DNA from: Limimaricola sp. G21655-S1
GTDB lineage: Bacteria > Pseudomonadota > Alphaproteobacteria > Rhodobacterales > Rhodobacteraceae
Reading direction: 5' to 3'
Assembly (NCBI RefSeq): GCF_027213785.1
Contig: NZ_JAPWGO010000004.1
Location: 1 to 64,000, forward strand
Length of the DNA stretch: 64,000 nucleotides
The position numbers and the translations under genes were made by a program. Of the stretch, positions 1 to 64,000 are shown piece by piece. How positions within the stretch are numbered: position 1 is the first letter of the stretch; the number at the start of each line of letters is the position of its first letter. Below the pieces are notes generated by a model that made no database searches, was not told the DNA's origin, and saw nothing but the letters and a program-made list of their open reading frames with translations.

Positions 1-1401
1 CAGCCCTTCCTCGGCACGGTGCTGACGCGCGAGCTGATCTACACCGCCGTCGACGACCAGCTGAACCTCGCCTTCATTTACAACAACCAGAACCCCAAGA
101 TCAACGCGATCCAGATCAGCGAAATCCTCGATGAGCCTACGGATATCGCCCTGTCTTCCAATGAGGTGGCCGAAAACGCGACCGGCGCCGTGGTTGGCCA
201 GCTTTCTCTCGTAGGGTTGGAAGACGACGACGCGTATGAGTTCTCCGTCTCGGACGGTCGTTTTCAGGTCGTGGACGGCCTGCTGAAACTGAAGGCCAAG
301 ACCAGTCTCGATTTCGAGGAGGCCCACAGCATCGACCTTGCCATCACCGGGACGGGTTCGAACGGTCGAAGCCTGACTCAGGATTTCCAGATCGCGGTGC
401 AGGACGTGGCCGAAGGCCGGCTATCGGCCGTGGCCAAAGTGGTGGAAGGCAGCAATGCCGGCGAGACGCTCAAGGATTCAAAGACCAATGGTTTGATCCT
501 CGGTCTCGGGGGCAAGGATACGCTTGCCGGCCGGAACGGCGCCGACATCCTTGCCGGCGGCAAGGGTGCCGACATGCTCTTGGGCGGCAAGGGATTCGAC
601 ACGCTCGATTACAGCGACTCCATCAAGGGCGTCACGATCAACCTGCAGAAGGGCGTGGGTAAGGGGGGCGAAGCCCGCGGCGACAAGTTCAAGAGCATGG
701 AAGGCGTGATCGGCTCCGAGGGGGACGACAGGCTCCTCGGCAGCAAAGGTGGCAACCTTCTCATTGGTGGCGATGGTGCCGATGTTCTCAATGGTCGAGG
801 CGGCAAGGACTGGGCCGACTACCATGCCTCGGATGCGGGCGTGACGGTGAACCTGGCCAAGCGCAGCGGGTCCGGCGGGGATGCCGAGGGCGACCGGCTG
901 CTGAAGATCGAGAACGTTCATGGCAGCATGCATAATGACGTCCTCGCCGGCGATGGCCGCAAGAACGTTCTCGTCGGCGATGATGGCCGAGACAAGCTCA
1001 TGGGCGGCGCCGGCGGCGACAAGCTCGACGGCGGTGCCGGCCGGGACAAGCTGCTAGGTGGAAAAGGCAGCGACAAGATGTCGGGCGGCGCGGCCAACGA
1101 CAAGCTCGTGGGCGGTGGCGGCAAGGACATGCTCGACGGTGGCGCCGGCAATGACAAGGTGCTGGGCGGGGGAGGAAGCGACACCTTCATCTTCGATCTC
1201 GGCAGCGACAAGCTGGTCGGCGGCAGGGGTCGCGACACGGTCACGTTCGATGGTGACTTCGGCGATTACGGCGTGAAGTTCGGCAAGCAAGTGATCGTGA
1301 CCATCGACAAGGATCGCGATGTGCTGATCGGCATGGAGCGGTTGGAGTTCGACGACACTACCTATGTTCGCGAGGGTGGCGGCTGGGTCGAGTTGGGCTA
1401 G
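1..1401 (+). CDS. RTX calcium-binding protein, C-terminal part (5' end outside window)
   Basis: The reading frame is open from base 1, so the gene starts upstream; the GTG at 19 is only an internal codon. The first ~35 visible residues (LNLAFIYNNQNPKINAIQI) resemble the end of a malectin-type carbohydrate-binding domain. A cadherin-like stretch follows (about residues 45-140), then from about 165 a long array of glycine/aspartate nonapeptides of the GGxGxD type. Such arrays bind calcium and fold after type I secretion, so an extracellular protein is expected. The repeats are unusually rich in lysine (GGKGAD, GGKGSD). No catalytic domain lies in the visible part, and no type I exporter gene is nearby. 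RTX family: high confidence; malectin domain: moderate. Confidence 0.85.
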   Translation, partial: QPFLGTVLTRELIYTAVDDQLNLAFIYNNQNPKINAIQISEILDEPTDIALSSNEVAENATGAVVGQLSLVGLEDDDAYEFSVSDGRFQVVDGLLKLKAKTSLDFEEAHSIDLAITGTGSNGRSLTQDFQIAVQDVAEGRLSAVAKVVEGSNAGETLKDSKTNGLILGLGGKDTLAGRNGADILAGGKGADMLLGGKGFDTLDYSDSIKGVTINLQKGVGKGGEARGDKFKSMEGVIGSEGDDRLLGSKGGNLLIGGDGADVLNGRGGKDWADYHASDAGVTVNLAKRSGSGGDAEGDRLLKIENVHGSMHNDVLAGDGRKNVLVGDDGRDKLMGGAGGDKLDGGAGRDKLLGGKGSDKMSGGAANDKLVGGGGKDMLDGGAGNDKVLGGGGSDTFIFDLGSDKLVGGRGRDTVTFDGDFGDYGVKFGKQVIVTIDKDRDVLIGMERLEFDDTTYVREGGGWVELG

Positions 1402-1921
1402 TCGATCGGGGTCGGTTCGCGGGGCTGGCCGAAACCGGCAAGGCCCGGTCGGGCTAGGATCGCCAAGTCGCATCGCCGCTGGCGCTCCTCTACTCTAGGC
1501 GCGCCTTTGCCTCCGGATCGGCCAGCAGTCGGTAGGAGAGGTGGTATCAAAATGTTGCGGACGTAGGTCGCGGGCTCGCGGTTGGCCGCCTCCTGTATCG
1601 CGATCTCGACATACTCGAACCATGCAACCGCCTTTGGCCCATTTCCGTAGCCCGGCGGGGCGCCCCCTGCGCGCTGATCGGTCCAGCCTACGGCTCCGGG
1701 AGCCGAGGCTTCATGCAGGCGAACCGGCCTTCGGCAGAAACCCGAAAGCTCGAAATCACCGCGGAACTGGAAGTCGAAATGCCTGAAGATCGAGCAGGAG
1801 CGTCCCGAGACGACGCAGATTGCTCAATCTCCGGGCGATTTCTCGTGGCTGCTCTGGTCGAGCGCCTCGTTTCGCTCTTTCCGCTCCACTTGGGCCATCG
1901 AAGTCGGGCTACTCTCGTCCC
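1402..1921. other. Intergenic region, 520 bp, no recognised gene
   Basis: No open frame here gives a recognisable protein. A short plus-strand frame at 1713-1925 has no family signature and no good ribosome site. A 6-bp hairpin (CGGCTC, loop CGG, GAGCCG) lies at 1691-1705. The promoter of the ATP-grasp operon should lie in the right-hand part, but no clear -35/-10 pair was picked out. Confidence 0.5.
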
Positions 1922-3346
1922 ATGAGCAAGAGCAGCAGTTTTGACGAGATGTGGGGGCACGAGACCGTGCTCCGGGATCCGTACGTACCGATTGACGAGT
2001 GGTTGCAGCAGGAGGATGCCGGGCGGTTGCGCCGCAAGGCGCGAGACGCGGAGGATCTGTTCCGCCTCACCGGTATCACCTTCAACGTTTATGGTGCCCG
2101 GGACGCGGCCGAGAGGCTGATCCCCTTCGATATCGTTCCCCGGGTCATCGCGGGGCGCGAATGGGACCGGCTGTCGCGGGGCATCGAGCAGCGGGTGCGC
2201 GCGATCAACGCCTTCTTGCACGACATCTATCACCGGCAGGAAATCATCCGCGCCGGGCGGGTGCCGATCGAGGCGATCGAGCGCAACGCCGCCTTCCTGC
2301 CGCAGATGATCGGGGTCGACCCGCCCGGCGGCGTCTACACCCATATCGTCGGCACCGATCTGGTGCGCACCGGCGAGGACGAGTTCTACGTGCTCGAGGA
2401 CAACGCCCGCACGCCCTCGGGGGTGAGCTACATGCTCGAGAACCGCGAGACCATGCTGCACATGTTCCCCGAATTGTTCATGAAGACCCGGGTGCGGCCG
2501 GTCTCATCCTACCCGGCGATGCTGCACCGCTCGCTCTGCGCCTGCGCGCCGAGTTCGAGCAGTGGCCGGCCGGTGGTGGGGGTGATGACGCCGGGCAGCT
2601 TCAACTCGGCCTATTACGAGCATAGCTTCCTCGCCGACAAGATGGGGGTCGAGCTGGTCGAGGGGCAGGACCTGCGTGTCGTCGACGGCCGGGTGGCCAT
2701 GCGGACCACCCAGGGCTACCAGCCGATCGACGTGCTCTACCGGCGTGTCGATGACGACTGGATCGATCCGCTCAACTTCAATCCGGACAGCGCGCTCGGC
2801 GTGCCGGGCATCATGGATGTCTATCGCGCCGGCCGGATCACCTTGGCCAACGCCCCCGGCACCGGCATCGCGGACGACAAGGCGATCTATTCCTACATGC
2901 CGGAAATCGTCGAGTTCTATACCGGCGAGAAGGCGCTTCTGAAGAACGTGCCGACTCGCCGCTGTGCCGAGCCCGAGGCGCTGTCCTACGTGCTCGACAA
3001 CCTGTCCGAGCTGGTGGTCAAGGAGGTGCACGGGTCCGGCGGCTACGGCATGCTGATCGGCCCGACCGCCTCCAAGAAGGAGCTTTCGGCGTTCCGCGAC
3101 AAGCTCAAGGCGCGACCCGGCAATTACATCGCGCAACCGACGCTGTCGCTCTCGACCGTGCCGATCTTTACCCGCGCTGGCCTCGCGCCGCGCCATGTCG
3201 ACCTGCGCCCCTTCGTGCTGGTTTCGCCCGACGGCGTGTCGATCACGCCGGGCGGGCTGACCCGCGTGGCGCTCAAGAAGGGGTCGCTGGTGGTCAATTC
3301 GAGCCAGGGCGGCGGCACCAAGGACACTTGGGTGCTCGAACAATGA
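1922..3346 (+). CDS. Circularly permuted ATP-grasp type 2 protein
   Basis: A 474-residue protein of the DUF404/DUF407 circularly permuted ATP-grasp family, predicted to join a carboxylate to an amine (peptide-like bond) using ATP. Family-typical stretches include EDNARTPSGVSYMLENR, GVMTPGSFNSAYYEHSFLA, VVKEVHGSGGYGMLIGP (nucleotide-binding, near residue 360) and the C-terminal VNSSQGGGTKDTWVLE. The frame extends upstream to 1820, but the ATG at 1922 gives the family's usual N-terminus and is preferred. It is the first gene of a tight operon and its stop overlaps the alpha-E gene (ATGA). The substrate is unknown. The same four-gene grouping is known in many bacteria and is thought to make and process a peptide-type compound or tag. 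Confidence 0.9.
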   Translation: MSKSSSFDEMWGHETVLRDPYVPIDEWLQQEDAGRLRRKARDAEDLFRLTGITFNVYGARDAAERLIPFDIVPRVIAGREWDRLSRGIEQRVRAINAFLHDIYHRQEIIRAGRVPIEAIERNAAFLPQMIGVDPPGGVYTHIVGTDLVRTGEDEFYVLEDNARTPSGVSYMLENRETMLHMFPELFMKTRVRPVSSYPAMLHRSLCACAPSSSSGRPVVGVMTPGSFNSAYYEHSFLADKMGVELVEGQDLRVVDGRVAMRTTQGYQPIDVLYRRVDDDWIDPLNFNPDSALGVPGIMDVYRAGRITLANAPGTGIADDKAIYSYMPEIVEFYTGEKALLKNVPTRRCAEPEALSYVLDNLSELVVKEVHGSGGYGMLIGPTASKKELSAFRDKLKARPGNYIAQPTLSLSTVPIFTRAGLAPRHVDLRPFVLVSPDGVSITPGGLTRVALKKGSLVVNSSQGGGTKDTWVLEQ

Positions 3347-4287
3347 CGACGCTGGGCAAGACCGCAGGCGGGCTCTACTGGATGTCCCGGCATCTGGAGC
3401 GTTCGGAGAACACGGCCCGGATGATCGAGGTGGGCCAGCGCATCGCGCTCACCCGGTCGTCGGATGATGACGAATGGGGCAGCATCCTGCAGGCGGCGGC
3501 GACACATGCCGGCTATGTCGCCAAGCATGGCGAGGTGACGCGCGACCTTGCGCTGGACTGGATGCTGCGTGACCCGGACAACCCGTCCTCGGTGCTGTCG
3601 GTGGTCAAGGCCGCGCGCGACAATGCCCGCGTCGTGCGCACCGCGCTCACCCGCGAGGTCTGGGAGGCGGTGAACGAGGCTTGGATGACGCTTTGCGCCG
3701 CGATGCGTCGCAAGGTGCATGACCGCGACCTGCAGGATGTGCTGGCACTGATCCGACAGCGCGCCGCCTTCGTGCGCGGCGCCATACATGGCACGATGCT
3801 GCGCAACGACATCTATGATTTCTGCCGGCTGGGGATGTTCAACGAACGCGCGGACTGCACTGCGCGCATCCTCGACGTGAAGTACTTCGTGTTGCTGCCA
3901 TCCGCGACGGCGGTGGGCTCGCGGCTCGATGACGTGCAATGGGAGACGATCCTGCGCAGCGTCTCGGGCGTGGGCGCCTTCCAGATGCGCTACGGCCAGC
4001 AACTGCGCCCGCGCGAGATCGCGGAGTTCATCATCCATGACCGTGCCATGCCGCGCAGCCTCGCCTTCTGCGCCCACAAGCTCGAGGAAAACCTCGGTTA
4101 CCTTGCGATGGATTACGGCACGCGCCTGCCGTCGCACGAGATTGCTGAAAAGCTGAACCAGAGGCTGCTCGGGCGGTCGATCGACACGATCTTCGAAAAC
4201 GGGCTGCACGAGTTCCTGATGGAAGTACAGCACTGCCTTGCGCATCTGAGCCAGCAGATCGAGATCGATTACAGGTTCTACCGATGA
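3343..4287 (+). CDS. Alpha-E domain protein
   Basis: A 314-residue, mostly helical protein of the alpha-E family (DUF403), starting GLYWMSRHLERSENTARMIEVG, which is the family's hallmark N-terminus. No enzymatic motif is visible. The family is nearly always encoded beside a circularly permuted ATP-grasp gene and a transglutaminase-like gene and is thought to act as their partner or scaffold. The ATG at 3343 overlaps the upstream stop by four bases, so translational coupling is likely; a GTG 15 bases earlier in the same frame is less likely. Cytoplasmic, with no signal peptide or membrane segment seen. Confidence 0.9.
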   Translation: MTTLGKTAGGLYWMSRHLERSENTARMIEVGQRIALTRSSDDDEWGSILQAAATHAGYVAKHGEVTRDLALDWMLRDPDNPSSVLSVVKAARDNARVVRTALTREVWEAVNEAWMTLCAAMRRKVHDRDLQDVLALIRQRAAFVRGAIHGTMLRNDIYDFCRLGMFNERADCTARILDVKYFVLLPSATAVGSRLDDVQWETILRSVSGVGAFQMRYGQQLRPREIAEFIIHDRAMPRSLAFCAHKLEENLGYLAMDYGTRLPSHEIAEKLNQRLLGRSIDTIFENGLHEFLMEVQHCLAHLSQQIEIDYRFYR

Positions 4288-4315
4288 CCCCCCATGCCGT
4301 CGCAGGAGCGCACCC

Positions 4316-5131
4316 ATGCGTCTGAGCATTTCGCACCGCACCACCTACAGCTTCGACGCGCCGGTCGATTACGCGCTGCAGCAGCTGCGGCTGACGCCCA
4401 AACCGGGCGGTGCGCAGCGCGTGCTGCGCTGGAGCAATACCGTCAGCGATGGTCAGACAGAGTTGAGCTTCGAGGATCAGCACGCCAACAAGGTCGAGCT
4501 CGTCTCGGTTACTCCGGGTGCACGAGAGATCAGCGTGCTGTCGGAGGGCGAACTGGAAGTCGAGGACCGGGCAGGGGTGCACGGCCCGCATGCAGGCTAC
4601 ATGCCGCTCTGGCTGTTCAAGCGGTCCACGTCTCTGACACGGCCCGGCGCACGCTGCCGCAAGCTGGTGTCGGGGCTGCGGGCCGGCAACGCGCCGCTGG
4701 AACGGCTGCACACCCTGTCCTCGGCAGTGGCCGAGACGGTGCAATACCGAACCGGAAGCTCGAACGTGGCGACCACCGCCGAGGACGCGCTCGAGGCCGG
4801 GGCCGGGGTCTGCCAGGATCACGCGCATGTATTCATCACCTGTGCGCGCCTCATGGGGGTCCCGGCGCGCTATGTCTCTGGTTACCTGATGATGGAGGGG
4901 CAGGTTTCGCAGGATGCGACGCATGCCTGGGCCGAGGCGCATGTGCCCGATCTCGGCTGGGTCGGTTTCGATGTCTCGAACGCGATCTCCCCGGATGCGC
5001 GTTACGTGCGCGTGGCGACGGGGCTGGACTACACCGAGGCAGCGCCGGTAAATGGCTTTCGCTTCGGCACCGCCCGCGAGGAACTCTCGGTCGCGATCGA
5101 GGTGCGTCAGGCTGAAACGGACTCGCAATGA
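4316..5131 (+). CDS. Transglutaminase-like cysteine protease family protein
   Basis: A 271-residue protein with a bacterial transglutaminase N-terminal domain (residues 1-80, starting MRLSISHRTTYSFDAPV) and a transglutaminase-like core. The catalytic triad is visible: Cys in GAGVCQDHAHVF, His in DATHAWAEAHV, Asp in GWVGFDVSN. Members usually act as peptidases or amide-bond exchangers rather than true cross-linking enzymes. AGGAG lies just before the ATG at 4316. The gene follows the alpha-E gene by 28 bases and overlaps the Anbu gene by four. The context suggests it processes the product of the ATP-grasp enzyme; that role is inferred. Confidence 0.9.
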   Translation: MRLSISHRTTYSFDAPVDYALQQLRLTPKPGGAQRVLRWSNTVSDGQTELSFEDQHANKVELVSVTPGAREISVLSEGELEVEDRAGVHGPHAGYMPLWLFKRSTSLTRPGARCRKLVSGLRAGNAPLERLHTLSSAVAETVQYRTGSSNVATTAEDALEAGAGVCQDHAHVFITCARLMGVPARYVSGYLMMEGQVSQDATHAWAEAHVPDLGWVGFDVSNAISPDARYVRVATGLDYTEAAPVNGFRFGTAREELSVAIEVRQAETDSQ

Positions 5132-5859
5132 CCTACTGTGTCGCCCTCAGGCTCGATCGGGGCCTGGTCTTCATGTCGGACACCCGCACCAATGCCGGGG
5201 TCGACAACATCTCGAGCTGCCGCAAGATGTTCAGCTGGTCCGACGGGGAGTCCTCGATCACCCTGCTGACGGCCGGCAACCTCGCCACCACCCAGGCGGT
5301 GGTCAGCCTGATCGAGGAGCGGCTGAAATCCCCGGGCGAGCGCAGCCCCTCGATCCTCGGCCAGCCCTCTATGTTCGTGGTGGCCCGGATGGTGGGCGAC
5401 CTGCTCAAGGAGGAGATCGCGCGCGCAGGCGCCGGGCAGATGAACGCGGATGCCGGCACCTTCGGTGCGACCCTGATCCTTGGCGGCCAGGTGCGCGGCA
5501 GCGCGCCGCGGCTGTTCCTGATCTACCCGGAGGGCAACTTCATCGAGGCGGGCGACGACATGCCTTGGTTCCAGAGCGGCGAGACCAAGTATGGCCGCCC
5601 GATATTGGTGCGTGCCTTCGACCCTGCGATGAGTTTTGCCGCGGCGGTCAAGCTCCTGATGGTCAGCTACGATTCGACCATCAAGGCGAACCTCTCGGTC
5701 GGGCTGCCGCTCGATCTTCAGATCTACGAGACGGACAGCCTCCAGCCCGGCAAGACGCTGCGGATCGAGGCGGACGACCCGCAATACCACGCAATCTCGG
5801 AAGGCTGGAGCGAGGCGCTCCGCGCGGCGTTCGAGCAGCTGCCCGACGTCGAACTTTGA
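5128..5859 (+). CDS. Anbu proteasome-type protease
   Basis: A 243-residue protein of the Anbu family (predicted proteasome-type protease, COG3484), a relative of 20S proteasome beta subunits and HslV. It begins MTYCVALRLDRGLVFMSDTR, placing Thr2 as the N-terminal nucleophile after Met removal; SDTRTNAGVDN and the lysine in SSCRKMFSW fit the active-site region. Anbu proteins assemble into large open ring or helical multimers; their substrate is unknown. It is the last gene of the operon, and its start overlaps the transglutaminase stop (ATGA). Linkage to the ATP-grasp/alpha-E/transglutaminase set matches the usual Anbu neighbourhood. No ATPase unfoldase is encoded nearby. Confidence 0.9.
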   Translation: MTYCVALRLDRGLVFMSDTRTNAGVDNISSCRKMFSWSDGESSITLLTAGNLATTQAVVSLIEERLKSPGERSPSILGQPSMFVVARMVGDLLKEEIARAGAGQMNADAGTFGATLILGGQVRGSAPRLFLIYPEGNFIEAGDDMPWFQSGETKYGRPILVRAFDPAMSFAAAVKLLMVSYDSTIKANLSVGLPLDLQIYETDSLQPGKTLRIEADDPQYHAISEGWSEALRAAFEQLPDVEL

Positions 5860-5920
5860 CATAGCGCTTGGACCGGGTTCGAGAGGAGCAGCGTCCCGCA
5901 CACGCCAAGGACATAGCAGA

Positions 5921-5945
5921 ATGGGCCGCCCCTAGGGCGGCCCAT
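5921..5945. terminator. Terminator-like hairpin between convergent genes
   Basis: An 11-bp perfect stem, ATGGGCCGCCC paired with GGGCGGCCCAT around the loop CTA. It sits between the end of the Anbu gene and the end of the oppositely oriented RTX gene. No U-run follows on either strand, so it may act weakly or with Rho. Confidence 0.65.
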
Positions 5946-5968
5946 GTCGTATCTGCACATTGATGAAA

Positions 5969-7261
5969 TCAGATCAGAAAATCGTCGCGATCGATCGCGC
6001 CCGCATCGATCCCGAGAAGCGTGATCTGCGAGTTGCCATAGCTGATCACGGCATCGTCGCCCTGGTTCTCGATGGACAGATCCTCGAACTCCAGAGACGT
6101 CCGGGTGAAGTCGAGCAGGTCCGACCCATCCTCGAAATCGGTGATGATATCGTCGCCATCCCTCTGGCTGCGGAACGCGAAGATGTCCGCCCCGTCGCCG
6201 CCGGTCAGCACGTCGTTGTGCCGCCCGCCGTTCAGAATGTCGGCGCCATCACCACCGTCGAGCGTATCGCGTCCCAAGTTGCCGAGAAGGCGATCGTCGC
6301 CCGCGCCGCCATTTAGCGTGTCACGCTGCTGGTTGCCGATGAGAATATCGGCGCCGGCCTTGCCGTTCAGCGTGTCGTTACCCTTGCCGCCGGCAAGAAC
6401 GTCCGCACCCGCGCCACCGGCCAGAAGGTCGTTCCCGGTACCGCCATCCAGCCGGTCATCGCCTGCAAAGCCGCGCAGAACGTCGTTGTCGGCCCCGCCA
6501 TCGAGCACGTCGTTGCCCTTGAAGCCCTTCACGACATCGTCGCCGGCCCCGGCATTGAAGACGTCATCAGAGGCGCTCAGCCCGAATTTGCCGCTGGCCG
6601 AGGCGCGCTGCCCGGCAAGCAGATCGAGGGCCTGTTCGAGATCGATCTCCATGATCTCGCCGGCTGCGACCGGCAGGATACCGACATAGCCATCCTGTTC
6701 GCCGTTGATCTCGCCGTCGGTGCCTTCGCCATAGCCGCCATTAACGTTTTGGCCATGCAGCACGATCTCGCGCAGCATCAGCGGCATCAGGTCCTCCATG
6801 TCATACTGGTTGCCGGTGACCGGGCTCTTCAGATTGTCCATGTCGGTCAGGTCGAAGCTCTGGATATAGGAGAGCTGGCCCTTTGAATCGGCCATCGGGC
6901 TCATACCATCGGCACCGGTCAGCGACAGCAGGACATCGCCATAGGCCGGTACCCCTTCGAGAACTTCGACGAAGCCGTCGCCGTCGGCATCGTCCGGCAG
7001 CGTCGGGGTCCGCGAATTGGCCGGGTTGCCTTCGTCATCGAACACGCCGTGGATGTGTTGGGCATGGGCCATATCGGGCGTCAGGTTCTCGGCCAGGATC
7101 GCCACGTTGATATAGGGCTTATCCTCGGCTTGGCCGAGCGAAACGATGGCGTTGCCATAGACGCCGGAGTTGTTCAGCGCCGTCAGGTCGACGGCCCAAG
7201 TTCCTTCGGAACCGCGCAGGAACGTTTCAAAGGATCCGTAGGAACTATCAAGATGAGCCAC
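5969..7261 (-). CDS. CHRD-like domain RTX calcium-binding protein
   Basis: A 430-residue protein in two parts. Residues 1-200 resemble a CHRD-type beta domain, with HAQHIHGVFDDEGNPA and later VLHGQNVNGGYG. Residues ~225-375 are about fifteen calcium-binding nonapeptides such as GGADNDVLRGFAGDDRLDG, followed by a C-terminal DIFAFRSQRDGDDIITDFEDG block typical of RTX proteins exported by type I systems without a cleaved signal. The start is GTG at 7261, supported by GGAGGAG just upstream. It would be extracellular and calcium-dependent; its function is unknown. It is transcribed alone, convergent with the Anbu operon and divergent from the ebo cluster. Confidence 0.85.
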   Translation of the reverse strand: MAHLDSSYGSFETFLRGSEGTWAVDLTALNNSGVYGNAIVSLGQAEDKPYINVAILAENLTPDMAHAQHIHGVFDDEGNPANSRTPTLPDDADGDGFVEVLEGVPAYGDVLLSLTGADGMSPMADSKGQLSYIQSFDLTDMDNLKSPVTGNQYDMEDLMPLMLREIVLHGQNVNGGYGEGTDGEINGEQDGYVGILPVAAGEIMEIDLEQALDLLAGQRASASGKFGLSASDDVFNAGAGDDVVKGFKGNDVLDGGADNDVLRGFAGDDRLDGGTGNDLLAGGAGADVLAGGKGNDTLNGKAGADILIGNQQRDTLNGGAGDDRLLGNLGRDTLDGGDGADILNGGRHNDVLTGGDGADIFAFRSQRDGDDIITDFEDGSDLLDFTRTSLEFEDLSIENQGDDAVISYGNSQITLLGIDAGAIDRDDFLI

Positions 7262-7683
7262 GGGCTCTCCTCCCTGTTACAAGGTGCGAATGGTTTCGCC
7301 ACCAGAAGTTGACCCTGCATACACGTCCGGCGATCCCGGAAGTTTCATCACATGGCAGTTAGCGGAATTGATTGGATATTTTGGCTGCGCGGTGCAGGGC
7401 GCGGCGGTCGATCAAGAAGCTTGCCACAGTAGGAGCGCCAACCTTTTGCCAATAGACGGACTATGACTTGGAGAGTGTCATTCGCAGCCAACCGTTTGCT
7501 CTGCCCCATGAAATAGAGATGTCGGACTCTCGACGTTCGCGGGTCTTCGACTTTCGTTTCTGCAGTCGACCCCGGTCCTTTCGGACATGCGCAACGAGAC
7601 CGCGAAACTTCTTGCTTCGGCGCAGCGGGCAGTGCCAGCATGAGGCCAGTATTTCGGGTGTGAGTGATCGGGAGGGTTGTGTC
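7262..7683. other. Divergent intergenic region, 422 bp
   Basis: This stretch separates the CHRD/RTX gene from eboD and should carry both promoters. An open frame runs from an ATG at 7468 into eboD, but its first 72 codons (arginine/serine/phenylalanine-rich) do not look like the family and lack a ribosome site. No repeat or RNA gene was recognised. Confidence 0.5.
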
Positions 7684-8955
7684 GTGGCCTCGTTGGATAT
7701 CTGTGTGCAGGGGCTGCGTGATGGCGTCCTGCCGCGCCTCGACGGCGCGACCCCGGTGAGGGCCCTGACAGAACGGGCGGCAGAGGTGAGCGACCAGGTG
7801 CACTGGCAACGGTTCTCGGTCCCCTTCGAATACCCGGTGGTCTTCGCCCGCGACATCTTCAACCCCGAGAACCGCATCCTTGCCAATGCCATCGGCCATG
7901 CGGAGCCCGACAAGACCCATCGGTGCCTCGTCTTCGTCGATGGCGGTGTCGTCGCGGCGCAGCCCATGATCACCGCCCGCATCGCGCAATGGTTCGCGCG
8001 TACCAGCGGCGTGAGCCTCGCCGGGGATATTGTCATCGTTCCGGGAGGCGAAGCGATCAAGAGCGATGGTACGCATGTCGAGGCGGTGCAGCGGGCTGTT
8101 TATCGGCATGGCATCGATCGGCATTCCTGCGTGGTCGCCATCGGCGGCGGCGCGATGCTCGATGCGGTCGGGCTTGGCGCGGCGGTGGCCCATCGCGGCG
8201 TCAGGCTGATCCGCGTTCCCACCACGGTCCTGTCGCAAAACGACTCCGGGGTGGGAGTGAAGAACGCGGTCAATCTCGATGGCTACAAGAACTTCACCGG
8301 CACTTTCGCCCCGCCATGGGCCGTCGTGAATGATTTCGACTTCCTCCAGCATCTGCCTCGGCGCGAGCGTATCGCCGGTATCGCCGAGGCAGTGAAAGTC
8401 GCGCTGATCCGCGACGGGGGTTTCTTCGCCTGGCTCGAGGCGAATGCCGACCGTCTGAGGGCATTCGAGCGCGACGCCGAGGAGTGGATGGTCCGGCGCT
8501 GCGCGGAGCTGCACATGGCGCAGATCGCCCATGGCGGCGATCCGTTCGAGAGGGGGTCGGCCCGCCCGCTCGATTTCGGTCACTGGGCCGCGCACAAGCT
8601 CGAAACGCTGAGCGGGCATACGGTCAATCACGGCGAAGCCGTGGCCATCGGCATCGCCCTCGATACCCGCTATTCGGTGTTGGCCGGGCTGCTGCCCGCC
8701 GGCGCCGAGGAAAGGGTCGCGGCGCTTCTCGAGCGGTTGGGCTTTGCCTTGTTTCATGCCGGGTTGGGTCTACCCGGAGCGGATGGCCAGCCGGCCCTGC
8801 TGGCCGGCCTCGACGAGTTCCGCCAGCATCTGGGGGGCGAACTGACCGTGACGCTGCTCGAAGGGCTGGGTTCCGGCATCGAACTGCACCAAATCGACCC
8901 GGATCTCGTGCGGCAGGCGCTCGATTGGCTGGCGCGCCGTGAGGCGCAGGCATGA
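7684..8955 (+). CDS. eboD: EboD, sugar-phosphate cyclase (3-dehydroquinate synthase-like)
   Basis: A 423-residue member of the sugar-phosphate cyclase superfamily, related to 3-dehydroquinate synthase and 2-epi-5-epi-valiolone synthase. These enzymes cyclise a phosphorylated sugar using NAD and a metal. NAD- and metal-site stretches are visible: VVAIGGGAMLDAVGLGAAVAHRG, RVPTTVLSQNDSGVGVKNAVN and VNHGEAVAIGIALDTRY. The GTG at 7684 is chosen because GGAGG at 7671-7675 is well spaced and the family motif QRFSVPFEYPVVF then lies near the N-terminus; a longer frame from 7468 is possible. The stop overlaps eboE (ATGA). The aroB-like sequence plus the ebo neighbours make this eboD, not the housekeeping shikimate enzyme. 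Substrate unknown. Confidence 0.88.
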   Translation: MASLDICVQGLRDGVLPRLDGATPVRALTERAAEVSDQVHWQRFSVPFEYPVVFARDIFNPENRILANAIGHAEPDKTHRCLVFVDGGVVAAQPMITARIAQWFARTSGVSLAGDIVIVPGGEAIKSDGTHVEAVQRAVYRHGIDRHSCVVAIGGGAMLDAVGLGAAVAHRGVRLIRVPTTVLSQNDSGVGVKNAVNLDGYKNFTGTFAPPWAVVNDFDFLQHLPRRERIAGIAEAVKVALIRDGGFFAWLEANADRLRAFERDAEEWMVRRCAELHMAQIAHGGDPFERGSARPLDFGHWAAHKLETLSGHTVNHGEAVAIGIALDTRYSVLAGLLPAGAEERVAALLERLGFALFHAGLGLPGADGQPALLAGLDEFRQHLGGELTVTLLEGLGSGIELHQIDPDLVRQALDWLARREAQA

Positions 8956-10124
8956 AGCAGGAGCTGACCTACTGTCTCAATATCCATCCGACCGAGACCT
9001 GGGAGGAGGTGCGCGCGGCCTTGCTCGGACCCGTTCTGCAGGTGCGCGACGGGATCGCGGGGAATGGGGATTTCCCGGTGGGCCTACGTTTTTCCGGGCA
9101 GGCGTTGCACGACCTGCGTGCCACCGAGGCACGCGAAGACCTCAAGACCATCCTCAAACGCGAGCGGTTGCGGGCCGTCACCGTGAACGGCTTTCCCTAT
9201 GGCCGTTTTCACGGCACCCGCGTGAAGGAAGACGTCTATCGTCCGGATTGGCGCGAAGAGGAGCGGTTGGCCTATACCTGCGAGCTGGCCGATCTCATGG
9301 CCGAGATCGCGCCTATCGAGCCGCTGGTGAGCCTGAGCACCGTGCCGGGTTGTCTGCGCGCACTGTCGGTGGGGCAGGAGGGCGCGGTCGCGGACAACTA
9401 CCTGCGCGCAGTGGCGCATATGGTGGATCTGGAACGGCGGACCGGTGTCCGGGTGGCGCTGGCGATCGAACCGGAACCGGCCTGCATGTTCGAGACGATC
9501 GAGGAAACCGCAGCCTTCTTCCGCGACCACCTGTTGTCGGACTCGGCGGCCGAGCGGCTGGCGGAAATGACCGATCTCGGGCGCGATGCGGCACGCGCGG
9601 CGCTGCCCCGCTATATCGGGCTGTGCTACGACGTCTGCCACGCCGCCGTGGAGTTCGAGGATCCGGCCGGAAGCCTCGAGATGCTGCGGCAGGCTGGCGT
9701 GCCGGTGCACAAGCTGCAGCTCAGCGCGGCGCTTCGGGTGGCCGAGGTAACCCCGCAGGCGCGTGAGGCCCTGTCGAGTTTCGCCGAGCCCACCTACCTG
9801 CACCAGGTGGTCAGCCGTCGTGGCGACGGCCCGCTTGAGCGTTTGACGGATCTGCCTGAGGCCCTGGCGCGCGGCGCCGAGGCGGATGGCGAGGAATGGC
9901 GCGTGCATTTCCACGTCCCGATCTTTCTCAAGGATCTCGGGGCCTTCGAGAGCACGCGCGATTTCCTCGATGAGATCCTGCGACTGCATCGCCAGCAGCC
10001 GATCTCGCCGCATCTGGAGGTCGAGACCTATACTTGGAACGTGCTGCCCGAGCGGTTGCGAAGCGAGCGCATGGAGGAGGCTGTGCTGCGCGAGCTGCGC
10101 TGGGTATCGGAGCGGCTGGCATGA
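8952..10124 (+). CDS. eboE: EboE, TIM-barrel metabolite traffic protein
   Basis: A 390-residue protein matching the EboE family, a xylose-isomerase-like TIM barrel. It starts MKQELTYCLNIHPTETW, as typical. Likely metal ligands are in VALAIEPEPACMFE, GLCYDVCHAAVEFED, WRVHFHVPIF and HLEVETYTW, which follow the Glu/Asp-His/His/Glu pattern of these isomerases. The reaction is not known; in cyanobacteria the ebo genes are needed to move a scytonemin precursor out of the cytoplasm. The start overlaps the eboD stop and its own stop overlaps eboC (both ATGA), so eboD-eboE-eboC form a coupled unit. Confidence 0.88.
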   Translation: MKQELTYCLNIHPTETWEEVRAALLGPVLQVRDGIAGNGDFPVGLRFSGQALHDLRATEAREDLKTILKRERLRAVTVNGFPYGRFHGTRVKEDVYRPDWREEERLAYTCELADLMAEIAPIEPLVSLSTVPGCLRALSVGQEGAVADNYLRAVAHMVDLERRTGVRVALAIEPEPACMFETIEETAAFFRDHLLSDSAAERLAEMTDLGRDAARAALPRYIGLCYDVCHAAVEFEDPAGSLEMLRQAGVPVHKLQLSAALRVAEVTPQAREALSSFAEPTYLHQVVSRRGDGPLERLTDLPEALARGAEADGEEWRVHFHVPIFLKDLGAFESTRDFLDEILRLHRQQPISPHLEVETYTWNVLPERLRSERMEEAVLRELRWVSERLA

Positions 10125-10972
10125 CGCGCGTCGCGACCATCCTGCGGCTCGGCCGGGTTTCGAACCTGCCGACCGTCTGGACGAACGCGCTTGCCGCCGC
10201 GGTGTTGGCTGCCGGGGCGACGCTGCCCGGTAGGACCGTTCTGGCCGCGGCGGCGATCCTCAGCCTGTTCTATATCGGCGGCATGTGGCTGAACGACGCC
10301 TTCGATGCCGAGATCGATGCAAGGGAACGCAGCACACGGCCCATCCCCGCGGGCGAGATCGGGCGGGTGGCGGTCTTTGCCGTCGGAGGCGCGCTGCTGG
10401 CAATTGGGATCGTCGGCGGCTTTGGCTTCGGCCCCGCTGCAGGAGCGGCGGCGTTGGCACTCGCGGCGACGGTGCTGCTCTATGACTGGCTGCACAAGCG
10501 GACGGTGTCGAGCCCGGTCATCATGGGGGCGACGCGCTTCTTGTGCTATGTCTTCGCCGCCTTGGCGCTCGGGGCGCTGCCTTGGCTGGTGCTGGTCGCG
10601 GCGTTCGGTCTCTTTGCCTATGTGGTCGGCCTGACCTATGCGGCGAAGCAGGAGGCCTATGACAGGCTCGACCGGGCTTGGCCCCTGGCCGTGCTGGCAT
10701 TTCCACTGCTGGTGGCGCTGGTTCTGGCTTGGGGCAATGCGTTGGCGCTGGCGATCTGCCTCAGCCTCGCGGCGCTGATGGCTGTGGCGCTCCGCCGCCT
10801 GTTCCGCAGCGACAAGGGCGACGTGCCGAAGGCGGTCGTGACGCTGATCGCCGGCATGTCGCTCTATGATGCGGCGCTGCTGGCAGCGGTCGGCGCGCCG
10901 GGACTTGCGATCCTGGCAGTGGCGGGGTGCGGGCTGACCCTGCTGCTTCAAAGGGTCGTGCCCGGCACCTGA
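10121..10972 (+). CDS. eboC: EboC, UbiA-type prenyltransferase
   Basis: A 283-residue integral membrane prenyltransferase of the UbiA superfamily with about eight hydrophobic segments. The first Asp-rich motif is present as MWLNDAFDAEIDARERSTRPIPAG (NDxxDxxxD, magnesium-diphosphate binding); the second region reads YAAKQEAYDRLDRAWP. The enzyme would attach a prenyl chain to a small acceptor at the inner membrane. In the ebo cluster the acceptor is presumed to come from EboD, which is inference. The start at 10121 overlaps the eboE stop. The gene ends five bases from the convergent eboF, leaving no room for a separate terminator. Confidence 0.9.
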   Translation: MTRVATILRLGRVSNLPTVWTNALAAAVLAAGATLPGRTVLAAAAILSLFYIGGMWLNDAFDAEIDARERSTRPIPAGEIGRVAVFAVGGALLAIGIVGGFGFGPAAGAAALALAATVLLYDWLHKRTVSSPVIMGATRFLCYVFAALALGALPWLVLVAAFGLFAYVVGLTYAAKQEAYDRLDRAWPLAVLAFPLLVALVLAWGNALALAICLSLAALMAVALRRLFRSDKGDVPKAVVTLIAGMSLYDAALLAAVGAPGLAILAVAGCGLTLLLQRVVPGT

Positions 10973-10977
10973 GATCC

Positions 10978-12363
10978 TCAGTCGAAGACATGTCGCAGGA
11001 CCAGCGATTTGAAATCGGTGGCCGCGACCCGCCCATCGGGTAGCGCGCCCGGCTCCGAGGAAATCACCAGCGGCCCTTCATCGGGATTGTCCGTGATCCG
11101 TCCATGCGTGCCCTTCACGAGATGCGTGGCCGATGGCGAGATGATGTCCAGGAGCTGCCGGAAGCCCGCCTTGCGCTTTGCCAGCTTCATTGCCGCTGTG
11201 AGCCGGGGGTGGCGGATCTCGGGATCGACGAAGAGCTCGACCGGATCGTAGCCCGGTTTGCGATGGATATCGACGGTGCGGGCGAAATCTGGCGCCCTGT
11301 CCGGGTCGAGCCAGTAGTAATAGCTGAACCAGCGATCCGGCTTCGAGACCGCGACCAACTCACCCGAGCGGGGGTGGTCCAGCCCATGCGCGCGCTTGCC
11401 CTCGGCGTCCCAGATCTGCTCGACCCCGTCCAGGCCCTCGATCAATGCCCTCACCTCTCGAATGCGCGCGGCATCCTCTACATGAACATGGGCGATCTGG
11501 TGGTCGGCCATGGCGAAGGCGGTACTCGCGCCGCAATCGAGGGTCTCGCGGCCATGCTCCTCGCGGCGGACCGCAAGAAGGCCGGCCTCTCGCAGGGCGC
11601 GGTTGATATGGACCGCATCCGTGGCTTTCGTGATTCCGTATTCCGACACGACGATGATACGCCGCCCGGTCCGGTCGGCCTCCTCGATCAACTCGCCGCA
11701 CAGCGCGTCGACCTCGCGCAGATCGGCCCGAAGACGCGGGTGGTCCAGATCCGGGCCGAGCCGCTGCAGATTGTAGTCGAGATGCGGCAGATAGGTCAGG
11801 GTCAAGGTCGGGTCCCGGGTCTGCATCACGTGCAGCGTCGCCTTGGCAATCCACTCCGAAGAGCTGATGTCCGCCAGAGGGCCCCAGAACTTGAACAGGG
11901 GAAACGGCCCCAGCGCCGCATCCAGCTCGTCATGCAGTTCCGGGGGGAAGGCGTAGTGATCCGGTATCTTGCGGCCGTCCGCCGGATACATCGGCCGCGG
12001 TGTCGCCGACCAGTCGGCGCTGGAGTACATGTTGTACCACCAGAACATCTTGGCGCAGGTGAAATCAGGGTTCCTCTTGCGTCCAGCTTCCCAGACCTTC
12101 TCGCCTTCCACGAGATTGTTGGGCTGCCGCCAAAGCATGATTTCCCGCAGGTCGCGGAAGTACCAGCCATTCGCCACCACACCGTGATCGGACGGCATGA
12201 GCCCGGTGAGAAGCGTCGCCTGTGCCGTGCATGTGACTGCGGGCGTCACCGTGTCGAGCGGTCGCAAGGCGCCCCGCTCGGCCAGCTTCTTGAGGTGCGG
12301 CGTATCGCGTCCCACCAGATGCGGAGCGAGGCCGACAACGAGGATCACCAGCGTCTTTTTCAT
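10978..12363 (-). CDS. eboF: EboF-type phosphodiesterase / nucleotide pyrophosphatase
   Basis: A 461-residue protein of the alkaline-phosphatase superfamily, type I phosphodiesterase/nucleotide pyrophosphatase group. The likely nucleophile is a threonine in PAVTCTAQATLLTG (near residue 44). Metal-ligand regions are TYLPHLDYNLQRLGP, IVVSEYGITKATD and VKGTHGRITDN. In classical members the second motif reads SDHG; here it is SEYG, so one site differs. The N-terminus (MKKTLVILVVGLAPHLVG) is a beta strand with a metal site rather than a clear signal peptide. It lies within the ebo cluster but on the opposite strand, convergent with eboC and divergent from eboA across 82 bases. Confidence 0.82.
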   Translation of the reverse strand: MKKTLVILVVGLAPHLVGRDTPHLKKLAERGALRPLDTVTPAVTCTAQATLLTGLMPSDHGVVANGWYFRDLREIMLWRQPNNLVEGEKVWEAGRKRNPDFTCAKMFWWYNMYSSADWSATPRPMYPADGRKIPDHYAFPPELHDELDAALGPFPLFKFWGPLADISSSEWIAKATLHVMQTRDPTLTLTYLPHLDYNLQRLGPDLDHPRLRADLREVDALCGELIEEADRTGRRIIVVSEYGITKATDAVHINRALREAGLLAVRREEHGRETLDCGASTAFAMADHQIAHVHVEDAARIREVRALIEGLDGVEQIWDAEGKRAHGLDHPRSGELVAVSKPDRWFSYYYWLDPDRAPDFARTVDIHRKPGYDPVELFVDPEIRHPRLTAAMKLAKRKAGFRQLLDIISPSATHLVKGTHGRITDNPDEGPLVISSEPGALPDGRVAATDFKSLVLRHVFD

Positions 12364-12445
12364 GCGAGCACCATGCGGTGCCGGCTAAAACGTTGCAACA
12401 GTTCCGGCCTTCTATATCGTGAAAGGGTGGACTGGGAGGACGTTC

Positions 12446-13300
12446 ATGCCGACAGCGGATGCGGTCCTGAGGGACATCGTACTGGCACGCGCAGGAAGCG
12501 AAGCAGGCTGGGTCGAAGAGAACCTGGAAGCGCTTCGAAGGGGGGCGCCCGAGCGCGACCTGCACATTTTCCTGGGGCTGGCGCCCCGACGGCTGGGCAA
12601 GGCCGATCTGGTACCGACCGCCGCGGAGTGCGAGGCCGCCGAGGCAGCCCGGCCGGGCTGGCGGATCGATGGCTGGAGCCTCGACGGAGCCGCTCGCGTA
12701 CTCGCGCTATTGGTGCATGCGGGGCAGCGACCATTTGCCGACCGGTTCAAGGACCTGCGCCGGACTTCGGACGTGGCGGAGATGATCGCGCTCTATCGCG
12801 GCCTGCCGCTTTATCCGGAACCGGAAACGCTGCATTTCGAAGTGGGCGAAGGGCTGCGCTCGAACCTCAGGCCGGTCTTCGAGGCGATCGCCCATGACAA
12901 TCCCTTTCCCCGAGATCATTTCGACGAGCACCGTTGGAACCACATGATCCTCAAGGCGCTCTTCGTCGGCAGCCGGCTGGCACCGATTATCGGTCTGGAC
13001 GAACGCGCCAATCCCGAGCTAGCCCGAATCCTGCGCGAATACGCCCATGAACGCTGGGCGGCCGGCCGGACCGTCACGCCGGAGCTGTGGCGCTGCGTCG
13101 GGCCCTATGCACAGGACGAGGCGGCGCTTTCCGATCTGGAGCGTGCGCTCTCCGAGGGCGGGGCAGGTGCGTGCGGCGCCGCGCTGGCGCTCGCGGCCTC
13201 GCCCGCGCCCGAGGCGCGGCAGCTGCTGGAGGGCAGGGCCGAGGCCGAGGAGATCGCGGCCGGGCGCCTGGACTGGAACCGGCTGGAGGAGGCCGCCTGA
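12446..13300 (+). CDS. eboA: EboA domain protein
   Basis: A 284-residue protein of the EboA family, whose biochemical function is unknown. Family-typical stretches are the RGLPLYPEPETLHFEVGEG block, RSNLRPVFEAIAHDNPFPRDHFDEHRWN and MILKALFVGSRLAPIIGLDERAN. The C-terminus is alanine-rich. No signal peptide or membrane segment is seen. The ATG at 12446 follows GGAGG at 12435-12439; an in-frame ATG at 12419 lacks such a site. The gene overlaps eboB at TGATG/ATGT, so the two are probably translated together. Confidence 0.85.
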   Translation: MPTADAVLRDIVLARAGSEAGWVEENLEALRRGAPERDLHIFLGLAPRRLGKADLVPTAAECEAAEAARPGWRIDGWSLDGAARVLALLVHAGQRPFADRFKDLRRTSDVAEMIALYRGLPLYPEPETLHFEVGEGLRSNLRPVFEAIAHDNPFPRDHFDEHRWNHMILKALFVGSRLAPIIGLDERANPELARILREYAHERWAAGRTVTPELWRCVGPYAQDEAALSDLERALSEGGAGACGAALALAASPAPEARQLLEGRAEAEEIAAGRLDWNRLEEAA

Positions 13301-14220
13301 TGTATATCGACCCGCATGCCCATATGATCAGCCGCACCACCGATGATTACGAGGCGATGGCGGCGGCCGGCATCGTGGCGCTGATCGAGCCCGCCTTCTG
13401 GACCGGCCAGCCTCGTACCTTCGTCGGCACCTATGTCGACTACCTGTCGTCGATCGTCGGTTGGGAGCGGTTTCGCGCCGGGCAGTTCGGCATCCGCCAC
13501 TACTGCACCATCGGGCTCAATTCCAAGGAGGCCAACAACGAGGAGTTGGCGGAAGGCGTGATGGACTGGCTGCCGCGCTTCGCGCTCAAGGAAGGCGTCG
13601 TGGCCATCGGCGAGATCGGCTATGACGAGCAGACCCCGCTCGAGGACAAGTACTTCCGGGCGCAGCTCGAACTGGCCAAGGAATTGCACCTGCCCGTGAT
13701 GGTGCACACGCCGCATCGCGACAAGAAGCGCGGCACCTCCCGCTCGATGGACGTCATCGAGGAGCATGGCCTCGATCCCTCGATGGTGGTGATCGACCAC
13801 AACAACGAGGAGACCGTGGCCGAAACCCTGCAGCGCGGCTACTGGGCCGGCTTCTCGATCTATCCCTCGACCAAGATGGGCAACCGTCGGATGGTGGAGT
13901 TGCTGAAGCAATATGGCGGCGAGCGGATCATCGTCGACAGCGCCTGCGATTGGGGGATCTCCGACCCGCTCGGCGTACCGAAGACCGCGCAGCTGGCATT
14001 GCAAAGCGGTATCCCCGAAGAGACCGTGCGCAAGGTCTGCTACGGCAACGCGCTCGCTGCCTATGGGCAGAGCGGGCAGATGCACGAGGATGACTGGCTC
14101 GACCCGCCGCAGATCGACCAGCGCACCCTGTTCAACGACAACTCGATTCTCAGAGGCGGGCGCGAGCCGGTTATCGGGGATACGGCCGGGACGCGACGGG
14201 GCGGCCTGATCATCGAGTAA
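13300..14220 (+). CDS. eboB: EboB, TatD-family metal-dependent hydrolase
   Basis: A 306-residue TatD-like amidohydrolase. The metal-binding sequence order is clear: MYIDPHAHMISRT (HxH), VAIGEIGYDEQTP (Glu), MVHTPHRDKKRG (His), VVIDHNNEETV (His) and IVDSACDWGISDP (Asp). TatD relatives are nucleases or amidohydrolases; the substrate of the Ebo version is unknown. The start overlaps the eboA stop, which fixes the ATG at 13300 although the frame stays open further upstream. It ends 33 bases from the convergent DsbA-type gene. All six ebo families are present in this window. Confidence 0.9.
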   Translation: MYIDPHAHMISRTTDDYEAMAAAGIVALIEPAFWTGQPRTFVGTYVDYLSSIVGWERFRAGQFGIRHYCTIGLNSKEANNEELAEGVMDWLPRFALKEGVVAIGEIGYDEQTPLEDKYFRAQLELAKELHLPVMVHTPHRDKKRGTSRSMDVIEEHGLDPSMVVIDHNNEETVAETLQRGYWAGFSIYPSTKMGNRRMVELLKQYGGERIIVDSACDWGISDPLGVPKTAQLALQSGIPEETVRKVCYGNALAAYGQSGQMHEDDWLDPPQIDQRTLFNDNSILRGGREPVIGDTAGTRRGGLIIE

Positions 14221-14252
14221 GGCACTCAGACGCTTTCGCGCCTGGTCCGGGC

Positions 14253-14900
14253 TCAGCCGCGCATTCCGGCCAGTTGCTCCAAGATGCGGGTATAGTTTTC
14301 GACCCCTTGGGCGCCGGTCACGAGATGGCGCCGGTCGAAGATCATTGCCGGCACGCCACGGATGCCTTGGCGCAGCCAATGCGTTTCCGCCGCGCGTACT
14401 TCGCCTGCGAAGCGCTGCTCATTCAGTACGGTGAGCACCTCCGTGCGATCGAGACCGATCTCCGCGGCGATATCAGCCAGAACGGTCCGATCGGAAAGAT
14501 CGCGCCGATGGGTGAAATGGGCCGCAAAAAGCGCCTGCTTCAGATCATGCATGCGACCTTGGCTTTCGGCCCAGTGCAGCAGCTGGTGAACATCGAACGT
14601 GTTGTGCATCCGCATATCCTCGGACCAGCGGAACTCGAAACCGAGTTCGGCGCCAAGATCGGCCATGCGGATACGACTCTCTTCCGATTGCTCCGGCGTG
14701 CTGCCGTATTTCTCCATGATGTGCTCGCGCATGTTCTGGCCCTCGGCCGCCATGTCGGGATTGAGCTCGAACGGGTGCCAGTGAATCTCATGCGCCGTAC
14801 CGGTCGCCTCGAGGGCACGTGCCAATTGGCGGTAGCCGATGACGCACCAAGGGCAGACCACGTCGGAGACGATATCGATACGGAGCGGTTGGGTGGGCAT
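14253..14900 (-). CDS. DsbA-family oxidoreductase, FrnE-like
   Basis: A 215-residue thioredoxin-fold protein of the DsbA/FrnE group. The redox motif CPWC lies near residue 17 (DVVCPWCVIGYRQLARAL), followed by an all-alpha insertion and the cis-proline strand IRGVPAMIFDRRHLVTGAQ. FrnE-like proteins are usually cytoplasmic dithiol oxidoreductases; no signal peptide is seen here. The ATG at 14900 follows AAGGA at a good spacing and removes an 18-residue upstream extension that does not fit the family. It is transcribed toward eboB. A link to the ebo genes is possible but not shown by sequence. Confidence 0.87.
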   Translation of the reverse strand: MPTQPLRIDIVSDVVCPWCVIGYRQLARALEATGTAHEIHWHPFELNPDMAAEGQNMREHIMEKYGSTPEQSEESRIRMADLGAELGFEFRWSEDMRMHNTFDVHQLLHWAESQGRMHDLKQALFAAHFTHRRDLSDRTVLADIAAEIGLDRTEVLTVLNEQRFAGEVRAAETHWLRQGIRGVPAMIFDRRHLVTGAQGVENYTRILEQLAGMRG

Positions 14901-15303
14901 GTCAGATCCTTGATGGTGTAGCCAGCGATGGGCCGCGGAGAGCAAGCGGCGCATAGTCGGGGGGAATGGGTCGAAATCGGCAGTGCCGACGCTGTCACTT
15001 GCGCAGATGGCAACCTCACGCCCCGCTGCAAGAGCGTAGTTGAGCGATCACTCGATATTGAGGCTTGCCGAGCCTCTGTAGAGAAGCTCGCTTGCCTGCC
15101 TCGATGACACCGCAACGTTTCCCTCCAGTGGTGATCGCGTCGCGCATGGGCATTTCCGCGACAAACGCTGGCAGGGCTCATCGTTGTGCAGGATGCGTCA
15201 ACTTTCCGCCCCATTGTTCATTGCATGTGAACCGTCAAGTCGACCGCAATCCGGTCGAGCCAATTCGCAATCATCCTGCCCTGATCCGAGGAGCGTTGGT
15301 CAC
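14901..15303. other. Divergent intergenic region, 403 bp
   Basis: No protein or RNA gene is recognised. The region should hold the promoters of the DsbA-like gene and the GGDEF-EAL gene. It contains a 6-bp hairpin at 15060-15076 (GAGGCT / AGCCTC) and a stronger inverted repeat nearer the GGDEF-EAL start, listed separately. Confidence 0.5.
15240..15258. repeat. Inverted repeat upstream of GGDEF-EAL gene
   Basis: TCGACCG, spacer CAATC, CGGTCGA: a perfect 7-bp inverted repeat ending 45 bases before the ATG at 15304. It could be an operator or a leader hairpin; no regulator is assigned. Confidence 0.4.
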
Positions 15304-17874
15304 ATGGCATTCGATTTTCCCGCCTTCTCGCGCTCGCTGCGGTTCAAGGTCCTCGCAGCCCTGATGCTCGGACTCGGTCTGTCGTTCAGCCTGATGATCC
15401 TGCATCTGAGTTCGTCCAAGCTCGGCGCGCTCGTCGAGCTTGCCGAGGCCGCGAGCCGCAACCAGACGATGCTGGCGGCGGGGCAGGCGCGGGCAGGCAT
15501 CGAGGCCGGGGACGAGAGCTATCTCGAAAACATCTATTCGGATCTCGTCTTCGGGCAGAGCGACGAGACGCATGAGGCGGCCCGGATCAGGATGCTGCGC
15601 GTGTCCGAAACCGGCGGTCGTGGCCTGCCGAGCTACGAGATGGCGAACGGGCCGCAGGTCGCGACCCAGCAACTCGACGACATGGCGCTCACCGCGATGG
15701 AGCAGGGCGAGGTGCAGGAGGGGCGGCAGGGCGATCTCCTGCTCGTTTCGGCGCCGGTGCGTGACCAGAGCGGCCGCGACGTGATCGGCGCCATCAGCAT
15801 CGCCTGGGATCACTGGCACCTGCGCGCGGGCGTGATGACCTCCACCTTGCGCTCGGCGATGATCGGCTTTGCCGCCGCGCTGGCGGTGATGCTGCTTACC
15901 GGTCTGGCCATGCAGCGGCTGGTGCTGCGTCCGATCGGCTCGCTGGCTCGGGCGGTGGAGCGGATTCAGGCGACCGGCAACCTCTCGCGAATGCCCCGCG
16001 CCGTGCTCGAGCGCCGCGACGAGATCGGCAGTCTCGCGAACCGGTTCCAGGCGCTTCTCGCGCAGTCCAACGCGCAGATCATGACCCGCCGAAATCAGCT
16101 CGACGCCGCATTGGAAAGCATGGCGCAGGGGCTGTGCCTGTTCGACGGCGCGCATCGGCTGGTGATGAGCAACCGGCGGGTCGAGGAAATCTACGGGCTG
16201 CCCACGGGTGCCCTGACCGAAGGCATGCATATCAGCGAGGTGCTGCAGGCGTGCCGGGATGCGGGCAACTACTCGGACCAGCGGATCAAGGAGATCGAGA
16301 AGACCCTGACCCGGGCGAACCGGACTCCGCGACCGCTGCATTCGCTCGAATCCCTCACGGGTGGGCGGGTCATCTCGGTCGTGCGGGTGCCGATGCCGGA
16401 GGGGGGCTGGGTGGCCACCTTCGAGGATGTCACCGAGCGCAAGCGTACCGAGGCCAAGATCGAGCACATGGCGATGCATGACAACCTGACCGGCCTGCCC
16501 AACCGGCTCAGCTTCCGCCAGAAACTTGAAGAGGCGCTGCTGCAGGCGCCGCGTGGTCAGCAGCTTGCGGTACTCTGCCTCGACCTCGACCACTTCAAGG
16601 CCGTCAACGACACGCTGGGCCACCCGGTGGGCGACGCGCTGCTCAAGCAGGTCGGCAAACGGCTGCAGGGCGCCCTGCGCCAGTCCAGCGTGGTGGCGCG
16701 GCTCAGCGGCGACGAGTTCGCGATCATCGAAAAGAACGTCGCCTCGGTCGAGGAGACCGGCCAGCTCGCCGACCGTCTCGTCCACGCGCTGAGTGAGCCC
16801 TACGAGATCGACGGGCACCAGATCGTCATCGGCAGCTGCATCGGCATCGCTCTCGCGCCCTCGGATGGCCGCAGCGCCGACAAGCTGGTGAAGGCTGCCG
16901 ATCTTGCGCTCTACCGCGCCAAGTCCGAGGGCCGCGGCACCTACCGCTTCTTCGAGAAGGCGATGGATGCGCGGATGCAGGAGCGGCGCGCCCTCGAGCT
17001 GGATCTGCGGGCGGCCTTCGCGAAGAACGAGCTGGAGCTTCACTACCAGCCGATCATCAACCTCGAGACCGGCAAGGTCAGCTGCTTCGAGGCGCTGCTG
17101 CGCTGGCGTCACGAAACCCGGGGCGCGGTATCCCCGGGCGAGTTCGTGCCGCTGGCCGAGGAGATCGGGCTGATCACCCAGCTCGGCGCTTGGGTGCTGC
17201 ACGAGGCCTGCCGAATGGCGGCGCAGTGGCCCGACGGGGTGCGCGTCGCGGTCAACCTGTCGCCGGTGCAGTTCCGGTCGATGGCGCTCATCTCCGAAGT
17301 GGAGGCCGCGCTCAAGGCCTCCGGGCTTGCGCCCGAGCGGCTGGAACTGGAGATCACCGAAACGGTGCTGCTGCGCCATACCGAGCTGACGCTGTCGATC
17401 CTGAAGCGGCTGCGCGCGATCGGTGTCCGGATCTCGATGGATGATTTCGGCACCGGCTACAGCTCGCTCAGCTACCTGCGCACCTTCCCCTTCGACAAGA
17501 TCAAGATCGACCGTTCCTTCATCAAGGACGTGGTGCATCACGACGATGCCGAGGCCATCGTGCGGGCGATCTCCAGCATGGGGGCAAGCCTCGGCATGGC
17601 CACGACCGCCGAGGGCGTGGAGACGCTGGACCAACTCAAGAAGCTGCGCCGCGAGGGCTGCACCGAGGTGCAGGGCTATTACTTCAGCCCCGCGGTCCAC
17701 ACGGACGAGGTCTTGGCGCTGCTTGGCCGGATCGGGTCGTCGGCCTGGCCGCTCCCTTCGGCCTCAATCGACCAAGTAGCCGTTGCCTCCGCGCCGGTCT
17801 CTTCCTATTCCTTGGCCGCGGCCGAAAATGTCTCGGTCACCGAAAGGTCGAAGTTTCATCATGCGATACCGTGA
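15304..17874 (+). CDS. Membrane GGDEF-EAL protein (cyclic-di-GMP turnover)
   Basis: An 856-residue inner-membrane signalling protein. Order: TM helix ~13-34, periplasmic region to ~184, TM helix ~185-206, HAMP ~206-258, PAS-like ~265-375, GGDEF ~385-545, EAL ~560-800. The cyclase motif reads LSGDEFAIIE (SGDEF instead of GGDEF), which can still be active. The EAL domain keeps EALLRW, DDFGTGYSS, KIDRSFI and TAEGVET, so phosphodiesterase activity is likely. It would adjust cyclic-di-GMP in response to a periplasmic or redox cue. The ATG at 15304 follows GAGGAG; a longer frame from 15184 lacks family sequence. Its last 14 bases overlap a PilZ gene. Confidence 0.9.
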   Translation: MAFDFPAFSRSLRFKVLAALMLGLGLSFSLMILHLSSSKLGALVELAEAASRNQTMLAAGQARAGIEAGDESYLENIYSDLVFGQSDETHEAARIRMLRVSETGGRGLPSYEMANGPQVATQQLDDMALTAMEQGEVQEGRQGDLLLVSAPVRDQSGRDVIGAISIAWDHWHLRAGVMTSTLRSAMIGFAAALAVMLLTGLAMQRLVLRPIGSLARAVERIQATGNLSRMPRAVLERRDEIGSLANRFQALLAQSNAQIMTRRNQLDAALESMAQGLCLFDGAHRLVMSNRRVEEIYGLPTGALTEGMHISEVLQACRDAGNYSDQRIKEIEKTLTRANRTPRPLHSLESLTGGRVISVVRVPMPEGGWVATFEDVTERKRTEAKIEHMAMHDNLTGLPNRLSFRQKLEEALLQAPRGQQLAVLCLDLDHFKAVNDTLGHPVGDALLKQVGKRLQGALRQSSVVARLSGDEFAIIEKNVASVEETGQLADRLVHALSEPYEIDGHQIVIGSCIGIALAPSDGRSADKLVKAADLALYRAKSEGRGTYRFFEKAMDARMQERRALELDLRAAFAKNELELHYQPIINLETGKVSCFEALLRWRHETRGAVSPGEFVPLAEEIGLITQLGAWVLHEACRMAAQWPDGVRVAVNLSPVQFRSMALISEVEAALKASGLAPERLELEITETVLLRHTELTLSILKRLRAIGVRISMDDFGTGYSSLSYLRTFPFDKIKIDRSFIKDVVHHDDAEAIVRAISSMGASLGMATTAEGVETLDQLKKLRREGCTEVQGYYFSPAVHTDEVLALLGRIGSSAWPLPSASIDQVAVASAPVSSYSLAAAENVSVTERSKFHHAIP

Positions 17875-18190
17875 GCCTCGTTTCGCCACCGACAGGGAAC
17901 TGAGGGTGGTATATGGCAAGGAGATTCAGCGCGCCCGGCTTATCAATGTGAGCGCGACGGGCGCGCGGCTGGGACAACTGTCACAAATGGAGCCCGACAG
18001 GCTGGTGCTCATCTGCCTGTTGCACCTCAAGATCCCGGCCAAGGTGGTCTGGTCCAACGAAAAGCAGACCGGTGTGCATTTTCTCGAGCCCTTGTCCGTG
18101 GCCGATCTGCAGACCATGGGAGCCACGATCGCCGATGGTGCGTCGCCCCGGGGAAAGTGGGGCAACCACGGATTTCGCGAGCTTCGTTGA
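17861..18190 (+). CDS. PilZ domain protein
   Basis: A 109-residue single-domain PilZ protein, a cyclic-di-GMP receptor family. The N-terminus MRYREPRFATDRELRVVYG supplies the arginine-rich RxxxR-type segment and LINVSATGARLGQL gives the (D/N)xSxxG motif. VVWSNEKQTGVHFLEPL is the usual last strand. The start lies inside the end of the GGDEF-EAL gene in another frame (14-base overlap), so the two are probably co-expressed and the PilZ protein could report the cyclic-di-GMP made or broken by its neighbour. Some PilZ proteins have lost binding; the visible motifs suggest this one has not. Confidence 0.82.
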   Translation: MRYREPRFATDRELRVVYGKEIQRARLINVSATGARLGQLSQMEPDRLVLICLLHLKIPAKVVWSNEKQTGVHFLEPLSVADLQTMGATIADGASPRGKWGNHGFRELR

Positions 18191-18404
18191 TCACAGGCTT
18201 CTGCCGGAATGACGAAATCCGGACGGCGCGATGTCTCCCGCGTCCGCCCGGTTGCCCTCGTCCCTGCATCCTCGACATGATTGCGCAAGCATTCGACTTT
18301 AGCACTAGTTCTTTTGTATAGGGCTTAACCCGTTCGGACTAGGCGTTACCACTTCCGGCGGAGCCTCTTTCGAATGGCGCCAGCATGAGCAGAGGCAAAC
18401 GAAT

Positions 18405-19598
18405 ATGGATGCGGCAGCCTTCGAACGCGCTTTGGTAAGGGGCAGTCAGGGATTGTCGCGTCGATGGCGCTACAGCGTGATGGCGACCTGGTTGCACGGG
18501 GTCCGGGCCGGTGCCGGGCAGCGTATCGGTGGCCCACCCCGGGTGCGGCTTCTCATTGTCACCGATGGCAGCTCCTACACCAGCGAGCAGCAGATCGCCC
18601 CCCTGATGCGGCATGCGGGACGGTTGAGGCGAGCTGCCGGGCTGGTGCTGCGGAGGATGCCACTCGATCAGGCATTGGCTGCTCCGAGGCTGCCGGAATG
18701 CGACGCGCTGGGGCTCAAGCTCGGCTTCGATACCCCGCGCGAGACGGCGGCGCAGATCGCACGTCAGCTCCGCCATACGCTGCCACGAGGTCGACCGCTT
18801 ATCTATTTCGACGGCGATGACGATCTGGGCGTGGTGTTCCCCGAGGTTCTGGCCGAATGCGATGTCTGGCTCAAGAAGCATGTCTTTGCCGAACCCGAAC
18901 GCTATCTGGAGCCGAGGATCGGCAAGACCAATCTGACCGATCACGTTGCCAAGCTCGGCAAGGCGGATTTCACCGATGATATCACCCCGAGCAGCGATGG
19001 CCTCGATCCGGCGCTGGTGCCCCGCATCGCGCTGGGCTGGAATATCGCTTTCGATGACGTCATCGCCACGCTGGCCGCCAGGCCACGGATCGAACGGCCG
19101 CGCGACATCGATATTTCCTGCCGCGCCATGATCCCGGATGGCAGCTGGATCGAAGCCCTGCGCAGCCCCGCGATCAAGGCGATCCGCGCGCTCGATGAGC
19201 GTTACAAGGTTCACGCGCCTGCAACCCGCGTTCCGCAACCGGTCTATTACGACGAGATGCTGCGCAGCCGGATCTCGGTCAGCCCCTTCGGATTCGGCGA
19301 GATCTGCTGGCGCGATTTCGAGGTCATGCTCTGCGGCGCGCTGCTGATCAAGCCGGACATGGGCCATCTGCGCACGGCGCCGGACCTGTTTCGCCCCCAT
19401 GAGACATACGTGCCCTGCGCGTGGGACTTCTCCGATCTGGGCGAGATCTGCGACCGCTACCTGTCCGACCCTGCGGCCGCCGAAGCGATCGCCAGCCGGG
19501 CAGAGCGCGAACTGCGTCGCTATCTCGAAAGCGACACTACCGTCGAGCTTCTGCTGTCGGCCCTGCGCCGGGCCGGGCTTCCCATCAAAGCCGCCTGA
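18405..19598 (+). CDS. Glycosyltransferase family 1-like protein
   Basis: A 397-residue protein resembling retaining glycosyltransferases of the CgeB/exostosin-like type. The C-terminal donor-site region is SPFGFGEICWRDFEVMLCGALLIKPDMGHL (conserved glutamate near residue 307), followed by YVPCAWDFSDLGEICDRYL. The central stretch RPLIYFDGDDDLGVVFPEVLAECDVWLKKH is typical of these small surface-sugar enzymes. No membrane segment is obvious. It stands alone downstream of the PilZ gene with 214 bases between them, and no other capsule or polysaccharide gene is close. Donor and acceptor cannot be told from sequence. Confidence 0.7.
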   Translation: MDAAAFERALVRGSQGLSRRWRYSVMATWLHGVRAGAGQRIGGPPRVRLLIVTDGSSYTSEQQIAPLMRHAGRLRRAAGLVLRRMPLDQALAAPRLPECDALGLKLGFDTPRETAAQIARQLRHTLPRGRPLIYFDGDDDLGVVFPEVLAECDVWLKKHVFAEPERYLEPRIGKTNLTDHVAKLGKADFTDDITPSSDGLDPALVPRIALGWNIAFDDVIATLAARPRIERPRDIDISCRAMIPDGSWIEALRSPAIKAIRALDERYKVHAPATRVPQPVYYDEMLRSRISVSPFGFGEICWRDFEVMLCGALLIKPDMGHLRTAPDLFRPHETYVPCAWDFSDLGEICDRYLSDPAAAEAIASRAERELRRYLESDTTVELLLSALRRAGLPIKAA

Positions 19599-19970
19599 AG
19601 GCGGCCCGGCTCGGCGTGACCGACGGGAACTGCTGCTCAGGGGAGGGGCGGGCAGGTCGAACCGTGTGCGGCATTTCTCTCTGGGCTGACGGCGGGTTTG
19701 CAGCGCGTCCCGATCAGAGGCGGCAAAGCGACAGGGGCCAGAAATGTCGCAGGGATCGGTCAGCACAGGATGACAAGCGATTATCCGCTGTGCGAAGGGT
19801 GGCTTCATCGAAACATCTTGCTTCGGAAGCGGGAGGTCGTCATACGGGGGGTGCGAACGTTATTCCCTCGACCACTGTTCTCCATCATCGGCTGCAGTTC
19901 CCCTCGTTGCGACACTGACCAAGCCAGGCTGCCGCATTTCCGCGGGCAGCGCATGATAGGAGATCTCACG
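19599..19970. other. Intergenic / long 5' leader of cold-shock gene, 372 bp
   Basis: No protein gene is recognised. Cold-shock mRNAs often carry long structured leaders, and part of this region probably plays that role. A short GC hairpin spans the stop of the glycosyltransferase gene (GCCGCC TGAA GGCGGC, about 19590-19605). An in-frame open stretch from 19698 into the csp gene is not protein-like. Confidence 0.45.
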
Positions 19971-20177
19971 ATGGCCACTGGCACCGTGAAATGGTTCAAC
20001 ACCACCAAAGGCTTCGGCTTCATCGCTCCCGATGGCGGCAGCAAGGACGTCTTCGTCCACATCTCCGCCGTTGAGCGGTCGGGCCTGACCGGCCTGCGCG
20101 ACGACCAGAAAGTCAGCTTCGACATCGAGACCGGCCGCGATGGCCGCGAGTCGGCTGTGAACCTGCAACTCGCCTGA
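19971..20177 (+). CDS. Cold-shock domain protein (CspA family)
   Basis: A 68-residue single-domain cold-shock protein that binds single-stranded RNA and DNA. Both RNA-binding motifs are present: KGFGFIAP (RNP1) and VFVHIS (RNP2). The start [15 protein letters not shown] is the standard family N-terminus; AGGAG lies about ten bases upstream. It is monocistronic, with a strong terminator directly downstream. Which of the several Csp paralogues usual in these bacteria it represents cannot be decided here. Confidence 0.95.
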
Positions 20178-20211
20178 GTTGAAGAGCGGGCGCTTCGGCG
20201 CCTGTTCCGGA

Positions 20212-20250
20212 AACGCCTCCTCCGCTGTCGCGGAGGGGGCGTTTTCGTTT
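20212..20250 (+). terminator. Rho-independent terminator of csp gene
   Basis: AACGCCTCCTCCGC (20212-20225), loop TGTC, GCGGAGGGGGCGTT (20230-20243), a 14-bp stem with one mismatch or G-U pair, followed by TTCGTTTGTT. A textbook intrinsic terminator 35 bases after the stop codon. Confidence 0.9.
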
Positions 20251-20487
20251 GTTCCACCTGCAGCAGGTAGAGCAGGACCGAGGGAACAGGTCTCCACCGA
20301 AAGTCATGCAGGGTCTGGCTGGGCAGATCGTTTTCGGAAGGACCCCCGACCCGGACTTGCCCGCGCATAAGGCGACGCTTCACCGGAATGCCTGAATTCT
20401 AGGCGCTGCGATTTCTCGCTCCCCGCCATGCGGCCTTGTTGTGTGATGGACCTTGTCCCCCGACTGCGCGGCGTGGATGCCCGGCTC
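20251..20487. other. Region upstream of nasT
   Basis: About 237 bases between the csp terminator and nasT, expected to carry the nasT promoter. No clear sigma-54 or other promoter was identified by eye. An in-frame ATG at 20428 would lengthen nasT by 20 residues but gives a non-family N-terminus. Confidence 0.4.
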
Positions 20488-21072
20488 ATGAGCGTCAGGC
20501 TGAGCATCGTGGTGGTCGAGCCGGATCAGGAGCGGGCGCGCCTGATCGTCGAGAGCCTGCGCGCCGCGGGCGATCACGAGATCCTTGTCATCCGTGAAAC
20601 GACCGGGCTGGCCCGACGGATCGGTCAGGCGGATCCCGATATCGTGCTGATCGACATCGCCGACCCCTCGCGCGACACGCTCGAAGAGCTGGCGCTGGCC
20701 TCCGGCCCGCTGGATCGGCCGGTCGCGATGTTCGTCGATCGAAGCGAGCAGGGGCTGACCCGCGCGGCGATCGAGGCGGGGGTCTCGGCCTATGTGGTCG
20801 ACGGGCTGCGGGCCGAGCGCCTCAAGCCGGTGCTGGACGCGGCGATGGCCCGGTTTCAGATGTTCCGCCAGATGCGCACTGAACTGGCCGCGACGCGCCG
20901 CGCACTCGAGGAGCGCAAGGTGATCGACCGCGCCAAGGGCCTCCTGATGAAGGCGCGGGGGATCGACGAGGGAGAAGCCTACGCGCTGCTGCGCCGCACC
21001 GCGATGGATCAGGGACGCCGTGTCGCCGATGTCGCCGAGGCGCTGGTGACCGCGGCGGGGCTGCTGTCATGA
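20488..21072 (+). CDS. nasT: NasT, ANTAR-domain antitermination regulator
   Basis: A 194-residue response-regulator-like protein with a receiver fold (residues 1-120, MSVRLSIVVVEPDQERARLIVE) and a C-terminal ANTAR RNA-binding domain (VIDRAKGLLMKARGIDEGEAYALLRRTAMDQGRRVADVAEAL). NasT binds two small hairpins in the leader of nitrate genes and prevents termination; NasS holds it inactive when nitrate is absent. It overlaps nasS (ATGA). Start 20488 is chosen for the family-like N-terminus, although the ribosome site is weak. A matching leader lies at 22321-22416. Confidence 0.93.
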   Translation: MSVRLSIVVVEPDQERARLIVESLRAAGDHEILVIRETTGLARRIGQADPDIVLIDIADPSRDTLEELALASGPLDRPVAMFVDRSEQGLTRAAIEAGVSAYVVDGLRAERLKPVLDAAMARFQMFRQMRTELAATRRALEERKVIDRAKGLLMKARGIDEGEAYALLRRTAMDQGRRVADVAEALVTAAGLLS

Positions 21073-22199
21073 GCTTGCCCGCGCTTTCGGTCGGCTTCAC
21101 GCCGCTGGTCGATGCCGCTCCGGTGATCGTGGCGCGCGAGATGGGGTTCGCCCGGGCCGAGGGCGTGGCGATCACCTTGCACCGCGCGCCCTCATGGTCC
21201 GCCTCGCGCGACATGCTGGCCTTCGGTGCGGTGGATGCAGCGCATATGCTGTCGGCTGTGCCGGTGGCGACGGCGCTGGGGCTGGGTGGTGCCGGGGCGC
21301 CGATCCATGCGCTTTCGGTGCTGTCGGTCAATGGCAACGTGATCGGCGTCAGCCGCGCGCTTGCCTCACGAATGCGCGGGCAGGGCTTCGGCTTCGATTT
21401 CCGCGATGCACGCGCCGCCGGAGCGGCGCTCCTAGACGCGGCGGGGCCGGGGCTCAGGATCGGCGTGCCATTCCCCTTTTCCATGCATGCCGAGCTGATC
21501 CGCTACTGGTTCGCCGCGCTGCCGGTCGCGCCCGAAGCCGGGGTCGAGATCCGCACCGTGCCGCCGCCGCTGATGGCCGAGGCGATCGGCGCGGGAGAGA
21601 TCGACGCCTTCTGCGTGGGCGAGCCTTGGGGCTCGATCGCGGTCGAGACCGGCCCTGGAGAGCTGCTGCTTCCGGGCTGCGCGATCTGGGACGCGGCGCC
21701 CGAGAAGGTGCTGGCCATGCGCTCGGACGAGGCGGAACCCGCGCGCTTCGCACCACTCATGCGGGCCCTGTGGCGCGCCGGGCGCTGGCTCGCCCAGCCC
21801 GGGAGCCGCACCGCCGCGGCTGAATTGCTGGCCCGGCCCGAATATCTCGACATGCCCGCCGAGGTGGTCGACCGGGCCCTGTCGGGGCGGATGACCGTTT
21901 CGGCCCGCGGCGATGCGCGCCGGGTCGAGGGGCTGGTCGCGTTCGACCCCGACCGGGCCGGATTCCCATGGGGCGACCAGGCCGCCTGGATCGGGCGACG
22001 GCTGGCGCGGCGGGCCGGGCAGGATTTGGAAAGCGCGGAGCGCGCCGCGCGAGAGGTGTTCCGCAGTGATCTCTATCGCCGGATGCTCGCGGGCACTGGG
22101 GCCGCCATGCCCTCGGCCGAGTCGCGGGAGACGGCCCCCGGCCTGCAGCGAGGCCGGTTCTTCGACAGTCGCGTTTTTGACACTTCGCGCGCCGAGTGA
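21069..22199 (+). CDS. nasS: NasS, nitrate sensor (NrtA-like)
   Basis: A 376-residue homologue of the NrtA/CmpA solute-binding family, but without a signal peptide: it begins MSLPALSVGFTPLVDAAPVIVARE. That points to the cytoplasmic nitrate sensor NasS rather than a periplasmic binding protein. NasS sequesters NasT and releases it when nitrate or nitrite binds. Recognisable stretches are GAVDAAHMLSAVPVATALGLG, MLSA being the anion-site region, and EIDAFCVGEPWGSIAVE. It overlaps nasT by four bases and is followed by the leader of the structural operon. Confidence 0.92.
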   Translation: MSLPALSVGFTPLVDAAPVIVAREMGFARAEGVAITLHRAPSWSASRDMLAFGAVDAAHMLSAVPVATALGLGGAGAPIHALSVLSVNGNVIGVSRALASRMRGQGFGFDFRDARAAGAALLDAAGPGLRIGVPFPFSMHAELIRYWFAALPVAPEAGVEIRTVPPPLMAEAIGAGEIDAFCVGEPWGSIAVETGPGELLLPGCAIWDAAPEKVLAMRSDEAEPARFAPLMRALWRAGRWLAQPGSRTAAAELLARPEYLDMPAEVVDRALSGRMTVSARGDARRVEGLVAFDPDRAGFPWGDQAAWIGRRLARRAGQDLESAERAAREVFRSDLYRRMLAGTGAAMPSAESRETAPGLQRGRFFDSRVFDTSRAE

Positions 22200-22320
22200 C
22201 CAAAGTTTAGTCAATCCCGCGACAGCCCCGTTTCCGTCCTGCCGCAGTGCGGCAATGCCCTTGCGGCAACACGGGCGGAGCGGTCAAATCGGGATGTAGG
22301 GCAGGCAATGGCGCCTGACC

Positions 22321-22355
22321 GACCGACTTCTCCCAGCGACTGGGCGATCTGGAGC
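22321..22355 (+). promoter_or_regulatory. Candidate ANTAR target, first hairpin (P1)
   Basis: CCCAG (22332-22336), CGA, CTGGG (22340-22344) form a 5-bp hairpin; drawn with a wider loop it presents AGCGAC, with A at position 1 and G at position 4, as ANTAR proteins require. Seven bases separate it from the second hairpin. The fold is less certain than that of P2. Confidence 0.5.
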
Positions 22356-22365
22356 AAAGCCGCTC
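22352..22365 (+). promoter_or_regulatory. Candidate ANTAR target, second hairpin (P2)
   Basis: GAGC (22352-22355), hexaloop AAAGCC (22356-22361), GCTC (22362-22365). The loop has the A1 and G4 bases that define the two-hairpin ANTAR target. Its 3' half overlaps the left arm of the terminator that follows, so the two structures exclude each other. This is the expected layout for NasT antitermination. Confidence 0.7.
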
Positions 22366-22416
22366 GACCGTTTCGCGACACCCGTCGCGCGATGTGTCGG
22401 CGGCTATTTTTGTTTT
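22358..22416 (+). terminator. Leader terminator of nitrate operon
   Basis: AGCCGC (22358-22363) pairs with GCGGCT (22400-22405), and CGACAC (22376-22381) with GTGTCG (22394-22399), giving a 12-bp bulged stem followed by ATTTTTGTTTT. It ends 42 bases before nrtA. It would stop transcription unless NasT stabilises the upstream hairpins. Confidence 0.75.
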
Positions 22417-22458
22417 CGCCCGGACCTCCCGCCGGGCCCCGAAACCGGAGCGACGCGC

Positions 22459-23826
22459 ATGACCAGACTGACCGCGATCCTTGCCACCACGACGCTGCTT
22501 GCTGGCCCGGCCATGGCCGAGATGCTGCCGCTGGAGAAGGACGAGCTGACATTCGGCTTCATCAAGCTCACCGACATGGCGCCGCTCGCGGTGGCCTACG
22601 AGCAGGGCTATTTCATCGATGAAGGGCTGTTCGTGACGCTCGAGGCGCAGGCCAACTGGAAGGTGCTGCTCGACGGCGTCATCGACGGCCAGCTCGACGG
22701 GGCGCACATGCTGGCGGGCCAGCCGCTCGCCGCGACCATCGGCTACGGCACCGAGGCGCATATCGTCACGCCCTTCTCCATGGATCTGAACGGCAACGGC
22801 ATCACCGTGTCGAACGAGGTCTGGGAGGCGATGAAGCCCAACATTCCCATCGATTCCGAGGGCCGCCCGCAGCACCCGATCTCGGCCGAAGCGCTGAAGC
22901 CGGTGGTCGAGCAGTACCGCGCCGAAGGCAAGCCCTTCAACATGGGCATGGTCTTCCCGGTCTCGACCCATAATTACGAACTGCGCTACTGGCTCGCCGC
23001 CGGCGGTATCGAACCCGGTTACTACTCCGAGCAGAACACCACCGGCCAGATCGGCGCCGAGGCGCTCTTGTCGGTGACACCGCCGCCGCAAATGCCCGCC
23101 ACGCTCGAGGCCGGAACGATCTACGGCTATGCCGTGGGCGAGCCGTGGAACCAGCAGGCCGTCGCGATGGGCATCGGCGTGCCGGTGATCACCGATTACG
23201 AGCTGTGGAAGAACAACCCCGAAAAAGTGTTCGGCCTGACCGCCGAGTTCGTCGAGGAGAACCCCAACACCACCATCGCCATCACCAAGGCGCTGATCCG
23301 TGCCGCGATCTGGCTCGACGAGAACGACAACGCCAACCGCGAGGAGGCGGTCGAGATCCTGTCGCGCCCCGACTATGTCGGCGCCGACGCGGAGGTGATC
23401 GCCGCCTCGATGACCGGCACCTTCGAGTACGAGAAGGGCGACGTGCGCGAGGTGCCGGACTTCAACACCTTCTTCCGTCACCACGCGACCTATCCCTTCT
23501 ACTCGGACGCGGTGTGGTACCTCACCCAGATGCGCCGCTGGGGCCAGATCGCCGAGGCCAAGCCCGATAGCTGGTACGACGAGGTCGCCCGCTCGGTCTA
23601 CAAGCCCGAGATCTATCTCGAAGCCGCGCGGATGCTGGTCGACGAAGGGCTGGCGAACGAGGCCGATTTCCCCTGGGACAGCGATGGCTACAAGACGCCG
23701 ACGCCCGCCGCCGATATCATCGACGGCATCGGCTATGACGGTCGGACCCCCAACGCCTATCTCGACAGCCTGCCGATCGGGCTGAAGGGCGACCAGACCG
23801 TCGTCGGCTCCGAGATCCAGGGCTGA
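22459..23826 (+). CDS. nrtA: NrtA, nitrate ABC transporter binding protein
   Basis: A 455-residue periplasmic nitrate/nitrite-binding protein of the CmpA/NrtA family. Residues 1-21 form a signal peptide ([20 protein letters not shown]). Typical anion-binding stretches are [38 protein letters not shown] and [13 protein letters not shown]. It is the first structural gene after the NasT-controlled leader. A hairpin follows before the permease gene, which often keeps binding-protein mRNA at a higher level. It delivers nitrate to the NrtB/NrtCD transporter. Confidence 0.93.
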
Positions 23827-23831
23827 CCCGC

Positions 23832-23854
23832 CGGGGTCCCGGCGCGGGGCCCCG
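23832..23854 (+). other. Intercistronic hairpin between nrtA and nrtB
   Basis: CGGGGTCCC, loop GGCGC, GGGGCCCCG: a 9-bp stem including one G-U pair, without a clear U-tail. Such hairpins often protect the binding-protein part of an ABC operon transcript from decay; partial termination is the alternative. Confidence 0.55.
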
Positions 23855-23896
23855 TTCTCCCATTCCCTCCGCAGATCCAACCCCCGGAGCACCCTC

Positions 23897-24979
23897 ATGA
23901 CCGCGATTGACCCCACCGCCATCGAGGCCGGCCACAAGGAGGCAAGACGCGCCCGCTGGTTCGCGCGCCTCGGCGTCGCCGACCGCTGGTTCCAGGTCCT
24001 CGGCCTGGCCTGGCTCACCCCGCTGCTCAAGGCCGCCGCCGGCGACAACCCGCGTGCGCAGATGCGCGACGTCTGGCGGCTCTTGGGCGTGCCGCTCCTC
24101 GCCATCGCGGGCTTCCTCGCGCTCTGGGCCGTGCTGGCGCCGCAGGTGCAGACCTCGCTCGGCGCGATTCCCGGGCCAGCGCAGGTCTGGCAGGAGGCGG
24201 TGGGGCTGCACGAGGACGCGGTGCGCACCGCCGAGAAGAAGGCCCGCTTCGAGGAGCAGGTGGCGCTGCGCAACGAGCGCCTCGTGGAGCAGGGCCGGGC
24301 CGACGAGGTCAAGAACATCGCCTTCACCGGCTCGCCCTCCTATTACGACCAGATCGGCACCTCGATCATGACGGTGTTCTTCGGCTTTCTGGTGGCCAGC
24401 GCCGTGGCGATCCCGCTGGGCATCATGGCGGGCCTCTCGGCCACCGCCAACGCGGCGCTGAACCCGCTGATCCAGATCTTCAAGCCGGTCTCGCCGCTGG
24501 CCTGGCTGCCGATCGTCACCATGGTCGTCTCCGCCGCCTCCGCGGGAGGCGAGGGGCTCTTCGCCAAGTCGTTCCTCGTCTCGGCGATCACCGTGACGCT
24601 GTGTTCGCTCTGGCCGACGCTGATCAACACCGCGCTCGGCGTGGCGCAGGTCGACCGCGACCTGGTCAACGTCTCCAAGGTCCTCAAGATGAGCCCGCGC
24701 GCCAAGATCACCAAGCTGGTGCTGCCCTCGGCGCTGCCGCTGATCTTCACTGGGCTTCGCCTGTCGCTCGGGGTGGGCTGGATGGTGCTGATCGCCGCCG
24801 AGATGCTGGCGCAGAACCCGGGCCTCGGAAAATTCGTCTGGGACGAGTTCCAGAACGGCTCCTCCTCCTCGCTGGCGCGGATCATCGTCGCGGTGCTGAC
24901 CATCGGCATCATCGGCTTCCTGCTCGACCGGGTGATGTTCGCGCTGCAATCGCTCTTCACCTACGCCCCGAACCGGTGA
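23897..24979 (+). CDS. nrtB: NrtB, nitrate ABC transporter permease
   Basis: A 360-residue inner-membrane permease of the nitrate/taurine (BPD_transp_1) type. About six membrane segments are visible, with the EAA-type loop in VNVSKVLKMSPRAKITKLVLPSALPLIFTGLRLS. Compared with short NrtB proteins it has a charged insert (about residues 110-150, EKKARFEEQVALRNERLVEQG) likely facing the periplasm. The C-terminus is followed directly by the ATPase gene (stop 24979, next start 24985). It forms the channel for nitrate delivered by NrtA. Confidence 0.92.
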   Translation: MTAIDPTAIEAGHKEARRARWFARLGVADRWFQVLGLAWLTPLLKAAAGDNPRAQMRDVWRLLGVPLLAIAGFLALWAVLAPQVQTSLGAIPGPAQVWQEAVGLHEDAVRTAEKKARFEEQVALRNERLVEQGRADEVKNIAFTGSPSYYDQIGTSIMTVFFGFLVASAVAIPLGIMAGLSATANAALNPLIQIFKPVSPLAWLPIVTMVVSAASAGGEGLFAKSFLVSAITVTLCSLWPTLINTALGVAQVDRDLVNVSKVLKMSPRAKITKLVLPSALPLIFTGLRLSLGVGWMVLIAAEMLAQNPGLGKFVWDEFQNGSSSSLARIIVAVLTIGIIGFLLDRVMFALQSLFTYAPNR

Positions 24980-24984
24980 TCGCC

Positions 24985-26679
24985 ATGACCAGCATTCTCA
25001 ACTTCGACAACGTCTCCAAGGGCTTCGGAGAGGGCAAGACCCGCAAGGACGTGCTCAAGGGCATCGATCTCGAGGTGGGCCAAGGCGAGTTCGTGGCGAT
25101 CCTCGGCTTTTCGGGCAGCGGCAAGTCGACGCTGATGAACCTGATGGCCGGTCTGGTGCCCCCCGATCAGGGCGCCGTCACCTTCAAGGGCAAGCCCGTC
25201 ACCGGCCCCGGCCCCGAGCGCGGGCTGGTGTTCCAGAGCTACTCGCTGATGCCGTGGCTCACGGTCGCGGGCAACGTCATGCTCGCGGTCGAGGCGGTGC
25301 ATCCCGAGCTGTCCAAGGCCGAGAAGTCCGCCAAGGCGCAGCGCTATATCGAGATGGTGGGGCTGGGCCATGCCACGAGCCGCCGCCCTGCCGAGCTGTC
25401 GGGCGGCATGCGCCAGCGCGTCTCGGTCGCACGCGCCTTGGCGATGGAGCCCGAGGTGCTGCTTCTGGACGAGCCGCTCTCGGCGCTCGACGCGTTGACG
25501 CGGGCCAATCTTGCCGACGAGATCCTCGAGATCTGGGAGCGCGAGCGCACCACCTGCGTGCTGATCACCAATGACGTGGACGAGGCGATCCTGCTGGCCG
25601 ACCGGATCGTGCCGCTGAATCCCGACGGCACACTGGGCGAAGCCGTGAAGGTGACGCTGCCGCGTCCGCGTGACCGCTCGGCGATGAACTCCGACGCCGC
25701 CTTCAAGGCGCTGCGCGCGCAGGTCACGGGCTATCTCATGGATGTCGGCATCGCCGCCAAGGTCGAGGGAACGCGACGCCTGCCGGACATCCGTCCCGTT
25801 CATGACCGGAGCCACGACCTGCCCGCCGCGCAGAAGCAGGCACAGGAGGGGCTGATCGAGGAGCGCTTCCTCGACTTCAGCCAGTTGCACAAGGTCTACC
25901 CGACGCCCAAGGGGCCGCTCACGGTGGTCGAGGACTTCAATCTCAAGATGAACCGGGGCGAGTTCATTTCGCTGATCGGCCATTCCGGCTGCGGCAAGTC
26001 CACCGTGCTGACCATGGCCGCCGGTCTCAACGAGATCTCCAAGGGCGCGATCAAACTCGACGGCCGCCATGTCGAGGGCGCCGATCCCGAGCGGGCGGTG
26101 GTGTTCCAGAGCCCGTCGCTCTTCCCCTGGCTCACCGCGCGCGAGAACGTCGCCGTGGGCGTCGACCGGGTCTATCCCCGTGCCTCGCAATCAGAGCGGC
26201 AGGAGGTGGTCGAGCATTACCTCGAACGGGTCGGCTTGGGCGACGCGATGGACCGGATGGCGTCCGAGATGTCGAACGGCATGCGCCAGCGCGTCGGCAT
26301 CGCCCGCGCCTTCGCGCTCTCCCCGAAGCTGCTCCTGCTCGACGAGCCCTTCGGCATGCTCGACAGCCTGACCCGCTGGGAGCTGCAGGAGGTGCTCATG
26401 GATGTATGGGATCGCACCAAGACCACGGCGGTCTGCGTCACCCATGACGTCGACGAGGCGATCCTTCTGGCCGATCGGGTGGTGATGATGACCAACGGCC
26501 CGCGCGCCACGATCGGCAAGATCGTCGATGTGAAGCTACCGCGTCCGCGCACCCGCAAGGCACTGCTGGAACACGCGGACTACTACCACTACCGGCAGGA
26601 GGTGCTCGATTTCCTCGAGGAATACGAGCACGGCCGCACCCCCTCCAAACCGGCGCCCAGCGCCATCGCAGCGGAGTGA
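24985..26679 (+). CDS. Tandem ABC ATPase for nitrate transport (NrtC-NrtD fusion)
   Basis: A 564-residue protein with two complete ABC ATPase domains in one chain. Domain 1 (about 1-265) has Walker A GFSGSGKSTL, signature LSGGMRQRVSVARAL and Walker B VLLLDEPLSALD. Domain 2 (about 290-545) has GHSGCGKSTV, signature MSNGMRQRVGIARAF and LLLLDEPFGMLD. The second signature has SNG instead of SGG, as in NrtD-type subunits. In cyanobacteria these are separate NrtC and NrtD. The fused chain would power both sides of the NrtB channel. It overlaps or closely abuts nirB. Confidence 0.92.
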   Translation: MTSILNFDNVSKGFGEGKTRKDVLKGIDLEVGQGEFVAILGFSGSGKSTLMNLMAGLVPPDQGAVTFKGKPVTGPGPERGLVFQSYSLMPWLTVAGNVMLAVEAVHPELSKAEKSAKAQRYIEMVGLGHATSRRPAELSGGMRQRVSVARALAMEPEVLLLDEPLSALDALTRANLADEILEIWERERTTCVLITNDVDEAILLADRIVPLNPDGTLGEAVKVTLPRPRDRSAMNSDAAFKALRAQVTGYLMDVGIAAKVEGTRRLPDIRPVHDRSHDLPAAQKQAQEGLIEERFLDFSQLHKVYPTPKGPLTVVEDFNLKMNRGEFISLIGHSGCGKSTVLTMAAGLNEISKGAIKLDGRHVEGADPERAVVFQSPSLFPWLTARENVAVGVDRVYPRASQSERQEVVEHYLERVGLGDAMDRMASEMSNGMRQRVGIARAFALSPKLLLLDEPFGMLDSLTRWELQEVLMDVWDRTKTTAVCVTHDVDEAILLADRVVMMTNGPRATIGKIVDVKLPRPRTRKALLEHADYYHYRQEVLDFLEEYEHGRTPSKPAPSAIAAE

Positions 26680-26684
26680 CCGCC

Positions 26685-29126
26685 ATGACCAAGAAACTCG
26701 TCGTCATCGGCGCCGGCATGGCCTCGGGCCGGATGCTGGAAAGCCTGATCGAGAGCGACCCCGCCGCCTACGAGATCACGCTGTTCAACGCCGAGCCGCG
26801 CGGCAACTACAACCGGCTGATGCTCTCGCCGGTGCTGTCAGGCGAAAAGACCTATGCCGAGATCGTCACCCATGACGACCACTGGTACGAGACCCATGGC
26901 ATTGCCTGCCGCTTCGGCGAGCGGGTGGTCGAGATCGACCGCGACCGCAAGATCGTCGTCGGCGAGAAGGGCGCGGTGCCCTATGACAAGCTCGTCATCG
27001 CCACCGGCTCCGACCCCTTCATGATCCCGCTGCCGGGTCACGACCTCGAAGGCGTGATCCCCTACCGCGATCTCGAAGACACCGAGCGGATGATGGGCCT
27101 CTCGGCCAAACCGGACGCGAAGGCGGTGGTGATCGGCGGCGGTCTCCTCGGGCTTGAGGCGGCCGCCGGCATGGCCGCGCGTGGCGTCGACGTGACCGTC
27201 GTGCACATCATGGGCCACCTGATGGAGCGCCAGCTCGACGAGGCGGCGGGGTATCTCCTGCGCCGCGCCCTGACCGACAAGGGCATCAAGGTGATGTGCT
27301 CGGCCAACTCCAAGGAGATCCTGGGCGAGAACGGCCATGTGAAGGCGCTCATGCTCGACGACGGCACCGAGCTGCCTTGCGACCTGCTGGTGATGGCGGT
27401 GGGCATCCGGCCCAGCGTCGCGCTCGCGAAATCCGCCGGCCTTGCGATCGGGCGCGGCGTGCATGTCGACGACCGGATGGTGACCTCCGACGCGGACGTC
27501 CTGGCCTTGGGCGAATGCGTCGAACACAACGGCGCGGTCTTCGGCCTCGTGGCACCCCTTTACGATCAGGCCAAGGTGCTGGCGCAGACGCTTCTGGGCC
27601 GCGACGCGGCGTTCCAGCCCAAGGAGGTGGCGACCAAGCTCAAGGTCACGGGCTGCGACCTGTTCTCGGCGGGTGATTTCACGGAAGGCGAGGGGCGGGA
27701 GGACATCGTGTTCCGCGACCCGGCACGCGGCGTCTACAAACGCCTCGTGCTGGAAGGCGAGCGGCTGATCGGCGCGGTGATGTATGGCGACACCGCCGAT
27801 GGGGCGTGGTTCCACGGTCTCATCAAGGACCGCGAGGACGTCTCGGAAATGCGCGACACGCTGATCTTCGGGCCCGCCTTTCAAGGTGGCGCCCAAGCGG
27901 ACCCTATGGCGGCCGTTGCAGCCTTACCGGCTGACGCAGAGATCTGCGGCTGCAACGGCGTGTGCAAGGGTCGGATCGTGGAAGCCGTCGAGGGTGGCGC
28001 CACGACCATCGAGGATGTTCGCGCCGTGACCAAGGCCTCGGGCTCCTGCGGCACCTGCACCGGGTTGGTCGAGCAGGTCATGGCACTCAGCCTCGGCGAT
28101 GATTTCGTCATGCCGACGGCCAAGCCGGTCTGCGGCTGCACCGACCTCACCCATGAGGATGTCCGCCGCCTGATCAAGGCGCAGGAGTTGAAGTCGCAGC
28201 CCGCCGTCTGGCAGGAACTGGGCTGGAGCACGCCCAATGGCTGCCATGTCTGCCGCCCGGCGGTGAACTACTACCTGCTGGCCGATTGGCCGCTCGAATA
28301 TCAGGACGACCCGCAGAGCCGTTTCGTCAACGAGCGCAACCACGCCAACATCCAGAAGGACGGCACTTATTCGGTGGTGCCCCGGATGTGGGGCGGGCTC
28401 ACCAACGCGCGCGAGCTGCGGGCCATCGCCGATGCCGCCGACAAGTACGGCGTGCCGACGGTCAAGGTGACGGGCGGCCAGCGCATCGATCTTCTGGGCG
28501 TGCGCAAGGAGGACCTGCCCGCCATGTGGGCCGATCTGAACGAGGCCGGGCTGGTCTCGGGGCACGCCTATTCCAAGGGTCTCAGGACGGTGAAGACCTG
28601 TGTCGGGCGCGAGCATTGTCGCTTCGGCACGCAGGACAGCACCGGGCTCGGCGTGAAACTCGAAAAGCGGCTCTGGGGCTCGTGGACGCCGCACAAGGTC
28701 AAGCTCGCGGTGTCGGGCTGCCCGCGCAACTGCGCCGAGGCGACCTGCAAGGATCTGGGCATCGTCTGCGTCGACAGCGGCTTCGAGATCGGCGTCGGTG
28801 GCGCGGCTGGCATGGACCTCAAGGAGATCCAGCCGCTGGTGAAGGTCGCGACCGAGGCTGAGGCCGAGGAATGGTCGGTGGCCTTCGTGCAGCTCTACCG
28901 CGAGCATGCCAAGTATCTCGACCGGCCCTACAAGTGGATCGCCAAGGTCGGCATGGACTGGGTGCGCGAGGCGCTGTCGAACGCAACGGAGCGCGCGGCG
29001 CTCGTGGCGCGCTTCGACCTGAGCCAGACGATCTATCAAAAGGACCCCTGGGCCGAGCGGGCCGAACCGGCGGCTGCGCGCCGCTTCCAGCCGCTGGCCG
29101 ATCTCACGCTGGAGGCTGCGGAATGA
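26685..29126 (+). CDS. nirB: NirB, assimilatory nitrite reductase large subunit
   Basis: An 813-residue NAD(P)H-dependent nitrite reductase that reduces nitrite to ammonium. Domains: FAD/NAD Rossmann part (1-400, VVIGAGMASGRMLE and GGGLLGLEAAAG), two BFD-like [2Fe-2S] segments (CGCNGVCKG ... GSCGTC near 420-455, then CGC ... GCHVCRP near 480-525), then the siroheme/[4Fe-4S] domain with cysteines in TCVGREHC (~640) and GCPRNC (~680). ATG 26685 is preferred, with GGAG eight bases upstream; a GTG at 26676 in the same frame overlaps the ATPase stop and is the alternative. It overlaps nirD by four bases. Confidence 0.94.
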   Translation: MTKKLVVIGAGMASGRMLESLIESDPAAYEITLFNAEPRGNYNRLMLSPVLSGEKTYAEIVTHDDHWYETHGIACRFGERVVEIDRDRKIVVGEKGAVPYDKLVIATGSDPFMIPLPGHDLEGVIPYRDLEDTERMMGLSAKPDAKAVVIGGGLLGLEAAAGMAARGVDVTVVHIMGHLMERQLDEAAGYLLRRALTDKGIKVMCSANSKEILGENGHVKALMLDDGTELPCDLLVMAVGIRPSVALAKSAGLAIGRGVHVDDRMVTSDADVLALGECVEHNGAVFGLVAPLYDQAKVLAQTLLGRDAAFQPKEVATKLKVTGCDLFSAGDFTEGEGREDIVFRDPARGVYKRLVLEGERLIGAVMYGDTADGAWFHGLIKDREDVSEMRDTLIFGPAFQGGAQADPMAAVAALPADAEICGCNGVCKGRIVEAVEGGATTIEDVRAVTKASGSCGTCTGLVEQVMALSLGDDFVMPTAKPVCGCTDLTHEDVRRLIKAQELKSQPAVWQELGWSTPNGCHVCRPAVNYYLLADWPLEYQDDPQSRFVNERNHANIQKDGTYSVVPRMWGGLTNARELRAIADAADKYGVPTVKVTGGQRIDLLGVRKEDLPAMWADLNEAGLVSGHAYSKGLRTVKTCVGREHCRFGTQDSTGLGVKLEKRLWGSWTPHKVKLAVSGCPRNCAEATCKDLGIVCVDSGFEIGVGGAAGMDLKEIQPLVKVATEAEAEEWSVAFVQLYREHAKYLDRPYKWIAKVGMDWVREALSNATERAALVARFDLSQTIYQKDPWAERAEPAAARRFQPLADLTLEAAE

Positions 29127-29455
29127 GTTGGATCGATGTGGGCGCTCTCGAGGACATCCCGCTGCGCGGCGCGCGGCTGGTCAAGACGCCGGTCGGCTGC
29201 GTGGCGCTGTTCCGCACCGGTGAAGCGGAGGTCTTCGCCGCCTCCGACCGCTGCCCGCACAAGGGGGGGCCGCTGTCCGAGGGCATCGTGCATGGCCGCG
29301 CCGTGACCTGCCCGCTGCATAACTGGGTGTTCAGCCTGGAAACCGGCGAGGCGCAGGGCGCGGATGAGGGCTCGATCCCGACCTATCCGCTGCGCGTGGA
29401 GAACGGACGGCTGCTGCTGGACGGCGACGCGGTGGGCCGCAGGGCGGCGGCATGA
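29123..29455 (+). CDS. nirD: NirD, nitrite reductase small subunit
   Basis: A 110-residue Rieske-type [2Fe-2S] subunit of assimilatory nitrite reductase. The cluster motifs are both complete: RCPHKGGPLSEG (CxH) and TCPLHNWVF (CxxH). Many NirD proteins have lost these ligands, so a real cluster is likely here. The start overlaps nirB and the stop overlaps nasA (ATGA at both ends), showing tight coupling within the operon. Cytoplasmic. Confidence 0.93.
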   Translation: MSWIDVGALEDIPLRGARLVKTPVGCVALFRTGEAEVFAASDRCPHKGGPLSEGIVHGRAVTCPLHNWVFSLETGEAQGADEGSIPTYPLRVENGRLLLDGDAVGRRAAA

Positions 29456-32106
29456 CCGGGCCCGCGCATCTCTCCGCGCAGCCCGGCGAGATCCGCACCA
29501 CCTGCGCCTATTGCGGGGTCGGCTGCGGCGTGCTCGCCAAGCCGGACGGGCAGGGCGGCCTGACGGTGCGCGGCGACCCGGACCACCCTGCCAACCGCGG
29601 ACGGCTCTGCTCCAAGGGCACGGCGCTGGGCGAGACGATGGGTCACAAGGACCGGCTTCTGTACCCGGTGATCGATGGCGCGCGAGCGGATTGGGACACG
29701 GCGCTCGACCATGTGGCCGAGCGGTTCCGCGAGACCATCGCGGAACATGGCCCCGACAGCGTCGCCTTCTACGTCTCGGGGCAGATGACCACCGAGGATT
29801 ACTACGTCGCCAACAAGCTGATGAAGGGCTTCATCGGCTCTGCCAATATCGACACCAATTCGCGGCTCTGCATGGCCTCGACGGTGGCGGGTCACAAGCG
29901 CGCCTTCGGCACCGACACCGTGCCGGGCAACTATGAGGATCTCGAACTCGCGGATCTCGTCGTGCTGACCGGCTCCAACCTCGCCTGGTGCCACCCGGTG
30001 CTGTACCAGCGCATCGTCGCCGCCAAGGCCGAACGGCCCGCGATGCGCGTCGTCGTCATCGACCCGCGCCGCACCGCCACCTGCGACATCGCCGACCTGC
30101 ACCTCGCCATCGCGCCGGGGGCGGACGTGGCGCTGTTCAACGCGCTGCTTTCGCAGATCGACCGGCGCGGCGCCCGCGACCCGCGCTTCGCGCGCCATCT
30201 CGACAGCATGGAAGAGGCACTGGCCGCCGCCCATGCGGAGGACGTGTCGCGCACCGGGCTGAGTTCGGCGCAGATCGCCGCCTTCTGCGACATGTGGATC
30301 GGCACCGAAAAGGTCGTCACCGTGTTCAGCCAAGGCGTGAACCAGTCGACATCGGGTACCGACAAGGTGAACGCGATCCTCAACTGCCACCTTGCCACGG
30401 GCCGCATCGGCCGCCCCGGCATGGGACCGTTCAGCGTCACCGGCCAGCCCAACGCCATGGGCGGGCGCGAGGTCGGCGGGCTGGCCAACACGCTGGCGTG
30501 CCATCTCGACATCGAGAATGATACGCATCGCGATGCGGTGCAGGCCTTCTGGGCCGCTCCCGCGATGCCGGAAGGCACCGGTCTCAAGGCCGTCGACATG
30601 TTCCGCGCCGTCGAGGAGGGGCGCATCAAGGCGCTCTGGATCATCTGTACCAACCCCGCCGTCTCGATGCCCGAGGCGGACCGGGTGCGCGATGCCATCG
30701 CCGGCTGCGATTTCGTCGTGGTGAGCGACATCACCGATCGCACCGACACCGCGCGGCTGGCGCATGTGCTGCTGCCCGCCGCCGGTTGGGGCGAGCGCGA
30801 CGGCTCCGTCACCAACTCGGACCGCACGATCAGCCGCCAGCGCGCCGTGCTGCCGCCGCCGGGCGAGGCGCGGCCAGACTGGGCGATCCTCGCCGAAGTC
30901 GGCCGTCGCATGGGCTGGGCCAAGGCTTTCGACTGGCCGGATGCGGCGGCGGTGTTTCGCGAACATGCGGCGCTGTCGGGCATCGCCGGGCGCCTCGGCG
31001 GTGATTTCGACATTTCCGATCACGCGGCGCTAGACGCGCAGGGCTACGCTGCGCTGGCACCGTTCCGCTGGCCCGCCGCGGGCACCCGGCAGGGCGGGCG
31101 GTTCTTCGGCGATGGCCGGTTCTTCACGCCCTCTGGGCGGGGCCGGATGATCCCGGTCAGCGCGCGTGCCTTGGCCATCGAGACCTGCGAGGCGCGCCCG
31201 TTCCGGCTCAACACCGGGCGCATCCGGGACCAGTGGCACACCATGACCCGCACTGGGCGCGCGGCGCGGCTCAATCGGCACATGGGCGAGCCCTTCGTCG
31301 AGATCCACCCGAACGACGCCGCGCGCCTCGGCCTCGCCCCCGCGGGGCTCGCGGAACTGCGCGGCGCCACGGGTCGCGCCGTGCTGCGGGTACTCGTGAC
31401 CGACCGGGTGCGCGAGGGCGAGGTCTTCGCGCCGATCCATTGGAGCAGTGACACCGCGCCCACGGGCCGCGTCGACGCGCTGGTGGCGGCTTGGACCGAT
31501 CCGGTTTCGGGCCAGCCAGAAAGCAAGGCGGCGGCGGTCTCCGTCGCGCCCTATGCCGCAGGCTGGTTCGGCTTCGCGGTCTCGGCCTCGCGTCCCGAGC
31601 CTGACTGCGGCTACTGGGCGCGCAGCCGGGGTGCCGACGGCTGGCAGGTCGAGATGGCCGGACCCGACGCGCCGGCGGACTGGGAGGCCGAAGCGCGGCG
31701 AATGTTCGACCTGCCCGATGCCGAGATCGTCCGGGTCTCCGACCCGGCGCGCGGGCTGGAGCGGCTGGCCTTGGTCGAGGAGGGCCGCCTGCGCGCGGCG
31801 CTGTTCGTCTCGCGCGAGCCGGTGGCGCTGTCGCGCGCGCATCTCGCGGGGCTCTTGGGACAGGACGGCGCCGAGGCGCTGGCCGGGCGCGCGGCGGCTG
31901 GGCGCGCCGATCCCGGCCCGGTGCTCTGCGCCTGTCTCAATGTCGGGGTGAACACGATCCGCGCGGCGATCGCCGATGGACGCGCGACGAGCCTCGACGC
32001 CATCGCGGCGGCACTCGGCGCGGGCAGCAATTGCGGCTCCTGCCGCCCGGAGATCGCGGCGCTCCTCGCCATGGCGCAGCCCGTGCCGCGGCCCGAAGCC
32101 GCCTGA
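29452..32106 (+). CDS. nasA: NasA, assimilatory nitrate reductase catalytic subunit
   Basis: An 884-residue molybdopterin oxidoreductase (bis-MGD) that reduces nitrate to nitrite in the cytoplasm. The N-terminal [4Fe-4S] motif is [10 protein letters not shown] near residue 17 with a further cysteine in GRLCSKG. The molybdenum ligand is expected in [12 protein letters not shown]. The dinucleotide-binding domain covers about 590-720. A C-terminal BFD-like [2Fe-2S] domain ([12 protein letters not shown] ~825, NCGSCRPE ~860) should receive electrons. It is the last operon gene and is followed by a strong hairpin. No separate electron-donor gene is in the operon. Confidence 0.95.
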
Positions 32107-32111
32107 GACGA

Positions 32112-32144
32112 CGCGGCCCGCCCCCGAATACGGGGCGGGCCGCG
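32112..32144 (+). terminator. Terminator-like hairpin after nasA
   Basis: CGCGGCCCGCCCC pairs with GGGGCGGGCCGCG (13 bp, loop CGAATAC). It lies directly after the nasA stop, with only a weak T-rich stretch downstream (CCAATTCCCTTTAT). Confidence 0.7.
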
Positions 32145-32213
32145 CCAATTCCCTTTATGCCGGGGCCGCTTCTGGTCATACCTTCTCCGAGCCGAACCGG
32201 AGGAGTGACATCG

Positions 32214-32651
32214 ATGGCCGCACGGATCTGCATTCTCAACGGGCCGAACCTGAACCTGCTGGGAAAGCGGCAGCCCGAGATCTACGGGCACGACACGCTC
32301 GAGGATGTCGGTCGCGCCTGCGCGGCGCTGGCGGCCGAGCTGGGGCTGGAGACGGAGATGTTCCAGTCAAACCACGAGGGCGAGATCATCGACCGGATCC
32401 ACCGCGCTCGCGAGGATGCGGCGGGGATCATCATCAACCCGGCCGCCTATACCCACACCTCGGTCGCGATTCTCGATGCGCTCAACGCCTTCGAGGGACC
32501 GGTGCTGGAGGTGCATATCTCCAACGTCCACAAACGCGAGAGCTTTCGCCATCACTCCTACGTCTCGCTGCGCGCCGAGGGGGTGATCGCGGGCTTCGGC
32601 GTGCAGGGCTACGAACTGGCGCTGCGGCGGATGGCGAGGCTGCTGGCCTGA
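32214..32651 (+). CDS. aroQ: AroQ, type II 3-dehydroquinate dehydratase
   Basis: A 145-residue type II dehydroquinase that converts 3-dehydroquinate to 3-dehydroshikimate in aromatic amino-acid synthesis. It shows the family blocks [19 protein letters not shown] (the mobile-loop region with the catalytic Tyr), [31 protein letters not shown] (His and Arg of the active site) and [15 protein letters not shown]. The ATG at 32214 follows AGGAG at 32201-32205. Single-gene unit between two hairpins, unrelated to the nitrate genes in function. Confidence 0.96.
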
Positions 32652-32658
32652 TCCTTGC

Positions 32659-32686
32659 CGTCCCGGCCCCCGAGGGGGCCGGGACG
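32659..32686. terminator. Bidirectional terminator-like hairpin after aroQ
   Basis: CGTCCCGGCCCC, loop CGAG, GGGGCCGGGACG: a 12-bp perfect stem between aroQ and the oppositely oriented RND permease gene (ends at 32695). No long U-run on either side. Confidence 0.7.
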
Positions 32687-32694
32687 AAACCGCC

Positions 32695-35600
32695 TCAGGC
32701 GGGAACGGCGGCCGTAGCCCGCGCGCGCCTATCGCCACGGGAGAAGAACAGGTCGTAGAAGACCGGCGCCGCGATCAGCGTCAGCACGCTGGCGAAGGCG
32801 AGGCCGCCCATGATCGTCACCGCCATCGACACGAAGAACGCGTCCGAGAGCAGCGGCAGCATGCCGAGGATCGTTGTCGCCGCCGCCAGCACCACGGGGC
32901 GCAGACGCGACACGCTGGCGGTGACGATCGCCTCGCGCAGGGGCACGCCCTCGGCCCGCACGAGGTCGATCTCCTCGACCAGCACGATGCCGTTCTTGAT
33001 CAGCATGCCCGAGAGCGACAGCAGGCCCAGAAGCGCCGTGAAGGTAAAGGGCAACCCGGTGCCCAACAGCCCCAGCGCCACGCCGTTGACCGACATCGGC
33101 ACCAAGAGCCAGATGATCACCGGCTGGCGGATCGCGTTGAACAGCAGAACCGAGATCAGCACCATCACCAGAAGCGAAAGCGGCAGCTGCTTGCCGAGGC
33201 TCTCCTGCGCATCGGCCGAGTTTTCGAACTCGCCGCCCCAGTGGAGCGCGTAGCCCGGGGGCACCTCGACCGCCTCGACCGCGGCGCGGACCTGCGCGAA
33301 GACCTCGGCGGCGGTGCGCTCGGGCGGGATGTCGGCGCCGACGGTCAGGGTGGGCACCCGGTCGCGGCGATGCACCAGCGTGTCGCGCAGTTCGTGGCCG
33401 AGCCCGTCGATCACCTGCTCGATCGGCAGGAACTGCTGCGCGGTCTCCGACCAGATCGGCTGGTCGCGCAGCCCGGTCTCGGCATCACGCGGCTCGCGCA
33501 CCACGATCGGGATCAACCGCTCGCCCTCGCGATAGAGGCCACCCTCGATGCCATCCGTGGCGAAGCGCAGCACCGAGGCGACATCGTCGCGGTCGATCCC
33601 GGCGCTTTGCGCGCGCTCGGTCGCGTAATCGGGCCGGATCACCAGTTCGGGCTCGCGCCAATTGGTGCGTGGCTGCAGGATGTCGGGCGAGGCGTCCGCC
33701 ATCGCGGTGATCACCCGATCGCCGATCTCGCGCAGCATCTCAGGGTCGGGTCCCGAAACCCGCATCTCGATCGGATCGCCGCCGCCCGGGCCGAAGACCA
33801 GCCGCCTTGTCCGGAACTCGCCCTCGGGCAAAGCCTCGCGGCCGAATTCCTCGAGCGCGGTGGCCAGCGCCGGGATCTCGTCGATACCGTTGGTCCGGAT
33901 GATCATGTGCCCATAGCTCGGGTTGGACTTCTCGGCCGAGTAGGTGAGCATGAAGCGCGTCGCCCCGCCGCCGGCATAGCTGGTGTAGGAAACCACCTCG
34001 TCGCGTTCCGCGAGCCAGGCCTCGACCTGCGCCAGGTCGCTGGCGGTCTGCTGCACCGTGCTGCCCTGTGGCAGCTTGTAATGCACGAAGAAGAGCGGCG
34101 TGTTGGAGTTGGGGAAGAACTGCTGCCGGACCTGTCCGAAGCCCGCGAAGCAGACCACGGTGATCCCGATCAGCGCCGCCACCACAAGCCAGCGCGCGCG
34201 CAGCGCGCCGCGCAGCGTCGCGGCATAGGCGCGGAACAGCGCACCCTCATAGGCGCCGGCACCGCCCGCTTCGCCGCGCTTGAAGAAGTAGTGCCCGAGC
34301 AGCGGCGTCACGGTGATCGCCAGCACCCAGCTCAGCAGCAGCGAGATGCCGATCACCGCGAAGAGCGAGAACATGAACTCGCCGGTGGCGTCCGGCGACA
34401 GTCCGATCCCCGCGAAGGCCATGATGCCGATCACCGTGGCACCCAGGAGTGGCACCTGCGTCTTGCCCGCCGTCTCGCCCGCCGCCCGCCGGGAGGACTG
34501 GCCGCCCAGCATCGCGATCTGCATCCCCTCGGCCACCACGATGGCGTTGTCGACCAGCATGCCCATCGCGATGATCAGCGCGCCGAGCGAGATCCGCTCC
34601 ATCTCGATCGCGAAGATCGCCATGAAGAACAGCGTGCCGACCACGGTGAGCAGCAGCGTCACGCCGACCACCACCGCCGCGCGCCAGCCCATGAACAGCG
34701 CCAGCACCGCCACCACGATGCCGACCGACATGGCGAGGTTGACGAGGAAGGCGTTCGACGCCTCCTCGACCACCTCGTGCTGCTGGTAGATCGGGTGCAG
34801 CTCGACGCCCGCGGGCATCTCGGCGAACAGCGTGGCGAGCCGGGCATCGACGCGCTTGCCGACCTCGACGATGTTCTCGGTCGACAGGCCGGCGACGCCG
34901 AAGGTGAATGCCTCGGTTCCGTCATGGCGCACGATCAGCGAAGGTTGCTCGACCCGGCCGCGATACACCTCGGCCACGTCATAAAGGTTGATCACCTCGC
35001 CGCCGACCCCGACCGAGAGACCGGAGATCTCCGATACGCTGTCGGAGCCCTCGGGCGCTTCGATCACGGTGCGCTGGCCGCCCGTCTCGACGGTGCCGGC
35101 CGGCACCACCGAATCCGCCTCCGAGATCGCGCCGAGCACCGACTGGACCGGCAGGTTCTGCGCCACTGACAGCGCGAGGTCGGGCTCGACGAAGATCGCC
35201 TCCTGCGGCAGCCCCGCGAGATCGACATCGGCCACGCCCTCGACCGCCAGCAGCTCGCGCCGCAGATAGGTGGAAAGGCGATGGATCTCGGCATCCTCGA
35301 AGCCCGGCGCGGTGACGGCGTAGTAAAGGCCGAACACGTCGCCGAAGCTGTCATTGACCAGCGGCTCGTTCACCCCCGGCGGCAGATCCCGCGCCGCGTC
35401 CCGGATGCGCGCGCGCAGCTTGGTCCAGATGCCGGGCAGGGCGGAGCCGTCATAGGTGGATTTCATCTCTACCTCGATCAGCGAGACGCCGGGGCGATTG
35501 ACCGAGGTGATGCGGTCGACCTCGCCCATCTTCTGGATCGCGGATTCGAGCGGCTCGCTGACCTCCCGGGCGACCTGTTCGGCCGAGGCGCCGGGATAGG

Positions 35601-35748
35601 AGGTGGAGATCACGGCCGCCTTGATGGTGAAGGACGGGTCTTCGAGTCGGCCCAGCGTGGCGAAGCCCCAGATGCCGCCGAACAGGCAGCCGAGGATCAG
35701 CAGCCATGTCAGGATCGGCTTCTCGATCGATGCGCGTGCGATGTTCAT
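32695..35748 (-). CDS. RND efflux permease (AcrB/HAE1 family)
   Basis: A 1017-residue inner-membrane proton-driven efflux pump. It begins MNIARASIEKPILTWLLILG; the two large periplasmic loops lie after TM1 and TM7, and the TM4 proton-relay region has GMLVDNAIVVAEGM. The C-terminal half has LSGMLIKNGIVLVEEIDL. Length is normal for the family. The gene is 15 bases downstream of its adaptor gene, in a marR-adaptor-permease operon read leftward. No outer-membrane channel gene is present, so the pump probably borrows a TolC. Substrates are unknown. Confidence 0.93.
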   Translation of the reverse strand: MNIARASIEKPILTWLLILGCLFGGIWGFATLGRLEDPSFTIKAAVISTSYPGASAEQVAREVSEPLESAIQKMGEVDRITSVNRPGVSLIEVEMKSTYDGSALPGIWTKLRARIRDAARDLPPGVNEPLVNDSFGDVFGLYYAVTAPGFEDAEIHRLSTYLRRELLAVEGVADVDLAGLPQEAIFVEPDLALSVAQNLPVQSVLGAISEADSVVPAGTVETGGQRTVIEAPEGSDSVSEISGLSVGVGGEVINLYDVAEVYRGRVEQPSLIVRHDGTEAFTFGVAGLSTENIVEVGKRVDARLATLFAEMPAGVELHPIYQQHEVVEEASNAFLVNLAMSVGIVVAVLALFMGWRAAVVVGVTLLLTVVGTLFFMAIFAIEMERISLGALIIAMGMLVDNAIVVAEGMQIAMLGGQSSRRAAGETAGKTQVPLLGATVIGIMAFAGIGLSPDATGEFMFSLFAVIGISLLLSWVLAITVTPLLGHYFFKRGEAGGAGAYEGALFRAYAATLRGALRARWLVVAALIGITVVCFAGFGQVRQQFFPNSNTPLFFVHYKLPQGSTVQQTASDLAQVEAWLAERDEVVSYTSYAGGGATRFMLTYSAEKSNPSYGHMIIRTNGIDEIPALATALEEFGREALPEGEFRTRRLVFGPGGGDPIEMRVSGPDPEMLREIGDRVITAMADASPDILQPRTNWREPELVIRPDYATERAQSAGIDRDDVASVLRFATDGIEGGLYREGERLIPIVVREPRDAETGLRDQPIWSETAQQFLPIEQVIDGLGHELRDTLVHRRDRVPTLTVGADIPPERTAAEVFAQVRAAVEAVEVPPGYALHWGGEFENSADAQESLGKQLPLSLLVMVLISVLLFNAIRQPVIIWLLVPMSVNGVALGLLGTGLPFTFTALLGLLSLSGMLIKNGIVLVEEIDLVRAEGVPLREAIVTASVSRLRPVVLAAATTILGMLPLLSDAFFVSMAVTIMGGLAFASVLTLIAAPVFYDLFFSRGDRRARATAAVPA

Positions 35749-35763
35749 GCCTTGCGCTCCTGC

Positions 35764-36807
35764 TTACTGGGGAAAGCCGGTGAAGCGGCGTACCGCCTGA
35801 CCGTCTTCGAGCCGGGCCGCGCCCGCGGCGACGATCTCCTCGCCGCCCGAGAGCCCCTCGGTGACGATGAAGCCGCCATCTTCGGTGGGCTCGATCTCGA
35901 CCGGGTGAGCCGCGACCCGGGCACTCTCGTCGCCCTCCTCGAACAGCATCACCGAGACGCTGCCATCGGGGGCGGGGACCAGCGCGGCGGTCGGCACGGA
36001 GATCCCCCCGGCGCCGCCCGGCAGCTTTGCCGTGACCGTGACCGACGAGCCGGGCAGCACCTGCGGCGCTTTCTCGGCATCGAAGGAGAGGCTGAGCCGG
36101 AATGTCTGGCCCAGCGCGGTGGTGTGCGAGGTGACCTCGGCGATGCTCAGCGGATAGCTTTCGGTGCCGCCCGGAAAGCGGGCGCTCAGATCCATGTCCG
36201 GGTCGCGCCCGGCGCGCTGAAACAGGATCTCGGGCACCTCGATCTCGACCTGCAGCGCCGACATGTCGTGCAGCCGCGCGATCGGCGTGCCGGCCGAGAC
36301 GGTGGTGAAGTTGGCGACGAGACGCTCGGCGACCATCGCTTCGAACGGGGCTTCGAGGCTGGCCTTGTCGCGCGCGCGCTCGGCGTCGCGCACGCTCACC
36401 GCGGCCAGTTCCGCGGCGGTGCGCGCATCCTGAAGCGCCGCCTCGCTTACCGTGGAGCGGCTGAGCTGGCTCAGCCGCTCAAGCTCGCGGTCGGCCTGGG
36501 CCTGACGCAGCTTGGCTTGTTCGAGCGCCAGGTCGAAGGGTTCGGGGTCGAGCGCGGCCACGAGTCCGCCCTTGTCCACGGTCTCACCCTCGAGCACGGG
36601 GTATTCGACGATCTGCCCGTTGACCTGAAAGGCGAGTTCGACGGTCTGGCGCGCGGCGATCCGGCCGAAGAACTGACGGCTGATGCCCGCGCTTTCGGCC
36701 TCGACCGTCATCAGCTTCACGGGGCGAGGCGTGTCCTGCGCCTGTTGCGCGGCCAGCTGGCCCGCACCGAGCGCGAGCAGCGCGGCGAGGAGGAACATAC
36801 GTGTCAT
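35764..36807 (-). CDS. RND efflux periplasmic adaptor (MFP)
   Basis: A 347-residue membrane-fusion protein. A signal peptide is visible (MTRMFLLAALLALGAGQLAA). The order is lipoyl-like half (FFGRIAARQTVELAFQVNGQI), coiled-coil hairpin (about residues 85-140, rich in Ala/Glu/Arg), and barrel-sandwich part (FEAMVAERLVANFTTVSAGTPIARLHD). It links the permease to an outer-membrane channel. The frame is open further upstream through marR, but the ATG at 36807 overlaps the marR stop (ATGA) and gives the signal peptide, so this start is well supported. Confidence 0.9.
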   Translation of the reverse strand: MTRMFLLAALLALGAGQLAAQQAQDTPRPVKLMTVEAESAGISRQFFGRIAARQTVELAFQVNGQIVEYPVLEGETVDKGGLVAALDPEPFDLALEQAKLRQAQADRELERLSQLSRSTVSEAALQDARTAAELAAVSVRDAERARDKASLEAPFEAMVAERLVANFTTVSAGTPIARLHDMSALQVEIEVPEILFQRAGRDPDMDLSARFPGGTESYPLSIAEVTSHTTALGQTFRLSLSFDAEKAPQVLPGSSVTVTAKLPGGAGGISVPTAALVPAPDGSVSVMLFEEGDESARVAAHPVEIEPTEDGGFIVTEGLSGGEEIVAAGAARLEDGQAVRRFTGFPQ

Positions 36808-37259
36808 AGAGGAAATCCCTTCGGCAGGCCGTTGGCCTTGATGTTGTCGCGGGTCTTGAGGAGCAGCGCTCCCAGCCGGTCGAGCTCGGTGGGGGCGAGG
36901 CCGGTGACCTCGCGCCAGACCCGCTCGAGCAGCTCCAGCATCTCGTGGCGCATCTCGCGCCCTCGTGGTGTCAGTTCGAGCAGCCAGGCGCGGCGATCGT
37001 CGGGGTCGCGCCGCCGTGCGACCAGCGCACGCGATTCGAGCCCGTCGGCCAGCGCCGTGACGGTCGAGGGCAGGGCCTGCATCTCGCGGGCCAGCTGCCC
37101 CATCCGGGCGGGCGCACCGAGCTTCAGCAGCATCAGGCGCTCCTGCTTGGTTAGCCCCGGCAGGGGGCATTCCAAACGTTCATGCATCGCCCAGTAGAGC
37201 AGCGCGAGGCTGAGCAGCCTTTCGCCCGGCGCCATATCGTCACCGTCACCAGTCTTCAT
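36804..37259 (-). CDS. MarR-family regulator of RND operon
   Basis: A 151-residue MarR-type winged-helix repressor. The recognition region is MGQLAREMQALPSTVTALADGLESRALVARRRDPDDRRAWLLELTPRGRE. It leads the adaptor/permease operon, and its stop overlaps the adaptor start, so it probably represses its own operon and is released by a pump substrate. The ATG at 37259 is chosen; the only longer start is a TTG at 37274. An inverted repeat just upstream is a good operator candidate. Confidence 0.88.
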   Translation of the reverse strand: MKTGDGDDMAPGERLLSLALLYWAMHERLECPLPGLTKQERLMLLKLGAPARMGQLAREMQALPSTVTALADGLESRALVARRRDPDDRRAWLLELTPRGREMRHEMLELLERVWREVTGLAPTELDRLGALLLKTRDNIKANGLPKGFPL

Positions 37260-37275
37260 AGCGAATCCCGTCAAA

Positions 37276-37298
37276 CTGAACCGAACGGTATAGTTCAG
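37276..37298. promoter_or_regulatory. Candidate MarR operator
   Basis: CTGAAC and GTTCAG form an inverted repeat around an 11-base spacer (37282-37292), itself containing ACCG-AA-CGGT when read with flanking bases. It lies 17-39 bases upstream of the marR ATG, where the promoter should be. Confidence 0.45.
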
Positions 37299-37413
37299 GA
37301 AATGAAACGTTCAATATGAAAAGGGGTGGCTCTATCCGAAAGGAATGCTCTTCCCTTGGATGGGGTATCGTCTGGCTCGTCGTGCTCTGGGGAAGAGTTC
37401 GAGACAGGCGTGC

Positions 37414-40400
37414 CTAGGACCGCCGCCCGGAGCGTCCCGTGAAGGCGGAGAAGGCGAGGATCGCCGCCAAGCCGCCGGCCAGCAGCAGCGCGTAGATCAG
37501 GAAGGCGGGCCAGAATTCACTTGGCAGTGCGGGTGCGAGCGGTGCCGTGCCAAGGAGCGGCGGCACGAGCAGCAGGGCGAACAGCGCCGCCCCGATCACG
37601 GCCCCGAGCCACGCCGCGCGCAGCCCCCGCCTGAGTCCGCGCCGGGCCGAGCGCAGCAGCCGACCGATATCGGCGCCGATCACCACCAGCGCCGGCACCA
37701 CGAACAGCACCAGCACGAAGCCGAAGCCCAGCCCGTAGACCAGCGTGATCACCGTGGGCTTCAGGAATTGCGCCTGCGCCGAGCCTTCGTAGAGCAGCGG
37801 GCTCAGTCCCAGCACCGTGGTCGCGGTTGTGAGGAAGACCGGGCGCAGCCTTTCGCAGGTGCCGTCGATCACCGAGGTGACCAGATCGCGTGTGCGGGCG
37901 TGCTCGTCGATGGTGGTGACCAGAACGATCGAGTCGTTGATGACGATGCCGACCATGCCGATCAGCCCGATCACCGAGAACATCGACAGCGGGATACCCC
38001 ACCACGCATGGCCCCAGATCGCCCCAACGAGGCCGAATGGCACGATCGACATCACCACCAGCGGCCGGCTCCAGCTGCCGAAGATCCAGGCCAGCACCAG
38101 ATAGATCCCGGTGAGGCAGAGGATCAGCGCGACCTGCGCGTCGCCGAGGAACTCGTCCTCCTGCTCGCTGAGGCCCGACAAGGCGGTGACGACGCCGAAC
38201 TCGGCTTCGAGCGCGGGCAGGATTTCGGTCTCGATCTCGGTCATGATCGCGCTTGCGCGATCGGCATCCTCATCGTCGAGCCCGCCATTGACCGAGACCA
38301 GCAGCAGGCCGTTCTCGCGCCGGAGCGTCGAGAACCCGTCGCGCCGCTCCACCGTGACGATATCGGCCAAGGGCAGCCAGTCGCCCGCTTCGCTGCGCAG
38401 CAGGGTCCGGTCGAGGAAATCGGCGGCGATCTCGTCTTCGGGCAGTTCGACCCGGATCGTCGCCTGCCGCGCCCCGACCGGGTAGCTGGCCGCCTCGATG
38501 CCGCCCAGCCGGTCGCGCAACTCGGCGCCGAGGCCGTCGATGTCGAAGCCCAGCGCCCGGCCGCGCGCGGTCAGGGCAAGCGCGATCTCCTCCTTGTCCC
38601 AAGGCAGCGAATCCTCCAGCCCCGAGATTTCCGGATAGGTCGCGAGCCGTGCCTTGAGGGCCTCGGCGGCGCGCTTCAGGCGTTCGGCTCCGGCGCCCGA
38701 GATCTCGATGTCGATGGCATCGCCCCCGGGGCCCGCGCCCCAGCTCCGAAAGCTCACCGTCTCGGCGGCGGGCAGGGTGACGATTTCCTCCTGCAATGCG
38801 GCCAGGAACTCGCCGCTGGAGATGGGCCGCAGATCGGCTTCGATCAGCTCGACCGAGAGGCCGCCGAACTGCCACGGTTCGCGGTCGTCGGTGCCCGAGA
38901 GGCCGCGCCCGGCGCCGCCGCCGATCTGGCCCAGCGCGTTGGTGACCGGGTTCACGCCGGTCTCGGCCTCGAAACGCATCGCCACCGCATCGGCGGCGCG
39001 CTGCATTTCGCGCAGCTGCGCCATGCCGTCCTCGGGCGTGGCGCCGGGCAGCATCGCGAAGTTGCCGGTGACCGAACCGCGCTCCGGTGCCGAGAAGAAG
39101 CGCCACTGCACCTCGCCCGAGATCACCAGTGCCACCTGTCCCGACAAGGCCAGCAGCGCTCCCGCCACCACCGCGTAGCGGGCCCGGACCGCCAGCCCCA
39201 TCAACGGCCGGAAGCCGCGCTCTCGCAGGGCGCGGAATCCCCGGTCCACCTGCCGCGAGGGCCAGTCATACCAGCGTGGCCGCAGCGCGGCCGCCGCCGC
39301 ATGCGACAAATGGTTGGGCAGCACCAGAAAACATTCCACGAGGCTCGCCACGAGCACGAGGATCACGGTGACGGGGATGTCGCGGATGAGGTCGCCGAAG
39401 CGACCGCCGATCAGCACCAGGCCCCAAAAGGCGATGATGGTGGTGAGCGAGGCGCAGAAGACCGGCAGGAACATGCGCCGCGCCGCCCGCTCGGCGGCGC
39501 TCTCGGGGTCCTCGCCCAGCCGGCGCGCGCGCCAATCGGCGTGTTCGCCCACCACGATGGCATCGTCGACGACAATGCCCAGCGTCAGGATCAGTGCGAA
39601 GAGCGAGATCATGTTGAGCGTGAGACCGGCGGCATGCATCAGGGCCAGCGCCGCCAGCATCGAGACCGGAATGCCCGCCGCCACCCAGATCGCGGTACGG
39701 GTGTTGAGAAACAGGAACAGCAGCGCCAGCACCAGTGCCAGGCCGGTCAGGCCATTGTCGAGCAATAGCGCAAGCCGCCCCGAGATCTGTTCGGCCTGAC
39801 TGTTGGTAAGTTGCAGGCTCACCCCCTCGGGGAGACCGGTACGGATCTCGCGCGCCACCGCCTCGACCTCGCGTTGCAATCCGATCGCGTCGCCCTCGGC
39901 CGAGCGTTCGACCCGGATCAGCAACGCCGGATCCTCGTCCACGAAATAGGCGCGGTCGCGGCCGGGCCCGAGGGTCCTGATTTCGGCCACCTCGCCCAGG
40001 CTGAGGCTGGTCCCGTCGGGCTGCTGCCGCAGCACGATGGCGGCGACCTCTTCGGGCGCCTGCGCGGGCTGGCCGGTGCGCAGCCGCGCCGCGCCCGACA
40101 CCTCGCCCGCGGGATTGGCCCGGGCCTCGCGGGCCACCGCCTCGGCGATCTGCGACAGCGACAGGTCATGGCGGATCAGCGAGAGCGTCGAGACCTCGAC
40201 CAGGATCTGCGGCGCGGCGAGGCCCTGCACCGTGGCGCGTGTGACGCCCGCCTCGAACAGCCGCGCCACGGTGTCGTCGGCGATCCGGCCCAGCCGGTTG
40301 AGCGGCACCGGACCGGTGAGCACCATGTCGGTGACCCGGTCGCTCCACGCGGCGCGGCGCAGTTCCGGCGTCTCGACCCCCTCGGGCAGGCCGCTCAGCC

Positions 40401-40758
40401 CGTCGATCGCCGTCGCCACGTCCTTTTCGGCGCGGTCCATGTCGTGGCCCGGCGCGAAATCGAGGCTGACCGAAGCGCGGCCTTCGGACGCGGTGGCCTC
40501 CGAGCCGGTGACGCCATCGACCGTGCGCAGCACCGGCTCGAGGATCTGCACGATACCGGTGTCGACATCCTCGGCACCGGCACCTTCCCATTCGGCCGTG
40601 ACCGAGATCCGGTCGATGACGATGTCGGGGAAATACTGTGCCCGCATGTTCGGCAACGCGAGCAGCCCCGCCACCAGCATCAGCGCCAGCAGCAGGTTCG
40701 CCGCGGTCGGGTGGCGGGTGAAATAGGAAAGAATGCCGCCTGCGGGCAGCCCGCTCAT
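37414..40758 (-). CDS. RND efflux permease, long form
   Basis: An 1114-residue RND permease, about 80-100 residues longer than usual. N-terminus LSYFTRHPTAANLLLALMLVAG; TM4 region LTLGIVVDDAIVVGEHADWRAR; TM10-like region IGLIGMVGIVINDSIVLVTTIDE. After the normal last helix (LVLFVVPALVVIGADIG) there is a basic linker and two further hydrophobic segments (AAWLGAVIGAALFALLLVPPLL and AFLIYALLLAGGLAAILAF), giving about 14 helices instead of 12. It overlaps its adaptor gene by four bases. It is a second, separate RND system in tandem with the marR-linked one. Confidence 0.9.
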   Translation of the reverse strand: MSGLPAGGILSYFTRHPTAANLLLALMLVAGLLALPNMRAQYFPDIVIDRISVTAEWEGAGAEDVDTGIVQILEPVLRTVDGVTGSEATASEGRASVSLDFAPGHDMDRAEKDVATAIDGLSGLPEGVETPELRRAAWSDRVTDMVLTGPVPLNRLGRIADDTVARLFEAGVTRATVQGLAAPQILVEVSTLSLIRHDLSLSQIAEAVAREARANPAGEVSGAARLRTGQPAQAPEEVAAIVLRQQPDGTSLSLGEVAEIRTLGPGRDRAYFVDEDPALLIRVERSAEGDAIGLQREVEAVAREIRTGLPEGVSLQLTNSQAEQISGRLALLLDNGLTGLALVLALLFLFLNTRTAIWVAAGIPVSMLAALALMHAAGLTLNMISLFALILTLGIVVDDAIVVGEHADWRARRLGEDPESAAERAARRMFLPVFCASLTTIIAFWGLVLIGGRFGDLIRDIPVTVILVLVASLVECFLVLPNHLSHAAAAALRPRWYDWPSRQVDRGFRALRERGFRPLMGLAVRARYAVVAGALLALSGQVALVISGEVQWRFFSAPERGSVTGNFAMLPGATPEDGMAQLREMQRAADAVAMRFEAETGVNPVTNALGQIGGGAGRGLSGTDDREPWQFGGLSVELIEADLRPISSGEFLAALQEEIVTLPAAETVSFRSWGAGPGGDAIDIEISGAGAERLKRAAEALKARLATYPEISGLEDSLPWDKEEIALALTARGRALGFDIDGLGAELRDRLGGIEAASYPVGARQATIRVELPEDEIAADFLDRTLLRSEAGDWLPLADIVTVERRDGFSTLRRENGLLLVSVNGGLDDEDADRASAIMTEIETEILPALEAEFGVVTALSGLSEQEDEFLGDAQVALILCLTGIYLVLAWIFGSWSRPLVVMSIVPFGLVGAIWGHAWWGIPLSMFSVIGLIGMVGIVINDSIVLVTTIDEHARTRDLVTSVIDGTCERLRPVFLTTATTVLGLSPLLYEGSAQAQFLKPTVITLVYGLGFGFVLVLFVVPALVVIGADIGRLLRSARRGLRRGLRAAWLGAVIGAALFALLLVPPLLGTAPLAPALPSEFWPAFLIYALLLAGGLAAILAFSAFTGRSGRRS

Positions 40759-42239
40759 CCGCCCATCCTCCGCTCGATCTGCGCCACCAGCGCGGCGGGC
40801 ACGCGGTCGGCCTCGATCTGGTCGAGCAGCGCCGCGCGACGCGCCTGGGGAAGCTCGGTGTCGGTGCGCAGGAATTCCCGCAGACGCTCGCGCTGCGCGG
40901 CATCGAGCGCGATCAAGTCCTCATCTTCCGCGCGTGCACCTTGCGCCCGGCCTGTCTCCGCGGCCCGTGTTTCCGTGGGCCTGGCGGCACGGGCCCTGAT
41001 CCCGTCGGCGAGGAGCGGCGTGCGGGTCGCGACCACCTCGGCACCGTCGAGCGCCTCGGCCCGCACCAGCACCGTGTCGCCCTGCCGACGCAGCAACGTC
41101 ACCGGCACCGCTTCGAGCCGTTCGCCGCGTAACGCCAGCACGGCGCCGTCCGCGCCCAGCGCCGAGGCGGGCAGGAGCGCCACGTCGCCGAGCGGTGGCT
41201 CCTCGATCTCCACGGTGACGAAATCGCCCGGACGCAGCGTAGGCGCATCCTCGATCCGGGCAAAGAGCAGCCGCCCGGTCTGGCCCTCGGCCACGCTCGC
41301 GCCTTCGCGGATGATCCTGCCGGGCACGCGCGGCGCGTCAGGGCCGGTGTCGAGCATGACGGTGAGCGGCGCGCCGACCGGGCTTCCGTCGCCGGCCGCG
41401 AGCCGCGCATATTGGGCGGTCGAGAGGCGCAGCGCCAGCTCCAGATCCGTCGGGTCGATCAGTTCGGCCACCTGTTCGTTGGCGGTGACGCGCGCGCCTT
41501 CGCGCAGCGACACCCCCGCGAGCACGCCGCCGAAGGGCGCGGTCAGGATGGTGCTGTCGCGCAAGCGCCGCGCCTCGTCGCGGGCGATCTCGGCCCGGCT
41601 GCGCGCGATCGCGCCCTGATCGATGCGCGCCTCTGCCGCGCGCAACGCCTCGCGCGCCGAGAGCACCGCGCTCGCTGCCGAGGAGGCGGCCAACTCGGCT
41701 GTTTCGAGATCGGCGGCGGTGGCGATGCCGCGCCCTTCGAGGTCGCGCTGGCGCGCCAGTGCCGCCTCGCGCAATGCCGCTTGTGTCTCAGCCGCTGCAA
41801 GCGAGTCCCGCGCCAGTTCCAGCCCTCGTTCGGCGTCGCGCTCGGCGGCGCGGGCTTCCGACAGGTCCGCCTCGGCCCGGGCCAGCGCCGCCTCCGCCTC
41901 GACCGGGTCGATCTCAAGCAGCATCTCGCCTGCCTCGACCCTGCCACCTTCGACCAATGCCGCACCGGTCTCGATGACGATGCCGCCCAAGGGCGCGCGC
42001 AGCGCCAGCTGCCGAGTCGCACGCAGCTCTCCATAAGCGGTCATCACCGGCACAATAGTCCCGGGCTCATAGGGCACGGTCTCGACGATCTGCGGCTGTT
42101 CCTCGCGCGTGAAATCGCGCGGCTCCTGCGACATCGCTTCGCTGACCGCGCCATAGATCTGACGGCCAGCCTGTGCGAGCAGCGCCGCCGTCAGGGCCAT
42201 CAGGAACAGGCCGACAAGAACCCGTCGCAGGAATCGCAT
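40755..42239 (-). CDS. RND efflux periplasmic adaptor, second system
   Basis: A 494-residue membrane-fusion protein with an N-terminal membrane anchor or signal (MRFLRRVLVGLFLMALTAALLAQAG), lipoyl-like halves (LRAPLGGIVIETGAALVEGGRVEAGEMLLEI), a long Ala/Glu/Arg coiled-coil hairpin (about residues 115-235), and a beta-barrel part (LELALRLSTAQYARLAAGD). The C-terminal ~80 residues are an unusual charged, alanine-rich tail (EDEDLIALDAAQRERLREFL) beyond the normal adaptor fold. Its stop overlaps the start of the long permease. It is transcribed leftward with a 133-base gap to xdhC downstream of the next gene. Confidence 0.87.
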   Translation of the reverse strand: MRFLRRVLVGLFLMALTAALLAQAGRQIYGAVSEAMSQEPRDFTREEQPQIVETVPYEPGTIVPVMTAYGELRATRQLALRAPLGGIVIETGAALVEGGRVEAGEMLLEIDPVEAEAALARAEADLSEARAAERDAERGLELARDSLAAAETQAALREAALARQRDLEGRGIATAADLETAELAASSAASAVLSAREALRAAEARIDQGAIARSRAEIARDEARRLRDSTILTAPFGGVLAGVSLREGARVTANEQVAELIDPTDLELALRLSTAQYARLAAGDGSPVGAPLTVMLDTGPDAPRVPGRIIREGASVAEGQTGRLLFARIEDAPTLRPGDFVTVEIEEPPLGDVALLPASALGADGAVLALRGERLEAVPVTLLRRQGDTVLVRAEALDGAEVVATRTPLLADGIRARAARPTETRAAETGRAQGARAEDEDLIALDAAQRERLREFLRTDTELPQARRAALLDQIEADRVPAALVAQIERRMGG

Positions 42240-42372
42240 GGGCTTTCCTTCCGCCTGAAGTCGCGAGGCATTCCGTAGGGAATGTCATGATCCGACTTAG
42301 CAGGAATCCCAAGTGGTTTCATTCGCAAGGGCGCGAGGAGGGGCATCCTGCCCGCCAAAGGGCGCTTCGCTT

Positions 42373-43260
42373 TCAGACGCAGCGGGGTCGGGACGGGGAT
42401 GGGCGATCCGGGGCGGTCGCCGCCTCAACGATCTCGGCAAGCACGGACACCGCGAGCACGCGTGGGTCGCGGGTGCCCTTGATCAGGCCAATCGGGCCGC
42501 GCAGCCGTGCCAGCGCCTCTGCATCCCAACCTTCGTCCCGCAGAAGATCGAGGCGGCGCGTCTGCGCGGTGCGGCTGCCTTGCGCGCCGATCCAGAAGGC
42601 CGGGCTGCGCAGCGCCGTTCGCAGGATGTCCGGCTCGCGTTCATGATCATGAAAGAACAGCACCACCGCCGTTTCCGCATCGATGCGCGCTGTCTCCGGC
42701 CGCTCGAGCCGTTCGACCGGGTAGCCCGCGGCGCGCGCAAGCTCCGCAAAGGTTTCAGCCTCCGGACCCGTGCCGAACACGGCCATCCTGGGGTCCGGGC
42801 GGATCTCCAGAGACGGCAGGCCCGGCAGGGCGAGCACCGCATGCCGGCGTGCCGAGATCGTCCGAAGCGTCGCATCGAACGCACCGGACTCGACGGGCAC
42901 GAGCGTCACGTCGATGCCGCTTCCGCAAGGCAGGCGGATATCGACGAAGGGCGAGCCGCGACCATAGCGCAGGCTGCGGGATCGGTTCTCCTGTCGCACC
43001 GCCTGGGCATGGATCGCAAGGTCGCCTTCGATGCAGCCCGAGGATAGCCGGCCGATCGGCTTAGCCCCATCAGGAAAGGCCATCACGGCCCCGAGCGGGC
43101 GGTAAAAGGCGCCGTCGATCCCGGTGATCATGGCCAGCACGCCACCATGCAGGGCGAGCGCTTCGAGCGCCGGTTCGACCTCGGCTGCCGTCAGGCCAAA
43201 GCGCGGCGCGTCAGTCGCCTCGGCGACATGCAGTTCCGTCCGGCCGCTATGATCAAGCAT
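42373..43260 (-). CDS. XdhC-family molybdenum-enzyme maturation factor
   Basis: A 295-residue XdhC/CoxI protein. These load or sulphurate the molybdenum cofactor of xanthine-dehydrogenase-type enzymes. The N-terminal domain contains GKPI-type sequence here read as [17 protein letters not shown] (conserved cysteine), and the C-terminal Rossmann domain has [22 protein letters not shown] and [22 protein letters not shown] 43260 follows AGGAG seven bases upstream; an open stretch of 61 codons before it is not family-like. The nearby IorAB-like enzyme on the other strand is its likely client. Confidence 0.88.
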
Positions 43261-43369
43261 CACGGTGCTCCTGGATGTCGGGATCGGGGCCTGGCCCCGG
43301 AAGACGGCGCATATCGTGAGGATCGTGGCCGAAGAAGAGGGGGCCGCCTCGTGGGCGGCCCCGCCGGGA

Positions 43370-44029
43370 TCAGTTCGCGGTGTCGTCCGAGGCGTCGTCA
43401 CCCTCGGTCGTATCGGCTTCGCCATCCATTTCCATCTCAGCATCGGCCTCAGCCGCGCCGTCGGTCATTTCGGCTTCGCCGTCCGTTTCCGCCTCGGTTT
43501 CGGCATCTTCGGCGCCGCCGGACTCGCCTTCGGGGACCTCGAAATCAGGGCTGAAGGTCGCGAGATAGGCGGAGATGTCGATGGCTGTCTGCTCGTCGCG
43601 TACCTTGTAGGCCATCTTGCCGCGGGCGCGCTCGTCATCCAGCGCCTCGCGCAGGAAGCTGGTCGGGTCCTGCAGGTAGGCGACGGTGTTGTCATGCGCC
43701 CAGACCACGTTCTCGAAGTCGTCGCCGGTCGGCGCGGTGCCGGTCATGTCATCGCCCGGGGCCAGTTCGCCATAGGCGACAATCGCGTCGCTGTAGCGGA
43801 AATCCTCGACCGCTCCGGGTTGCCGGCCGATCACGCCATGAAGGTTCGGGCCGATGCGCCCGGCGCGACCCGCCAGTACCTCGCCCGACTCGTCTGCGAT
43901 GACATGGCAGCTGACGCATTGCCGCGCGAATTCGGATTCGCCGTTGGCGACGTCGGCTTCCATGTCCTGCGCCATGGCAGGAGCGGCCAGCAGGGTCGTG
44001 GTGGTTGCAAGGGCGGTCAGCAATCTCAT
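43370..44029 (-). CDS. Exported class I cytochrome c with acidic tail
   Basis: A 219-residue periplasmic c-type cytochrome. A signal peptide ([20 protein letters not shown]) precedes a haem site CVSCH near residue 38; the axial methionine is probably in GKMAYKV. The core resembles cytochrome c2/c550. The last ~55 residues are a highly acidic, low-complexity tail (Glu/Asp/Ala/Thr). It is divergent from the molybdenum hydroxylase genes and is a plausible electron acceptor for that periplasmic enzyme; this pairing is inferred from position. Confidence 0.87.
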
Positions 44030-44260
44030 GATACGGATCCTCTCGGCGCAAATGGCATGATGTGCGCGACAGGCGCGCGAATACCGATATCAATTCCGGG
44101 AAGACGGTGCGGGTTCCACGCGACCTTGAGGTCAAATGGCCGTGCAGCATCGAAAATCACGCCCGCCGACTGGACGGATGGCACTTGCGGGCCAGATGGC
44201 CCCCTCAGCGACATCCGGCAGAACGAGCCGCCGGGAGCCAAACGCACGGGAGACAACCGC
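44030..44260. other. Divergent promoter region, cytochrome c / hydroxylase genes
   Basis: 231 bases separate the cytochrome c gene from the [2Fe-2S] subunit gene and must hold both promoters. An open frame enters it from the right-hand gene but is not protein-like. No operator was identified. Confidence 0.4.
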
Positions 44261-44739
44261 ATGGTCACATTAGTCATCAACGGCGAGGAGCGGCAGTTCG
44301 ACGGCGATCAGGACACGCCGCTGCTGTGGGTCCTGCGCGACGAGATGGGGCTCACCGGGACCAAGTTCGGCTGCGGCATCGCGGCCTGCGGCGCCTGCAC
44401 CGTGCATATCGACGGCGCGCCGTCCTTTGCCTGCGTGACGCCGATCGGCGTGCTCGAAGGCGCCGAGGTCACCACGATCGAGGGGCTGTCGGAGCAGGGT
44501 GACCATCCGGTGCAGGTGGCGTGGCGCGATCTCAACGTCGCGCAGTGCGGCTACTGCCAGGCCGGACAGATCATGCAGGCCGCGGCTCTCGTCGACCAGT
44601 ACAACACCGTCACGGACGAGGACATCGACGCGGTGATGAGCGCCAATCTCTGCCGCTGCGGGACCTATCCGCGCATTCGCGCCGCCGTGAAGCAGGCCTC
44701 GGTGGCCAAGTCCGGCACTTCGGAAGCGGAGGCCCAGTG

Positions 44740-44740
<1 letters not shown>
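44261..44740 (+). CDS. [2Fe-2S] subunit of molybdenum hydroxylase (IorA-like)
   Basis: A 159-residue small subunit of the xanthine-oxidase family, like isoquinoline 1-oxidoreductase alpha. The plant-type cluster motif is [16 protein letters not shown] with the fourth Cys in SFACVTP; the second cluster has [14 protein letters not shown] and [11 protein letters not shown]. No signal peptide, so export would be piggy-back on the large subunit. ATG 44261 follows GGGAGA seven bases upstream. Its stop overlaps the large-subunit start (TGATG). Confidence 0.92.
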
Positions 44741-47031
<2,291 letters not shown>

Positions 47032-47045
47032 AAGGGAGAGCCAGC

Positions 47046-47495
47046 GTGACGACATTCAGGACGACACTGGGGGCGGCCATCGCCGCCTCCCTGCTGGCGG
47101 GTCCCGCCCTCGCGCATGACTGCGCCGGGCGGATCGACGATTTCGAGCGACTGCTCGATCTCGCTGCCAAGGAGGCGATCTCCGCCTCGTCGAGCGGTCA
47201 GGCCGTGGCCGGCGCGCGCGAGGCGCAGGCGGTGCAGGACAGCGGTGCCGTATCGGACACCGAAGAGACCGGCACCGCACCCGATGCCGACGGCGAGGAG
47301 CCTGTGGTGCCGGTGCAGGACGAGGTCGAAGAAGCGGCGGCGGTCGAAGAGGCCGATGAATCCGGCAATGCCGGCGAAAACGTCATCGATGCCCGCACCG
47401 CGTTGCAGGAGGCGCGGGAGATGGCCGAAGAAGGCGATGAAGCGGCCTGTACCGAGGCGCTCGACGAGGTGATCGTCAAGGTCATCGCGAACTGA
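47046..47495 (+). CDS. Small acidic exported protein of unknown function
   Basis: A 149-residue protein with a signal peptide (TTFRTTLGAAIAASLLAGPALA). The mature part is helical and strongly acidic: a short conserved-looking segment (HDCAGRIDDFERLLDLAAKEA), a Glu/Asp/Val/Pro-rich middle and a helical end with a second cysteine. No family was recognised. GTG start at 47046 with GGGAGA well placed upstream. It lies 14 bases after the hydroxylase large subunit and ends before a terminator, so it is probably part of that operon. A chaperone or electron-transfer helper is possible but unsupported. Confidence 0.7.
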   Translation: MTTFRTTLGAAIAASLLAGPALAHDCAGRIDDFERLLDLAAKEAISASSSGQAVAGAREAQAVQDSGAVSDTEETGTAPDADGEEPVVPVQDEVEEAAAVEEADESGNAGENVIDARTALQEAREMAEEGDEAACTEALDEVIVKVIAN

Positions 47496-47615
47496 TTTGG
47501 ATCTCGTATCGGGGCCGTGTTTTCAAAGCCGCGCCCGGATACGGGGCCAACCGGACCGGTCATCGTACGGCCTCGCCGAACGGTCGATGATCCGGCATCG
47601 CTATCACGACATGCG

Positions 47616-47646
47616 AGGCCCGTCCCCTTCTCGGGGCGGGCCTTTT
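47616..47646 (+). terminator. Terminator between convergent genes
   Basis: AGGCCCGTCCCC (47616-47627), loop TTCTC, GGGGCGGGCCT (47633-47643) with one bulged T, followed by TTTCCC. It closes the hydroxylase operon and sits just before the end of the convergent channel gene. Confidence 0.8.
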
Positions 47647-47650
47647 CCCT

Positions 47651-48703
47651 TCATTCGGGCAGGTAGCGCGCGACGAGGTTCCAGCCGCTCTCGCTGGTCA
47701 GCCGGGTCAGCAGCGCGCGGTTGAGCGGCTCGCGTAACTCCGAATCCTCTGGCAGTGCGATGCTCACGTAGTGCGGATCGAAATCCGTGCGCTGCACCTG
47801 CGTGTCGAAGGCGCCGTTCTCGGCGACCGTGGCCTGCAGCACCGGTCGTGCGGCGGCGACGGTGTCGACCTCCTCGGCCTGCATCGCGCGCAGCGCTTCG
47901 GCCACCGAGCCATAGCGGCGCAACTCCACGCCCTCCGCCTCCAGAAAGCTGGCGCTGGTACTGCCATCGACGACGCCGACACGCTGGTCATGGAACCGCT
48001 CGGGCAGTTCGACCGAGCTGCGCATGTCGGTGAGATTGACCACCGCTGCCGTCAGCGCCGCGCTGATCGCCAGCCCGCTCAGCATCCACAGCATCGCGAC
48101 GACGCGCCCCGGCAGCGTGACCGGCGCCTTGTCGCCATAGCCGATGGTGGTCAGCGTGACCCCGGCCCACCAGAACCCGTCGCCAAGCCCCCTGAGCGGG
48201 CTTTTCGAGAATTGCTCGTCGTTGCGGCGCCGCTCGAGCAACCAGATCAGCGCGCCCACCACGAGCAGCACCGCGGAGATGCCGAGCACCAGCCGCAGGA
48301 ATTGCCAGGTCAGGAACCCGTCCAGCACGCGCAGCAGCGCCGCGCGCTGCTGGACGGCCACGCCCATCGTCGCGGTATGCAGCGGGTGGCTGAAATCCAT
48401 CGCCGTTTCGGCCGCGGGGGTCGCGTCCATCGCCAGCACCGCGTCGACGCGGTCGTTCGAGAGCGCCTCGGCCGCGGCTTCGGGCGCGATGTCGCGAAAT
48501 TCGTAACGCCAGCCTTCGCCCTCGGCGGTCAGCCGCCACAGGTCGACGGCGAGGCCGAGCCACGCCCCGTCATTGGTGCGACTGGCATAGGGCGGGCGCT
48601 CGAACACGCCGATCACCAGCGGCTCCGAGGGCGTCGCGGCGCTTTGCGCAAAGGCAGCGGTGCCGGTCAGGATCAGCATCAGGAGCGTGGCAAGGACTCT
48701 CAT
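47651..48703 (-). CDS. GluR0-like ligand-gated potassium channel
   Basis: A 350-residue protein in the order signal peptide (MRVLATLLMLILTGTAAFA), half of a solute-binding domain (to ~residue 125), TM helix (FLRLVLGISAVLLVVGALIWLL), pore loop with the K+ filter in GVTLTTIGYGDKAPVTLPG, TM helix (VVAMLWMLSGLAISAALTAAVV), then the other half of the binding domain (LPERFHDQRVGVVDGSTSASFL to the end). This split layout is that of prokaryotic ionotropic glutamate receptors such as GluR0. It would open a K+ channel when a small, amino-acid-like ligand binds in the periplasm. ATG 48703 has GGAG upstream. Confidence 0.88.
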   Translation of the reverse strand: MRVLATLLMLILTGTAAFAQSAATPSEPLVIGVFERPPYASRTNDGAWLGLAVDLWRLTAEGEGWRYEFRDIAPEAAAEALSNDRVDAVLAMDATPAAETAMDFSHPLHTATMGVAVQQRAALLRVLDGFLTWQFLRLVLGISAVLLVVGALIWLLERRRNDEQFSKSPLRGLGDGFWWAGVTLTTIGYGDKAPVTLPGRVVAMLWMLSGLAISAALTAAVVNLTDMRSSVELPERFHDQRVGVVDGSTSASFLEAEGVELRRYGSVAEALRAMQAEEVDTVAAARPVLQATVAENGAFDTQVQRTDFDPHYVSIALPEDSELREPLNRALLTRLTSESGWNLVARYLPE

Positions 48704-48873
48704 CGGGCATGTCTCCGCAGCGGGGCGTCCGGCGCGACGGCCGGCGTTCATGCAGGCCCATCGGTCGAGCGCCGGGTTCGGTTCCGGCGCGATTGTGGCC
48801 CGGCCGGCGCGGGGCTAGCCTCGTGCCGTGGCGCGTGACGAGCGCGCCCCGCCTCGATCGCATTGGGATTCTC

Positions 48874-49776
48874 ATGAAAAGCCCTTGTCCCGAAGACCGG
48901 ATTCCCGAGCTGTCGCCCGAGCGCGATTTCGAGGAGATCGCGCGGTTGCTGACCACCTGCGCCTTCGCCTGGGACATCGAACGGGCGCTCGAATTCGCGC
49001 TGTTTCGCACCTATGCCATCCCTTCGATCTCGGGACTACTGGATCGCACCGGCGAGTTCGGACGCGGCGCCGAGAAGCGCTACGACGACACCGAGCTGCT
49101 GCTGTCGGAGCCCTTGGAGAACGGGCTCGATAGCCCGCGCGGCCGCGCGGCGATCGGGCGCATCAACGAGATGCATGGCTGCTACCGGATCTCGAACGAG
49201 GACATGCTTTATGTGCTCGGCACCTTCGTGCTCGAGCCTGTCCGCTGGCTCGAGCGCTTCGGACGGAGGAGCATGACGACCCCGGAGCGGCAGGCCTGGA
49301 CCAACTACTACCGAGGCTTGGGGACGCGCATGGGGATTGCGGACATTCCTGCCGATTTCGATGCCTTCGCTGCAATGAATACCGATTACGAAAGGCGCTA
49401 CATGCGTTTCGCGTCGAGCAACCGGGCGGTGGGCGAGGCAACGCTAGATCTTCTGCTGGGCTTTTACCTGCCGCGCCCGCTGTTCCGGCTGGGACGGCCC
49501 ATGGCGCTGTCGCTGATGGACGCGCCACTGCTCGACGCGATGGGCTTCGCGCCGCCCCCGGGGTGGTTGCGGCGTGGCGTGCTGGGGGCGATGCGGCTGC
49601 GCGCCGGGATCCTGCGGCTGCTGCCTAGGCGCCGTCGCCCGCGCCTCGTCACGGCGCGGTTTCGGCGCGGCTATCCGCAGGGCTACGAGATCGCGGAGCT
49701 GGGCACTTGGCCCAGGTCAGGGGGCTGCGCCGGGCAGCGGCGGGCAGGGGATGTGCGGCCGCAACCTGAATGTTGA
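48874..49776 (+). CDS. MpaB-family (DUF2236) oxygenase-like protein
   Basis: A 300-residue protein of the DUF2236 / MpaB group. Family-like stretches are EFALFRTYAIPSISGLLDRTGEF, GRINEMHGCYRISNEDMLYVLGTFVLEPVRWLERFG and FGRRSMTTPERQAWTNYYRGLGTRMGI (the central helices carrying His/Arg residues). Relatives include fungal MpaB and the haem latex-clearing proteins, but activity here is unknown. The ATG at 48874 begins the conserved part; an upstream arginine-rich extension is not family-like. The C-terminal ~40 residues are basic and low-complexity. It ends 121 bases before hpd. Confidence 0.75.
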   Translation: MKSPCPEDRIPELSPERDFEEIARLLTTCAFAWDIERALEFALFRTYAIPSISGLLDRTGEFGRGAEKRYDDTELLLSEPLENGLDSPRGRAAIGRINEMHGCYRISNEDMLYVLGTFVLEPVRWLERFGRRSMTTPERQAWTNYYRGLGTRMGIADIPADFDAFAAMNTDYERRYMRFASSNRAVGEATLDLLLGFYLPRPLFRLGRPMALSLMDAPLLDAMGFAPPPGWLRRGVLGAMRLRAGILRLLPRRRRPRLVTARFRRGYPQGYEIAELGTWPRSGGCAGQRRAGDVRPQPEC

Positions 49777-49897
49777 CGACGCACCATATGCGGCGCTAAT
49801 CCTGCGGCATGGCGACGAGATCCGCCACCCCGCGGGCCGGGCATTCCTGGACAGCATGGTGGGGCACGCAACCCATGCGCTCATCAAGGAGGACCCC

Positions 49898-51004
49898 ATG
49901 GGACCGTTTCCGCATGACGCGCCGAAGGCCAAGATCGACGAGGTGAACAAGGCCGGGACCGACGGCTTCGAATTCGTCGAGTTCGCGCATCCCGAGCAGG
50001 GCAGGCTCGAGGCCCTGTTCGAAAGCATGGGCTACGAGGAGGTGGCGCGGCACAGGACCAAGGACATCTCGCTCTATCGGCAGGGAAACATCAACTATCT
50101 CGTCAACCGCGAGGCCGGCAGCCACGCTGCGCAGTTCGTGGCCGAGCACGGCCCTTGCGCTCCCGCGATGGCCTGGCGCGTGGTCGATGCGCAGCACGCG
50201 CTGAAATGTGCGCTCGATTACGGCGCCGAGGAATACACCGGCCCGGGCAAGTCGCTCGACGTGCCGGCGGTGATCGGCATCGGCGGCTCGCTTCTGTATT
50301 TCATCGAGACCTATGGCGAGACGGGCTCCTGCTACGAGGCCGAGTTCGACTGGCTGGGCGAGCCCGATCCGAAACCCGAAGGAGCGGGATTCTACTATCT
50401 CGACCACCTCACCCACAACGTCGAGCGCGGCAACATGTCGACCTGGTACGATTTCTACGCCAAGGCCTTCAACTTCCGCGAAATCCGCTTCTTTGATATC
50501 AAGGGCAAGCAGACCGGGCTGACCTCGCGCGCCTTGACCTCGCCGGATGGCAAGATCCGCATCCCAATCAACGAGAGCGCCGACGAGAACAGCCAGATCG
50601 AGGAGTATCTGCGCGAATACAAAGGCGAGGGCATCCAGCACATCGCGGTCGGTACCGAGGACATCTATGCCGCCACCGACCGGATATCGGAGAAGGGCAT
50701 CGAATTCATGCCGCCGCCACCCGCGACCTATTACGACATGAGCCACGACCGGGTGACCGGCCATGAAGAGCCGATCGAAAAGCTCAAGAAGCACGGCATC
50801 CTGATCGACGGGGAAGGCGTGGTGGATGGCGGCCATACCCGCATCCTGCTGCAGATCTTCTCGAAGACGGTGATCGGACCGATCTTCTTCGAGTTCATCC
50901 AGCGCAAGGGCGATGACGGCTTCGGCGAGGGCAACTTCAAGGCGTTGTTCGAGTCGATCGAGGCCGACCAGATCCAGCGCGGCGTGCTCAAGGCCGAGGC
51001 CTGA
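49898..51004 (+). CDS. hpd: 4-Hydroxyphenylpyruvate dioxygenase
   Basis: A 368-residue non-haem iron dioxygenase that turns 4-hydroxyphenylpyruvate into homogentisate in tyrosine breakdown. The two vicinal-oxygen-chelate domains are visible. Iron ligands are the His in YLDHLTHNV, the His in IQHIAVGTED and the Glu in IFFEFIQRKGDDGFGEGNF. The C-terminal family signature is complete. AAGGAGG precedes the ATG at 49898. A Rieske gene follows after four bases and a convergent marR ends there too. Homogentisate dioxygenase and the later steps are not in this window. Confidence 0.96.
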   Translation: MGPFPHDAPKAKIDEVNKAGTDGFEFVEFAHPEQGRLEALFESMGYEEVARHRTKDISLYRQGNINYLVNREAGSHAAQFVAEHGPCAPAMAWRVVDAQHALKCALDYGAEEYTGPGKSLDVPAVIGIGGSLLYFIETYGETGSCYEAEFDWLGEPDPKPEGAGFYYLDHLTHNVERGNMSTWYDFYAKAFNFREIRFFDIKGKQTGLTSRALTSPDGKIRIPINESADENSQIEEYLREYKGEGIQHIAVGTEDIYAATDRISEKGIEFMPPPPATYYDMSHDRVTGHEEPIEKLKKHGILIDGEGVVDGGHTRILLQIFSKTVIGPIFFEFIQRKGDDGFGEGNFKALFESIEADQIQRGVLKAEA

Positions 51005-51008
51005 GGCG

Positions 51009-51374
51009 ATGGGCGCGCGCGACTGGCGCGATCTGCCGCGCGCGCCCGCGCCCGGCGCTCCCGTCTGTACCGCCGGAGCACTTGCAGAGCCGGGCACGCT
51101 CGGTCTCGATCTCGACGGCTTCCCCCTGCTTCTGGTGCGGACGGGGATCGGATTGTTCGGCTATTTCAACGCCTGTCCACATCAGCACCTGCCGCTCGAC
51201 TGGCGTGGCGGGCGGGTGCTCTCGGCCGATGAGCGGCTGCTGCGCTGCTCGAACCACGCCGCCGGCTTCGATGCTGCGACAGGGCAGGGGGTGGAAGGTC
51301 TGGGTCAGGGCTGCGCGCTGATCCCGGTGCCGGTCGAGGAGACGGGCGGCGAGATCCGTATCGGATCGACCTAG
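51009..51374 (+). CDS. Rieske [2Fe-2S] protein
   Basis: A 121-residue ferredoxin-like Rieske protein. Ligand motifs are NACPHQHLPLDW (CxH) and LRCSNHAAGFD (CxxH), so the cluster should form. No signal peptide or oxygenase domain. It starts five bases after the hpd stop and is probably co-transcribed with it. A role as electron carrier for an aromatic-degradation oxygenase is possible; hpd itself needs no such partner. The last four bases overlap the end of the convergent marR gene. Confidence 0.87.
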   Translation: MGARDWRDLPRAPAPGAPVCTAGALAEPGTLGLDLDGFPLLLVRTGIGLFGYFNACPHQHLPLDWRGGRVLSADERLLRCSNHAAGFDAATGQGVEGLGQGCALIPVPVEETGGEIRIGST

Positions 51375-51904
51375 CCGGTCGCGTCGCTGCCCGGCCGCAG
51401 CGCCACGGGGGCCGCATCGGGCGCTTCCAGCGTTTCCGCGAGATAGCGGGTGATCTTGTCGACCGCGCTGTTCAGCCCACGCAGCTCCTCGGCATCCAGA
51501 AGCTCCTCGAACACCTTCTGGCGCTCCAGCAGGCCCGGCTCGAAGGTGCCCAACGCCTCCTGCCCGGTGGCCGAGAGCCGAAGCAGCCTGCGGCGGCGAT
51601 TGGCGCCGTCGCTGCGCTGCTCCAGCAGCCCCTGCGCCAGGAGGTCCGACACCGAGCGGCTGATCTGCGCCCGGTCGATCACCATCAGCCGGCTCAGATC
51701 CGCCGCGGTGGTTTCGCCGAAAATGCCCAGCACCATCAGGATGCGGTACGAGGTGAGGCCGGTGCCATGCACCGCGAGCTGTCGCGCCGCATGGGTGTCG
51801 AGCAGCTTCGACAACCGGCTGATCCGAAACGACAGGCGCCGTTCCAGCTCGGCCAGGGCCCTGAGCCGATCGGCCATGCGCTGCGGGTCGTCCATCAGGG
51901 CCAT
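51371..51904 (-). CDS. MarR-family regulator near hpd
   Basis: A 177-residue winged-helix MarR protein. The recognition region is TTAADLSRLMVIDRAQISRSVSDLLAQGLLEQRSDGANRRRRLLRLSATGQEAL. It is convergent with the hpd-Rieske pair and divergent from the amino-acid transporter. Similar regulators control homogentisate or aromatic-acid pathways, so hpd or the transporter is a plausible target. The first 25 residues are extended and charged. Start at the first ATG (51904); a later internal start is possible. Confidence 0.85.
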   Translation of the reverse strand: MALMDDPQRMADRLRALAELERRLSFRISRLSKLLDTHAARQLAVHGTGLTSYRILMVLGIFGETTAADLSRLMVIDRAQISRSVSDLLAQGLLEQRSDGANRRRRLLRLSATGQEALGTFEPGLLERQKVFEELLDAEELRGLNSAVDKITRYLAETLEAPDAAPVALRPGSDATG

Positions 51905-52145
51905 GTCGCGGTCTTTCCGGTGCTGCCGAGGCGATGGGTTTGGATACCAGAGCGGCCCTCGCGCGACAATCGGCGGGGTCGGGAACCCGCGAGGCGGCGG
52001 ACAGCGTTCCGCCCGAAACGGCCCAAAGATGATAACGTTTCGCCACCGCGTCGCGTGCAGAACGCCCGATCCTTATTGCGAAACTCCATTGATCCTTCCC
52101 CGCCCGGCGCATTACCTCCCTCGCTCAAACCGAAAGGACACCGCC

Positions 52146-52913
52146 ATGCTGAAACAGTTCGCTTTCGCAAGCCTTGCCGCCACCTCGATCGCCTCCACGG
52201 CCGCCGCCCAGTCCGAGGGCGAAGGCACGCTGCGGGTCGGCATGTCGGGTGGCTATTTCCCCTTCACCTTCGTCGAGCAGGACGTGCTGCAGGGCTTCGA
52301 GGTCGACGTGATGGATGCGGTGGCCGAGGAGACCGGGCTCGAGGTCGAATACGTCACCATGTCCTTTTCGGGCCTCGTCGGCGCGCTGGAATCGAACCGC
52401 ATCGACACCATCGCCAACCAGATCACCATCACGCCCGAGCGCGAGGCGAAGTTCGTCTTCACGCAGCCCTACGTCTATGACGGCGCGCAGGTGGTGGTGA
52501 AGGCCGGCAACGAGGACGAGATCACCGGCCCCGAGGATCTCAAGGGCCGCTCGGTCGCGGTCAATCTGGGCTCCAACTTCGAGCAGCTTCTCAACGAGCT
52601 GCCCTATGCCGACGAGATCGACATCCGAACCTATGAGAGCAATATCGAGCAGGACACGGCGCTGGGCCGGGTCGACGCCTTCGTGATGGACCGCGTTTCC
52701 TCGGCGCAGGTGATCAAGGAAAGCCCGCTGCCGCTGGCGCTGGCCGGGCAGCCCTTCTCGGAGATCCGCAACGCGCTGCCGTTCCGCGACGACGAGGAAG
52801 GCCGCGCCCTGCGCGACCGCATCGACGCGGCGCTGAGCGATCTGCGCGAGGACGGCACGCTGGCCGAGATCTCGCAGAAGTGGTTCGACGCCGACATCAC
52901 TTCGGCGGAGTAA
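52146..52913 (+). CDS. Amino-acid ABC transporter binding protein
   Basis: A 255-residue periplasmic binding protein of the polar amino-acid family (SBP type 3). Signal peptide: MLKQFAFASLAATSIASTAAA. Family stretches: GGYFPFTFVEQDVLQGFEVDVMDAVAEETG, NRIDTIANQITITPEREAKF and AFVMDRVSSAQVI. AAAGGA lies just upstream of the ATG at 52146. It is the first gene of a three-gene transporter operon. The exact amino acid cannot be told; the fold would also fit cystine or a basic amino acid. Confidence 0.92.
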   Translation: MLKQFAFASLAATSIASTAAAQSEGEGTLRVGMSGGYFPFTFVEQDVLQGFEVDVMDAVAEETGLEVEYVTMSFSGLVGALESNRIDTIANQITITPEREAKFVFTQPYVYDGAQVVVKAGNEDEITGPEDLKGRSVAVNLGSNFEQLLNELPYADEIDIRTYESNIEQDTALGRVDAFVMDRVSSAQVIKESPLPLALAGQPFSEIRNALPFRDDEEGRALRDRIDAALSDLREDGTLAEISQKWFDADITSAE

Positions 52914-52917
52914 ACTC

Positions 52918-53592
52918 ATGCGGGCGCTCGATCTCGACTACATGCTGGGTCTGGTGCCCGTGATCCTCGGCTATGTGCCGCTGACGCTGGGCATGGCGCT
53001 CGCCGCCATGGCCTTCGCGCTGGTGCTGGCGTCCCTGATGGCGGTCGAGCGCGTGGTGAAGGTGCCCGTGCTCGACAGCTTCGTGAAGCTGTTCATCAGC
53101 TTCTTCCGCGGCACGCCGCTCCTGGTACAGCTGTTCCTGTTCTATTACGGGCTGCCGCAGGTGGTCTCGGCGCTGGCGCAGATCAATGGTGTCACCGCCG
53201 CGATCATGGGGCTGACGCTGCACTTCTCGGCCTACATGGCCGAGAGCATCCGCGCCGCGATCCTTGGCGTCGATCGCAGCCAGTGGGAGGCGAGCCAGGC
53301 GGTGGGGATGACGCAGGGCCAGATGATGGCGCGCATCGTGCTGCCACAGGCAGCACGCGTCGCGGCGCCGACTCTGGTCAACTACTTCATCGACATGATC
53401 AAGGGTACCTCGCTGGCCTTTACCTTGGGCGTGACCGAGATGATGGGTGCCACGCAGAAGGAGGCGGCGGGCTCGTTCCTCTACTTCGAGGCGTTCCTCG
53501 TGGTGGCGGTGCTCTACTGGATCATCGTCGAGGCGCTGTCGCTGCTGCAGCGGGGCGTCGAGATCCGTCTCAACAGGGCCTATGCGCGATGA
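52918..53592 (+). CDS. Amino-acid ABC transporter permease
   Basis: A 224-residue inner-membrane permease of the His/Glu/Gln family with about five helices. The EAA loop is VDRSQWEASQAVGMTQGQMMARIVLPQAARVA. Only one permease gene is present, so a homodimer is likely. It starts four bases after the binding-protein stop and overlaps the ATPase gene (ATGA). Confidence 0.92.
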   Translation: MRALDLDYMLGLVPVILGYVPLTLGMALAAMAFALVLASLMAVERVVKVPVLDSFVKLFISFFRGTPLLVQLFLFYYGLPQVVSALAQINGVTAAIMGLTLHFSAYMAESIRAAILGVDRSQWEASQAVGMTQGQMMARIVLPQAARVAAPTLVNYFIDMIKGTSLAFTLGVTEMMGATQKEAAGSFLYFEAFLVVAVLYWIIVEALSLLQRGVEIRLNRAYAR

Positions 53593-54320
53593 TCGAGATT
53601 TCGGGACTGACCAAGAATTTCGGCGGCACGCCGGTACTGAACCGCATCGACCTGTCCGTCGCGCCGGGTGAGCGGATCGTGGTGATCGGGCCGTCGGGGA
53701 CCGGCAAGTCGACGTTGCTGCGCTGCCTCAACTTCCTCGACCGGCCCGATGCCGGGACGATCCGGCTGAACGGCATGACGGTGGATGCCGCGAAGGCCAC
53801 CAAGGCCGAGATCCTCGCGGTTCGCCGCCGCACCGCCTTCGTGTTCCAGAACTACGCGCTCTTCGCCAACAAGACCGCGCGGCAGAACATCACCGAGGCG
53901 CTGGTCACGGTGCAGAAGCGTCCGCGCGCCGAGGCCGAGGCGCGCGCCGACGAAATCCTGCGCGAGATCGGCCTCGCGGAGAAGGCGGGCAGCTATCCGG
54001 CCGCGCTCTCGGGCGGGCAGCAGCAGCGCGTGGGCATCGGCCGGGCGATGGCGCTCGACGCCGAATTGATGCTGTTCGACGAGCCGACCTCGGCGCTCGA
54101 TCCCGAATGGGTGGGCGAGGTGCTCGACCTGATGCGCAAGGTGGCGCAGGCGCGCCAGACCATGTTGATCGTCACCCACGAGATGCAGTTCGCGCGCGAG
54201 ATCGCCGACCGGGTGATCTTCATGGAAGGCGGGCGCATCGTCGAGCAGGGGCCGCCGAGCCAGATCTTCGACGCCCCTCAGGACCCGCGCACCCGCGACT
54301 TCCTGCGCCGGGTCGGCTGA
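53589..54320 (+). CDS. Amino-acid ABC transporter ATPase
   Basis: A 243-residue ABC ATPase of the polar amino-acid type. Walker A GPSGTGKSTL, Q-loop VFQNYALFANK, signature LSGGQQQRVGIGRAM, Walker B ELMLFDEPTSALDP, switch His in IVTHEMQFAREI. Start 53589 overlaps the permease stop. It completes the transporter with the two genes before it. It ends 24 bases from the convergent response-regulator gene. Confidence 0.94.
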   Translation: MIEISGLTKNFGGTPVLNRIDLSVAPGERIVVIGPSGTGKSTLLRCLNFLDRPDAGTIRLNGMTVDAAKATKAEILAVRRRTAFVFQNYALFANKTARQNITEALVTVQKRPRAEAEARADEILREIGLAEKAGSYPAALSGGQQQRVGIGRAMALDAELMLFDEPTSALDPEWVGEVLDLMRKVAQARQTMLIVTHEMQFAREIADRVIFMEGGRIVEQGPPSQIFDAPQDPRTRDFLRRVG

Positions 54321-54344
54321 GCGTACAGGGGACGAACCGGCGGC

Positions 54345-54953
54345 TCAGACCATTTCCTGGTCGCGGGCCATCATCGCCGCCTGGGTGCGGTTCTTCGCCC
54401 CCATCTTGCGGCAGAGCGTCTTGACGTGCAGCTTGACCGTGACCTCCTGGATGTCGTGGTCGAGCGCGATCTCCTTGTTCGACTGACCCTTCTTGATGCC
54501 TTCGAGCACCTGCCGCTCGCGCGGGGTCAGATGCGCCAGGGCCGGGTTCTCGGTCTCCTTGGCGGTCATGAAGTCGATCGGCACATAGGTTTCGCCCATC
54601 GTCATGAAGCGCACGGCGTTGCTCATCGACCGGGCCGACATGGTCTTGGGCAGGAAGCCCGCGGCACCGGCGGCCAGCGCCTCTTCGGCTATCGTCTTGT
54701 CCGCGGTGCCCGAGATCAGCGCCACCGGCTTGCCCTGCGACGCTTCGAGTGCCGCATGCAGCCCTTCGAGCCCGCGCATTCCCGGCATCCGGTAGTCGAG
54801 CAGCACCAGATCGAACGCACCGCTGCGGGCGATCTCGGCCATCGCATCGTCGAAGCTCGGGCTCTGCACCACTTTCGCGCCGCAATCGCGCTCGAGATAG
54901 GTGGCCATCATTTCGCGTACGAGGTCGTGGTCGTCGGCAATCAGGATACGCAT
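54345..54953 (-). CDS. LuxR-type response regulator
   Basis: A 202-residue two-component regulator of the NarL/FixJ class. Receiver domain 1-120 (MRILIADDHDLVREMM; phospho-acceptor Asp in LVLLDYRMPGM; Thr/Lys pair in SGTADK and LPKTMS). C-terminal LuxR helix-turn-helix: LTPRERQVLEGIKKGQSNKEIALDHDIQEVTVKLHVKTLCRKMG. ATG 54953 follows GAGAGGA. Divergent, across 255 bases, from a SUOX-like protein and a hybrid kinase that probably forms its partner. Confidence 0.93.
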   Translation of the reverse strand: MRILIADDHDLVREMMATYLERDCGAKVVQSPSFDDAMAEIARSGAFDLVLLDYRMPGMRGLEGLHAALEASQGKPVALISGTADKTIAEEALAAGAAGFLPKTMSARSMSNAVRFMTMGETYVPIDFMTAKETENPALAHLTPRERQVLEGIKKGQSNKEIALDHDIQEVTVKLHVKTLCRKMGAKNRTQAAMMARDQEMV

Positions 54954-55208
54954 ATCCGTCCTCTCGGTTTCATCTTGAACGTCTGGGCCGGCGCGAGACG
55001 GCGTTGAGGTTAGCATACTGAGAATCGTTAAGTGGCGAAACGGGCGAATCCGAGGCGCCAGATACCCTTGGCCGAGTGTATATCCTTTATTGGGGCTTTG
55101 CTGCCACGTTTGGACATTGCCCGGCTAAAGGGATTCGCAATATGCGTGCAGATCGCGCATTCTGCACACGGTCGCACTGGCCATAACCGGATCGGGAAAG
55201 GGGTCGAT

Positions 55209-55730
55209 ATGAATCAAGCCATCAAGAGCGCCCTCACCGGGCTGGCCATGGCCACGGTAGCAACTTACGCGAGCTCGACAGAGCTTCAAGACCCGTTTTA
55301 CGTGGAGCCCGGCGTGTTGCAGGTGGGGCAGGCGGACGAGGAGTTCGTCTCCTTCGATCTCGAGGCGCTCGATGCGCTGCCGCAGGTCAGCTTCGAGACG
55401 AGCACCATCTGGACCGACGGCAGCAGCCTTTACTCCGGTGTATCGGTCGCGACGCTGCTCGAAGAAGCCGGGATGGGCGAGATGATGGAGCAGAGCGGCG
55501 CGACGCTGGAGCTGGTCGCCCTCAATGATTACCGGGTGCAGATCCCGATCGAGGATATCGGCGACGAGCTGCCGATCGTGGCCACCCGGATCGACGGCGA
55601 GACCGTCTCGATCCGAGAGAAGGGCCCCTACTGGCTGATCTATCCCTTTGATCGCGCGGCGGAGTACCGCACCGAGGAAACCTACAAGCGCAGCATCTGG
55701 CAGCTGGCGCAGATGATCGTGCTGGAGTGA
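55209..55730 (+). CDS. Cysteine-free SUOX-fold (molybdopterin-domain-like) protein
   Basis: A 173-residue protein like small 'molybdopterin-dependent oxidoreductase' proteins of the sulfite-oxidase fold. Recognisable parts are VSFDLEALDALPQVSFETST, LVALNDYRVQIPIEDI and GPYWLIYPFD. It contains no cysteine at all, whereas sulfite-oxidase-type enzymes bind molybdenum through a Cys, so it is unlikely to be an active molybdoenzyme. The N-terminus (MNQAIKSALTGLAMATVATYASS) looks like a signal peptide or anchor, suggesting the periplasm. Its stop overlaps the GTG start of the hybrid kinase. A role as ligand-binding partner of that kinase's periplasmic domain is inferred. Confidence 0.72.
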   Translation: MNQAIKSALTGLAMATVATYASSTELQDPFYVEPGVLQVGQADEEFVSFDLEALDALPQVSFETSTIWTDGSSLYSGVSVATLLEEAGMGEMMEQSGATLELVALNDYRVQIPIEDIGDELPIVATRIDGETVSIREKGPYWLIYPFDRAAEYRTEETYKRSIWQLAQMIVLE

Positions 55731-58297
55731 GCGCGGGCGGCGTGAACATCCCCAAGCCACGCGCCGGGAGATCGACGCCCCGGCTGAACATCCGCAGCGG
55801 CCTTGGCTTCGCGGCGGCGATCCTGCTGACCCTTGTGCTGTCGCTGGGCTGGATTCTCGGCCGGCAGATCCGTGACCTCGAAACCGCGGGCATCGACAAC
55901 ACCCAGTGGACCCTCGCCCAGCTCGAGCTCGAGACCGCGATCTTCGCGCGGGACGTGATCGCCGCGGCACAGGGCGTGCGCGGCAATGCCAGCGGGCTGC
56001 AGCTGCGCTTCGACATCCTGCTGAGCCGGCTCGGTCTGGTGCGCAGCGGCGAGATCGGCCGCGCGCTGTCCGTGCATGAGGGGGTGCCGGAACTGCTGGA
56101 GGCTGTCGATAATTACGCCGACCGGGTCGACGCGCTGTTCGCCAACGGGGCAAGCGTCGCCGATCTGGAGGCGATCTATCAGGAAACACTCGACATTCAG
56201 CCGGTGATGCGGGAGCTGTCGCTCAACGGTCTCGATGTTCTTGCCGAGGATGCGGAGGCCTACCGTCACCAGGTGCGCCGCCAGGCCGAGCTGACCGCGC
56301 TGGCCGGGGGACTGCTGCTGATCCTGCTCGGGGCGCTCTTGCGGCTGATCGACGTGCAGCGGCGGCGCGTGATGGATCGCGACCGGGTGCTGTCGCGCAC
56401 CGCCGAGCGGCTCAACTCGGTCATCGGCAACTCGCTCGATGCGATCGTGGTGGCCGATGAACAGGGCCGGATCGTCGATTTCTACCCCGCTGCCGAGGAG
56501 ATGTTCGGCTGGCGCAAGGACGAGATTCTGAACCAGAACGTGCGCGAAACGCTGGTGACGGCGGAGCGGCGCCAGATCTTCGACGAGCGGCTTCGCAACT
56601 TCGCAGCGAAGGGGCACGAGTATCTGATCGACGCGGGGCGGGTCGAACTCGTCGCCCGGCGGCGCAGTGGCGAAATCTTTCCGATCGAGGCGGTGATCAC
56701 CCATGTCGATGGGCCGGATGCGCCGGTCTTCATCGGTTATCTGCGCGACATCACCGAGCTCAAGGCCAGTCAGGAGCGATTGATCGCCGCGCGCGATACC
56801 GCCGAGCGGGCGGACCGGGCAAAGTCGCGCTTCCTGTCGGTGATGAGCCACGAGATGCGCACTCCCCTCAATGGCATCATGGGGGTGCTGGACCTGCTGA
56901 ACACCTCGACCCTTTCGACCGAACAGCGCCAACAGGTCGGGATCGCCCTGGCCTCGGCCGAGATCCTGCTGCAGCTGGTGAACGAATCGCTGGACATCAC
57001 CCGGATCGAGACCGGCGAAGAGGTGATCGAAACCGTGCCTTTCGCACCGGGCCCGATGCTGCATCGGCTGTTGTCGGTGCTGCGGCCTCTAGCGGCGGAA
57101 AAGGACCTGCCGCTCGAACTCGTGGCCGAGGAGGCGGATCTCGGTCAGTGGTACGAGGGCGATCCGAACCGCGTGGCGCAGGTCGTCACCAACCTGATCG
57201 GCAACGCCATCAAGTTCACCGAGCGCGGCTCGATCACCGTGACGCTCCAGCTCGAGGATGGCGCGGTCGAGATCGGAGTGCACGATACCGGCATCGGCAT
57301 CGCGCCGGAGGATATCGAACGGGTCTTCACCGAATTCGTGATCCGTGCCCGCCCCGAGGGGCGGCAGGGGCGCTCGGACGGTCTGGGCCTCGCGATCTCG
57401 CGGCGGTTGGCCCGGTTGATGTCGGGCGACATCACGGTCGAAAGTACGCCCGGCAAGGGCAGCAGCTTCTACCTGCAGCTACCGCTGAAGAGCGTCGCGG
57501 CCCCGATCGAGGCGCCCGAGCCCGAAGCCGTGATCCCGGCCGCGCCGGGCACCAGCCTGTCGGTGCTGGTGGTCGAGGACAACGCCGTGAACCGCATGGT
57601 GCTGCGCGGCATGCTGCAACAATTCGGGCACGAGATCACCGAAGCGCCGAACGGCGCCGAAGGCGTGGCACTGCTGCGCGAAGAGTGCTTCGATCTGGTG
57701 CTGATGGACTTCGAGATGCCGGTGTTGGGCGGCATCGACGCTACGCGCGAGATCCGCGAATTCCTGCCGGACCGGAACGAGCCCCGGATCATCGGGCTGA
57801 CGGCGCATGGTTCGGCCGAAGCGCGGCTCGCAGGTATCGCGGCGGGGATGAACGAAGTCTATGCAAAGCCGCTGCGCTTGCCGGTGCTGCGCAAGATCCT
57901 CGCCAGCCTTGTCGAGGATCCGCCATCGCCACCGCCGTCAAAAGCGATCGATACGGCGGACATCGACACCGACGCCTTCGACGAAATGCTCGACATGCTC
58001 GGACCGGAGCGGGTGAACCGCGCGCTCGACAGCTTCGGCAGCGAGTGGCGCGAGGCGAGCGCCCGGCTCGCGTCTCGGCCCGAGGATGCCGATGGCGAAA
58101 GCGCGGTCGGCATTCTGCACAAGCTGCGGGGTGGTGCTGCGATGCTCGGGCTCTTCGGTCCGGCGGAGATGCTGGGCGCGCTGGAACTGCGCGCGCCCAC
58201 GCATCTGGCCCCCGAAGAGGTCGCGGAGTTGGAAGATCAGGTGTCCGGAGCGCTCGCGGCGGCACGGTCCCGGATCGAGGCGCGGGTCGAGGCCTGA
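55727..58297 (+). CDS. Hybrid sensor histidine kinase with PAS, REC and HPt-like domains
   Basis: An 856-residue membrane kinase. TM ~26-45 and ~190-209 enclose a periplasmic region of ~145 residues. A PAS domain (~221-340) precedes HisKA with MSHEMRTPLNG (His ~374), the ATPase domain (VAQVVTNLIGNAIKFTERG, DTGIGIAPEDIERVF, GLGLAISRRL), a receiver (~605-725, LVVEDNAVNRMVL, Asp in LMDFEMPVLGG) and a C-terminal HPt-like helix bundle with His in GILHKLRGGAAML (~798). This allows a His-Asp-His relay, probably to the divergent LuxR-type regulator. GTG at 55727 overlaps the upstream stop. Confidence 0.92.
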   Translation: MSAGGVNIPKPRAGRSTPRLNIRSGLGFAAAILLTLVLSLGWILGRQIRDLETAGIDNTQWTLAQLELETAIFARDVIAAAQGVRGNASGLQLRFDILLSRLGLVRSGEIGRALSVHEGVPELLEAVDNYADRVDALFANGASVADLEAIYQETLDIQPVMRELSLNGLDVLAEDAEAYRHQVRRQAELTALAGGLLLILLGALLRLIDVQRRRVMDRDRVLSRTAERLNSVIGNSLDAIVVADEQGRIVDFYPAAEEMFGWRKDEILNQNVRETLVTAERRQIFDERLRNFAAKGHEYLIDAGRVELVARRRSGEIFPIEAVITHVDGPDAPVFIGYLRDITELKASQERLIAARDTAERADRAKSRFLSVMSHEMRTPLNGIMGVLDLLNTSTLSTEQRQQVGIALASAEILLQLVNESLDITRIETGEEVIETVPFAPGPMLHRLLSVLRPLAAEKDLPLELVAEEADLGQWYEGDPNRVAQVVTNLIGNAIKFTERGSITVTLQLEDGAVEIGVHDTGIGIAPEDIERVFTEFVIRARPEGRQGRSDGLGLAISRRLARLMSGDITVESTPGKGSSFYLQLPLKSVAAPIEAPEPEAVIPAAPGTSLSVLVVEDNAVNRMVLRGMLQQFGHEITEAPNGAEGVALLREECFDLVLMDFEMPVLGGIDATREIREFLPDRNEPRIIGLTAHGSAEARLAGIAAGMNEVYAKPLRLPVLRKILASLVEDPPSPPPSKAIDTADIDTDAFDEMLDMLGPERVNRALDSFGSEWREASARLASRPEDADGESAVGILHKLRGGAAMLGLFGPAEMLGALELRAPTHLAPEEVAELEDQVSGALAAARSRIEARVEA

Positions 58298-58319
58298 GCC
58301 CCGCCCGCGCCGCAAGGCC

Positions 58320-59114
58320 CTAGCCTTGGATGCGCGCCGCCATGAGCGCGATCGCCTTCTGGTAGACGCCCGCCGCGTTCCATTCCTGGATCACCCGGAA
58401 ATTCGGCTGCCCTTCCTGGTAGCCGGCGCCCGGCTGCCAGCCTTTCTGGCGCAGGTAATTGGCGGTGGAGGCCATAGCGTCGGTCAGGTTTGTGAGGTCG
58501 ACGCGGCCATTGCCGTCGCCATCCACGCCATAGCGCAGGATGTTGCCCGGCAGGAACTGCGTATGGCCCAGCTCGCCATGCATCGCGCCGATCGAACCGG
58601 GCGAAACCGCGCCGCGATCCACCAGCATCAGCGCCGCCAGCGCGTGCTGCGAGAAGAAATCCGAGCGGCGGCAGTCATAGGCCAGCGTCGCGATCGCCGA
58701 AAGCACATTGCTGTCGCCCATGAAGTTGCCAAAGCCGGTTTCCATGCCGTGGATCGCGATCAGCACGCCCGCGGGCACGCCATACTGGCTCTCGAGGCTC
58801 TGCCAGAAGCCGGGATTGGAGGCGAGCTTCTGGCGTCCCTGCGCGACGATCGTATCGGCGCCACGCACCTGCATGAACTTGTCGAGCGAATAGTCGAAGC
58901 TCTTTTGATTGCGGTCGGCATTGATGGTCCGCTGGGCGTAGCTGGTCTGGGACAGCGCGTTCAGCCCGGCCTGACCCACGCCCTGCGCGGCGGCCTCGGC
59001 AGCGAATTCCTGCTTCCAGCGTTCGAAACCCGAGGCATCGTTGCCGCAGGTTGCAGCGGCTGCGGTGGAGGCGCCGAGGCCCAGCGCGAGAAGGGTGGAA
59101 AGCACGTATCGCAA
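58320..59114 (-). CDS. Lytic murein transglycosylase, MltB/SLT-2 family
   Basis: A 264-residue periplasmic cell-wall enzyme cleaving peptidoglycan glycan strands. Signal peptide MRYVLSTLLALGLGASTAAA. The catalytic Glu is in LIAIHGMETGFGNFMGDSN (~residue 124). Other family blocks are FFSQHALAALMLVDRG, GELGHTQFLPGNILRYGVDGDG and ANYLRQKGWQPG. Shorter than E. coli MltB and without a C-terminal peptidoglycan-binding repeat. Convergent with the hybrid kinase, 23 bases away, and divergent from the HtrA-type gene. Confidence 0.92.
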   Translation of the reverse strand: MRYVLSTLLALGLGASTAAAATCGNDASGFERWKQEFAAEAAAQGVGQAGLNALSQTSYAQRTINADRNQKSFDYSLDKFMQVRGADTIVAQGRQKLASNPGFWQSLESQYGVPAGVLIAIHGMETGFGNFMGDSNVLSAIATLAYDCRRSDFFSQHALAALMLVDRGAVSPGSIGAMHGELGHTQFLPGNILRYGVDGDGNGRVDLTNLTDAMASTANYLRQKGWQPGAGYQEGQPNFRVIQEWNAAGVYQKAIALMAARIQG

Positions 59115-59216
59115 AGGGTAACTCCCGTGAAAATGGCTTCGGCCGCTTGGCGGCCGGGATCACCGCTCCACCTAGCACGAGCCGATGGAGCGGCAATATC
59201 GAGCGAAGGAGCGAGC

Positions 59217-60338
59217 ATGCGCGCCAGCCTTGCCGGGGTGGCATTTGCCCTGATGTTGATCGCGGCCTTTCTGGCCGGACGCTATGCCGTCGAAACGGAA
59301 GCCTCGCCGCCGGAGACGGAGACGGAGACGGAGACGGAGCCGCTGCCGCCGGGCCCGGCCAGTCTCGAGATCGAGGAGGCGCGTACCATCGCGGTGTTCC
59401 GCGCCGCGCGCGACAGCGTCGTGGCGATCACCACCTCGACCCGCATCATCGATCCGTTCACCCGGCGGACCGGCGAGACGCAACTCGGCTCGGGCTCGGG
59501 CTTCGTCTGGGACGCTCAGGGGCATGTCGTCACCAATGACCACGTGATCCAGGGCGCGAGCCGTGCATTGGTGCAGCTTGCCGATGGCCGCTCGCTCGAG
59601 GCGCAGGTGGTGGGCCGCGCTCCGAGCCATGACCTCGCGGTGCTGCGCATCGGGGGCGATGCGCTGCCCGCCCCACTGCCGCGCCCGAAGCCGGGGGAGG
59701 GCGGTCTGGAGGTCGGCCAGTCGGTGCTGGCGATCGGCAACCCCTTCGGGCTGGACTGGACGCTGACCACCGGCATCGTCTCGGCGTTGGACCGCGACCT
59801 GCCCGGCGAGGCGGGGCGCGCGATCAGCGGGCTGATCCAGACCGATGCGGCGATCAATCCGGGCAATTCGGGCGGGCCGCTGCTCGATGCGCGCGGGCGG
59901 CTGGTCGGCGTCAACACCGCGATCTACAGCCCCTCCGGCGCCAGCGCCGGGATCGGTTTCGCGGTGCCGGTCTCGACCGTGGCGCGGGTGGTGCCGCAGC
60001 TGATCGAGACCGGGCGCTACAGCCCGCCCTCGCTGGGGCTGGGCTTCGATGCGCGGATCAACGCGGCGGTGAACCGGCAGGGTCTCCCGGGGGCTCTCGT
60101 GCTCGACGTGGCGCCGGGCTCGGAGGCGGCGCGCGCCGGGGTCCAACCGGCTCGGGTCGCACGCGGCCGGCTGCTGCCGGGCGACGTGGTGATCGCGCTC
60201 GACGGCGAAGAGGTCGAAGGGCTCGACGATCTTCTGGCCATGGTCGACCGGCATCGGCCGGGTGACAGCGTGACGCTGACCCTGCTGCGCGACGGCCGTC
60301 GCCGCGAGTTGACGCTGGAGTTGCGGCCGGGGCGCTAG
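59217..60338 (+). CDS. HtrA/DegP-type serine protease with PDZ domain
   Basis: A 373-residue trypsin-like protease. N-terminal signal anchor (MRASLAGVAFALMLIAAFLAG), then a Glu-Thr repeat linker, then the protease with triad His in TNDHVIQ (~108), Asp in SHDLAVLR (~138) and Ser in NPGNSGGPLL (~216), and one PDZ domain (~265-365). It probably guards periplasmic protein quality from the membrane. AAGGAG precedes the ATG at 59217. The shadow frame from 58086 is ignored. It ends two bases before the convergent small membrane protein gene. Confidence 0.92.
   Translation: MRASLAGVAFALMLIAAFLAGRYAVETEASPPETETETETEPLPPGPASLEIEEARTIAVFRAARDSVVAITTSTRIIDPFTRRTGETQLGSGSGFVWDAQGHVVTNDHVIQGASRALVQLADGRSLEAQVVGRAPSHDLAVLRIGGDALPAPLPRPKPGEGGLEVGQSVLAIGNPFGLDWTLTTGIVSALDRDLPGEAGRAISGLIQTDAAINPGNSGGPLLDARGRLVGVNTAIYSPSGASAGIGFAVPVSTVARVVPQLIETGRYSPPSLGLGFDARINAAVNRQGLPGALVLDVAPGSEAARAGVQPARVARGRLLPGDVVIALDGEEVEGLDDLLAMVDRHRPGDSVTLTLLRDGRRRELTLELRPGR
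59313..59340 (+). repeat. Hexanucleotide GGAGAC repeat in HtrA linker
   Basis: Four copies of GGAGAC (59313-59336) plus a partial copy encode the run ETETETET between the signal anchor and the protease. Because the unit is six bases, slippage would change linker length without shifting the frame. Confidence 0.7.
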
Positions 60339-60339
60339 G

Positions 60340-60822
60340 TCAGCTGTCGTCCATGCCCAGGCTGGCCCCCAGCGCCGCCGCGCAAAGCCCCGCCAGGGCC
60401 AGCGTGCCGAGCACGAGGTCACCACCACCGACCGGCGTCAGCGCCGACAGACCCGGGATCGCGCGATCGACCGCGCCGGGCGCGAAGATCGCGCTCGCGG
60501 CGATCGCGACAAGCAGCAGCGCCCAGACCCCGACACCGTGCAGCGCCGCGACCCGGCGGCGCGTGGCCCCCGACAGCGCGGCGGCGCTCCAGCCCGCCGC
60601 GAACAGCGTCGGCAATGTCAGCAGCGCGGGCCACAGCCCGCTAGGCTCCGGCAGCGTCCCGGCAAGGCCGCGCCACAAAAGCATCAATGGCACCATCAGG
60701 CCGAGGCCGATCAGGCCACCCGTCAAGATCGCCATCCCGGCGATTCGGGTCGTACCGGCGTGAAGAACGGACGAGGAAAGGGTCCCGCGGGTGGACGGGA
60801 TACGATGAAAAGGCTGGGTCAT
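60340..60822 (-). CDS. Small membrane protein of unknown function
   Basis: A 160-residue protein with about four hydrophobic segments: AILTGGLIGLGLMVPLMLLW (~residue 31), ALLTLPTLFAAGWSAAALSG, GVWALLLVAIAASAIFA and LVLGTLALAGLCAAALGASLG. The N-terminal 25 residues are polar. No family was recognised. The ATG at 60822 has AAGGGAG at a normal distance, and codon use looks coding. Convergent with the HtrA-type gene and just upstream in reading order from metG's end; it may be transcribed after metG. Confidence 0.65.
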   Translation of the reverse strand: MTQPFHRIPSTRGTLSSSVLHAGTTRIAGMAILTGGLIGLGLMVPLMLLWRGLAGTLPEPSGLWPALLTLPTLFAAGWSAAALSGATRRRVAALHGVGVWALLLVAIAASAIFAPGAVDRAIPGLSALTPVGGGDLVLGTLALAGLCAAALGASLGMDDS

Positions 60823-60911
60823 GGTAAACTCCCTTGCTGCGCGGCCAGTCTAGCGCAACTCTCGGGAAATCGATCCAGTCCGGATGTATAAGGTGCCGGG
60901 GTTTTTTCTCC

Positions 60912-62624
60912 TCAGCTCCGGATTCCGGCGAAACGCGCGTGCCAGTCGGCGCGCTCCTCGTCGGTGATCTTGCGGAATGTCACGTCCGGCACCGCGAAGC
61001 CATGTCCCACCGGCAGTACCGACAGCGCCTCGGTCACGTTCCCGGGCCAGGCGTCGTCATCGATCTTCATCGCCTCCATCAACTGCGCGCTGGCATCGGG
61101 GATGAAGGGCGCGGACAGCACCGCGTAGAGCCGGATCAGGTTGAGCGCGAGACGGATCTGCATCGCCGCCGCTTCGGGATCGGTCTTGAAGCTGGCCCAA
61201 GGCGCCGCGTCCTGCAGGTATTCGTTGCCCGCGACCCAGATCGCGCGCAGCTCGGCCGCGGCCTTGCGCACCTCGATCGCGTCCATGTGCCCCTCATAGG
61301 CGCGCACCCGGCGCTCCAGATCGGCGATCAGCGCCAATTCGCGGTCGCCATGGGCACCGCCAGCCGGCACCTCCTCGCCGAACTTGGAGCGGCAGAACTT
61401 GGTGACTCGGCTGACGAAGTTGCCGAGCACGTCGGCGAGATCCTTGTTCACCGACTGCTGGAAGTTCTCCCAGGTGAACTCGGCATCCGAGCTTTCGGGC
61501 GCGTGGCTCAGCAGCCACCAGCGCCAGTAGTCGGCGGGCAGCACCTCGAGCGCCTGATCCATGAACACGCCGCGCCCGCGCGAGGTCGAGAACTGGCCGC
61601 CATCATAGTTCAGGTAGTTGAACGACTTGATGTAATCGACGAGCTTCCACGGCTCGCCCGAGCCGAGGATCGTCGCGGGGAAGGACAGGGTGTGGAACGG
61701 CACGTTGTCCTTGCCCATGAACTGCGTGTAGCGCACGTCGTCGGCGCCCTTGTCGGTGCGCCACCAGCGCTCCCAATCCTCGCCCTTGCCCGCATCGACC
61801 CATTCCTGGGCGCAGGCGATGTATTCGATCGGTGCGTCGAACCAGACGTAGAAGACCTTGCCTTCCATGCCCGGCCACTCGGCCTCGCCCTTCCGGACCG
61901 GGATGCCCCAGTCGAGATCGCGGGTGATGCCGCGATCCTGCAACCCGTCGCCGTCATTGAGCCACTTGCGGGCGATCGAGGTGGTCAGCACCGGCCAGTC
62001 GGTCTTGCTGTCGATCCAGTCCGACAGCTCGCCGCGCATCTTCGACTGGCGCAGGTAGAGATGCTTGGTCTCGCGCGGCTCCAGATCGGTGGAGCCGGAG
62101 ATCACCGAGCGCGGCTCGATCAGGTCGACGGGGTCGAGCTGCTTGGTGCAGTTGTCGCACTGGTCGCCGCGCGCGCTCTCGAAGCCGCAATTGGGGCAGG
62201 TGCCCTCGATGTAGCGGTCGGGCAGGTAGCGGCCGTCGGCCTTGGAGTAGATCTGGGTCTCGACCCGCTCCTCGATCAGCCCGGCCTCGTCGAGACGCGC
62301 GGCGAAGGCTTGGGTCAGACGATGGTTCTGCGGGCTGGACGAGCGGCCGAAATGGTCGAAGGAGAGCCGGAAGCCGCGCGCGATCTCGGCCTGCGTCTCG
62401 TGCATTTCGGCGCAGTACTCGGCCACCGGCTTGCCGGCCTTGGCGGCGGCCAGCTCGGCCGGGGTGCCGTGCTCGTCGGTGGCGCAGAGAAACAGCACCT
62501 CGTGACCGCGCCCGCGCTGGTAGCGGGCGAAGAGGTCGGCGGGAAGCTGGCTGCCCACCAGGTTGCCCAGATGCTTGATCCCGTTGATGTAGGGGATGGC
62601 CGAGGTGATGAGATGCCGTGCCAT
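60912..62624 (-). CDS. metG: Methionyl-tRNA synthetase
   Basis: A 570-residue class I aminoacyl-tRNA synthetase charging tRNA-Met. The HIGH motif reads HLGN in [16 protein letters not shown]; the zinc-knuckle cysteines are in [17 protein letters not shown]; the KMSKS loop reads [11 protein letters not shown]. The C-terminal anticodon-binding helical domain is present, but no C-terminal dimerisation (OB-fold) domain. ATG 62624 gives the family start [15 protein letters not shown]; the longer upstream frame to 63992 is a shadow of the aldo/keto reductase. A typical essential gene, single-unit here. Confidence 0.95.
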
Positions 62625-62786
62625 GCTGTGCTGCCGTCCTTCGATGCGTCCGGGGCCCCATGTAGCGATCCCGCCCGCCCAAGGCCAGTGCGGCCTTGAA
62701 CGCTTGCCCAGCGGTCCAAGCCGCCCTACCTCTGCGCCTCGCGGACCGGGCGCGTGTGGCCCGGCAGGACGACAGGAAGGCCCCAT

Positions 62787-63827
62787 ATGAAGAAGACCCC
62801 ACTCGGCCGCAGCGGCATCGAGGTCAGCGAATGGTGCCTCGGCACCATGACCTATGGCAGCCAGACCCCCGAGGACGACGCGCATCGCCAGCTTGACATG
62901 GCGCTCGATGCCGGGATCGATTTCCTCGACGCGGCCGAGATGTACCCGGTGAACCCGGTAAAGGCCGAGACGGTGGGCCGCACCGAGGAATTCATCGGCA
63001 ACTGGATCGAGAAGAGCGGCAAGCGCGGCGCCTACAAGATCGCCACGAAGGCCGCCGGCCCCAACCCGGGCTGGGCCCGCGACGGCAAGGGCTATGATGG
63101 TGGCAATCTGCGCGAGATCGTCGAGGGCTCGCTGCGGCGGCTCAAGACGGAGGTGATCGATCTCTACCAGCTGCACTGGCCCGAGCGCGGCCACTACCAT
63201 TTCCGTCGCTACTGGTCCTACGATCCCTCGGACCAGAACGCCGAGCGGACGCTTGCGCATATGGATGAGGTACTCGGAACGCTGAAGGCGCTGGTGGCCG
63301 AGGGCAAGATCCGCGCATTCGGCCTGTCGAACGAGACCGCTTGGGGCACCACCCGCTGGATCGACCGCGCCGCGGCCATCGGCGGACCGCGCGTCGTCTC
63401 CGTGCAGAACGAATACTCGTTGCTGTCGCGGCTCTACGACACCGACATGGCGGAGATGGCGGTGAACGAGGAGGTGCTGCTGCTGGCCTATTCGCCGCTG
63501 GCCTGCGGGTATCTGACCGGCAAGTATCAAGACGGCGTGCCCGAGGGCTCGCGGCTGGCGATCAATGGCGATCTCGGCGGTCGCAAGACAGACCGGGTGA
63601 TCGCGGCGACGCAGGCCTATCTCGACATCGCCGCGCGCCACGGGCTCGACCCGGTGCACATGGCGTTGGCGTGGCAGCGCACGCGGCCTTTCCCGATCTG
63701 CCCGATCTTCGGCGCGACCAACACGGATCAGCTCGAGCGCATCCTCGCGGGACGCGAGGTGGTGCTGTCGGACGAGATGGTGGCCGAGATCGATGCTGCC
63801 CACAAGCAGCACCCGCTGCCCTATTGA
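62787..63827 (+). CDS. Aldo/keto reductase, Tas-like
   Basis: A 346-residue (beta/alpha)8 NADP-dependent reductase of aldehydes or ketones. The catalytic tetrad is Asp and Tyr in [20 protein letters not shown], Lys in [10 protein letters not shown] and His in [11 protein letters not shown]. It resembles Tas and YajO-type proteins by its length and the [12 protein letters not shown] insert. ATG 62787 is the family start. Divergent from metG across 162 bases. Physiological substrate unknown. Confidence 0.9.
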
Positions 63828-63888
63828 ACCGAGATCCGCGTCCGGCGCAGCCATGCCCGGGCGTCCCCTGCGACCCGAGGAGGGCACC

Positions 63889-64000
63889 GTGACCGTCACC
63901 ATCCCATCGCGGATCCGCCTCGCGCCCAAGCGGGCGCTCGCGGCATTGCTGTTGCTCTCGGCCTGCGGCGCGGTGGAGCCGCCAGTGCCCACGCCGGTGT
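63889..64000 (+). CDS. Putative lipoprotein, N-terminal part (cut by window end)
   Basis: A GTG at 63889, preceded by GAGGAGGG at 63877-63884, opens a frame that runs off the window. The translation has a basic start ([12 protein letters not shown]), a hydrophobic stretch and the lipobox LLSACG, the signature of a lipid-anchored protein processed by signal peptidase II. Nothing further can be said from 37 residues. An in-frame ATG at 63853 is a less likely start. Confidence 0.6.

What the first reader, a model, noticed from the sequence alone, without database searches (positions are those of the whole stretch)
7684..14220. Complete six-gene ebo cluster with eboF inverted inside it
Sequence shows an eboD-type sugar-phosphate cyclase, EboE TIM barrel, UbiA prenyltransferase, type I phosphodiesterase, EboA and TatD-like EboB in 6.5 kb. 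Known: ebo genes are scattered across cyanobacteria, bacteroidetes and some algal plastids, and were linked to export of a scytonemin precursor, but the product of the pathway is unknown. Inference: a cyclitol-like product is prenylated by EboC and acted on by EboF. The inverted eboF, between two coupled gene groups, is an unusual order and may mean separate control.
Basis: partly seen in the sequence, partly recalled or inferred. Interest (0 to 1): 0.75.

Follow-up and report, generated by a model that had tools for sequence, protein, structure and literature searches.

The report
Complete ebo cluster, eboF inverted
A marine bacterium carries a complete copy of a known but unexplained six-gene pathway, and comparing it with relatives suggests that the pathway builds a greasy, ring-shaped sugar-derived molecule that may work with oxidising enzymes outside the inner membrane.

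Summary
In detail: six ebo genes lie at 7684-14220 in a Limimaricola genome, order D>E>C> <F A>B>, with a separate housekeeping aroB. The locus is a new member of a known kind. The layout is not unusual: 18 of 61 complete loci share it; 14 of the 15 such loci in the tree form one clade spanning Rhodobacterales and halophilic gammaproteobacteria. F is the only gene inverted alone (25 of 61).

Two comparative results were not seen in nine literature searches. (1) Of 51 plasmid-borne clusters found through EboB, 16 carry EboD, 32 carry myo-inositol-phosphate synthase instead, none both, 3 neither. Of 7 ebo genomes without EboD, 5 have that synthase; of 43 with EboD, 2. This supports a cyclitol head group. 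EboD also differs from DHQ synthase at two substrate-site residues in 65 of 65 sequences. (2) Nineteen of 44 proteobacterial ebo loci carry a glucose/sorbosone-type dehydrogenase beside a CxxCH protein, 10 inside the cluster. The window lacks it.

Best model: a prenylated cyclitol-type lipid serving periplasmic oxidation or export. The product remains unidentified.

The parts
7684..8955 (+). eboD, sugar-phosphate cyclase superfamily (not AroB); start GTG
   Evidence: NF004852 551.5 bits (cut 333), aroB TIGR01357 205.6 (cut 305, not met); K250->H and N268->D in 65 of 65 EboD sequences
8952..10124 (+). eboE, xylose-isomerase-like TIM barrel
   Evidence: NF035939 421.4 bits (cut 250); AlphaFold2 model pLDDT 96.2; nearest PDB folds UlaE, Art22, IolI
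10121..10972 (+). eboC, UbiA-superfamily prenyltransferase
   Evidence: PF01040 63.6 bits; NF035940 EboC cut-off not met (89.8 of 250); N, D, D, D of the Asp-rich motif in 64 of 64; only solved relative at E<=0.01 is DGGGP synthase 6m31, E 2.7e-4
10978..12363 (-). [quoted passage not shown] inverted
   Evidence: PF01663 216.8 bits
12364..12445 (.). 82-bp divergent gap between eboF and eboA
   Evidence: sequence read; no promoter-like site there
12446..13300 (+). eboA, all-helical protein; ATG preceded by GGGAGGA (the ORF could also open at GTG 12419)
   Evidence: NF035938 157.5 bits (cut 50); model pLDDT 97.1, no PDB match at E<=0.001
13297..14220 (+). eboB, TatD-like metallo-hydrolase (TTG 13297 or ATG 13300)
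   Evidence: PF01026 65.4 bits; HxH, E, H, H, D each present in at least 85 of 86 sequences
14253..14954 (-). DsbA/FrnE-like oxidoreductase next to eboB; link to ebo uncertain
   Evidence: PF01323 131.1 bits; 25-29% identical relatives lie in 5 cyanobacterial ebo loci and in L031

Best explanation
The locus is a complete ebo pathway of the six-gene, EboD-bearing type. EboD cyclises a sugar phosphate, probably sedoheptulose 7-phosphate, to a cyclitol (inferred from changed DHQ-synthase residues and from its replacement by inositol-phosphate synthase elsewhere). EboE, an isomerase/epimerase/dehydratase-type TIM barrel, and EboB, a metal-dependent hydrolase-type enzyme, reshape the ring or remove a group; EboC, a membrane prenyltransferase whose nearest solved relative is the archaeal ether-lipid enzyme, attaches a prenyl chain; EboF removes a phosphate group; EboA is a helical partner or scaffold. 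The result would be a membrane-anchored prenyl-cyclitol-type lipid. Its recurrent genomic partners in proteobacteria (glucose/sorbosone-type dehydrogenase plus c-type cytochrome) and the published shared phenotype of ebo and scyE mutants suggest that it serves a reaction at the outer face of the inner membrane. Shown here: gene identities, cyclase exchange, residue changes, partner genes, layout history. Inferred: every catalytic step, the order of steps and the product.
For: Family matches. Cyclase exchange: 51 plasmid ebo clusters, 16 EboD only, 32 inositol-phosphate synthase only, 0 both, 3 neither, in Actinomycetota, Gemmatimonadota and haloarchaea; the four such synthases tested have both Pfam domains over cut-off. 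In 50 ebo genomes: synthase in 5 of 7 without EboD, 2 of 43 with it; none in the own genome, G007, G008 or G015. EboD residues: K250->H 65/65, N268->D 65/65, K356->R/Q/S 65/65, R264->A/S in 60 and G/I/V in 5, while the own AroB has K, N, K, R (numbering and roles recalled). EboC's solved relative is DGGGP synthase. Partner genes: 19 of 44 proteobacterial loci.
Against: No product is known for any ebo cluster in the papers seen. A homologue of EboC (Ubi-297) farnesylates aromatic quinolines in vitro (PMC9235831, abstract and section 4 part 1); cyclitols were not shown there. NCBIfam labels the EboD family '3-dehydroquinate synthase'. An invariant Arg stands one position after the R264 column in EboD (R261 of alignment A4), so the R264 change may be a shift rather than a loss. 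Inositol-phosphate synthase keeps its phosphate (recalled) and EboD-type enzymes lose it (PMC5133447), so the two routes are not chemically identical. Descent limits the independence of the exchange counts (27 of 51 records are Streptomyces); 2 EboD-bearing genomes also have the synthase and 2 EboD-less MAGs have none. The dehydrogenase pair is absent from the 64-kb window, from the Salinicola and Halomonas stretches held, and scored weakly or not at all outside proteobacteria.
Confidence: 0.55

Rival explanations
1. Ebo makes a lipid carrier that moves small molecules across the inner membrane (model of Klicki et al. 2018): the prenylated head group binds the cargo non-covalently and leaves with a capsule-type exporter.
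For: In Nostoc each of five ebo deletions keeps the scytonemin monomer in the cytoplasm, whereas in a scyE mutant it also reaches the periplasm (PMC6282210). ABC-ATPase-like ORFs recur in 9 loci (where L109's lies over annotated cydD/cydC). Compatible with a prenyl-cyclitol product.
Against: The ABC-like ORFs are only 25-38% alike outside their own locus, a very common family, with no one exporter type shared; the strongest recurrent partners are oxidoreductases and cytochromes.
Confidence: 0.3
2. EboC prenylates an aromatic (quinoline-type) acceptor, and the cluster makes a prenylated aromatic metabolite rather than a cyclitol lipid.
For: Ubi-297, an EboC homologue from Maribacter, farnesylates 8-hydroxyquinoline-2-carboxylic acid in membrane preparations (PMC9235831).
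Against: Exchange of EboD for inositol-phosphate synthase points to a cyclitol; the window EboC is distant from the EboC model (89.8 of 250 bits) and its one solved relative acts on a polyol phosphate (activity recalled).
Confidence: 0.12
3. The inverted eboF is under its own control and belongs functionally with periplasmic oxidation rather than with eboDEC.
For: F is the only gene inverted alone, in 25 of 61 loci; in L011 and L015 a dehydrogenase gene with a signal-like N-terminus lies 4 bp from eboF on the same strand, inside the cluster.
Against: In 32 of 61 complete loci all genes run one way; no conserved motif was seen by eye in the eboF-eboA stretch of 13 loci; no promoter signal above chance.
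Confidence: 0.25
4. EboD is an extra 3-dehydroquinate synthase and the cluster draws on the shikimate pathway.
For: NCBIfam name of NF004852; superfamily; most active-site residues kept.
Against: Separate AroB over its cut-off; K250->H and N268->D in 65 of 65 EboD; exchange with a cyclase that does not use DAHP.
Confidence: 0.04

Closest known systems
ebo operon (Yurchenko et al. 2016, PMC5133447)
   Same: All six genes eboA-F, physically clustered; a DECABF order and clusters with one reversed gene are described there
   Different: Order D>E>C> <F A>B>; EboC and EboA below the curated subfamily cut-offs; host is a Rhodobacterales bacterium
Nostoc scytonemin-linked ebo cluster (Klicki et al. 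2018, PMC6282210)
   Same: Same gene families; EboD of another Nostoc (L064) scores in the same NCBIfam family (616.1 bits)
   Different: No scytonemin-type gene seen among the 24 window ORFs scanned with Pfam (not searched for specifically); gene order differs
EDB cluster of Pseudomonas fluorescens NZI7 (known to me through PMC6282210)
   Different: Not compared by sequence here
SCO3242-type clusters of Streptomyces plasmids (L109, L112, L116)
   Same: EboA, EboB, EboE, EboF and a UbiA prenyltransferase in one run
   Different: Inositol-phosphate synthase and a further sugar-phosphate isomerase in place of EboD; SCO3242 prenyltransferase in place of EboC

Membership tests
ebo cluster | EboE family protein (NF035939) | tested here: met
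   421.4 bits, cut-off 250
ebo cluster | EboA (NF035938 domain; NF035937 subfamily) | tested here: inconclusive
   Domain cut-off met (157.5 of 50), subfamily cut-off not met (210.6 of 320)
ebo cluster | EboC equivalog (NF035940) | tested here: not met
   89.8 of 250; SCO3242 family 93.8 of 260, not met either. UbiA PF01040 met; Asp-rich motif as in 64 of 64 ebo-linked UbiA proteins. I file it as a divergent EboC by position, not by the model
ebo cluster | EboD lineage distinct from AroB | tested here: met
   NF004852 551.5 of 333, aroB 205.6 of 305; second, housekeeping aroB on C77 at 352.4 of 305. No tree of the whole superfamily was built here
ebo cluster | EboB TatD-like and EboF type I phosphodiesterase | tested here: met
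   65.4 of 27 and 216.8 of 23
ebo cluster | Six genes physically clustered | tested here: met
   6.5 kb, coordinates; same order in other genera
ebo cluster | Function in synthesis or export of a metabolite | not testable with these tools
   needs mutants and metabolite analysis
housekeeping 3-dehydroquinate synthase (AroB) | TIGR01357 cut-off and DAHP-site residues | tested here: not met
   205.6 of 305; K250->H, N268->D; R264 change possibly a one-position shift
inositol-phosphate-synthase type of ebo cluster | Inositol-phosphate synthase beside eboB, no EboD | tested here: not met
   EboD present; no synthase in the window, no PF07994 in the own genome

The most novel reading that the evidence does not exclude
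The Ebo product is an unrecognised membrane redox lipid: a cyclitol that is dehydrated to a quinol-like ring and prenylated, and that connects secreted oxidoreductases (glucose/sorbosone-type dehydrogenase plus cytochrome c in proteobacteria, PQQ sugar dehydrogenase in haloarchaea, ScyE in cyanobacteria) with the inner membrane. It would explain why ebo and scyE mutants stop at the same intermediate and why the head-group cyclase can be swapped.
Probability: 0.15. Interest if true: 0.9.

Novelty: new member of a known kind. Interest (0 to 1): 0.58.

Why it matters
The ebo pathway occurs in many bacterial phyla, in some algal plastids (PMC5133447) and, in a shortened form, in haloarchaea, yet its product is unknown. 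The cyclase exchange narrows the head group to a cyclitol and gives two genetic systems (EboD type, inositol type) whose extracts can be compared. The recurrent dehydrogenase/cytochrome partners give a second testable lead, a role in periplasmic oxidation, which the published transport model does not include.

Tried and rejected
Inverted eboF as an oddity: rejected, since 18 of 61 complete loci share the exact order. A shared operator between eboF and eboA: the stretch was read by eye in 13 loci (window, L110, L111 and ten others, some cut at 330 bases), nothing conserved. Promoters and terminators: no excess over shuffles (1 against 1.1; 1 against 4.0). A clean empty site: three ebo-less congeners keep the block left of the cluster (82-84% identity, window about 1920-5850), but in the 9-11 kb held beyond it nothing matches window 5850-64000 (one has a 71% match to RTX sequence of window 991-1400), so insertion or loss cannot be told apart. 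Plasmid location: no RepC (PF03428) found in the own genome; G007's lies on contig C34, not on C23; undecided. EboA fold: 434 Foldseek matches at E <= 10, none at E <= 0.001; the 50 shown include many helical-repeat proteins, too weak to support the published TPR suggestion. EboF: no solved relative at E <= 1e-5. Residues of EEVS (4p53) against EboD could not be read because only the five best alignments are printed. Roles of the DHQ-synthase residues were sought in passages of PMC7144000 (Lys250, Arg264, Asn268 absent) and PMC4426668 without result, so they rest on recall. A superfamily tree with EEVS, DDGS and EVS was not built for lack of named sequences.

In some searches, 50 of the 79 genomes first asked for were used: all 20 whose held stretch lacked eboD plus 30 chosen for spread. 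G460 is counted as EboD-bearing because a 72.7-bit piece lies at a contig end. The expectation (0.81 of 43 loci) and its P value come from a list that held 21 of the 24 positive loci and loci that share descent, so the P value is not used; 22 of 74 non-cyanobacterial loci against roughly 1.4 expected at that rate is the fairer figure. Of these 22, 19 score above 200 bits, all proteobacterial; L050, L081 and L088 score 40-108 and were dropped; L092 and L113, found by blastp, do not reach the profile threshold. The 44 proteobacterial loci were counted by hand from record titles and handles; two of them (L034, L041) are from one MAG. The CxxCH test is loose: 17 of the 19 also fall into one of two cytochrome groups by blastp, whose representatives (L040, L038) and L045 are c-type cytochromes by Pfam. 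L010 and L014 are one genome: L010 was dropped from the tree and from the 74, but both stand in the 61. Of the other 60 complete loci, 4 are not in the 56-locus tree: L110, L111 and L117 were not in its input, and one lacked a full-length domain. Many matches were not listed, one of three in the own genome among them; the dehydrogenase profile finds none in the 64-kb window.
Full report
WHAT IS THERE. The window is the first 64 kb of contig C439 (251,896 bp) of genome G000. Its congener G007 has an ebo-bearing contig of 559,732 bp, the same length as that of Limimaricola soesokkakensis CECT 8367, so the host is taken to be a Limimaricola. Six genes fill 7684-14220: eboD, eboE, eboC forward with 4-bp overlaps, eboF reversed and convergent with eboC, then eboA and eboB forward and overlapping. 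Family scores confirm all six, with two reservations: the EboC and EboA subfamily cut-offs are not reached. A separate aroB on contig C77 passes the aroB cut-off (352.4 of 305) where EboD fails it (205.6).

THE ORDER IS A LINEAGE TRAIT. EboE is rare among relatives: 4 of 61 genomes including the own, and 3 of 398 genomes drawn from the phylum including the own. Of 89 loci read for gene order, 61 hold all six genes. Twenty-six are A>B>C>D>E>F>, 18 are D>E>C> <F A>B> (17 distinct genomes), the rest are scattered. The only gene inverted alone is F (25 of 61); in 32 nothing is inverted. On a tree of 56 loci from four proteins (1507 columns) the 14 D>E>C> <F A>B> loci other than L045 form one clade (FastTree support 1.0); in it Salinicola and Halomonas group with most alphaproteobacterial members to the exclusion of L009 (0.99). 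The arrangement therefore predates the movement of the cassette between alpha- and gammaproteobacteria. It also sits on plasmids of Roseivivax and Salipiger. Yurchenko et al. 2016 (sections 3.2-3.4 and 3.7 read) already describe clusters with one reversed gene.

THE CYCLASE CAN BE SWAPPED. In three Streptomyces plasmid clusters read in full the order is inositol-3-phosphate synthase, SCO3242 prenyltransferase, sugar-phosphate isomerase, EboA, EboB, EboE, EboF, with no EboD. Haloarchaeal plasmids carry a shorter form: EboB, UbiA, EboF, sugar-phosphate isomerases and, in Halocatena and Natronococcus, the same synthase; Haladaptatus gave no synthase match on its plasmid. Gemmatirosa has EboE, EboB, EboF, prenyltransferase and synthase. 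Over all 51 plasmid records found with EboB: EboD within 15 kb in 16, synthase in 32, both in 0, neither in 3. Two of the three exceptions show only B, E and F in the stretch held. None of the 86 loci WIN and L009-L093 holds the synthase. Genome-wide, 5 of 7 ebo genomes without EboD have the synthase (two Lewinella relatives, three planctomycetes; the two without are MAGs) against 2 of 43 with EboD. In these genomes the synthase is not in the stretch held around eboB. Descent is shared within the groups, so the number of independent exchanges is small, perhaps five. Four ebo-linked synthases tested have both Pfam domains of the family.

EBOD IS UNLIKE DHQ SYNTHASE AT TWO SITES. Aligned to the own AroB, all 65 EboD sequences have H for K250 and D for N268; K356 is R, Q or S; R264 is A, S, G, I or V, though an invariant Arg stands one place later, so this one may be a shift. 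D146, K152, N162, E194, K197, H271, H275 and H287 are kept in 65 of 65. Residue numbers are those of the A. nidulans enzyme and, like the roles, come from recall.

OTHER PARTS. EboE's model (pLDDT 96.2) is nearest to L-xylulose-5-phosphate 3-epimerase UlaE, isomerase Art22 and IolI (E 1.7e-7 to 1.6e-6, query TM 0.47-0.49). EboA's model (pLDDT 97.1) is helical with no significant match. EboB keeps its metal-site residues in at least 85 of 86 sequences and EboC its Asp-rich motif in 64 of 64. EboC's only solved relative at E <= 0.01 is digeranylgeranylglyceryl phosphate synthase.

PARTNER GENES. Clustering of neighbour ORFs and Pfam revealed a PF07995 glucose/sorbosone-type dehydrogenase with a c-type cytochrome, plus VTT and NUDIX proteins. 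A profile of the dehydrogenase finds it in 22 of 74 non-cyanobacterial loci, 19 of them strongly, all proteobacterial (19 of 44), and in 0 of 11 cyanobacterial loci; each of the 19 has a CxxCH ORF within 600 bp of a copy; in 10 a copy lies inside the ebo cluster; many have an evident N-terminal signal sequence (by eye). The proteobacterial genomes surveyed have 2-7 PF07995 copies each, so about 1.4 of 74 would be expected by chance (rate). In L011 and L015 the dehydrogenase gene is 4 bp from eboF on its strand. The window has none in 64 kb; Salinicola and Halomonas have none in the stretches held. ABC-ATPase-like ORFs also recur, in 9 loci, with low mutual similarity. In Klicki et al. 2018 (results part 1, discussion part 1 and the 'Roles' section read) ebo and scyE mutants are called biochemically identical, both stopping at the scytonemin monomer, though the monomer reaches the periplasm only in the scyE mutant, which favours transport over oxidation.

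IN PRINT? Nine searches of the held library (four of them listed only part of their matches: 11, 41, 105, 112) showed no paper describing inositol-phosphate synthase or the dehydrogenase/cytochrome pair in ebo clusters. The word 'inositol' does not occur in the main text of PMC5133447, PMC9235831 or PMC6282210, nor 'cytochrome' in PMC6282210. Subscription papers and preprints were not searched.

VERDICT. A true, complete, otherwise ordinary member of a known but unsolved pathway. Its value lies in the comparison it opened: a cyclitol head group is now better supported, and a link to periplasmic oxidation is a new lead.

Noticed in passing
window 1820-5859: Circularly permuted ATP-grasp, alpha-E, transglutaminase-like and proteasome-like peptidase genes in a row; kept in three ebo-less congeners.
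   Followed up: partly
window 19-1401 and 5969-7261: Two RTX-repeat calcium-binding proteins flank the conserved block left of the ebo cluster.
   Followed up: no
window 14253-14954: DsbA/FrnE-like gene beside eboB; distant relatives (25-29% identity) sit in cyanobacterial ebo loci L059, L062, L066, L067, L084 and in L031. The family is common, so the link may be chance.
   Followed up: partly
window 20428-32106: ANTAR regulator, two NMT1-like proteins, an ABC ATPase and a molybdopterin oxidoreductase: probably a nitrate-assimilation cluster.
   Followed up: no
window 32695-35748 and 37414-40758: Two AcrB-type efflux pump genes.
   Followed up: no
window 7684-8955, L012 8292-9440, L064 14400-15536: NCBIfam NF004852, named 3-dehydroquinate synthase (PRK06203), scores these three EboD proteins above cut-off but not the own AroB (199 of 333), so its name is probably wrong.
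   Followed up: yes
NZ_CP014598.1 and NZ_CP014597.1: Salipiger sp. CCB-MM3 carries ebo genes on two different plasmids.
   Followed up: no
L042 1230-2723 and 7258-8613: Two dehydrogenase genes, each with a CxxCH ORF nearby, at two places inside one ebo cluster.
   Followed up: no
L122, L123: Streptomyces plasmid clusters with only eboB, eboE, eboF in the stretch held: reduced copies.
   Followed up: no
L111 13418-15562: A large PQQ-dependent alcohol-dehydrogenase-type protein lies close to the ebo cluster on a Salipiger plasmid.
   Followed up: no
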